Virus record (IMG/VR): IMGVR_UViG_3300000929_000042
Location: 1-37,768 of that record
Origin: a virus
Reading direction: 5' to 3' (one strand)
Length of the DNA stretch: 37,768 bases
Shown here: positions 1 to 37,768 of the stretch, one piece after another
How the letters are laid out: each line of letters starts with the position of its first letter
How positions within the stretch are numbered: the stretch's first letter is position 1
Program-made: the position numbers and the translations under genes
Notes under the pieces: model-generated
Seen by the model: only the letters and a program-made list of their open reading frames with translations
Databases searched by the model: none
What the model was told of the DNA's origin: nothing

Positions 1-696
1 ACGCACGTTAGCATAGTCCCATGATGTACAGTTTGTTAGATAACAACCTTGTCGTGCGCCTAGTATACTCCATATACCATTTTTAACATCAGCGCCTACT
101 TGACTCCAAATAAGCAACCGTTGATAATTCTGCCACCATACTTTACGCAAGTCATCTACTTTAGCACCTTGATCTAAGCTCATCTTGACACCTTCTCTAA
201 AGCCAGCTCGCCATGCCTGCCAAGGTGTTGCATTAGTATATGATACACTAAAATTATCATTAAATTGATAGTACTTGTCATCAAAGCAAAATTCTACTTT
301 GCCACGTTCATCGCCTTCTTCTGAGTGTTCATGCGTTTTCATATTGTGTACAAACTTACGTGTCCACATTTTTAATCCGCCGTTGCCGTACATCAGTCCG
401 TTAACATGCAACTTACCGCACCAACTAAACACATGCTCTGCTGATAGTCCTAATGCTTCGTAGTCAACTACTTGATTTAAAAACTCTGGGTCAACAATAT
501 TATCTGCGTCAACAGTAACAAAGTATTCTGTTTCACTGAGATCTGCACATGCTTTGTGTGCGGCATCTGAACCTTCTACTCCGTGTACACGCTTTGCCCA
601 CGGAATCTTTTGACACAAGTCTGCATAGTTCTTTTCTGCGTTAGGTTCATCATAAGACAAAAAGATAATATCTTGATCTACAACTTTTATACTCAT
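1..696 (-). CDS. GT-A-type glycosyltransferase, 3' end cut by window edge
   Basis: The reading frame is open for 232 codons from an ATG at 696 to the window edge, so the C-terminus is missing. The N-terminus reads as a Rossmann-like start (residues 9-17, DIIFLSYDE), followed by a conserved RVHGVEGSDAAHKA stretch near 36-49 and a strand ending in TVDADNIVD. D63-A-D65 is the likely DxD metal and nucleotide-sugar site of a GT-A enzyme. I recall proteins of this type, with the same LSYDEPNAE and RVHGV blocks, from marine T4-like phages. The ATG overlaps the stop of the 188-aa gene upstream (ATGA), so the two are probably translationally coupled. It is the last visible gene of a cassette that starts at 3274. 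Donor and acceptor cannot be told from the sequence; host envelope sugars, virion proteins or an intermediate are all possible. The fold call is fairly sure, the substrate unknown. Confidence 0.75.
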   Translation of the reverse strand, partial: MSIKVVDQDIIFLSYDEPNAEKNYADLCQKIPWAKRVHGVEGSDAAHKACADLSETEYFVTVDADNIVDPEFLNQVVDYEALGLSAEHVFSWCGKLHVNGLMYGNGGLKMWTRKFVHNMKTHEHSEEGDERGKVEFCFDDKYYQFNDNFSVSYTNATPWQAWRAGFREGVKMSLDQGAKVDDLRKVWWQNYQRLLIWSQVGADVKNGIWSILGARQGCYLTNCTSWDYANVR

Positions 697-1259
697 ACTC
701 TCACCACATGTTTATATTCTTCAAATACTTTACCACAAAATAAACTAATATCACTTCTGTTAGCAACAGAACTATCTTGATCCTCTAGTTTATATTCATC
801 GTTATATAATACATTATACAACTTTATTGTCATTGTGTCTAGTAAAATATTGGGATCATTTTTCTTTGTTACATATATTAATTGAGTCTTATCCTTGTAA
901 TATGATGTAGACGTAAGTGTTTCTTGCATGTGCTTAGAAAGTTTGACTATCCACTGTCCGTTTTCTTGTATAATCATAAATGCGTTTTCGTGATCGTCCG
1001 TATCACTTATTTCTATTCTATGTATACTCTTATCTACGTCAAATTCTGTTAGGTCTCTGTGTTTAAATTTAATTTCAAACTTTTTATCAGTCAACGAAGG
1101 AATAACGATATAATCATTCATATCTTTTGCTCCAGTTGTAAACTGAGAGCATGTTTCTGCATCAACTTCTATGTACGGTGTTGAATCATCAACTTCGTTA
1201 GTAGCTTTCCATATATAACCAGTATCCTCTTTAAAATTTAAATAAAAAGTTTGCTCCAT
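693..1259 (-). CDS. Hypothetical protein, 188 aa, in glycosyltransferase cassette
   Basis: I do not recognise the family. The protein is acidic, with many predicted beta strands (alternating hydrophobic and polar residues at 18-30, 48-65, 92-106 and 125-146) and no signal peptide, membrane segment or cysteine cluster. Repeated I/V-x-V/I patterns suggest a small beta-sandwich. The ATG at 1259 shares one base with the stop of the upstream glycosyltransferase-like gene (TAATG), and its own stop overlaps the start of the next glycosyltransferase by four bases. Such tight coupling on both sides suggests it is made together with the glycosyltransferases and may serve the same modification. A virion accessory protein is the alternative. 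Confidence 0.7.
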   Translation of the reverse strand: MEQTFYLNFKEDTGYIWKATNEVDDSTPYIEVDAETCSQFTTGAKDMNDYIVIPSLTDKKFEIKFKHRDLTEFDVDKSIHRIEISDTDDHENAFMIIQENGQWIVKLSKHMQETLTSTSYYKDKTQLIYVTKKNDPNILLDTMTIKLYNVLYNDEYKLEDQDSSVANRSDISLFCGKVFEEYKHVVRV

Positions 1260-2077
1260 TATAAGTTCTCCAGCAATTCGTCTGTTAGAAATTCGTCTTC
1301 AACATAATGTAATACTCGTGTTTGTAAGTGATTACCTAATAACAATGTACCATCATCTCTATAATACTTGCCTATTGCTCTTGTCCACTTACCTGGAATA
1401 TTATACCATCCTTGTGCCCTTGGTTTCATGTGTGTAAAAGTAACATAACTATTTGGATCTGTAATTTCTTTTTCGTTATCTAATATTTTACTTGCTATTG
1501 CCGCACACAAATCAATACTGCACCATTTTTGATATTCTTCTTTTGCATACTTGCCGTAAAACAACTGCCAATTATTTACAATAATTTCTAATAAGTTGTA
1601 AAACTCTTTTGCAGTATCACCTTTTTTAAAGTAGTGTAATGCACTATACAAGTTAGGCAATTCATTTGCATCAAATGTTTTTCTATAGAACCTACTAGTT
1701 ACAATTTCATCTCTATATGTTCTAACATTACTAACAAAAAATAGTTCACGTTTTGCAAGTTCTTCCCACCAATGAGTAATATCAGTTAATATTAGCATGT
1801 CAGCTTCTAATACAATAGTTTCATCATACGGACTAGCATGATATACTTTCCAACGATTTTGTATTTTCCAATCGCTTTCTTCAGCGTTGTCGTCCCAAGG
1901 AATAGGAATGATTTGATCAAAGGCTTCTTTCCATTCTTCTGGAATATCATCATTAGTTATTAAACTAATTTTTTGATCGTTGTTATATCTGTGTAAACTT
2001 TTAGCAAGTGCATATGCTTGTCTTACATAATTAGTCTTTTCATTGTTTTGTGCTAGTAAGCAGAATCCTCTATTCAT
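1259..2077 (-). CDS. Glycosyltransferase-like protein, 272 aa
   Basis: The N-terminus MNRGFCLLAQNN is followed by a helix with YVRQAYALAKSLH and a strand ending ISLITNDD, the layout of a nucleotide-sugar-binding GT-A domain. A strand at about 87-99 reads TIVLEADMLIL, with E91-A-D93 in the place of a DxD motif. The order of helix, strand and acidic motif recalls GT8-like enzymes, but family membership is inferred. It is a clear paralog of the 286-aa gene just upstream: the two share the AQNN motif, the YVxQA helix, a DETIV...D strand and the later YFKK and NW segments (LHYFKKGDTAKEF versus VFYFKKTKPMEDF). Its start lies inside the end of that gene, with an 8-base overlap. Residues 185-193 (WCSIDLCAA) may line the acceptor side. 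The acceptor is unknown. Confidence 0.65.
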   Translation of the reverse strand: MNRGFCLLAQNNEKTNYVRQAYALAKSLHRYNNDQKISLITNDDIPEEWKEAFDQIIPIPWDDNAEESDWKIQNRWKVYHASPYDETIVLEADMLILTDITHWWEELAKRELFFVSNVRTYRDEIVTSRFYRKTFDANELPNLYSALHYFKKGDTAKEFYNLLEIIVNNWQLFYGKYAKEEYQKWCSIDLCAAIASKILDNEKEITDPNSYVTFTHMKPRAQGWYNIPGKWTRAIGKYYRDDGTLLLGNHLQTRVLHYVEDEFLTDELLENL

Positions 2078-2930
2078 CTGATAATGCCTCGCTAATTGCT
2101 CTGTCTAAACTAAACTTGTTCATAATATGAATATTACAATTTTTAATTGAGCCTACGTGATAGTGGCCTTTCCAATGTCGTTTGTCTAATAAAAAAGTGT
2201 ATTCTTCATCATCCATCTTCATTAAAATATCTGCATCACTAGTAAACCATAATCTGCCTGGCAACTGCTTTGGCCACACTGTTCTTTGATGTGCATTGAA
2301 TATGTGTATAGCAATACTAAATGCAAAGTCATTCCTATAAATTTTACTTGGAATTTGATATGTTAATCTATAGAAGTGCCAGTTTTCTTTAATGTGTTTT
2401 ATTAGTTCAAAAAAGTCTTCCATAGGCTTTGTCTTTTTAAAGTAAAAGACTGTAGCCCAAAACATATCAACACTTCTGTCACTAATTTTATTAAACCTAT
2501 GTTCGTCTGGTCTGTCCATATTAACGTCAGTTATGTAACGCCATATTAGAAAGTCTTCATTACTTTGAAACGCATGGTTAAGTAAATTATTACCTATAAT
2601 AAAATCTGTATCCATTACTATTGTTTCATCAAATGGAGTTATATCATAACTTAGACTTCTATCAAAGTTACGCCATTCAAGATCACGCTTGCTCATTGTT
2701 CCATCACGGAACGTTCTTTTTTGATTACATTCTGCCCATTCAAGCGTAATAACATGATCTACATATTTTTCGTAATAAGGGTATTGACTTTTTAGATAGT
2801 CAGCGTTGTCTGTAGCAATAGCTACACCAATGCCTAAATGTTTCTTTATTTTTCTTGCACAATATATTGCTTGTTTAACGTAGTCAACTGTGTTATTATT
2901 TTGTGCAAAAAGCAATACGCCTTTGCTCAT
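2070..2930 (-). CDS. Glycosyltransferase-like protein, 286 aa, paralog of the next gene
   Basis: The protein opens with MSKGVLLFAQNN, then a YVKQAIYCARKIKKH helix and a VAIATDN strand, matching its downstream paralog. The motif at 104-112 is IVMDTDFII, and D107-T-D109 is a canonical DxD, better preserved than the EAD of the paralog. Further shared segments are the FYFKKTKPMEDFF helix and the NWHFYRLTYQIP region. The C-terminal part (HWKGHYHVGSIKN) carries histidines where GT8-like enzymes often have a metal-binding HxxG; this is only suggestive. The start overlaps the stop of the 115-aa gene (ATGA). The pair looks like a tandem duplication followed by divergence, perhaps for two linkages or two acceptors. 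No signal peptide, so it should act in the infected cell's cytoplasm. Confidence 0.68.
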   Translation of the reverse strand: MSKGVLLFAQNNNTVDYVKQAIYCARKIKKHLGIGVAIATDNADYLKSQYPYYEKYVDHVITLEWAECNQKRTFRDGTMSKRDLEWRNFDRSLSYDITPFDETIVMDTDFIIGNNLLNHAFQSNEDFLIWRYITDVNMDRPDEHRFNKISDRSVDMFWATVFYFKKTKPMEDFFELIKHIKENWHFYRLTYQIPSKIYRNDFAFSIAIHIFNAHQRTVWPKQLPGRLWFTSDADILMKMDDEEYTFLLDKRHWKGHYHVGSIKNCNIHIMNKFSLDRAISEALSDE

Positions 2931-3274
2931 AAATTAACTAACCCTTCTACTGTGCGGTTCTTTTTAATTTCGTTAAACTTATCAAAGTATTCATATGTAG
3001 TAGTAAAATAGATATCAAGGATATCATCTAAAAACTTATCAATATCATCTACTTCAATTGGTGTGTCATTATCATCAATAAGCACTGCACTAGCTTGTTC
3101 TCTAGTTACAAGTGTTTGACAAAATGTAATTAAATCTCTGTTAACAGAAAACTTTCCACCATTTAAATAATGAACACAGTTTTCTAAAAATTGTTCTCTT
3201 ACAATCCTACGTTGATTATTCAACGTAACCATGTAGTTTGAGAACTCAAGGGCCTTATCTAGTCTTTCATCCAT
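2927..3274 (-). CDS. Hypothetical protein, 115 aa, first gene of the glycosyltransferase cassette
   Basis: This is a small, mostly helical and acidic protein. Residues 1-30 form an amphipathic helix (LDKALEFSNYMVTLNNQRR), and residues 70-100 contain a D-rich stretch (IDDNDTPIEVDDIDKFLDD) followed by an aromatic helix. I recall no function. It is the promoter-proximal gene: the ATG at 3274 follows a GGAG by 7 bases, and a host-type promoter lies just upstream in the 57-base gap after the last tail gene. Its stop overlaps the start of the 286-aa glycosyltransferase by four bases. Position and coupling suggest a role in the same process, or simply a shared transcript. Confidence 0.72.
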   Translation of the reverse strand: MDERLDKALEFSNYMVTLNNQRRIVREQFLENCVHYLNGGKFSVNRDLITFCQTLVTREQASAVLIDDNDTPIEVDDIDKFLDDILDIYFTTTYEYFDKFNEIKKNRTVEGLVNL

Positions 3275-3299
3275 ACGAAATCTCCAAGTATATTGTTAT

Positions 3300-3328
3300 A
3301 GTATATACTCGAATTAACAGTTTGTCAA
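3300..3328 (-). promoter_or_regulatory. Host-type sigma-70 promoter of the glycosyltransferase cassette
   Basis: On the minus strand a perfect -35 box TTGACA (3328-3323) is followed by a 17-base spacer and TATACT (3305-3300). It sits in the short gap between the stop of the 361-aa virion gene (3332) and the ATG at 3274. The 25-base leader carries TTGGAG 7 bases before the ATG. The layout resembles the promoters of gp55 and gp47 at the other end of the window, which suggests the cassette is an early or middle transcription unit placed behind late genes. Confidence 0.75.
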
Positions 3329-3331
3329 GTG

Positions 3332-4417
3332 TTATGTGATTCCTAGTTCGGTTACAACGCTACTATCTGGTTCTATTACGCTTACATATGAGCCCGAAGG
3401 ACGTAATAAGTCAATACCTGCACCCATTGATCCGCCGCCTGCGAATACCATTTCGTCTACTCCTGGTCCTGTACCAGTTTGATCGCCTGAGTCAACATCA
3501 TTAAAGAAGAATCTAAATTGTAGTTCATCATAATTTACATTACGTTTTGCATAAATTTCTATGTAGTTTTCTGCATATTCTGCTTGACTACCATTCTTAC
3601 GCATGATTAATGAGAACCCAGTAGTTAATTGGTAAAATCCTAATGCACTATCTACACCACCACCGTCTATGTCAGTTGATCCGTCTCGATATAGTGCTGT
3701 ACCTGTTCCTGTAGTATTGTTTCTTGTTAATTTAGTTATGCCGGCGTTGCCTAACATTGTACCCCAGTCAGTATCTTTAGCTGTAGAACCAGTTAAAAAT
3801 TGTGATAAATGTATTTCGCCACCTGCATTAAAAAAATGTCTAGCATGATCTGCACCACTAGCAGTTACACGAGTCCCTGCACTATTAGTACATTCGTATC
3901 CGCCTTGGAATGAAACAGCAAGATCACAGTATACTGAAGGATTGCTAGATGTACCCCAACCCAAAGTTCTTTGTGAGTTAACTAACGCTCTAGTACCTGT
4001 AACTGTATAGTGCGAAGAATGTACGCTATTTTTGCCGTTTTGTATAGATGTTATACCACTAACCCAATCGTTAATACCATTACCATTGGATGGTGTATCA
4101 ATTGAAAATGTATCACCTGTAATTCTAGTAACACTAGGCCCTGAAGCATCTGCGCCGATAATATGACCTTCAGTCATTTCATTACCAATTATATCACCAT
4201 TGGATTGATGTTGGTAACATTTGTTAATATCAGTTCTTAGTAGATTCCATTCAGCATTATCAATAACATTGGTTGAGCCTCTTGATGAGTATGTTTCTTT
4301 GCTAGTAACTATTTGACCGTAGCCATCCGCACCAGAACCTAGTCCAAGTGTTGTGGTTACACCATTTACTAATGTGGTATAATCGGTACCGGTTACAACT
4401 CCGCCAACTGATGCCAT
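3332..4417 (-). CDS. Virion structural protein (fiber/baseplate-associated), 361 aa, paralog of next upstream gene
   Basis: The first 75 residues (TGTDYTTLVNGV, then LGLGSGADGYGQ, then WNLLRTDINKCYQHQ) match the same blocks in the 301-aa gene just upstream. A second shared block is RHFFNAGGEIHLSQ near 188-201, followed by DW and a G-rich turn. A C-terminal stretch near 295-350 (NVNYDELQFRFFFND then LLRPSGSYVSV) is also shared. The paralogs differ in between. I recall this family from marine T4-like phages as virion proteins next to tail-fiber genes; no enzyme motif is visible. The start is an ATG 3 bases after the upstream stop with AGGAG ahead of it. As the last gene of the tail block, it lies just before the host-type promoter of the glycosyltransferase cassette. 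Its exact place in the particle is inferred from context. Confidence 0.72.
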   Translation of the reverse strand: MASVGGVVTGTDYTTLVNGVTTTLGLGSGADGYGQIVTSKETYSSRGSTNVIDNAEWNLLRTDINKCYQHQSNGDIIGNEMTEGHIIGADASGPSVTRITGDTFSIDTPSNGNGINDWVSGITSIQNGKNSVHSSHYTVTGTRALVNSQRTLGWGTSSNPSVYCDLAVSFQGGYECTNSAGTRVTASGADHARHFFNAGGEIHLSQFLTGSTAKDTDWGTMLGNAGITKLTRNNTTGTGTALYRDGSTDIDGGGVDSALGFYQLTTGFSLIMRKNGSQAEYAENYIEIYAKRNVNYDELQFRFFFNDVDSGDQTGTGPGVDEMVFAGGGSMGAGIDLLRPSGSYVSVIEPDSSVVTELGIT

Positions 4418-4420
4418 AAA

Positions 4421-5326
4421 TTAATCTCCTTCGTCAAGACTTGATTGCGTAGAATAACTTGGTGAGTTTACAGTTACATAACTTCCTGTGGGTCTAAGTT
4501 GTTTAACAACACTTGTTAATGTTCCTCTAACAACTTCATCGTCATTAGGGTCACCTTGGTCGTTGTCTAAGAATTCAATTCTAAATTGTATCGAATCTAA
4601 TGATGTTTCCTTTGCATAGATAAAATATCTATTTTCTGCATAGTAATCTGCTTGGCCGCGTCTTTGAAATATTTCTTGGAAACTTGATGAAAGATCAAAG
4701 TTACCAATTGCTTGTACAGTACCAGCGGCGCCTGTCTTTGATGTAGTTTCTTTTGCAAATTTAACAGTACCCATATTAGTTAAGATACTATTCCAGTCTT
4801 GTCCTTTTGGAGTATTGTCGCCTACTATTTCAGCAGACATATGTATCTCTCCGCCAGCATTAAAAAATGCACGTCTTTCATTTGAATCTGCAAAATTTAC
4901 TGTAAACATATGGACTAGTTGTCCTGCCCAGCCTGCAAATCTTGTGCTTGTTGTTGCTGTTTCTAATGTAACTTGCGTTCCATCAACTGCGCCTGAATTA
5001 CCTTCAAGTATTGTTACAACTGCACTATACGAGTTAAAGCCTTTTTCAGCATCACCATCTACTGCATTAGCACCAATTAATGATTCAACGTCAATTGCTA
5101 ACAATGACGACAAACTACCAGTTTGGTGTACATGCGCTCTATTAATATCTTCTCTTAGAAGATTCATATGCTCCGCTGTTACTACTTCACCAACAGCAAC
5201 AGGAGCACTAACAAGTGTTTGCCCATAACCGTTGCCGCCAAAACCACTACCAAGTAAGTTTGCAACTCTCGATTGCAACGAATTATAATTCGCGGCGGTT
5301 ATTAGGGTTTGATTGTTTACAGACAT
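4421..5326 (-). CDS. Virion structural protein (fiber/baseplate-associated), 301 aa
   Basis: The N-terminus carries the paired motifs ITAANYNSLQSRV, GSGFGGNGYGQTLVS and MNLLREDINRAHVHQTG, shared with the 361-aa gene downstream. The central RRAFFNAGGEIHMSAEIVG block and the C-terminal SLDSIQFRIEFLDND plus LRPTGSYVTVNSP blocks are also shared, so the two genes are paralogs along their length. The protein is beta-rich without signal peptide or membrane helix. A perfect TATAAATA late box lies 30 bases before its ATG and overlaps the stop codon of the upstream fiber gene, so this pair probably has its own late promoter. It likely forms a distal baseplate or fiber part. Confidence 0.72.
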   Translation of the reverse strand: MSVNNQTLITAANYNSLQSRVANLLGSGFGGNGYGQTLVSAPVAVGEVVTAEHMNLLREDINRAHVHQTGSLSSLLAIDVESLIGANAVDGDAEKGFNSYSAVVTILEGNSGAVDGTQVTLETATTSTRFAGWAGQLVHMFTVNFADSNERRAFFNAGGEIHMSAEIVGDNTPKGQDWNSILTNMGTVKFAKETTSKTGAAGTVQAIGNFDLSSSFQEIFQRRGQADYYAENRYFIYAKETSLDSIQFRIEFLDNDQGDPNDDEVVRGTLTSVVKQLRPTGSYVTVNSPSYSTQSSLDEGD

Positions 5327-5355
5327 ATATTCTACTTCCTATAAAGTGCTAGTTT

Positions 5356-5363
5356 TATTTATA
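5356..5363 (-). promoter_or_regulatory. Late promoter box TATAAATA
   Basis: The minus strand reads TATAAATA, the T4 late-promoter consensus recognised by gp55. It ends 30 bases before the ATG at 5326 and overlaps the stop codon of the 507-aa fiber gene. This is the best match in the window; gp55 is encoded at its right end. AT-rich sequence makes chance octamers possible, so placement is the main support. Confidence 0.7.
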
Positions 5364-6882
5364 CCTTTAAAACGCACTCAACTAATTTCTCTTCGTCAGC
5401 GTCATTAGTAACTAGTGCAACACCTACAATTGACGTAGTTGCTATTGTAGAACAAACTCCATCTTCCCAAGCATACACTGCTTCACCTTTTTTCACTGGA
5501 CCTTTTACTCTTACTGGAACACGACCTTTAAGACCAATTGCTTGTCCTTCTAAATCTTTGTTCATTAAGTATGCAGGAGCTTCTGATATAACACCAATAC
5601 TAATACTACTTGTCTTAGCCGCTGTTGTTTCAGCATCTCCGCCTACACACATTGCTGTACCTACTGGATATTCTTTATCAGTAGTATACTTTTCTGCTAA
5701 GTCAGCGTATTGAGCTTCTGTTGCAACGCCTTGGAATTTATTTGCATAAATGTCACCTTGTGCATCTCTTACTGCAATAGTGTTTGCACTATCTGCTGTC
5801 GAAGGATATTTTGCATTTGCTAATGGATTAGCTGGATCATATGCGCCTACATTCAATGAAGATGACACACTTGCTAATCCAGTTAAATTGTTTGCAAAAA
5901 CGTTTGGCCACGGATAATCTACCGAACCTAATGTTGCTGTGCCAACTACTGGACCACCTGGTTGTGATTCTGTACCAACTTGGAACCCAGGAGTAACTGC
6001 ATCTGCAAATATTCTCATTGGGTTTAGTATTGTACCTAAAGAATTTTTAGCACGGAATTCAATTTGTAGTCCGTTTTCGTTTGCAATAACTGCTTTATTA
6101 TCTAATTCAACTTTAAGTTTTAAGTCACCGTCATCGCCAACTTGTAAACCTGTGTCACTAAAACGTGCAAGTCCTGCAAAGTTTGCTGTTTGGTTTCTTA
6201 CATACTCACTAGCTGCCGCTCCGCCTAATTTTTCTGCGTTTGTTGCAGTACCAACTATTCTCCAGTCACCTGATGAAACGCCTCCTGAACTATTTAAAGT
6301 ATTCTTTAATGTAATACCTTGACGTATTCTGTCAAATCCTGGAATGTTACTATCAACATCACCTGTGTCAATTGTAAAGTCCTGTGAACTAGTAACAAAT
6401 ACTGTTTCATCATTTACAACTGCTGTAATAATTCCTCTTGTCGTACCACCTGTATCACGTACTGAGCGACTTACAATTTGTGTTTGGCCTGATCCTGCAC
6501 TTTGGGGTCCGATAAGTACAAAGTCTCCGCCATTATATGTGTAAAGTTGCTCGTTGTTTTGATCCCACCAAAAGTCTCCTTCTTTAAGACCTGTTGGAAC
6601 TGTGGTGCTAACTTCTGCGCCGCCTGTTGTGCGCCATTTAATTCCGTCATAAAACTTTAATTTACTATTACCTGTGTCAAACCAAATTTGACCTTGTATT
6701 TTGCGAGGTGGCTCTGCCTGCCCTGCAAAGTTTTCTAGTAAGAAAACAAAGTTTTCGTTTTGTATCTCACCGTATCCAGCATAGTTTTTACCAACTAGCT
6801 TTAAATCGGTGGTTTGATCAATAGTTCCATCTTCAATTTTCCAAGATGTACTATTACTATATGTATCAATTGTGTATGCCAT
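5359..6882 (-). CDS. Tail fiber-like protein, 507 aa, with possible C-terminal chaperone/autoprocessing domain
   Basis: The N-terminal 130 residues match the two upstream fiber genes: an EDGTIDQTTDLKLVGKNY start, an NENFVFLLENFAG helix, GQIWFDTGNSKLKFYDG, then GDFWWDQNNEQLYTYNGG. This is probably the part that docks on the baseplate or a common fiber base. The middle is beta-rich with repeated short strands (GLQVGDDGDLKLKVE). From about residue 385 the sequence changes: ATEAQYADLAEKYTTD, then GVISEAPAYLMN near 432 and LKGRVPVRVKGPVKKGEAV near 450. The YADLAEKY motif recalls the start of the G2-type intramolecular chaperone domain at the C-terminus of some phage fibers, but the catalytic residues cannot be confirmed by eye. 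A GATAAATA box lies 28 bases before the ATG. Confidence 0.75.
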   Translation of the reverse strand: MAYTIDTYSNSTSWKIEDGTIDQTTDLKLVGKNYAGYGEIQNENFVFLLENFAGQAEPPRKIQGQIWFDTGNSKLKFYDGIKWRTTGGAEVSTTVPTGLKEGDFWWDQNNEQLYTYNGGDFVLIGPQSAGSGQTQIVSRSVRDTGGTTRGIITAVVNDETVFVTSSQDFTIDTGDVDSNIPGFDRIRQGITLKNTLNSSGGVSSGDWRIVGTATNAEKLGGAAASEYVRNQTANFAGLARFSDTGLQVGDDGDLKLKVELDNKAVIANENGLQIEFRAKNSLGTILNPMRIFADAVTPGFQVGTESQPGGPVVGTATLGSVDYPWPNVFANNLTGLASVSSSLNVGAYDPANPLANAKYPSTADSANTIAVRDAQGDIYANKFQGVATEAQYADLAEKYTTDKEYPVGTAMCVGGDAETTAAKTSSISIGVISEAPAYLMNKDLEGQAIGLKGRVPVRVKGPVKKGEAVYAWEDGVCSTIATTSIVGVALVTNDADEEKLVECVLKV

Positions 6883-6909
6883 TTAATGAACCCCTGTTAC
6901 GACTAATTG

Positions 6910-6917
6910 TATTTATC
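6910..6917 (-). promoter_or_regulatory. Late promoter box GATAAATA
   Basis: The minus strand reads GATAAATA in the 40-base gap between the 634-aa and 507-aa fiber genes, 28 bases before the ATG at 6882. This fits the NATAAATA form reported for marine T4-like phages. Its distance to the start matches that of the TATAAATA box at 5356. Confidence 0.65.
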
Positions 6918-6922
6918 TGCTT

Positions 6923-8827
6923 TTAAGTAATTGGTGTCGTACGCACCCACTGCCAGCTATTCCCGTTTACTATAAATTCCATAGTTGCCCTGTTAGGCAC
7001 TAGGCTTGCGTCACCTGTTATAGGTGCAAAGTTAATATCCTGTAACACAGACTCTAGTTGTGGTGTTGTACTATCATCAGGATCTACGTATACTGATATA
7101 TATGATTTACTTGCACCTGCGGCAACATCAATGCCAGTAACTTCCGTTCCTGAATATGACACTGCATAAAGTCTTGCTACTGCTCCTGTTTCTTTCTCCG
7201 AAGCAGGGTGTAAAAAGTTTAGGACACCTATAACATCGTTATAAGGACCACCGTCAATTGTAAAATCACTTGACGGATTTGAAAAACCTGTACAGTCAAT
7301 AGTTGTTACTACTGGCTCCAAGTCTAATTGTGTATCTACATATCCTTTAGTAGCAACTGCACTTACAGGAGATGAGCTTATTGGTGATGCTACGCCAACA
7401 ATTTTTTGATTGTTAATTGTAATATCGCCTGTACTTCCAATTGCTAACGGTTGTGTTGCATTGATAGTACTATCGTTAATAGTAATATTATCAACTGTTA
7501 ATGTTTGTAAAGTACCAAGTCTAACGAGCCCTTCAGCATATAAAACACTGTCGTCTAATCTGTTTGCACTTAGTTTATTAACATTATTAATTTTAAAACT
7601 ATTACCTTCAGTAAGATCTAAACTTTGATTTGAAGTCCAGTTTCCTGTTTCAACTTCCCAAGTAAAGTCTTTACTTCCTTCTGATGAAGCAATAATAATA
7701 CCTGCTCCGTCTACTTGTGCATCAGTACCTTGTGTACTGTCGTTTAATAGCCCAAGTTCTATATTTTTATCTTCAACTCTTAGAGTTGAAACATTCAAGT
7801 AAGTAGTTTCACCGTTAACTTGTAAATTACCTTCAACTTCTAAGTTTCCTGAAAATCTACCATCACCTTCAACATCAAATGCTACGGAAGGAACATCTGT
7901 AAATATACCTACACGCTTTTCTGATGCATCAACATAAAATGCATTATCTACAGTGTTACCACGTTTTGTTCTTATAGCAAAGTCTCTATCTGAACGCTGT
8001 GTTTCTATTACTGTTATTAAGTTAGTATCAACTTTCATAACTACATAATCTGTATCACCAATGTTAATTGTTAATCCATTAGCATCTTTAATTTTTAGTC
8101 TACCGCTTGTTTCTGTGTCGCGGTCAGTTTTCATAAAGTTATCTGATGTAAACTGTTCTAATGTATTACTATCAATAAGTGAACTTGTACTTTCTGCTGT
8201 TCCTCTAAAGAAGAAGTCTGTACTTACTGGATTGATACCTTGTTTAATTAATTGTCTTTTTGGAGTTCTATTATCATCTGGATCTACTGGAAATCCTGTA
8301 ATGTTTAATTTTGGTCTAAACTGTGTTCTTGAAATAAGTCCTGACAATGTACCATTTACATACATAGATAATACAGTTTGGTCTTGTCCGTTTTCATCAA
8401 CAATAGTAAATGCTTCAAATCCTGTTTTACCTTGTGCCGCACTATAGTTTGGACCAACTAATACAATATCTTCACCGTCAAAGAAGTATAGTTTGTTTTC
8501 TAAACTGTCAACCCATAAGTCACCTGTTACAAGATTAGGCTGTGTCTGTGAAATAACAGCACCACTAGCACTTCTAAAAGTAGTACCTGTGTATACTTTT
8601 AATCTTTGTTCAGCTGTATCGTACCAAAGTTGTCCTACAAGCGGTGCGCCTGGAGCACTTGTTTTTGCAAAGTTTTCCATAAGTTTAATAAAGTTTTCAT
8701 TTAAAAACTCACCAAACCCTTTATAGTTGCGTCCTACTAAAGTAATGTCTGTAGATAAATTGTCAATTTGACCATCTACAAGATCTACAAGTAATTCACC
8801 GTTTGTTTTGTTTAGTTTATAGCTCAT
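6923..8827 (-). CDS. Tail fiber-like protein, 634 aa
   Basis: The N-terminus belongs to the shared module: VDGQIDNLSTDITLVGRNYKG, NENFIKLMENFAKTSAPGAP, GQLWYDTAEQRLKVYTG and TGDLWVDSLENKLYFFDG. A beta-rich shaft follows. Near residue 300 it has RVGIFTDVPSVAFDVEGDG, a form of the VGI-T-x-P-x-x-x-x-DV-G turn found in many phage fibers, then repeated NLEVEGNLQVNGETTYLN strands. Near 355 comes VEDKNIELGLL, and from about 375 a GIIIASSEGSKDFTWEVETG stretch, both typical of phage fiber shafts. The C-terminus (EFIVNGNSWQWVRTTPIT) lacks the collar domain of its neighbour, so its tip is different. It starts 4 bases after the stop of the 699-aa gene with no late box between, so it is probably co-transcribed with that gene. 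Confidence 0.8.
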   Translation of the reverse strand: MSYKLNKTNGELLVDLVDGQIDNLSTDITLVGRNYKGFGEFLNENFIKLMENFAKTSAPGAPLVGQLWYDTAEQRLKVYTGTTFRSASGAVISQTQPNLVTGDLWVDSLENKLYFFDGEDIVLVGPNYSAAQGKTGFEAFTIVDENGQDQTVLSMYVNGTLSGLISRTQFRPKLNITGFPVDPDDNRTPKRQLIKQGINPVSTDFFFRGTAESTSSLIDSNTLEQFTSDNFMKTDRDTETSGRLKIKDANGLTINIGDTDYVVMKVDTNLITVIETQRSDRDFAIRTKRGNTVDNAFYVDASEKRVGIFTDVPSVAFDVEGDGRFSGNLEVEGNLQVNGETTYLNVSTLRVEDKNIELGLLNDSTQGTDAQVDGAGIIIASSEGSKDFTWEVETGNWTSNQSLDLTEGNSFKINNVNKLSANRLDDSVLYAEGLVRLGTLQTLTVDNITINDSTINATQPLAIGSTGDITINNQKIVGVASPISSSPVSAVATKGYVDTQLDLEPVVTTIDCTGFSNPSSDFTIDGGPYNDVIGVLNFLHPASEKETGAVARLYAVSYSGTEVTGIDVAAGASKSYISVYVDPDDSTTPQLESVLQDINFAPITGDASLVPNRATMEFIVNGNSWQWVRTTPIT

Positions 8828-8831
8828 TTAA

Positions 8832-10931
8832 TTATTCTCTTCCGGTATAGATGATATAGTTCATAGTTACTGTAGGAGGCATAATATCTAACGGTTGCCC
8901 TACATCTGCATTGTTTGGACTAATGATATCACCACTGTTTTGTAACTGTTGCCCTTGTCCAGTTGCAGTTGGTGCATCTACTATTGTAGCATTAGAATCT
9001 GAACTTGGATCAATTCTATCTTGTACTGCATAGAATTGGTTGTTGTCAGCATCTTTTAGACTGTGCTTGTGTTCTGGTAAGTTAGTTACATCAACAAGTT
9101 TTGTTTCTGTACCTGATAACGCACCAATAACATCTGCGGCGCCTGCTGTTACAATGTTTGCACTTGTTCCGCCAATGTTGTCAGCACCAAGTGGTAAACG
9201 CCCTCTCATGTCAGGAACTTTAAAGTACCCTGATGTTACTTGAGATTCAGCACCAAATTTAAAACCAATTGCATCAAATAGGCTTTGGAAGTCTTCACGT
9301 TCTACTTCTTGACCATTACACAGTAACCATCCCTCAGGTGCTTGATCTCCACCGTATGGCATCATTACGCCCGGTGGATTAGTTGGAATAGTTTTAATTA
9401 AGTTTTGCTTAGTTACTCTTTTAAGTCCTGGTGCCGCACCAGATACTTGGTTAACTAATAATTCATCATTATTTAATACTTCAGTTATTGCATCTTTGCC
9501 GCCAATAAATGAGTTTGATATTTCTGTACGGAATTTTTTCTGTAATGGTTGTTCACCTGCTGGTAAAGGATCACCATTTGCATCATCGCCGTTGTTGAAG
9601 GACGGATCTTGGAAGGATCCATCAAATTCTACAGGAACAATAGTAGCAACATCGCCTTCCATAATAAATGTAGTTTTATCAGTAAGTTTATCTGACTCTG
9701 TACTACGTCCTGTAATTGTGCCACTAACGTTACCTACTACGTTACCAGTAAACGTTGTAGCATACATATTTTTAAATTTAACTGTAGGAGAACCAATGTC
9801 TCTAATGTTATTATCGTCCGGTACAACATTTGTTGTTGTTAACAAGTCTAATAATTTAGCTTCGCCGCCAACGTTTAATGTCTGTCTAATACCTGCGCCG
9901 CCACGTACTTGTAATGCACCGTTATTGATAGTAGAACTAGTTGTAGTGTCATTAACAATAACTTTACCGCTTGACTGTATATTTCCTACTACGTCTAATG
10001 CTTCGTCTGGTGCTTCTGTATTAATACCAACACGCAAGTTTGAGTCAACACGTATAACAGTTCTTGTAGTATTCTCATTACGTACACGCAAGTCAATGTT
10101 TGAACCGCCAACGTTATGTTGAATAATACCTGCATTGCCTTCAACACCAACTGTTAACTCACCGTTAATACCGTAGTTAATACCTTGGTTGTTCTGAACG
10201 TTGACTGGAAATAGTGTAGTACTTGTAGTGTCGCCTCTAAGGAAATCAGCTGCCGCAATAACTGCGTTATTAACAATTAGACTTTCTGCTTTTTCAGCAG
10301 TACCAAAGAATTTAAAGTTACTTAGACCATCTGAGTCTGTATCTCTATTAATTAAGTTAAAGCCAGGATTGATTTGAGCAAAGCCTGCAATAGTTGTTTT
10401 TGGAATAAAGCTACTATCAGAACCATTTACAATACCAACTGTTGAACCTGCTACTTCTATTCTTAGAACTGTATATAGTTTATTGTCTTGTCCAATAATC
10501 TGATCTGCTCTTGCTCCTGTAGACAAGCCTTCTGAAAAGCTAGGTCCTACTAAGATCCAACCACCACCTGTAAACAAGTATAGTTGTTGGTTATCTGTGT
10601 CAACCCATAGATCACCTGTTTGTGCTAGTGCTGGTGTTGAAATTGATTTTGTAATACCACTTGCCGGAACCCAGTTAGTACCGTTATATACTTTTAAACT
10701 TTCAGATCCATTTGTATTATCATACCATGTTTGTCCTTCTGAAGGATTATCTGGTGCTGTTGTTGCAGAAAAGTTTTCTAATAAATGTAAAAAGTTCTCT
10801 GCAATAGTTGCACCGTATGCTGTAGTGTTACGTCCTGGCAGTCCTAGCGATGTAGTACGGTTAATTGTACCATCTTCAACAGTAATTGTTCCGTTGTTTG
10901 CTTGGTCTGTGTAAGTAATCGTATATGACAT
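8832..10931 (-). CDS. Tail fiber protein with phage tail-collar domain, 699 aa
   Basis: The shared N-terminal module is present (VEDGTINRTTSLGLPGRN, AENFLHLLENFSATTAPDNP, GQTWYD, then GDLWVDTDNQQLYLFTGG). A beta shaft follows with VGINTEAPDEALDVVGNI near 300 and RDIGSPTVKFKNMYATTFTG near 380. Residues about 521-577 form a tail-collar domain: PPGVMMPYGGDQAPEGWLLC, NGQEVEREDFQSLFDAIG and FKVPDMRGRLPLGADN. It is followed by LPEHKHSL and ends in PPTVTMNYIIYTGRE. The collar domain is shared with T4 short tail fiber gp12, which binds lipopolysaccharide, and HxH motifs such as EHKH bind metal in fiber tips. This makes it the best candidate for irreversible host-surface binding, though it is not a full gp12 match. 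It follows the 204-aa gene by three bases, so it is probably on the same late transcript. Confidence 0.85.
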   Translation of the reverse strand: MSYTITYTDQANNGTITVEDGTINRTTSLGLPGRNTTAYGATIAENFLHLLENFSATTAPDNPSEGQTWYDNTNGSESLKVYNGTNWVPASGITKSISTPALAQTGDLWVDTDNQQLYLFTGGGWILVGPSFSEGLSTGARADQIIGQDNKLYTVLRIEVAGSTVGIVNGSDSSFIPKTTIAGFAQINPGFNLINRDTDSDGLSNFKFFGTAEKAESLIVNNAVIAAADFLRGDTTSTTLFPVNVQNNQGINYGINGELTVGVEGNAGIIQHNVGGSNIDLRVRNENTTRTVIRVDSNLRVGINTEAPDEALDVVGNIQSSGKVIVNDTTTSSTINNGALQVRGGAGIRQTLNVGGEAKLLDLLTTTNVVPDDNNIRDIGSPTVKFKNMYATTFTGNVVGNVSGTITGRSTESDKLTDKTTFIMEGDVATIVPVEFDGSFQDPSFNNGDDANGDPLPAGEQPLQKKFRTEISNSFIGGKDAITEVLNNDELLVNQVSGAAPGLKRVTKQNLIKTIPTNPPGVMMPYGGDQAPEGWLLCNGQEVEREDFQSLFDAIGFKFGAESQVTSGYFKVPDMRGRLPLGADNIGGTSANIVTAGAADVIGALSGTETKLVDVTNLPEHKHSLKDADNNQFYAVQDRIDPSSDSNATIVDAPTATGQGQQLQNSGDIISPNNADVGQPLDIMPPTVTMNYIIYTGRE

Positions 10932-10934
10932 TTA

Positions 10935-11549
10935 TTACCCCTCGTTAAACCCTGTTAAACTTTGTACCCTTACAGTATAATCTATTTGGATTAATCTGTT
11001 TAACGACTTTTGAATTGGGTGGAAAATAACGTGTGTTAGTAGTCTTCCTTCTCCATCGGGGCTATATGACCTAAGTCCTAATTCATCAAATACATAAAGA
11101 CTATCTGTACCAGTCGAAGTATCAAATGCTTCTTGACCGTTTGGCTCACCGTAATCTAGTAGACAGGTTACTAAAATATCAGTGTAGTTTGTACCGCTAA
11201 TATGTCTTGTTTCAATCTTGTTTCTTGCAGGGTCAATATTATTAACACTTCTATCATCTACAACCTTTGTAAATGTTTTGTTATACAAACTTGCATTTGT
11301 ACCTGTTGAGTTTGGTGTAAGGTATGTAATAATACCAGTTGGATCAACACTAGTTCCTCCGTTTCCGAAGTTCATTTCGTGTACCCAGCCATTGCCTGCG
11401 TTACTCAAACTTTCTGCAAGTGCTATACTCATGTTCTCATAATGTATAGCATTTCGCTTATTAATAAGGATCTCACCAGTAGTTGGGTCACTAATTTTAA
11501 TGTGCCCTTCTAAGAATGTTCCTTGTATGTCTTTAAATGTATCAGTCAT
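10935..11549 (-). CDS. Virion structural protein, 204 aa, between giant baseplate gene and fiber genes
   Basis: This small soluble protein starts FKDIQGTFLEGHIKISDPTT and continues with LINKRNAIHYENMSIALAES and GWVHEMNFGNGGTSVDPTG. Near the C-terminus are YVFDELGLRS and HVIFHPIQKSLNRLIQIDYT. I recall the same blocks in marine T4-like phages as a structural protein next to fiber genes. The sequence does not resemble T4 gp8 (334 aa), which would be expected in this position in T4. The length and beta-rich pattern would suit an adaptor between the baseplate and the fibers encoded after it. Its ATG follows AGGAAATAAAA, and a GATAAATA box lies 19 bases upstream at the end of the giant gene. Function is inferred from position. 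Confidence 0.7.
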   Translation of the reverse strand: MTDTFKDIQGTFLEGHIKISDPTTGEILINKRNAIHYENMSIALAESLSNAGNGWVHEMNFGNGGTSVDPTGIITYLTPNSTGTNASLYNKTFTKVVDDRSVNNIDPARNKIETRHISGTNYTDILVTCLLDYGEPNGQEAFDTSTGTDSLYVFDELGLRSYSPDGEGRLLTHVIFHPIQKSLNRLIQIDYTVRVQSLTGFNEG

Positions 11550-11567
11550 TTTTATTTCCTGTCAATG

Positions 11568-11575
11568 TATTTATC
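11568..11575 (-). promoter_or_regulatory. Late promoter box GATAAATA
   Basis: The minus strand reads GATAAATA across the stop codon of the giant baseplate gene, 19 bases before the ATG at 11549. The expected transcript start would leave a leader of about a dozen bases with AGGAAA as ribosome binding site. This is tighter than the other boxes but workable. Confidence 0.55.
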
Positions 11576-14500
11576 GCGGTAGATCAATACTCTTTCCACG
11601 CAAGAACGTTGCTACCTCAGTTTCTGATGATCCTAGCGGTTTTGTTGCCCCTGTAGTTGAGTCTGTTATTTCGTTCCATATTTTACCAATGCGTCTTACT
11701 ATAGTTAGCTTAGTATTAGGCTCTGGCGGCTCAGTTAGACGTACATATGCGCCAACATTTTTGTTTACAGCATATTGTGCTTCTAACCAAACATCACCTG
11801 CTGGACTAAATTGTCCTTTAGTAACATCGTATATTTTTAAAGGATTTTTTCTTAGTCGCAATCCATTGGCAAATATTTCAATGTCTTGTGCTTCCCAATA
11901 CTCGTTTGGTATTCCGCCGTCTTCATATGGTGCTTTATACCAACCTGTTTGATTAGTTTCGTTCCATACTGTTGCACTAATTGGATTTGGTGTTGGTGCA
12001 AACGGTAATAACACTTGTACATATCTAAGTGCCTTAGTTGCAACATAACTTGTTGCAGGTCTTAGAATTGGAACAGTTTCAACAGCATTGTAGATTACTA
12101 AGTCATATGCGCCAACTGGCATACCAACTGTTGTAAATGTAAACTGTGTTTCACTAACGTATGTAGTTGCTAAGTCTATTACTGTACCTTCTGCGTTTTG
12201 CATACGTGCTTGTACAGTTGGTCTAAATCCTGTACCATTTACTGTTGCAACTTGACCACCTAATGGAAATACAGTGTTATTGTTAAAGTTATAAGCAATA
12301 CCATCAAATGTTATTGAAGGATCTGATTCATATGCTTCTGTTAGCGTATTTGAATCGTAAATCTTTCTCAAATCTACATAGTTACCAGCAAACGCAATAA
12401 CTTGTTGTTCCTCATCCTTGTATGGCATACTTGTTTCTAAACTTTGATTAACTAGCTCTGTGCCGCCTAAGTGTATTTGAGGAATACTTGTACCTGCTGT
12501 ACCTCGACGTAATTGTTTTAATACATTGCCTTCTTTACGCAAGTATTCAATACGCTCTTGTCCAACAAACACAATACCTGGTCTTGATGTTGTTGGTGTA
12601 GGCAAGTTGCCATTATCTTTTTCAACAAGTGTAATAGTTCTGTCATACCAGTTTAAGTCTTGTGCAAGTTCGTAGAACCCATCTTTGTCAAGTCTTTTAT
12701 ATATGTTTTTGTTTAAGATATCTTTAAACTGTCTCCAACCATATTTTATACTAACTGGTGGATTAGAAAAATGTATTATATCTAGTACATCGTCTTTATA
12801 TATTGTAGTAATTATTTTTATTGTCTTTTTATTTTCTAATAATATATAATCAGCTGTAGGTGTTAACCATCTTCCGTTTAAACTAACCCAAACATAATCT
12901 GTACTAACTGCTTGTGATCTAATATTTAACAATCCGTTAGTAAGTAATCTATATTCATTATATCCTTCAGAGCCAACTGTCATCTCAGTACGCTGAACAA
13001 TGTCATAGTTTTCTCTGTCAATGCCTTGACTGTCATGATTAGTAAATTGATAAACTCTAATCTTTGAATCTTCTGTTGGAGCTTCATCAAAGTATACAAC
13101 TGCTGGCGTACTATCTCCTCCGGCAGTGTCAACCCATTCGTTACTACTATCATAATAACCAAATTGGTATTCACCACTTGTGATGATATGTACTTTTAAT
13201 TCATCTCCTGCAACTGCAACACCTCTGTTTAGTATAACTGTACTGCCAGGCTGTTGATCTGGATTAATTGCAGGGTTAAATGATCCTGCACCTTCGTAAG
13301 TCCATTCTTGTAAGAACTGTAGCTTTCTACCATTCAAGTATACTTCAATTTCATTACCTGAAACTGATGCAATTGGAACTTGCCAAACTTTTAATTTAAA
13401 TTCTTGCTGGCTTTCTGCAACTGTAAACTGTTCACTATATCCTGCATTTAATACTTTATTATCTACCATTACAATAGTATGATAAGCAACAGGCTCTTGT
13501 TGTAAAGGAACTTTGTTTAATTGGTATGCAACACTACTACCATCTGCTATAATTTCTTCTACTGATACCTTACTAAAGGATTCAACTGAATTATCAAATA
13601 TAGCAAACTGTATTAGCTTATCTGCAATTGGTGCTTGTACAAATCTTATAACACATCTGTTAGTTACTGCATAACTTGCATCTGACTCTAGTAACTGGAA
13701 CGGTAATTCTTCTCCGTTGACTGTTACATAAGCATGTACATTCTCTGAGTAAGTAATGTTTGTTAAAAATTCTTGTGTACTACCGTCTGTAGTAAATTCG
13801 TCATAATCAAGAATGTTACTACCACTAACACCCATACTAATCATATCAATTTTATCACCTAAGTCTGGTGCTACATAGAATATAACATCGCTAGTTGTGT
13901 AATCTATTTTGTATATGTCGGTATTAGGTATAACTCCATTAATTTTAATTATTACACTTTCAAAACTATACGGACGCTGTCTAAGATTAAATGTAGTTGT
14001 TACTCCGTCACCTTTATGTGTAGTAGTTTGTATTAAACTACTTCCACCAACCGGACGTTCAAATACAGTAATATCTAATGTATCTAATACTTGCCCTGGA
14101 ATTGTTTCTTCAGGTCCTGAGCTTGTAGTTTCTGTAACAAATCCGTCACCGTCAATATTAATTTCTTCTGCTTTAATACCTTTTGCAGTTGTGTATGCAA
14201 GGTCGCCGCCACTAATGTCAGTATCATAACTTTCTGAATCAATTAGTCTTGCACCATCTGATGTAGATTTAATAATTTTTATTATTTGTGCTGGTGGATT
14301 ATCTTGTCCATCTGTTTGTGTTGCTAAGAAGTTTCTATAACCGTTTTCATTTTCAATTGTAAGTGTATCAACAATTCCGTCACCTAACAATGTTTCCATA
14401 AATGCATTTTTATTATTAACACTTGAAGTACCGTCATACTCTTCATCGTCAACTCTTATACCATTAATATAAACATTATACTTGACACCATTCTCTAATG

Positions 14501-17500
14501 GTTTAGAAAGAGTAAACACTAATGTTGATCCGTCTGTTTGGAATAATTCTTCTTCAAATAGATCATCATATATATCCCAAGCACCGTTATACCAGTCGCC
14601 TGTATCCCAACCTGGAGGAGATCCAAACTCAAAGCTCTTCACTTCTACGCCACCATAGTCAACTCCAATCATCAACTGACTAATATCGTTACCAATTTGT
14701 CCGCTAGTTGGATTATAGAATAAGTTAACTCTATCTTGAGCATCTAATAAGTCTACTGCTTTCTTATATGTGACTTGAACTTCAAGTCCATTAGCCGGAG
14801 GATTAACAAAGTTAATTTTTCCGTAAGTTAATTTAGCATCTGAATCATATGTGTTTACATAATCATAATCACTGTTTAGAACTAGCTCACCACTTACAGT
14901 AACTTCAACTGTATTAGTTCTCATGTCCATTGGCCATTTTAAAGTAAACTCAGTTCTAGATCCTGTAGCATCAAATGTTTCTAATTCATTTAATTGTGTA
15001 ATAAAGAACGTACCTGACACTCTATCAAATTTAATTTTAGTGTGCATTGTTCGCACTTTACTTTTGCCTAGTACAGCACTTAGTCTTGCATCTGTGCCTT
15101 CATCAGTTTTTGCACCGTTAATAGTAATTACAGGACTTGTTAAATAATTGCTTCCAGCATTTAATACTTTAACACTAGTAATTTTTCCGCCTGGTCCAAT
15201 ACTTACTTCTGCTTTTGCTGTGCCTTCAATCTCAATTTTTGGTGCCGCTACATATCCTGAGCCTGCATCACTAATTTCAATATCTATAATTTCGTATGAA
15301 GCATTTTCTAACCAATATCTTTCTGGATAGTCAGCAAAGCGATCGCCGTTGTTACCTGTAAGTACATTATTAATTAAACGTACATTGTTAGTTTCAATTG
15401 TTTGAGAAGTAGTATCATATCTTGGTGGACTATCAAAGTCTGATATAACACTTGAACTACGCTCTACATTGTCATATGTTGACAAGTACTCTCTAATTGT
15501 TGTTGAGTAAGGTTTAACTTCTTGTATATAATCTTCGTAACTTTCAAGACTATCATTTTTAAATGTAACACGCTGTGTTAATTCACCAACATTATGTGTT
15601 GCTTTTACAAAACTTGTTTTAAATGCCCAGTCAACATATCCTTGTTCTGCAAATACATAACGTAATCCTGCAAAGAATAGTTTGTTATATTCATCTTGAA
15701 GGTCATCTGTTAAAATGTCTAACTTCAATGCTTGCATTATAATTCTTATTTCTTCAACTGGTTGACTATCAAAGAATTGTGTATCAAATGTTTGTGTATC
15801 AAAACCTACTCTACTGTTTTCTAAGTTATACAAGTTTTGTTCTAATTGAATAGTACCGTTTTGCTTACCAATAGTTTTATAATTTACAGTATAGTCAGTA
15901 GTATCTAAATCATTAATTTTTTCTAACAGTAGCCAACCTGAGCCACCAATGTTTAGAATTTTTATAATTTCACCAAACTTAGATTGTAAACTTTCTAATT
16001 CGTAACTTTGTGTGATTACATGATCAATTTCTGTAAAGGAGTTATATCCTGTTGCATACCAATCTGTATAATTCCAAAACTTTGTTACATCATATGCTTG
16101 ACTGTTAACTCTAATCCAGGTACCAGTAGTAGCATTTCTATTGAACAATGCCCACTTACCATTAATAGCACTGTCAGCCGTTACTAATGCCGCAAACGGA
16201 CGCACTGTTATGCTTGTGTTTTCGTTATAGTTGTTACCTTGTTGTACTACTGTTGCAGTTTCAATCTTACCTAAGCTGTCTAATGTAAATTTAAACTCTG
16301 CGCCTGCGCCTGTACCTTCTATAGTATAGGAAGGTGCAACTCTATATCCACGTCCTGGAGAATCAATTAACAATCTAACAATTTTGCCGTTTTCAACAAC
16401 TGGAGTAATACTAGCTGTAGTTGCTCTTGCAACACCAATAAATTGTAAGTCTATATCAGTATCAACTGTAACATCATACTCACCTAATGTTTGACTTGGA
16501 GCAGGATCTGTATCTTGCAATCTAGTTAAATTCTTTTCTTCTTCAATAAGATTATCTCTGAAAACGTTATTAACTCTTTCAACAAGTTGTTTTAATGCTT
16601 CTGTTTTATTAATGAACCAACCCTGTCTTGGTTTATTCAAAATACCATAACGTTCTCTAGGAGAAAGTTTTGTATCTGGAACAGGTCTCGATTGTTTGTC
16701 GTATCCAACTAAACTATCAATCCATTTATTTTCAATTTCTGCGTAAGGTACACTTGTACCTAACCCTTCTGTTAGAATTTGGTATTGATTATGTATATTA
16801 CTACCTGGCTCACTATATGTCCAATACTGTATGTTTAAAACAATGTCTTTATTGTTCATTAAATTCTTACAGTTATGTAATGACATTTCACCATTGTCAT
16901 AGAATGATATAAATTTGTATCCTGAGCTATTAGGATCTTCAATCAACGAAGCAACTGTTTGTACGCTCATTGATCTATTTTCTATATTTGGTATATTAGT
17001 TTTATCTTTGACCCAGAAATAATACAGCTTATTAAATTTTTGTGAAATCTTATCGTATATACGTTTTTCAACATATGCACTATTGCCGTATTTACTTGTA
17101 CCAGTTATACCGCTTCTTTCACCTTCTGCAAGTTTAGATACCTTATCCCATTGTTCAGGAGGTACTACACTTTCAACCCATTCGTAAATATCTATTGATC
17201 CACCAGGAGCAACTTTATTGTTGTTATTTGTTTTATAAATTAAACTTCCTTGAGTAGTATCATAGAACTTAGCATCAGTTAAGTCCCACCAAACTTGACC
17301 AACTTGATTTTCACCCCAGTTTGTTAATTCATTTATTCTTACATCTGTACTAGTACCAATATTATAAGTTGACGGATCAAAGAATGTTTTGTAACGTATT
17401 TCTTCATCAGCAGTACCAGCAATTTTACCTTGCGATACAGCAATGTAATCTAAGTTAGTTACAATAACATTTTTTTCTTTATCGTATAACATAACACGTT

Positions 17501-20500
17501 TGATTTTAGAAACATCAACTGGCAATGCAGGAGTTCTATGTTCTTTCCAAACTTTTGTGGATATGTCTTTGTTAAAGTCTAATACAAGTCCTTGCTTACC
17601 ATCTGCATTATTAAATCTAGGTAATGACATATAAATGTGATTGTTTTGAGCAGTAATATTTCTTCCAAAGAATTGTACATCTGGAACATTATAATCTAAT
17701 GTTTGACCAAATACTAGTGTGTCGTTAACTTTTTCGTAAACATATACAACACCATTGTTTGCTATTTCATTTTTAAATGTTGTAAACTTATTATCAAATG
17801 TTGTTGGAGTTATAACTTCACTGTCAGTATCTAATAGATACTGTTTGCCCGGAGTTGTATCTCCTGGATACAGTCTATTTTTAAATGTATCAAAGTTTGT
17901 AACATCATCACTAGATGCATTAAATGCACTTGCAAATAATGTACTTCCATCAAAGTCTAATTCTCCGCCAAAGTATTCACCTCTAACAGGACTTGTACTT
18001 ACAAGTGTTTGTGACAATGCAAAAGTACCGTTAGTCTGCTTGTAAACATAAATTTTACCAGACTCAGCAATATCAGTATCTCCATTAGGAGCACCAATTG
18101 CAATTAGCTTACCGTCTTGACTAATACTAACTGTTTTTGCAAATTCTGTTCTATCAAACTCAACCCATTTGTTAATGTCAGGACCAACTTCAGTTCCGCT
18201 TGTATGTGCAGTAACACATATGTATTCTCTTAGTACTTCAGTATTACTAGGATTATAAACATCTTCAGCTGACTCGCCCCAAAGTACAATATCATTTACT
18301 GCATATGGTGTGTTAATTACCCAGTTACCTTTGTATTCAACATCTCCATAACGAGGATCAATAATTTCTTGTGCTTTCTGATAATTGTCGTTTTGATTTC
18401 TATAAACAATTACCCTACTTGGCTCATTAGCATATTTTGCAACTACTGCTAACACTTCGCCATTATCTGTTACATCAAACTCTTGACCAAACTCAATTAA
18501 GTCTGTTGAAGAAATTTGTAATGCACTATCGTTGCCTGGAACATATTGTGTGTCATTAGGTACATAACCTAAGAAGTCTACACTTCTAATATTGTCATTA
18601 GTTGACAAATTCCAGTCTAGTATGTTAAACTGTGCATCTACATCATCTGGGTCTGTTGTATTACCTTGTATATTTGTTTTTGCTGTATAAAACTCGCCGT
18701 CTAAGAATACAATGTCATTTACATAGTAATTTCTTTCAGGAGCAAATTCACCTTTAAATCTTTTGTCTTTTGCAAGCTCCCAGTTATATTCTATACCTTC
18801 TTCATCAGTACCTTTGTTTACAAAGAATATCTTACCAGGATTTGCTGTAGTTCCGTTTCCTCGACAACCAATAAATGCTTTATACAAGTTATTGCGTTTT
18901 GTCATTTTAATTTTACTACCAATTCCTAATCCTGTTAATGTTTCAGGGAATATAAATGTACCTACAGAAGTAAATGTAGATATACTTTCTCTTTCATAAA
19001 CTGTAAAGAATCCAAAGTTGTCATATTCATTAGCAACACCATCAGCATCTGCAGGTATCTTATATACTTCTGTCCAATCAAAGTTAATTTGATCTGGAAT
19101 ATTTGGATTAGTAGGTAAACCTAATATTTGTGTGTCTTTATATATAAGGTATTCTGCATCTATAATGTCTGAGGCAGCGTGGAAATCAAAGTCCCCTCTT
19201 GAAACAGTAGCCGGTACTGGTGAAACAACTCCGCCTAGTCGGAATACACAAAGTTTACCAATGTTATATGTGTCGTTACCTAGTGAAGTTGCTTTGATAT
19301 CACCTAATGTTCTTGTAACTTGATACGTTAGGTCTGGATCGTTAGGATTACCTAACATTTCAATATCAGAAGCTTCACCATACTTACTACCAAGTTGCCA
19401 TGTACCAATTACATTGCTTACAAAGATAGTACCCGATGTACTATTTCTTTGATAAAATTCTACTTTAGCTGTTGCACCTGTAACTCTATCTCTAACAAAC
19501 TGACCAACTTTAGGTTCAAATCTATTAAAGTTATCACCTTCTTCTAATTCAAAGTCAACATAGCCATCCCATAAACCTACAAGTTCATGGTCTTTGTTTG
19601 TTTGTATATGATTTAACCCAATTGTTGAAATATCAACAACTGCATTGTCTGCATAAGCAGGTAGTCTATAAACTTCAACACCAATGGTGTCGCCTATTTC
19701 TATATTATCTGTTAGTGTCTTAGGTGCTCGCATAACAAACAGATCGCTTTCAATAGGATCAAGTACTCCGTATGCACCTGGTGTACCTTGATACGATAAT
19801 GTTCTTATATAAGAGTGTTGTCCTGTTTCGCCGGCAAACTGATCTTCATTTTTATTATCAATAACGTTTCCGCCAGCGCCGCCTGCATCTGCTTTACCTA
19901 ATGGAATAACATTATATATTGCTAATGCTCTACCTTCGTCACTGTTAGTTGGATCTACGGTATACTGTTCATCTGTATCAAACCACCAGTATCCACCTAA
20001 CACATCACTAGTATCAACTGTTTCTTCTACTGGAGCAACTCTTTGGAACTCACCAACAAACTCTCCTGTCTCTAAGAACAACGAACCTGACACTGGCCAA
20101 GTACCTACTGAGCCTGTTACATATACTGTAGCTCTGCCGCTTTCTGAATATGTATAATTAACATAACCACTTGCACCTACTGTATCAACTTGAAGTGTAT
20201 CTCCTGGAACAGTACTAACACTATCAATGTATAATACTGCATCAACCTTTTTAACTATAGGAAGTCCTCTTTCTAAGAACTCTTCAGTGATAGTTGCAAA
20301 TGTACCGTCAAACGGTTGTCTTGGTGTGTTCGGTGAATCTTGGTTAGCACTTGTAGTTAAGTACCAATCCATGAATACTGTGTCGCCTGCGCCTGTAGCA
20401 ACATACGCATCTTTAGGAGCTCTAACAAGTATGTGTCCTGTTGTGTCGTCTGTAACATCAGTAAACGGATAGTTACCTGCTAACAAACTGTTAAACAGTA

Positions 20501-23500
20501 TTTCTCCACTAGTAATGTTGTTGTCTTGAAGTACTTCAACTATTGATCCAAAGCTACCAAAAGGTTGTTCATCCTTTGCTCCGTCAATATCAACAACTGC
20601 TTCCCATAGACTATCGCCGTATTTTACAATGTCAGTATTTTCGTAATCTGATGTTTTACTATACTGTCCTTTAAATTTACTTTTTACTTGTCCTGCATCT
20701 GGAGCACCAGCAACTATATACTTGCCGTCTGCACTTATTGCAACGCCTTCACCAAAAGATATTCCACCTGATGATATATTGTCTGCTGGTTCAATAAGTT
20801 GTGTAAATTGGAAGTTTTGGTTTTGTCCGCCTCTAGTATATGTAAATATTTTTCCGTTGCCATCAGCAGTTGGAGATGCTAACGCCATAGTAACGTTTCT
20901 TCCGTCTACTGCTAGTGATTGTCCAAAGTTATTATTAACACCTGTATCTTCTGCTGGTATTTTTTGTAGCAAATTAAACGGTTGTGTATTTTCTAATACT
21001 CTCCAATTTCCATTTTCGTCTTCGTCTATCCAAATACGTGTTCCTTTATCAACACCTTTTTGTGATAATTTGTTTGCTTCTTTAAAGTCTGCAACTCTGA
21101 CTGGAGTAAATTTAGTAATAGTTCCGTTACATGAAATTATATCCTCAATAACTTCTTTAGTTTCAATTACAAGTTGATTCAGTGTAACTCGAAGTACTTT
21201 GTAAAAACCTTCAACTGGTTCTGTAGTTTGTACTGCTATTGGGAATGTACTATCGTCTGTAGATTTATCTGTAACTATTAAATCATATAATCCAATAATA
21301 TCTCCAGCTTTAATATCATTTGGAAAATTAGTTAGTGTTACTGTTGATTCATTAGCGTCTGCTGTACCTGTCGAAATTGCAGTAGCGTTACCTTTAACAG
21401 ATAGTGCTTTCCATTGTGTTGGCTTATGTTGTAATACATTCCAAGATTGCTTTTGTGTGCTTATCCATACATATGAATTGTTTGGAATAGAAACAAATGA
21501 TTGTTCTAATAATGAATCGTATGTTCCTAGTGCTAATGATACATCATCTAAATGTACAAAGCCCGGAGACTTAGTAAAGTTTGGTACTGTGTTAACTGTT
21601 GGCAGTACACTTGGTGTATAATTGTCTGGCTTTTTAAAGACTTCAAAGTCTTTAATTCTATAAACTAAATCAGTACTAGCAGTATCATCGTTAGACAAAT
21701 ATATTGGCTGTGGTTCAGCTCTATAGTTTATTTCATCTAATTCAAGTTCAAGTTCATCAAACCCTTCACTTGCTCCATACTGGCCTTGTTTAATAGCCCA
21801 CTCTTCATAGAAGTCTAAACTTTCTTTATCTGCACTGCTTAGTACATCAAACAACTTGTTTAAACTGTTAAGTGTTCCCTTGTCTTGTATCATGCCTTGA
21901 TAGAATTTATACTGACTTACATCATCATTAATAATATTTTCAAGGTACTGTCGCTTTTGATATCCAATCAAGTGTTGTGCCAACTGTTGCTGATCAACAT
22001 CAAAGTTATCTGTATCTAAGCTATAAAAGTCTGCAAACTGATTAGTCTTGTATTCAAAGTTAGTAGTCATCGAAGACTCTGGCTTGCTTGAAAGTCTAGT
22101 CCAGTTACTATCGTCAAATGTTTCAGCACCTGAAATTTGAGCATTTGATGTATAATAAAATTCTTTATACTTTATTAATGCACCAATGTCATAATCATTC
22201 CATTGTGACCATTCTTTAACTTTTGCTTCGTTATAAATAAATCCTGGAATATTTAAACTTCCGTCCCAATCTGAAGTTTTATATCCTAATACTTTAATTC
22301 GTTCTTGTCTGTAACCAGTACTTGGTTGATAAATTACGTCACCAAACACACTTAGGTTATCTATTAATACAATGTGTTCTTTTTGTACAATTGGAAGTCT
22401 AATTGCATATACGCCATCAGATGTGTTTTTAGGTTGTACTTGTAAGTTGTTGGGATTTGATCTGCTAATTCTTGTAAAATTATCATCTAGTTTAGTACCA
22501 TCTGCTTTTAATAAACTATAACCAAAGAAGTTATCAAAAATATTATCAACAACACTATATTCTGTACTAAAGTTAATTTCATCAGCAACAGGACTTAGAG
22601 ATATAATTGCTCCGGCAGCCCAGTTTTGTGTACTCCAAAACATAAATTCACGGCAACTATTTTTCCAGTCTGATATAACAGCATTATCACCATCATAAAA
22701 TTCAAAGTTAAAACCTTCTGACTTTAGAAAACTTTGATATCCTAGTAAAAAGTCTACCACGTCTTGTATTGTTTTTAATTCTGTGCCATATGGCAGTAGC
22801 TCTACATTTCTTTTATCAAAGTTATCTCTAAAATATGCATCCGAACCACCTGAAATTGGTATCTGTGGAATCTTAGCAAAGTTAATTATTTCAAAGTTTG
22901 CCGCTGATGTATGTGTTTTAAGAACCTTATAGAATACACTTTGGTATTGTACGTTTTTACCTTCAATATAAGTTTGTTGGGCTTGCCATTCTGTGTATGG
23001 TTCACTAACTCCGCCTACATTAACATATACGTCTTTAGTTGTAGGTTGAACTTTATGATATCTAAATGCTGGCGATTCTGAACTATATCCTCTAACTACA
23101 AATCCGCTAGGTTGTTTTTCTATAATAACACCACTATAGTTTACTAGTTTAATTGCACTACTGGTGTTTAATACAATATTATAGTTTTCTTCTGGTATAA
23201 ACACATTGCCTTTGTTTAAAGGAGTTCTACTATCAAGTATTAATTTAAATTTGGATTTATCAGTAAATCCACCTAATTTAAATCCAAGCATATTTTTTAT
23301 ACTTTGAATTCTTTTTCCATATTGTTTAAATGAAGCAGTAATGTTGCTAGCCATGTAATCTGACACATAGTTTACTACACCACTTGTAAGTATTTGTTGA
23401 CTATCGTCTGGAGTATTAGGAAACACTATGCTATCTAATGTTAGATGGTCACCTGTTTCGCTATAAACTAATTGCCCTAAAATATTTCTAACTTGTCTTG

Positions 23501-26500
23501 ATCTATCAAATCCTGATGCTAAAAATAAAGAAGGATTATTAGTCATCCAACTTGTAAATATTGCAAAGGGATAATCTGAACTTCTTCTCCAAGCACTCTC
23601 AACTGGTGCTCCGTCGCCAAATACAAATGCACTGTCAATACCAGTACTATCATAATTGATTGGTAAGTTTGCATTTGATGGACTTAGTAAGTTACCATCG
23701 ATATCTACTGGTAAGTATTTTGATAGACCGGGTCTTTGATATTTTTTGTTAATAATAAAAGTCTTGCCAGTTTCTCTAATAATACCTTTTTCAATATCTT
23801 CCCATAGTATTTTATTTTCAGAAGTATATGGAACAGGACCGTACTGTGTTTCCCACCATGTAGGTTTTATAGAAAACCCTAGCATTTCCCAAGGATGTGT
23901 ATGTGGACGATCAGTATCATACATATAATTGTAAGCACCTCTCCACCATCCTGGTAAACTTGTATTATTAGGTCCACGCATATTTTTATAGTTAAAACTA
24001 AATGAATCTAATCTATTAAAATATTTGTGTGTAGTATAATCTTCATCTACTAATGTTAACCACTGTACAAAGTCAGTAATCATTGGTGAATAAATTTGTT
24101 CTCTAGTAAATCCGTTATCTCTAAAATTACCAGTAACGTAAGAATTAATATCTAATACTGTAGGATCATATTTAATTTTAACATTATTAAATATTCTGCG
24201 TTCTAATTCTATAATTAAGTTATCTCTAAAATCGTCATATGCTTTAATAATACTTCCGTCATGCCCTTGTATCATTGTTGGAGATGTTGAATAAGTATCG
24301 TCTACATATAATGTAGGTTCGTATAGCGGATATAATCCTAGTTTAGTTGGAGTAGCTGGAATATAAGTACCATTGGTTGTTTCATATTCATTAATTTCAA
24401 TAATATCATTAAACTGTTTAGATGCAGTGATGTTTAAATAACCTTCACTGTTAAAAGTATAATCTTTATTATGTACTAACTGTACTTCGTTCAAGTAAAC
24501 TGACACCGCACGAGTGTTTAATTTTTCTAAAGTAAATGCTGTATTAAGTGCAAAAAATGTTGAGTCAACATCTTCAACAGTTATTCTTGTAGTAACACTT
24601 GGTCCATGTGCAATCATATCACTAAAGTAAAACGGCATAGTGTTAGTTTTATCTTTATTAATTTCTTTGATAATAATATCAACGTGTTGTTTTACTGGAC
24701 CTTCATAACCTAATGTTTCTGCTGTTTCTAAAAATAATCTTTTAAATTTACTATACTCTTTTCTAGAGTAACGCATTGCATTAATTACATTACTTTCTCT
24801 ATCAAGCAAACTAAACATTGATAAGTTTAATGGTGAACTGTTTTTAATAAACTTACGACCATATTGACTTTGATTAGCAATGTCTCTCAAATTGCCTGGT
24901 CCTGGGAATATACCTGTATACCCTGGAATGTTTTCAGTAATAGTTGATACGTGTTCTGTAACTTCACCTAATGTAAATCCGCTTACATTTTCGTTTAACG
25001 GATTGCGCTCTAAGTTATGAGCAATTTCATAATGCCCATTTTCATTTTTAGGAGTGTTAGTACATGTTTTAATTATTATATTAGCATCTGCTGTTAACGT
25101 AGTTATAAAACTAACTGATTTAATTTTATCAGCTGTATCAACTAATGTGTAGTCTGTATCTTCAATTTGGATTTTATCATTAACAAACACTGTTGTTTTT
25201 AAATCTGTAATAAGTGCTGACTGATCATAACAATTAATTGGGTAAGTTAATCTTGTTCCGTCATTAATGTATTGTAGCAACACTTCTTGCTTTGATAAAC
25301 TATCGGCTTTTTCGTATCTACCTACAGTTGTGTATTGATTATTTGAATTAAACTTTCTAATATACCCTGTACTGGATTGTAATCCGTATGTTTCGTCGTT
25401 AATTTGATATTCAAAGTTGTCACTATTATAATCAAAGTTAAAAACTATGTCTCCAACGTTATTAATACTTCTGTACGTTAACGGAAATCCTAATACACTA
25501 TCTGCTGTTCCGGTGCCCTCTTTGTATCCAAAGATTCTTGTACCTCTAAAAGTAGTTGCTGGATATTGTACTAAGTCTGAAAAACTATATCCGTTAACAT
25601 CAAACAAATCAAATAACGGAGCTTGGTTTACTGATGTTTTTTCTTGTGCTCTGTTCCACTGTGTGCCATCATAATAAAATAATGCACCTGCATACTCAGT
25701 ACCTTTTGTAATTAAAACATTTTCGTTTGGTTGTGGTTCACTATCGTCAGTTACAACTAATGATATTTGACCTTGTGTACCCGAGCCTTTAAATTTAATA
25801 AATTTTACTTCAAAGATCTTACCATTCACTAAAGGATCAGTGTCTGCTAAGAACATAACTCTCATACCTTCTGAAAGTTGTTGCGAATCAATATTGTATC
25901 CTAAACTTCCTTCAATAGTACTAAATGCATCTGTTGTATAGTCGTCAATAACATCAATAACTTGCTTAGACTTTGTACCAAAGTTATAAAGTTTTAATCC
26001 TGAATTAAATTCTATAATTGGTCTATTAGCACGTTGTGTTTCATCAATTTGTGTAGATGATTCATTAATGCTTGCTGATAAATCAATAACTTCTTTATGA
26101 TACCATCTATTGTATCTTGACCAAAAGTTACCATCTGGACTTGCACGATTAATTGTAATATAATCTTTATCACGTGGATATCCTGTTGCTGTACCAAAAG
26201 GCAATCTATCAAAACCTTCTTCGCCATCAAATGGTACAACTAAGTCAATACCTACTGGAAAACTAACTTCAACATCAATATCTGATACAAGTTGTATTCT
26301 GTCGCCAACTCCTTCAACATACCATTCACTATTTTGATACTTTGCTGGTTGTACTTCTCCTTCAAATCTTACCTTTAATCCATTAGTAAGAGTCCATCCA
26401 TCTCTTGAAGTATATGATTTTTTACCAATAAGTTCTGCGTCTACATCAATTGTTGTTGCTTCTGAAGCATTTGCAACCTTTATGACGCCGCCGACATTAA

Positions 26501-27290
26501 TATCGTTTTCAGCTACGTAAAATATTTCTGCTGGAGCATCAGGACCTAATACTAGTTCAATTATGCCTTGCTCAACACTTTGCGCACTAACACCTTCAGT
26601 AATTAAAAATTCTTCTTCTAATGTTCTTGCAGTTTTAAATGTAAGTGGTAACCCCGGAGTGTTAACCTCAAATACATATTTTACACCTCTATATAATTTT
26701 AGCACAGGATTGTTAGTAAGCCCGTCTGGTGTAAACATATATGAATAATCACCCAAAGCTTCTGCTAAGTTTACTGTATAGGTACTAGTAACTTCTTTGT
26801 CTTCACCTGGTATTACAACTGTTTGCGGACCGTTTGGTAACCAATAGTACTCACGAAAGTTTGTAAATTTATCCCAATCAATATGCGGTTGCCAAGTATA
26901 GAATTCTTGTTTGTTATTTTTACTATGATCAGTTGACACACCACCAAAGTTTGCAATTTGATTCATGTAGTCACGATAGTCAGCATAAAATTCTACATTA
27001 TCTAAGTTGTCTTTGATAATGCTTACTGGCTCTAACTGGTAATCTCTTCTTTCAGCAGTAACGTCATCTACATAGTTGTCGTCTTTTACAAATGCTTTAG
27101 CAGTTTTTCTACCAACAAATCCATTTATTTTTTCTGCAACACCTGGTTGTATTAATTGGTCTAGTGTTGATTGTAGAAACTTTTGGTTTTTATCAGTTCT
27201 AAAATACTTTGGAAGATGATATGAACTAGTACGTTTGTTATTATCACCTGCTGGCAATGGAAATTCGTTTTGATCTTTATCTTGTGCCAT
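11571..27290 (-). CDS. Giant baseplate/tail structural protein, 5,239 aa, gp7-like segment plus adhesion modules
   Basis: A single uninterrupted frame starts at an ATG sharing one base with the gp6 stop (TAATG). T4 has gp7 (1,032 aa) at this place. Residues 1-160 (YHLPKYFRTDKNQKF) and about 982-1042 (LYPLYEPTLYVDD, QGHDGS, ERRIFNNVK) look like blocks conserved in marine phage giants. Residues 1769-1837 (YQKRQYLENII, KFYQGMIQDKGTLNSLNKLF) resemble the KG-x-x-x-S-x-x-x-LF helix pair of T4 gp7. FG-GAP-like blades lie at about 2120, 2175-2197, 2932-2954, 3049-3071, 3104-3126 and 3206-3231, with carbohydrate-binding-like W/Y insertions between. GxGY repeats occur at 3639-3667 and 4002-4057, DG-x-x-x-x-F beta modules at about 4106-4660, an RGTAGT motif near 4930 and an IPT/TIG-like fold at 5009-5069. 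It probably forms the outer wedge and extends from it. The structural role is sure; gp7 equivalence is moderate. Confidence 0.82.
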   Translation of the reverse strand: MAQDKDQNEFPLPAGDNNKRTSSYHLPKYFRTDKNQKFLQSTLDQLIQPGVAEKINGFVGRKTAKAFVKDDNYVDDVTAERRDYQLEPVSIIKDNLDNVEFYADYRDYMNQIANFGGVSTDHSKNNKQEFYTWQPHIDWDKFTNFREYYWLPNGPQTVVIPGEDKEVTSTYTVNLAEALGDYSYMFTPDGLTNNPVLKLYRGVKYVFEVNTPGLPLTFKTARTLEEEFLITEGVSAQSVEQGIIELVLGPDAPAEIFYVAENDINVGGVIKVANASEATTIDVDAELIGKKSYTSRDGWTLTNGLKVRFEGEVQPAKYQNSEWYVEGVGDRIQLVSDIDVEVSFPVGIDLVVPFDGEEGFDRLPFGTATGYPRDKDYITINRASPDGNFWSRYNRWYHKEVIDLSASINESSTQIDETQRANRPIIEFNSGLKLYNFGTKSKQVIDVIDDYTTDAFSTIEGSLGYNIDSQQLSEGMRVMFLADTDPLVNGKIFEVKFIKFKGSGTQGQISLVVTDDSEPQPNENVLITKGTEYAGALFYYDGTQWNRAQEKTSVNQAPLFDLFDVNGYSFSDLVQYPATTFRGTRIFGYKEGTGTADSVLGFPLTYRSINNVGDIVFNFDYNSDNFEYQINDETYGLQSSTGYIRKFNSNNQYTTVGRYEKADSLSKQEVLLQYINDGTRLTYPINCYDQSALITDLKTTVFVNDKIQIEDTDYTLVDTADKIKSVSFITTLTADANIIIKTCTNTPKNENGHYEIAHNLERNPLNENVSGFTLGEVTEHVSTITENIPGYTGIFPGPGNLRDIANQSQYGRKFIKNSSPLNLSMFSLLDRESNVINAMRYSRKEYSKFKRLFLETAETLGYEGPVKQHVDIIIKEINKDKTNTMPFYFSDMIAHGPSVTTRITVEDVDSTFFALNTAFTLEKLNTRAVSVYLNEVQLVHNKDYTFNSEGYLNITASKQFNDIIEINEYETTNGTYIPATPTKLGLYPLYEPTLYVDDTYSTSPTMIQGHDGSIIKAYDDFRDNLIIELERRIFNNVKIKYDPTVLDINSYVTGNFRDNGFTREQIYSPMITDFVQWLTLVDEDYTTHKYFNRLDSFSFNYKNMRGPNNTSLPGWWRGAYNYMYDTDRPHTHPWEMLGFSIKPTWWETQYGPVPYTSENKILWEDIEKGIIRETGKTFIINKKYQRPGLSKYLPVDIDGNLLSPSNANLPINYDSTGIDSAFVFGDGAPVESAWRRSSDYPFAIFTSWMTNNPSLFLASGFDRSRQVRNILGQLVYSETGDHLTLDSIVFPNTPDDSQQILTSGVVNYVSDYMASNITASFKQYGKRIQSIKNMLGFKLGGFTDKSKFKLILDSRTPLNKGNVFIPEENYNIVLNTSSAIKLVNYSGVIIEKQPSGFVVRGYSSESPAFRYHKVQPTTKDVYVNVGGVSEPYTEWQAQQTYIEGKNVQYQSVFYKVLKTHTSAANFEIINFAKIPQIPISGGSDAYFRDNFDKRNVELLPYGTELKTIQDVVDFLLGYQSFLKSEGFNFEFYDGDNAVISDWKNSCREFMFWSTQNWAAGAIISLSPVADEINFSTEYSVVDNIFDNFFGYSLLKADGTKLDDNFTRISRSNPNNLQVQPKNTSDGVYAIRLPIVQKEHIVLIDNLSVFGDVIYQPSTGYRQERIKVLGYKTSDWDGSLNIPGFIYNEAKVKEWSQWNDYDIGALIKYKEFYYTSNAQISGAETFDDSNWTRLSSKPESSMTTNFEYKTNQFADFYSLDTDNFDVDQQQLAQHLIGYQKRQYLENIINDDVSQYKFYQGMIQDKGTLNSLNKLFDVLSSADKESLDFYEEWAIKQGQYGASEGFDELELELDEINYRAEPQPIYLSNDDTASTDLVYRIKDFEVFKKPDNYTPSVLPTVNTVPNFTKSPGFVHLDDVSLALGTYDSLLEQSFVSIPNNSYVWISTQKQSWNVLQHKPTQWKALSVKGNATAISTGTADANESTVTLTNFPNDIKAGDIIGLYDLIVTDKSTDDSTFPIAVQTTEPVEGFYKVLRVTLNQLVIETKEVIEDIISCNGTITKFTPVRVADFKEANKLSQKGVDKGTRIWIDEDENGNWRVLENTQPFNLLQKIPAEDTGVNNNFGQSLAVDGRNVTMALASPTADGNGKIFTYTRGGQNQNFQFTQLIEPADNISSGGISFGEGVAISADGKYIVAGAPDAGQVKSKFKGQYSKTSDYENTDIVKYGDSLWEAVVDIDGAKDEQPFGSFGSIVEVLQDNNITSGEILFNSLLAGNYPFTDVTDDTTGHILVRAPKDAYVATGAGDTVFMDWYLTTSANQDSPNTPRQPFDGTFATITEEFLERGLPIVKKVDAVLYIDSVSTVPGDTLQVDTVGASGYVNYTYSESGRATVYVTGSVGTWPVSGSLFLETGEFVGEFQRVAPVEETVDTSDVLGGYWWFDTDEQYTVDPTNSDEGRALAIYNVIPLGKADAGGAGGNVIDNKNEDQFAGETGQHSYIRTLSYQGTPGAYGVLDPIESDLFVMRAPKTLTDNIEIGDTIGVEVYRLPAYADNAVVDISTIGLNHIQTNKDHELVGLWDGYVDFELEEGDNFNRFEPKVGQFVRDRVTGATAKVEFYQRNSTSGTIFVSNVIGTWQLGSKYGEASDIEMLGNPNDPDLTYQVTRTLGDIKATSLGNDTYNIGKLCVFRLGGVVSPVPATVSRGDFDFHAASDIIDAEYLIYKDTQILGLPTNPNIPDQINFDWTEVYKIPADADGVANEYDNFGFFTVYERESISTFTSVGTFIFPETLTGLGIGSKIKMTKRNNLYKAFIGCRGNGTTANPGKIFFVNKGTDEEGIEYNWELAKDKRFKGEFAPERNYYVNDIVFLDGEFYTAKTNIQGNTTDPDDVDAQFNILDWNLSTNDNIRSVDFLGYVPNDTQYVPGNDSALQISSTDLIEFGQEFDVTDNGEVLAVVAKYANEPSRVIVYRNQNDNYQKAQEIIDPRYGDVEYKGNWVINTPYAVNDIVLWGESAEDVYNPSNTEVLREYICVTAHTSGTEVGPDINKWVEFDRTEFAKTVSISQDGKLIAIGAPNGDTDIAESGKIYVYKQTNGTFALSQTLVSTSPVRGEYFGGELDFDGSTLFASAFNASSDDVTNFDTFKNRLYPGDTTPGKQYLLDTDSEVITPTTFDNKFTTFKNEIANNGVVYVYEKVNDTLVFGQTLDYNVPDVQFFGRNITAQNNHIYMSLPRFNNADGKQGLVLDFNKDISTKVWKEHRTPALPVDVSKIKRVMLYDKEKNVIVTNLDYIAVSQGKIAGTADEEIRYKTFFDPSTYNIGTSTDVRINELTNWGENQVGQVWWDLTDAKFYDTTQGSLIYKTNNNNKVAPGGSIDIYEWVESVVPPEQWDKVSKLAEGERSGITGTSKYGNSAYVEKRIYDKISQKFNKLYYFWVKDKTNIPNIENRSMSVQTVASLIEDPNSSGYKFISFYDNGEMSLHNCKNLMNNKDIVLNIQYWTYSEPGSNIHNQYQILTEGLGTSVPYAEIENKWIDSLVGYDKQSRPVPDTKLSPRERYGILNKPRQGWFINKTEALKQLVERVNNVFRDNLIEEEKNLTRLQDTDPAPSQTLGEYDVTVDTDIDLQFIGVARATTASITPVVENGKIVRLLIDSPGRGYRVAPSYTIEGTGAGAEFKFTLDSLGKIETATVVQQGNNYNENTSITVRPFAALVTADSAINGKWALFNRNATTGTWIRVNSQAYDVTKFWNYTDWYATGYNSFTEIDHVITQSYELESLQSKFGEIIKILNIGGSGWLLLEKINDLDTTDYTVNYKTIGKQNGTIQLEQNLYNLENSRVGFDTQTFDTQFFDSQPVEEIRIIMQALKLDILTDDLQDEYNKLFFAGLRYVFAEQGYVDWAFKTSFVKATHNVGELTQRVTFKNDSLESYEDYIQEVKPYSTTIREYLSTYDNVERSSSVISDFDSPPRYDTTSQTIETNNVRLINNVLTGNNGDRFADYPERYWLENASYEIIDIEISDAGSGYVAAPKIEIEGTAKAEVSIGPGGKITSVKVLNAGSNYLTSPVITINGAKTDEGTDARLSAVLGKSKVRTMHTKIKFDRVSGTFFITQLNELETFDATGSRTEFTLKWPMDMRTNTVEVTVSGELVLNSDYDYVNTYDSDAKLTYGKINFVNPPANGLEVQVTYKKAVDLLDAQDRVNLFYNPTSGQIGNDISQLMIGVDYGGVEVKSFEFGSPPGWDTGDWYNGAWDIYDDLFEEELFQTDGSTLVFTLSKPLENGVKYNVYINGIRVDDEEYDGTSSVNNKNAFMETLLGDGIVDTLTIENENGYRNFLATQTDGQDNPPAQIIKIIKSTSDGARLIDSESYDTDISGGDLAYTTAKGIKAEEINIDGDGFVTETTSSGPEETIPGQVLDTLDITVFERPVGGSSLIQTTTHKGDGVTTTFNLRQRPYSFESVIIKINGVIPNTDIYKIDYTTSDVIFYVAPDLGDKIDMISMGVSGSNILDYDEFTTDGSTQEFLTNITYSENVHAYVTVNGEELPFQLLESDASYAVTNRCVIRFVQAPIADKLIQFAIFDNSVESFSKVSVEEIIADGSSVAYQLNKVPLQQEPVAYHTIVMVDNKVLNAGYSEQFTVAESQQEFKLKVWQVPIASVSGNEIEVYLNGRKLQFLQEWTYEGAGSFNPAINPDQQPGSTVILNRGVAVAGDELKVHIITSGEYQFGYYDSSNEWVDTAGGDSTPAVVYFDEAPTEDSKIRVYQFTNHDSQGIDRENYDIVQRTEMTVGSEGYNEYRLLTNGLLNIRSQAVSTDYVWVSLNGRWLTPTADYILLENKKTIKIITTIYKDDVLDIIHFSNPPVSIKYGWRQFKDILNKNIYKRLDKDGFYELAQDLNWYDRTITLVEKDNGNLPTPTTSRPGIVFVGQERIEYLRKEGNVLKQLRRGTAGTSIPQIHLGGTELVNQSLETSMPYKDEEQQVIAFAGNYVDLRKIYDSNTLTEAYESDPSITFDGIAYNFNNNTVFPLGGQVATVNGTGFRPTVQARMQNAEGTVIDLATTYVSETQFTFTTVGMPVGAYDLVIYNAVETVPILRPATSYVATKALRYVQVLLPFAPTPNPISATVWNETNQTGWYKAPYEDGGIPNEYWEAQDIEIFANGLRLRKNPLKIYDVTKGQFSPAGDVWLEAQYAVNKNVGAYVRLTEPPEPNTKLTIVRRIGKIWNEITDSTTGATKPLGSSETEVATFLRGKSIDLPR

Positions 27291-30200
27291 TAGTAACTGT
27301 ATCCTCCGTTACTTGAACTGCCCGAGCTACTAGAACTACTAGAGCTACTGTTACTACTGCTACTTGGTGTAGAAGTAGTTGTTGTTGCTCTTGTGCTTGT
27401 AATATCAGTAGCGTTGCTTACAACCGTTGTGCTTTGTACACCTACATTTGCTGTTACTGATTTAGACACAATAGAGCCTTCTGCTTTTAGTTTAGATGCT
27501 GTAATAGCATCGATAATATCAATGTTGTCAACTATTGCACCACTAATAAAAATTTCATCTGCTTCTGCTTTTATTTCGTGCAATGATCCGTATGCTTGAT
27601 CATCTTGCACAGGAACAATAACAAATGCTGATACATCTGGTGTTAGTTGCGACATTACATAATTTGATAATTCTGAGAAGTAAAATGTTTCTCCAAAGTC
27701 CCAATTGTCTAATGCAAAAAATTCATTAATTGCATTTATAACTCTTGCCTTTACGTCATTATCGTTAATAACTTTATCTGGATTTTTAACAATTTTAAAT
27801 TTAGCTTTCAAATCGTCTGGTGCCTCTGTTCCAAATAGTATCTTGTATTTAACTGGATGATAAATGATCTCATCTGTGAGTGATTTAATTTTGTTTAATT
27901 CTTGACCATAGTCTATATACAACTGATCTGAACTTTGTGGAAGTGGTTTAGTTACAGCACCTTGTGTTAACCAAAGTCTAAATTCATTATCATAGTTTCT
28001 TGTAAGCAAGTACATGTCAATAATATTACTTGCACTTGGATCAATTCTTGATTCACTGCCGGAAGCATGAATATATCTAAATTTAATATTGTCTCTTCCA
28101 AGTCTTGCTTTATAATCTGTAGTCAATATTAATTTTAATGCTGTTAAATCTAGTACTTCAAATATATCTTGATCTATATAATAGAAAATATCTCCATCAT
28201 TATAATTACTAAACGGTAATATTTCTGATTTAGTGTTTAACACTGTTATTGCTTGTGAAGAATTATTAAAATAATTAAAGTCTTCAACACCGTCATTAGT
28301 AATATACTTTTTAAATATGATATACTTTGATGTTGTATTAATAGTAGGTGATACAATTTCATCAAACAAGTCAGCATCATCTACAATACCATCTTCGTCA
28401 TCATCATAATAACTTACTTCTAATTTTTTACTATCAACATATCCTTCTGCATCTTTATATGCATCAACGATTTCCCATTTAAAGTCTTGTGTAAACGGAG
28501 TAGGATCTGCTGTAGTATCTTTAGGATTAATATTCAACACTGTAACTGTATCTTTTACAATTTTACCAGTTTTATTATTATAAATTTTATCATTTGAATC
28601 GTAATAGAATCTTATTTCATTATCACTTTCAAAAACATAACGCATTGATCTAAATGTTATTGTATATGTTTCGCCGTTATTTTCAAATAACATTAACCAA
28701 CTTGCATCTAATTGCTGGTTAGTAGTATCGCCTGTTTTACCAGTTGAAAACTCTGAACCTATTGACAGGTTGTTTTCTGTAACTAGTTTCCATTGAGCAT
28801 CAATTTGATCAAATCGTAAACCAAATACTTTGTATGCAAAAATTTGATCATATAGTTGTTGTTTAACACCTGTTGATAAATCATTTGCAAGTGGAGGTTT
28901 AACTTCTGCTAGTACAGCATTTGTTGGAACAACTTCGTTTAATATTACAGCGCCTTGGCCGTCTTCACGTTGTTCAAACCCTGTGCCGTTAATGCTAATT
29001 ATTTTAACCCATTTGTAGTAAGAGTCGCCAACAATTGATGTTGGACCGCTAACTAACTTTCCGTTTTTGTCAAAGTGGTCTGTACTAGTATCAGGATCGC
29101 TTGGATTAGTTTTTGCTACAAACCCAGGAGATACAAATTTAATAAGTGTACCTTCAGTAACTAATCGTAAAATTGAACTTGTAAAAGATCCTAATGTTGA
29201 CGGAACACTATCAATGTTACTAAAAAAGCCTGTTGTGTATTCTGTTTCTTTAGTTGTTTGTTGCCAATTAATATTTAGGTCTCTAGTAAGAATTCTTGGA
29301 AACTTATCAAAATAATAGTTTCTTACTTTTGTGTCTTGTAATATTGGAATAAGAGTATTTTCAACTGCACCTTCAACATCTGTTCTTGTTGTAAATGTAA
29401 ATGATTTTATTTTGTTTTGATACTCTTTATACACAACACCATCGTTACCATATAATGTTGTTTGACTGTACTTTCCAGTTGCATCAACTAAGTCAAAGTA
29501 TCTACTAATACCGCTTGACGTTCTATTAACGCTTTTTGTTTTAATAATTTGTTGGTTAATTGATAATGGAGCAACTTGATAATCTTCACCAGTAATCATT
29601 CTATTTTGAGTATAGTATGTTGACGGTGCTCTCGATTTAATGCTTTCTGTTGATTCACTAACTGAACTATTATCTACAGTATATTTTAAACTATAAACAA
29701 TAGTAATTTTTTCTTCTCTGCCCTTTTTAGACAAGTAAGGAATATTAACTGTAATATTTCTAAAGTCATTTGGTCTAACTGTAACTCTTTGATTTAGTCC
29801 TGTTCTAAAGTAAATTTTAAAATTACCTTTAGGCAAGTCGCCAAATGTTCCGTCACTAAATGTTAAACTAACTCTGTCATCAACTCTAGTTAATGCACTG
29901 TAAATTTTTCTATTATTCTTTTGTACAGAATTATAAATGATGTTGTTGCCTTCTAACGAATCAACTTTTGTCCATAATTCTTGTTCTGAACCTGTACTAT
30001 CAAGATCATATAACCATACATCTGTATTGTTAATGTTAGGTGTTTCAATTGCAACTGTTTGGTTGCTTGAAGGATTAGTAATTGAAAACGTTCCTTGGTC
30101 TAATATGCCTTGACGGAAGTGACTAAAAAATCCTGTATTGTTACTTGATGGACCTTTGCCATCATCTCTATATAAGAACGCAAAGTTGTTACCTGGAAAC

Positions 30201-30883
30201 GGTGCTTCTTCTAAAATTGTAGTTGTTAAATCTGTAGATACAACTTCAAACTTTGTTGCTCTACCATCGATAACTTTATTAAAGCTATATGTAGGAACAT
30301 TATCATTTATACTGTTAAATCTATATTGTTCTGTACTAATGCCAGATATATTTTCTTTTTTATTTGGTCTGCCGTATGTGCCGTTAACTGGTAATGCTGT
30401 ATTCATTACTTTTATAAACTGTTCGTACCAATTAGTATTAGCAGGATCATTCCATACAATAGTTTGATTCTCTAAGTTTGTGCCGTTACTATCAATAATT
30501 TCTTCAGAAGTTCTAATACTGTCTATTTTTAAAAGACCGTTTGCAACTTGATTACGTTTTGGATTATATGAAAGCAAACGTGCTAAACGGAGAACTGATT
30601 CTCTACGCTCTGCAAGTTCTAAGTAATTTTCTCTAGCATTTAGATCAATACGGAAGCTAATGTTTTGCCCAAGGAAGGCTATTAGATCTATTAACGCTAG
30701 ATATTCACTTGATTCAACATAGTCGTTGAAATCCTCGGGATAGTTCTCCCTTAGATATTGTATCATTGTTCTTCGTAAGTTATCAAAGTCGTAACTTTGA
30801 AAATCAGCATTACGGAAAGACTGGTAAACTCTCTTCCAATCTTGTGTCTGTAATAACCTATTTTGTCTATCTGTAGAGGACAT
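27290..30883 (-). CDS. 6: Baseplate wedge subunit gp6, 1,197 aa
   Basis: gp6 forms the inner ring of the T4 baseplate wedge by dimerising with neighbours and binding gp25, gp53 and gp7. The N-terminus (DWKRVYQSFRNADFQSYDFD then LRENYPEDFNDYVESSEYLA, ALIDLIAFLGQNISFRIDLN, RENYLELAERRESVLRLARL) is the typical gp6-type start of T4-like phages. A central IPYLSKKGREEKITIVYSLK region near 380 and a C-terminal domain near 1010-1130 (YDPVKYKILFGTE-like region and FFALDNWDFGETFYFSELSN) continue the fold. At 1,197 aa it is nearly twice T4 gp6 (660 aa). The last 35 residues are almost all Ser/Thr/Gly (positions 1163-1197), unlike the folded part. It lies between gp25 and the giant gene, the T4 order 25-6-7. 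The start ATG follows AAGGAAA, with a weak CTAAATA box upstream. Confidence 0.9.
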   Translation of the reverse strand: MSSTDRQNRLLQTQDWKRVYQSFRNADFQSYDFDNLRRTMIQYLRENYPEDFNDYVESSEYLALIDLIAFLGQNISFRIDLNARENYLELAERRESVLRLARLLSYNPKRNQVANGLLKIDSIRTSEEIIDSNGTNLENQTIVWNDPANTNWYEQFIKVMNTALPVNGTYGRPNKKENISGISTEQYRFNSINDNVPTYSFNKVIDGRATKFEVVSTDLTTTILEEAPFPGNNFAFLYRDDGKGPSSNNTGFFSHFRQGILDQGTFSITNPSSNQTVAIETPNINNTDVWLYDLDSTGSEQELWTKVDSLEGNNIIYNSVQKNNRKIYSALTRVDDRVSLTFSDGTFGDLPKGNFKIYFRTGLNQRVTVRPNDFRNITVNIPYLSKKGREEKITIVYSLKYTVDNSSVSESTESIKSRAPSTYYTQNRMITGEDYQVAPLSINQQIIKTKSVNRTSSGISRYFDLVDATGKYSQTTLYGNDGVVYKEYQNKIKSFTFTTRTDVEGAVENTLIPILQDTKVRNYYFDKFPRILTRDLNINWQQTTKETEYTTGFFSNIDSVPSTLGSFTSSILRLVTEGTLIKFVSPGFVAKTNPSDPDTSTDHFDKNGKLVSGPTSIVGDSYYKWVKIISINGTGFEQREDGQGAVILNEVVPTNAVLAEVKPPLANDLSTGVKQQLYDQIFAYKVFGLRFDQIDAQWKLVTENNLSIGSEFSTGKTGDTTNQQLDASWLMLFENNGETYTITFRSMRYVFESDNEIRFYYDSNDKIYNNKTGKIVKDTVTVLNINPKDTTADPTPFTQDFKWEIVDAYKDAEGYVDSKKLEVSYYDDDEDGIVDDADLFDEIVSPTINTTSKYIIFKKYITNDGVEDFNYFNNSSQAITVLNTKSEILPFSNYNDGDIFYYIDQDIFEVLDLTALKLILTTDYKARLGRDNIKFRYIHASGSESRIDPSASNIIDMYLLTRNYDNEFRLWLTQGAVTKPLPQSSDQLYIDYGQELNKIKSLTDEIIYHPVKYKILFGTEAPDDLKAKFKIVKNPDKVINDNDVKARVINAINEFFALDNWDFGETFYFSELSNYVMSQLTPDVSAFVIVPVQDDQAYGSLHEIKAEADEIFISGAIVDNIDIIDAITASKLKAEGSIVSKSVTANVGVQSTTVVSNATDITSTRATTTTSTPSSSSNSSSSSSSSSGSSSNGGYSY
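27311..27365 (-). repeat. Serine-codon low-complexity tract at the gp6 C-terminus
   Basis: The minus strand holds a near-repetitive run of AGT, AGC and TCT codons encoding about 18 serines with single Asn and Gly interruptions. It forms a flexible tail before the terminal NGGYSY. The mixed serine codons mean the run is kept at protein level rather than being a simple microsatellite. Confidence 0.8.
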
Positions 30884-30906
30884 TAGCGTTTCCTTGTTTA
30901 TACTAA

Positions 30907-30914
30907 TATTTAGC
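30907..30914 (-). promoter_or_regulatory. Weak late-type box GCTAAATA before gp6
   Basis: The minus strand reads GCTAAATA in the 52-base gap between gp25 and gp6, 24 bases before the gp6 ATG. It differs from the NATAAATA form at one base, but its place matches that of the stronger boxes, and the same CTAAATA variant precedes the tail-tube cap gene. Confidence 0.4.
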
Positions 30915-30935
30915 AGATATTAATAAGTGCGTATA

Positions 30936-31385
30936 TTATTGTAGGAAGCCGGCAGCCTCATCAAATTTGAATTGTAACTTCTCAACAATACTATATGTAA
31001 GGTACGCTAATTCACATTCAACAAGTATGCCTGTTTCATAAGAATCAACAGTTATTTGATTAACTTGTACTCGAGGATCATAATTTACAATTCTAGATAC
31101 ATTTTGTATGATTGCATTTTTAACATCCTCAGTTAATGGTTCAAAAATGATGTCCCATATAATAGTGCCAAATTCAGGATCTGACAATTTTTCGCCTTGT
31201 CTAATATGAAAGTGATTAATAATATCTTGTTTGATTAGAGCAATGTCGTATAATACATGAGAATTAGATTCAGAACTAACTGTGCTAAATCCTTTATATG
31301 TAGGTCCGCTGTCAGCAATCTGATCTAAATTTTTATTAGATTTAACTTTAATTTCTTTGTATAAACTTTTTTCTAAACTGCTCAT
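30936..31385 (-). CDS. 25: Baseplate wedge subunit gp25, 149 aa
   Basis: gp25 is the small wedge protein of contractile baseplates; it binds gp6 and gp53 and nucleates the sheath. The core (YDIALIKQDIINHFHIRQGE then FGTIIWDIIFEPLTEDVKNA) is the gp25-like fold shared with type VI secretion TssE, including the acidic residue in the IFEP turn. A C-terminal segment (RVQVNQITVDSYETGILVEC) completes the domain. Length is close to T4 gp25 (132 aa), with a short N-terminal extension of about 30 residues (KSLYKEIKVKSNKN). It sits between the gp5-like spike and gp6. The start ATG follows AAGG by about a dozen bases, and the gene begins 12 bases after the gp5 stop. Confidence 0.92.
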   Translation of the reverse strand: MSSLEKSLYKEIKVKSNKNLDQIADSGPTYKGFSTVSSESNSHVLYDIALIKQDIINHFHIRQGEKLSDPEFGTIIWDIIFEPLTEDVKNAIIQNVSRIVNYDPRVQVNQITVDSYETGILVECELAYLTYSIVEKLQFKFDEAAGFLQ

Positions 31386-31397
31386 ATCGTATTTACC

Positions 31398-32840
31398 TTA
31401 GGTTTGTCTTATGAATGTATCCGGTATTGTAGGTAACTCTGCTACTTCGTCAGTGTTACCATTGTCAAGCAAACCTAATCTAGTAGGTCCTTCTTCTTCT
31501 TCAGTTAACGTCTTTGCTTCTGTTTCTTCTGGTAGGAAGTTCTCTGGATCAAGATTTTCATGATCGCTCCATGGCTCGTGTGCAGGTACACGAACTGGAA
31601 CTTTAGCCATTCCAGCTTTATCAGCACCATTAGAACTATTCATGAATATTTTTCCTTCAGTAGTTTCTTTGTGGTCACCGCCAGCATTAATATTAGTATC
31701 ACCTACTGCGGCAAGTTTGCCATCAACATCTGCTAATATATTCCAACTGCCAACTGCGTGGATATATGTGTCTACTCCACTAGTTATGTTAACATCTTTT
31801 TTTGCTTCAAAATTAATGTTTCTATCAGCATAAAAATTAATGTCTTGCTCTGAACGCATACTGATACTATCTTTAGCATAGATATCAATTTTGCCATTTG
31901 CTGACATTTCAATCCAGCTGTTTCCGCTACCATGTGAAATATAAATTAAATCTTCTGTATTATGCATTAAGATTTGATGACCATTTCTAGTCTTTAATCT
32001 CATTAAATCACTTGCAGGATATAAATCGTCCCCGTCTGTTTCATTAGCATCTATGTTAGCGTATTCCATTTTGCCAGCAACACCTGCTTCGCCTCTAGCA
32101 GGTTTCTTTCTAACTAAAGTATGATCGCCATCGTCCATTACAAAACTTGATCCGCCTAGTCTATTAAACGGTCTATTAACTTGTCTACCTGGTTTACCAT
32201 AACTATGTGTCGGTCCTGCCATATCTAATGGCCCAGGTGTACTCCATCCAAAAACAGCACTAGGTGCTTCTCGTCTTGCACTTGAAGTATTTGTTCCTCT
32301 GATATGATCTTTGTCAAGGCCTGCGGTTTCTAAACGTTCTTTTTCTACAGTATTAACTGGTTTTAAAAATTTAGTAGGATCGCCGCCTTCGCCTGTTTCT
32401 TGTATTTTATTATATTCGCCTACTGGCAATGCTGTACCACTATCATCTTTGTTGAATGTTGTAGATGAATATCCCGGAGTCATAAAGTTAGTGCCTGTAT
32501 CTGGTACACATGCAATCCAGTATGCTCTTGAAAAATCACCTTCTGGCATTATAACAATTACTCTAGAACCAATGTCCGGAGGAACTGCCCAAAAGCCATA
32601 GCTTTTTTGTGTATCTGCATAAGAAGCATTATTAGACATTCCACTAGCAGGTGTACTTCCAAAGAACGGACTAGCATAATGACATTGTACATAGTCAACT
32701 AAGTTACCACTGTTAGATCGTTTTGTTAATTCAACTTCTACACCGCCCATCATTGTTGTGTCAAGATGGCTTACTACAATGCCAACATATATGCCGGGGT
32801 TGTTTTGTTCTCGTGTTTGTGTTCTAGTATCAGTACTCAT
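31398..32840 (-). CDS. 5: gp5-like baseplate spike, 480 aa, no lysozyme domain
   Basis: In T4, gp5 is the central spike that punctures the outer membrane. Here residues about 17-115 form an OB-fold-like domain (GIYVGIVVSHLDTTMMGGVE, VDYVQCHYASPFFG, GFWAVPPDIGSRVIVIMPEG, RAYWIACV). About 120-270 are linkers and a histidine-containing GPTHSYGKPGRQVNRPFNRL block. From about 285 comes a beta-helix needle with short repeats: HQILMHNTEDLIYISHGSGN, WIEMSANGKIDIYAKDSISM, INFYADRNINFEAKKDVNIT. Such valine/isoleucine repeats match the VgrG/gp5 C-terminal helix. Nothing like the T4 lysozyme Glu-Asp-Thr site of the middle domain is present, so it should pierce without cleaving peptidoglycan. Its ATG overlaps the 804-aa stop (ATGA). 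Confidence 0.85.
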   Translation of the reverse strand: MSTDTRTQTREQNNPGIYVGIVVSHLDTTMMGGVEVELTKRSNSGNLVDYVQCHYASPFFGSTPASGMSNNASYADTQKSYGFWAVPPDIGSRVIVIMPEGDFSRAYWIACVPDTGTNFMTPGYSSTTFNKDDSGTALPVGEYNKIQETGEGGDPTKFLKPVNTVEKERLETAGLDKDHIRGTNTSSARREAPSAVFGWSTPGPLDMAGPTHSYGKPGRQVNRPFNRLGGSSFVMDDGDHTLVRKKPARGEAGVAGKMEYANIDANETDGDDLYPASDLMRLKTRNGHQILMHNTEDLIYISHGSGNSWIEMSANGKIDIYAKDSISMRSEQDINFYADRNINFEAKKDVNITSGVDTYIHAVGSWNILADVDGKLAAVGDTNINAGGDHKETTEGKIFMNSSNGADKAGMAKVPVRVPAHEPWSDHENLDPENFLPEETEAKTLTEEEEGPTRLGLLDNGNTDEVAELPTIPDTFIRQT

Positions 32841-35251
32841 GTTGTGTTATCTAATCCATCTGCTGTTGGTTCTATTAAGTGTTTACTTAGACCTGCGCCA
32901 ATTGCCTTACCAGCTTTAGTATCTAGTAATGCTCCTGCAATAGCACTAAGTGTTAGATCTTGATTACGTTTTCTCATTAGTTTTAATGTTTGTGTAAACA
33001 TTCCGTCTTTAAATCTATTCTCTACTAAAATTACTTGATATACTCCGCTGAACATTGCAATTGGTAAAAAGCCACCTAATGGATACTTTACAAATCCTGA
33101 TTCATCATCATAGTCAATTGGTGTTCTAAAGTTTAATACTATATGCACTTCACCATCAATTGGATTCATTGACCCATCAATTGTAATTGCATTGTTTACT
33201 GGATTAGCTAATCCTACAAAATTACCCGTTCCTGCATCAGCTAGGAAATAAGGATCACCGTGTATTGTTAGATCAACTCCAATCATGTCATTGTCACTAT
33301 GTATGACCATATTGTTTAAGTTTCTAGCAAGGCTAGTTAATGCGCCTTCTTTTGCGCCGCCACCGGCAGCTGGTAGGTCTGTACCGGATATATTTCTAAT
33401 TGGTGCCGCACCGTCTGCGCCAGCAGGACTCAATGCAACTGCACTTTCAGTTGTTGTTGCAGTTTCCCTATCACCTCTTGCCCATTGTGATATTGTTGCA
33501 AATAAACTATCTTGTTGTCTTTGACCTCTATTGGCTTGTACTCCTGTGAAGAATGCCATATTAAAGTTTAGATCAAAATCTATAATATCTGTATTTTGTC
33601 CAGTATATATGTAGTTGTATGCTTTTATAGCTTTGGCTTGTCTTGTAAATGTAGCTAGTACACTAGATCTAGGAGCGGCAATATTTGATACATCAACTTC
33701 ATAAGGCACTACTCTATATACATAAATTTTAGGATCTGCACCTGTCGATAACGAATTAAAGAAACTTGTTCCATTATAAACTTGTGTTTCAATTCTTACC
33801 CAAGGAACACGGCCAAATGCATCCGGAGTTGCTTCAGCAAACGTAGAACCATATTGACTGAGTATTACAATTTCTTCAATCATATCTTGTATTTTAGTTC
33901 CTGCAGGAAAAGAAAAAGTTCTAGATTCTGTATCGTATGTTAGTTTACCTCTTGTAAACACTCCTGGTTTTTCGGGGTTTTCTATAAATGACGCTTCTTG
34001 GAATGGACCGTCGCCTGCATCTTTAGGGTCGTCAACTATAGGACTATTACCAATATCATTCCAGTTAGTTTCAGCAGAGGCTTTTAAAGTAGCTCCAAGT
34101 GCTGATTGAGTTGTGCTTGCTTGTATTTCCGCTTGTGCTTCGGCAACTGCACCAGAATCAAACTCTCCTGTTTTATCACCAGTAATACCTTCGTATATTG
34201 CTTGTAATCCAGATCCTAGTTTAGACGTAGCAGAATTTATACTTGATGCAAAAGTGCCGCCAATTGAATCTAAAATTCCTGATTTTGGAAAACTAATTAT
34301 ATATTGATCTGCGGCTGGTACTTGACTTGCTTGTTGTCCTCTTGCAAGTTGTTCGTTAATTTTAGCAGTTAAACTTTCTGCACCTTTTTGTAATGCATCA
34401 CCTACTGTAGGACCTTTGAAAGTAATATCTTGTACAGATGTTTGAACAGTATCAGTACTTGCCATATCATTATATGCAACTGCTTTAACATCATATTCTG
34501 CACCACTTGCAGTTACTCTCATTTGTGCATGAACAATTTTTATTGGAAAATGTCGTTGACTAAACATAGGTGCTTTTACATTTTCATTGTCGTCATAACC
34601 TTTAAACGCAACACTCAATAAAAATGGTGCTTCGATATAATTTGAATGTCCTGCTACAAGTGAGGCTGTTCTAAGATTGTGTAAAAACTGACCCATGCTG
34701 TATGGTTCAATAACTTTAAAATTAATACTAAGTGCATTAGATAATCGTGTACCTGGATTAGGAGAACAATGATTTTTTAATTCAACATCTTCAATAAAAA
34801 ATTCTACTTTGCCATCTGTTTCATAAATTGTAGGAACTTTGTTTCCACCTGTTCCGCCGCTTTTAATTATTTTAATTAATGGGCCAAGTGTTCTATAACT
34901 TAGAGGAAAATTTAATTCCATATTTGTTAAACAACCTAAAGTAAAATTATAGTTGTAACTTGAAAATTGATCTAACTCATTTCGATAAGGAGGAAATCCT
35001 CTACCTAACAAAGATAATGCACCACTTAGTGTAGGGTTTTTAACTAGTTCAGCAATTTGTCCACCTTTTTGTGCAAGGTCTAAAACAGGAGATACTGCTT
35101 CCCCAACTACTCCAGAAACTACTCCACTAGCAATGCCGCCGGCACCAACAACAATATTACTAGCCGTTGATACTGTATTTGTTACTGTATTTGTAACCGC
35201 ATTAACGCCAGTAGTAATTACTGATCCATTGTTGGGATTTGTGTTCGCCAC
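32837..35251 (-). CDS. Probable baseplate hub protein, 804 aa
   Basis: The place between gp53 and the gp5-like spike is where a hub (T4 gp27 class) would be expected, and gp27 holds the spike trimer. Residues 12-60 are rich in Val, Thr, Ala and Gly (VTNTVTNTVSTASNIVVGAG) and could be flexible or membrane-contacting. Residues about 95-270 are beta-rich with FNFxxGCL-like and KVIEPYSMGQFLHNLRTA blocks, and FPIKIVHAQMRVTASGAEYD. Near 465 a helix (IQDMIEEIVILSQYG) leads to YRVVPYEVDVSNIA, then a C-terminal part with VIHSDNDMIGVDLTIHGDPY and a final FKDGMFTQTLKLMRKR strand, all typical of hub-type proteins of contractile tails. The start is GTG at 35251, 6 bases after AGGAG; no ATG in frame fits better. 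T4 gp27 is only 391 aa, so equivalence is inferred. Confidence 0.6.
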   Translation of the reverse strand: MANTNPNNGSVITTGVNAVTNTVTNTVSTASNIVVGAGGIASGVVSGVVGEAVSPVLDLAQKGGQIAELVKNPTLSGALSLLGRGFPPYRNELDQFSSYNYNFTLGCLTNMELNFPLSYRTLGPLIKIIKSGGTGGNKVPTIYETDGKVEFFIEDVELKNHCSPNPGTRLSNALSINFKVIEPYSMGQFLHNLRTASLVAGHSNYIEAPFLLSVAFKGYDDNENVKAPMFSQRHFPIKIVHAQMRVTASGAEYDVKAVAYNDMASTDTVQTSVQDITFKGPTVGDALQKGAESLTAKINEQLARGQQASQVPAADQYIISFPKSGILDSIGGTFASSINSATSKLGSGLQAIYEGITGDKTGEFDSGAVAEAQAEIQASTTQSALGATLKASAETNWNDIGNSPIVDDPKDAGDGPFQEASFIENPEKPGVFTRGKLTYDTESRTFSFPAGTKIQDMIEEIVILSQYGSTFAEATPDAFGRVPWVRIETQVYNGTSFFNSLSTGADPKIYVYRVVPYEVDVSNIAAPRSSVLATFTRQAKAIKAYNYIYTGQNTDIIDFDLNFNMAFFTGVQANRGQRQQDSLFATISQWARGDRETATTTESAVALSPAGADGAAPIRNISGTDLPAAGGGAKEGALTSLARNLNNMVIHSDNDMIGVDLTIHGDPYFLADAGTGNFVGLANPVNNAITIDGSMNPIDGEVHIVLNFRTPIDYDDESGFVKYPLGGFLPIAMFSGVYQVILVENRFKDGMFTQTLKLMRKRNQDLTLSAIAGALLDTKAGKAIGAGLSKHLIEPTADGLDNTT

Positions 35252-35252
35252 A

Positions 35253-35555
35253 TTACACTCCTAATTGCTGTGCTAGGTTGTCGCCTTTTGGAAGATAAAT
35301 TCTTACACCTGCTACTAAATCGTATACCGGGTCTTTTATAATATCCATATTTCTTTGTGCAAACACCCACCATAACTTTTCTGATCCGTATAAGTCATAT
35401 GCTAATAGATCAGGACGATATGTATATTGTGTTTGTACAGTATATAACAAATCATCTGCCTCTGCTGGGATAGGTCTGATTGATAAAATATCTAAGTATT
35501 GATTTTGTACCATTGTTGTTCTGTTGTACGGACTTGTTGATTCATATTGTGCCAT
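35253..35555 (-). CDS. 53: Baseplate wedge subunit gp53, 100 aa short form
   Basis: gp53 binds gp6 and gp25 at the inner baseplate and has a LysM-like domain. Residues 45-90 carry the family signature: YRPDLLAYDLYGSEKLWWVF, AQRNMDIIKDPVYDLVAG, then RIYLPKGD. It is half the length of T4 gp53 (196 aa), like other short marine-phage forms, and keeps only the core. Its ATG shares one base with the stop of the tail-tube cap gene (TAATG), and the hub gene starts just after its stop, so the three are probably translated together. Confidence 0.82.
   Translation of the reverse strand: MAQYESTSPYNRTTMVQNQYLDILSIRPIPAEADDLLYTVQTQYTYRPDLLAYDLYGSEKLWWVFAQRNMDIIKDPVYDLVAGVRIYLPKGDNLAQQLGV
35258..35262 (-). 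promoter_or_regulatory. Ribosome binding site that supports the GTG start of the hub gene
   Basis: The minus strand reads AGGAG, then 6 bases, then GTG at 35251. A stray ATG two bases earlier is in another frame and would stop the reading, so the spacing and frame favour GTG. Confidence 0.6.
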
Positions 35556-36364
35556 TAGATGAATCCTTTTCCGTCAATAACATACTGTCCATTAACAAAT
35601 GCATCAAGACTAAAGTTTGTAACACTCTTTCTACTGTATGTTGGTTGTACAACAATTGATATTGAACTACGTGTTGGAACCCATGTTCCGTTATCGCCTA
35701 TACCTACTTGAATGTAATCAACATCGTTTGGTAATTCAATTGTAAACATTTGTACTACTACTGGTACATCTTTAAAAATATAATCTCCGTATCCGTTTAG
35801 TTTTACAACAGGAGGTGGAGCACCTTGATTACTAGTTGCACCATACGCCATTTTTGTTATTGAACGTAGATAGTGAGTTGCCGCTACCCAATATTGTGCT
35901 TCTTTTTCATTTTCAATAAAAAAGTCTCCAATTAATGTCATTGCACTCACTTGTGAGTTCTGATATGCAGGAAACGCATAATTACTATGTGTAGGGTGTA
36001 GTGCATTATAGTTCGCACTATGTTCTAGAATAATTTGAGGAGTATATGGAAACATGAATCCGTTAGTTTCAAGTAGTGGGACAAGCATTTTACTAGATTT
36101 GTAATTCTGCGGTACAGACAAACGCACACGCCAGTCTTTATCAATTTCAGAACCCCATCTAGCATCAACAAACCCAGTACCAGCAGACGGAGCGGCTCCA
36201 GGTAACAAACCTATGGATCTTAGAGCTTTACCAAACCCTGTATCAGCAATTGCATTAGTAACCTTTTGTCCTACGTTACTAGGAATATTTGAAATAGACT
36301 CGCCTAAGTCCATTGCACTGCCCTGTATCTTTTCCAAAGTACTTTGTGGATCTTGTTGTGCCAT
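35555..36364 (-). CDS. 48: Baseplate tail-tube cap/initiator, gp48/gp54-like, 269 aa
   Basis: In T4, gp48 and gp54 cap the baseplate hub and nucleate the tail tube. This protein has a helical, glycine-rich N-terminus (1-70), then a tube-protein-like beta domain: WGSEIDKDWRVRLSVPQNYK near 70, ETNGFMFPYTPQIILEHSAN, QNSQVSAMTLIGDFFIENEK near 140, WVAATHYLRSITKMAYG, and the C-terminal WVPTRSSISIVVQPTYSRKS. The TLIGDFFIENEKEAQYW stretch is like that of tube and tube-initiator proteins of marine T4-like phages. Whether it plays the gp48 or the gp54 role cannot be decided by eye; only one such gene is in the window. It is the first gene of the leftward tail block, with a CTAAATA box 21 bases upstream and AAGGAG close to the ATG. 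Confidence 0.65.
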   Translation of the reverse strand: MAQQDPQSTLEKIQGSAMDLGESISNIPSNVGQKVTNAIADTGFGKALRSIGLLPGAAPSAGTGFVDARWGSEIDKDWRVRLSVPQNYKSSKMLVPLLETNGFMFPYTPQIILEHSANYNALHPTHSNYAFPAYQNSQVSAMTLIGDFFIENEKEAQYWVAATHYLRSITKMAYGATSNQGAPPPVVKLNGYGDYIFKDVPVVVQMFTIELPNDVDYIQVGIGDNGTWVPTRSSISIVVQPTYSRKSVTNFSLDAFVNGQYVIDGKGFI

Positions 36365-36384
36365 ATAGTTTCTCCTTATAGTAT

Positions 36385-36392
36385 TATTTAGT
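36385..36392 (-). promoter_or_regulatory. Late-type box ACTAAATA of the leftward tail block
   Basis: The minus strand reads ACTAAATA, 21 bases before the ATG at 36364, in the 82-base divergent gap with gp55. It is off the NATAAATA form by one base, like the box before gp6. It shares its last base with the rightward -35 box of gp55. Confidence 0.45.
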
Positions 36393-36420
36393 TGACTTTA
36401 TTAACAGAGTATATTATAAT
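36392..36420 (+). promoter_or_regulatory. Host-type sigma-70 promoter of gp55
   Basis: TTGACT (36392-36397), a 17-base spacer and a perfect TATAAT (36415-36420) precede a 26-base leader and the TTG start at 36447. The gp47 promoter has the same spacing throughout. This is the expected type for a gene made before the late genes it activates. Confidence 0.8.
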
Positions 36421-36435
36421 ATATACATTAACTAC

Positions 36436-36439
36436 GGAG
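36436..36439 (+). promoter_or_regulatory. Ribosome binding site fixing the gp55 TTG start
   Basis: GGAG lies 7 bases before TTG, within a GGAGAAATCA stretch repeated exactly before gp47. No ATG in frame lies near, and the protein from the TTG carries the family's conserved N-terminus. Confidence 0.7.
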
Positions 36440-36446
36440 AAATCAC

Positions 36447-37274
36447 TTGAGGAAACAAAATTACCTAAATAACAAGGATATATTGAAGGAAATACACAAG
36501 TCTAAAAGCAAATTTTGCAGTTTCATTGAAACCGACTACAATCAATTCGATATAATATTACCAAGCATTGACAAAATTAACATTAGAACCATTGCTGAAG
36601 CAAAAAGAAACAAAGCAAAGCGTTTAAGTGTTGCTGATTACGATGCACGTAAAATGGCAGGACAAAAGGTCAAACAAGCAGAATGCGAAGTGCCTTATAA
36701 GTCTATTACTAAAGAAGAAATAATTTTCCGTATTATGACATTTGATCATATTCCAGAAGAACCAGGACGTAAAAAGAACCCAAAGACAATTGCAGATACA
36801 AAAGTTAAACTAAACTTTCCACCATTCCAGCATTATAAATTTAATGACGAAGGTGAGCTTATTTTAGTTGGTAAAAGTCATTGGGAAGGTGGTATGGAAA
36901 ACGGACATTTTTCAAAGAGCCATGCTAAAGCAACAGACAAACTTGCTATGATGTGGATGAAGTTGTGTGATAGATATGCAACAAGAGGCAATGTACGTGG
37001 ATATACTTATAATGATGAAATGCGTGGACAAGCAATTCTACAGTTAGCACAAATTGGCTTACAGTTTGATGAATCAAAGTCAAACAATCCATTTGCTTAT
37101 TATACTGCGGCTGTAACTAATAGTTTTGTACGTGTTATCAACTTAGAAAAGCGTAATCAAAACATTAGAGATGATATTTTAGAAATGAACAACATGAATC
37201 CAAGTTATACTAGACAACATGCTGGAGAATGGGAAGCCGCACAGAAGCGTGAGAGTGAAGCCAAAAAGTCTTGA
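36447..37274 (+). CDS. 55: RNA polymerase sigma factor for late transcription gp55, 275 aa with internal insertion
   Basis: gp55 is the phage sigma factor that directs host RNA polymerase to late promoters, together with the sliding clamp in T4. The N-terminus NYLNNKDILKEIHKSK matches T4 gp55 (NYVNNKELLQAIIDWK). The sigma region-2-like part lies at about 185-235: YTYNDEMRGQAILQLAQIGL, FDESKSNNPFAYYTAAVTNS, FVRVINLEKR, aligned with the T4 QEMIADGI, NFDETKYKNPHAYIT and NAFVQRIKKER segments. T4 gp55 is 185 aa; here about 120 residues lie between the two matching parts (roughly 25-145), including a lysine-rich AEAKRNKAKRLSVADYDARK and SHWEGGMENGHFSKSHAKAT. The start is TTG, supported by GGAG 7 bases before. 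It diverges from the tail block it should activate. Its stop codon lies inside the -35 box of gp47. Confidence 0.88.
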   Translation: MRKQNYLNNKDILKEIHKSKSKFCSFIETDYNQFDIILPSIDKINIRTIAEAKRNKAKRLSVADYDARKMAGQKVKQAECEVPYKSITKEEIIFRIMTFDHIPEEPGRKKNPKTIADTKVKLNFPPFQHYKFNDEGELILVGKSHWEGGMENGHFSKSHAKATDKLAMMWMKLCDRYATRGNVRGYTYNDEMRGQAILQLAQIGLQFDESKSNNPFAYYTAAVTNSFVRVINLEKRNQNIRDDILEMNNMNPSYTRQHAGEWEAAQKRESEAKKS

Positions 37275-37299
37275 CTTATGCTGTAAAGGTGTGTATAAT
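37271..37299 (+). promoter_or_regulatory. Host-type sigma-70 promoter of gp47
   Basis: TTGACT (37271-37276) overlaps the gp55 stop codon; a 17-base spacer and TATAAT (37294-37299) follow. The 26-base leader to the TTG start matches that of gp55 at 21 of 26 positions. gp47 can thus be transcribed from here as well as by read-through. Confidence 0.78.
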
Positions 37300-37314
37300 A
37301 GTTACACTAACTAT

Positions 37315-37318
37315 GGAG
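37315..37318 (+). promoter_or_regulatory. Ribosome binding site fixing the gp47 TTG start
   Basis: GGAG is followed by AAATCAT and then TTG at 37326, the same layout as for gp55. The frame from this TTG begins directly with the conserved phosphoesterase strand. Confidence 0.7.
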
Positions 37319-37325
37319 AAATCAT

Positions 37326-37768
37326 TTGTTTAAAAAAGCGGCAGTTTTTACCGATATCCATCTAGGATTAAAAGGTAATAGTAAAGTACACAACGAAGAC
37401 TGCGAAGAATTCGTAGATTGGTATATCGAACAAGCAAAAGATAACGGTTGCGAAACTGGTATTTTTTGTGGCGATTGGCATCACAATAGAAATAGTTTAA
37501 ATTTAACTACTATGGATGCAACTATTCGTTGTCTTGAGAAGTTAGGGGCTGCCTTTGAAAACTTTTATATGTTTGTAGGCAATCATGACTTGTATTATAA
37601 AGACAAGCGTGATGTAAGTTCTACAATATTTGGAAAACATATTCCAGGCATTACTATTATAGACGAAATGACAGAAATTGAAGATGTCTGTATGGTGCCG
37701 TGGTTAGTAGGAGACGAATGGAAAAAGATTGCAAAGTGTAAAGCCAAGTATATGTTTGGTCACTTTGA
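37326..37768 (+). CDS. 47: Recombination endonuclease subunit gp47 (SbcD/Mre11-like), 3' end cut by window edge
   Basis: gp47 pairs with the ATPase gp46 to resect DNA ends for recombination-dependent replication and repair. The 147 visible residues hold the metallophosphoesterase motifs in order: TDIHLG (D10, H12), FCGDWHHNR (G49, D50, H52/H53) and VGNHD (G85-D88, with H87 likely catalytic). The frame ends in FGHF at the window edge, the start of the next metal-binding motif. All metal ligands seen are intact, so the protein is expected to be active. T4 gp47 is 339 aa, so about 60% is missing here. The start is TTG with GGAG upstream. It follows gp55 by 51 bases, the T4 order and direction, but without the alpha-glucosyltransferase gene that lies between them in T4. 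Confidence 0.9.
   Translation, partial: MFKKAAVFTDIHLGLKGNSKVHNEDCEEFVDWYIEQAKDNGCETGIFCGDWHHNRNSLNLTTMDATIRCLEKLGAAFENFYMFVGNHDLYYKDKRDVSSTIFGKHIPGITIIDEMTEIEDVCMVPWLVGDEWKKIAKCKAKYMFGHF

Follow-up and report, generated by a model that had tools for sequence, protein, structure and literature searches.

A 5,239-residue protein of an uncultured marine virus belongs to a jumbo-phage virion protein family and probably works in place of gp7

The window analyzed here, a 37,768-nucleotide stretch of viral DNA (IMG/VR record IMGVR_UViG_3300000929_000042, positions 1 to 37,768), carries on its minus strand a giant gene (11571..27290) that starts with an ATG preceded by a GGAGG-type ribosome site and encodes 5,239 aa. 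A first-pass annotation, made from the sequence alone, had described this as one uninterrupted gene about five times the length of T4 gp7, occupying 42% of the window and specifying a protein of over half a megadalton. All of these statements agree with the single open reading frame we recovered, which takes up 15,720 of the 37,768 bases (41.6%), is 5.1 times as long as T4 gp7 (1,032 aa), and has a product of 588,039 Da (588 kDa) and pI 4.6, as computed from the translation. Chance can be excluded as the source of this frame, since a stop-free run of 5,239 codons has a probability of ~10^-193 at this base composition, and the remaining five frames contain 198–799 stops each across the gene.

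An assembly artefact joining two genes, which the first-pass annotation had named among the findings that would overturn its description, was refuted by relatives in IMG/VR. A search of 32 contigs with the last 800 aa of the giant gave matches in 31, every one lying in an uninterrupted frame; 29 of these frames span 5,005–5,284 aa, and the other two (4,666 and 4,624 aa) both run near contig ends. Twenty relatives re-extracted whole each consisted of one open frame as well (4,999–5,278 aa). Pairwise comparison with the closest relative, which is 90% identical at the aa level, gave a dN/dS of 0.112 overall and 0.096–0.135 in each of four segments of the gene, so that its whole length is maintained by purifying selection. 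With 29 other contigs equally unbroken, dN/dS near 0.1 from end to end, and no point found in favor of a fusion, we rule this artefact out as having a negligible probability.

Directly upstream, the window encodes a 1,197-aa homologue of the baseplate wedge protein gp6 (27290..30883, minus strand), matching the baseplate-wedge families PHROG 10646 (E 7e-295) and PHROG 219, which confirms the earlier placement of the giant in the gp7 position after gp6. The ATG of the giant overlaps the gp6 stop by 1 base (TAATG), and gp6 and gp7 of T4 also overlap. This arrangement recurs across relatives: gp6 was upstream in 147/147 IMG/VR loci with enough flanking sequence, with the 1-base overlap in most. 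Of nine cultured phages, eight carry gp6 immediately before the giant, the ninth, SCTP-2, standing outside the gp6 count. In this Salicola phage, the gp6 slot just before the giant holds a 3,096-aa gene (6606-15896), to be compared with 1,197 aa for gp6 in the window and 660 aa in T4. Further profile matches on the minus strand of the window identified homologues of gp25 (30936..31385) and gp53 (35253..35555), as well as a gp5-like hub protein (31398..32840). The hub protein is 480 aa long vs 887 aa in 121Q, and its lysozyme part may be missing, as its match to PHROG 13211 is confined to the N-terminal part. Downstream of the giant lies a conserved 204-aa protein of unknown function (10935..11549, minus strand; PHROG 11259), homologues of which follow 35 of the 44 complete giants. 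The window also contains three consecutive fibre-like genes (5359-10931) with a common N-terminal domain of ~90 aa (PHROG 15511, 14394) and differing C-termini, some of whose PHROG matches point to tail fibre or collar proteins; two smaller adjoining genes (3332-5326) with another common N-terminal sequence (GYGQ type) and no PHROG match; and adjoining, possibly glycosyltransferase-like ORFs of 272 and 286 aa (1259-2930) that resemble each other at the N-terminus and of which the first has a match to PHROG 1903 (unknown function).

Both halves of the giant match PHROG 10938 (E 1.2e-258 and 4.3e-75), a 3,324-position family annotated as “virion structural protein”, the profile of which is matched by 19/19 members of the core alignment of relatives. 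Records label members of this family only in terms such as “hypothetical” or “virion structural protein”. A tblastn search with aa 1-2000 matched 84 phage records, and the matches listed were jumbo phages in 40 of 40 cases, including the PA5oct group, Atu_ph07, Phosso, SCTP-2, 121Q, GAP32, CBB, and Vibrio 2.275.O; the giants of RaK2 and RAS14 were reached via gp6. Within IMG/VR, a search with aa 1-1600 recovered 338 relatives and a profile search with the central region at least 581 stretches encoding the family. Single PA5oct or SCTP-2 sequences gave no match in a viral contig search. The nine cultured giants measure 3,138 (RAS14), 3,323 (121Q), 3,326 (RaK2), 3,340 (CBB), 3,771 (Vibrio 2.275.O), 3,807 (SCTP-2), 3,857 (PA5oct), 4,449 (Atu_ph07), and 4,555 aa (Phosso), and a homologue in AP-J-162 was published as 4,455 aa (PMC11242549).

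In a tree built from aa 1090-1930, the window falls inside a marine clade. Most of the complete or near-complete proteins of this clade exceed 4,900 aa, and shorter ones are placed elsewhere in the tree. A length of 5,239 aa is thus normal for this clade, and the marine branch is among the longest of the family because it gained the predicted integrin-like propeller module described below. The first-pass annotation had offered the giant structural genes of marine T4-like phages as context; the relatives of the window giant are, however, found in jumbo phages of the PA5oct, Atu_ph07, and RaK2 type and in a large marine clade, and not among the pelagi- and cyanomyophage giants of the VrlC group. 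A Neomarinimicrobiota metagenome-assembled genome in GTDB includes two contigs of 335 kb and 153 kb (PBPT01000016.1 and PBPT01000082.1), each with a 5,267-aa giant, which resemble jumbo-phage contigs that binning has assigned to a bacterial genome. Given the 335-kb contig, the marine branch is probably jumbo as well. The giant is a longer, propeller-bearing marine variant of a known jumbo-phage family, which resembles its cultured relatives in its place after gp6, its single giant ORF (3,138–4,555 aa in the nine cultured phages), and, where tested in those relatives, its presence in the virion.

The most conserved parts of the giant are not its adhesion modules but two core regions, namely core 1 (aa 1-1930; 21501..27290, minus strand), conserved in all jumbo-phage relatives, and core 2 (aa 3231-4000; 15291..17600, minus strand), also conserved in jumbo relatives, whereas aa 1931-3230 are poorly conserved beyond the marine clade. 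Homology to PA5oct gp355, Atu_ph07 gp180, 121Q gp582, RaK2 gp465, CBB gp236, and phAPEC6 gp245 extends over both cores. Core 1 contains the hallmark of the family, a conserved block at aa 1745-1817 (21840..22058, minus strand) with predicted helices (pLDDT 50-60) and a FYxGxIxxKGT motif, found as such or as a close variant in 9/9 cultured and 149/151 IMG/VR members; this block is a candidate gp6-binding or gp7-type element. Two copies of a GxGY beta-module were identified at aa 3640-3700 (16191..16373) and aa 4000-4060 (15111..15293), both on the minus strand.

Adhesion-type modules, a series of which the first-pass annotation had seen in the rest of the protein, were recovered as mini-domains of CBM5/12 type and an FG-GAP propeller. 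The insert specific to the marine variant (aa 2105-3230) is predicted to adopt an integrin-alpha-type FG-GAP beta-propeller fold, the first half of which (aa 2105-2205; 20676..20978, minus strand) is separated from the second (aa 2926-3230; 17601..18515, minus strand) by an insertion of ~720 aa (aa 2206-2925; 18516..20675, minus strand) that holds a weak CBM5/12-like module at ~2849-2873. The strongest FG-GAP_2 match (PF14312, E 5.5e-9) lies in the second half and, at 36.5 bits, is above the curated cut-off of 23. The AlphaFold model of the insert (pLDDT 82, pTM 0.70) had integrin alpha headpieces as its best PDB matches in Foldseek (E 2.5e-7, prob 1.00), with low TM-scores of ~0.28-0.35 on target that are presumably due to the insertion splitting the propeller. 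The predicted propeller differs from that of integrin alpha subunits in this split, in its phage virion context, and in its calcium-binding loops, as a motif search of the window giant found no canonical DxDxDG. No FG-GAP module was called in the giants of Atu_ph07, PA5oct, 121Q, or SCTP-2, and the propeller, along with the length of 5,239 aa, sets the window giant apart from these relatives.

A CBM5/12 (chitin-binding type 3)-like mini-module at aa 1434-1465 (22896..22991, minus strand) matches PF02839 (E 5.7e-5; 23.5 bits, below the curated cut-off of 26.2) and the profile of DA1 (E 3.4e-4), and its predicted fold is of CBM5/12 type (Foldseek prob 1.00 to CBM-bearing chains, target TM 0.73 for 1ed7, and 0.5 Å over 30 residues for the DA1 CBM). 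Similar modules were called in PA5oct, Atu_ph07, and SCTP-2. A second such mini-module (aa ~1688-1722; 22125..22229, minus strand) has a profile match to a chitin oligosaccharide deacetylase (E 0.0027). Neither the CBM5/12 nor the FG-GAP fold is in itself proof of sugar or receptor binding. Toward the C-terminus, aa ~4100-4850 (12741..14993, minus strand) form an array of DG..F / V.VNG beta-modules that partly resembles the N-terminus of T7 tail fibres, with a weak match, and T4 gp10, a match best read as a common generic beta-module. PHROG 677 (gp9-type connector) was matched by 4 of 19 core sequences and was absent from the window and five members rechecked.

The virion role suggested by the first-pass annotation is borne out in relatives. 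PA5oct gp355 carries the record note “ESI-MS/MS”, phAPEC6 gp245 (381.88 kDa) was detected in the virion with 17 unique peptides and is listed beside the baseplate wedge protein gp244 (PMC7247149), and CBB_236 was detected with 21 peptides and is listed beside the baseplate wedge protein CBB_237 (PMC5259590). The virion tables label these giants as “hypothetical protein” or “structural protein” (PMC7247149, PMC5259590). Such detection establishes presence in the particle but gives no position within it, the peptides cover 7.6–7.7% of the giants and do not demonstrate full length (PMC7247149, PMC5259590), and we found no structure or localization for any family member.

A gp7-like helical block had been reported at residues 1769-1837 in the first-pass annotation. 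The conserved, predicted-helical block is real, but no method yielded a significant match to gp7. HMMER profile searches against PDB, Pfam, and PHROGs returned no significant T4 gp7 homology; hhalign comparisons with T4 gp7, the HTVC008M gp55 family, P2 gpI, and VrlC gave nothing significant; and Foldseek searches of the models against PDB and BFVD found no significant gp7 match, the strong BFVD matches listed being members of the same family (e.g. Atu_ph07) or uncharacterized proteins of uncultured phages. No PDB chain matched the core model at E < 1e-3, although structures have been solved for the baseplate of T4 and for others; the candidate helical block was modelled at a pLDDT of only 50-60. 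The KGT helix of this block aligns in register with HTVC008M gp55 and P2 gpI, its top hhalign matches (pairwise E ~0.05-0.07), the likeness being weaker for T4 gp7 (pairwise E of 0.05-0.3 across all three), so that a link through this short motif is only suggestive. P2 gpI, the 176-aa gp7 counterpart of simple contractile tails, has the motif in common with the giant but no profile match to it, and the giant has no Pfam match to Tail_P2_I (PF09684). A C-terminal HPxGF motif, which is invariant in six aligned T4-type gp7 proteins and also occurs in HTVC008M gp55, is missing from the window giant and 9/9 cultured relatives.

Across nine complete giant-bearing genomes, neither the T4-type gp7 profile nor Pfam Phage-Gp8 had a match (T4 and HTVC008M controls for the latter were positive), and Tail_P2_I had none over cut-off. 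Profile searches have some reach in these genomes, as Phage_gp53 gave a match, mostly a weak one, in eight of them. However, HTVC008M, whose gp7 slot holds a 1,016-aa protein, is likewise missed by the T4 gp7 profile, and an undetected gp7 is therefore not proof of absence. This HTVC008M protein, gp55 (33435-36485), lies between gp6 and gp8, is annotated as “head closure Hc2”, and is weakly similar to T4 gp7 in a colinear arrangement that includes the KG helix and the HPxGF motif; gp7 has been stated to be absent from HTVC008M and replaced by VrlC (PMC7029224). VrlC of pelagi- and cyanomyophages (HTVC008M gp57, 2,001 aa) is also a large baseplate protein and has been proposed as a gp7 stand-in (PMC7029224), but its gene follows gp8 while the giant follows gp6, and we rejected membership of the giant in the VrlC group in view of the lack of significant sequence or profile similarity. 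Overall, the giant resembles T4 gp7 in the position of its gene after gp6, its overlapping start, and its likely role, and differs from it in being five times longer, having no detectable sequence similarity and no fold match to a core model whose helical block has low pLDDT, and lacking the HPxGF marker. These comparisons do not show membership in the gp7 family, yet the giant probably works in place of gp7.

We consider it fairly probable that the giant is a jumbo-myophage baseplate-wedge protein that fills the gp7 slot, and perhaps that of gp8 too, with a host-facing periphery. The core (aa 1-1930 and 3231-4000), centered on the KGT helical block, would bind the gp6/gp25/gp53 wedge and take over the structural job of T4 gp7, and perhaps also of gp8. 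By analogy to T4, one giant per wedge would amount to six copies per virion, with a mass of ~3.5 MDa. The propeller, including its long insert, the CBM5/12-type mini-modules, and the C-terminal beta-array would point outwards and form a periphery that contacts sugars or receptors and holds fibres, so that a single chain would both keep the wedge together and make contact with the host.

How the giant came to this slot could be explained in two ways, by divergence from gp7 or by non-orthologous replacement of gp7 (and gp8). That the giant is a genuine gp7 orthologue, diverged to an extreme degree and enlarged by domain insertion, is a special case of the wedge reading and seems a serious but unlikely possibility: the slot and the kind of gp6 overlap are the same, and the KGT helix is in register with its HTVC008M and P2 counterparts, but every alignment has E ~0.05 or worse, HPxGF is missing, and no structural match was found. 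A bolder reading, unlikely to a similar degree, is that jumbo phages of this branch have a wedge of different design, in which a single protein of over half a megadalton, homologous to neither gp7 nor gp8, would replace both, and in which the integrin-like propeller added by the marine clade would bring receptor sensing and contraction triggering together in one polypeptide.

Other readings place the giant outside the wedge scaffold or divide it. The recognizable modules are mostly of adhesion type and gp7 homology is undetected, as expected if the giant were a peripheral host-contact spike or adhesin on the baseplate and a small unrecognized protein encoded elsewhere did the job of gp7. We regard this as rather improbable, since the two cores are more conserved than the adhesion modules, the coupling to gp6 is invariable, and the nine complete genomes yielded no other gp7-type protein or Tail_P2_I match over cut-off. 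The extreme length and modular build, along with the low peptide coverage in relatives, would also fit a polyprotein whose cleavage gives several virion proteins; this is improbable, as core and insert are in one frame in the relatives examined and wedge proteins of T4 type are not known to mature through cleavage. Finally, the relatives CBB and phAPEC6 bear hairs or whiskers along their tail sheaths (PMC5259590, PMC7247149), but it is very improbable that the giant forms such fibres, given a gene within the wedge operon and coupled to gp6, and given that a search of the giant for long coiled-coil or collagen-type repeats found none.

A wedge role for the giant would matter well beyond this window, as members of the family abound in the sea: IMG/VR has at least 581 stretches that encode one, in addition to the 84 cultured phage records. 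The link to gp6, along with the undetected gp7 and gp8, provides a concrete and testable proposal for how jumbo-phage baseplates may be built, and the propeller insert represents a candidate host-contact module in uncultured marine jumbo phages.
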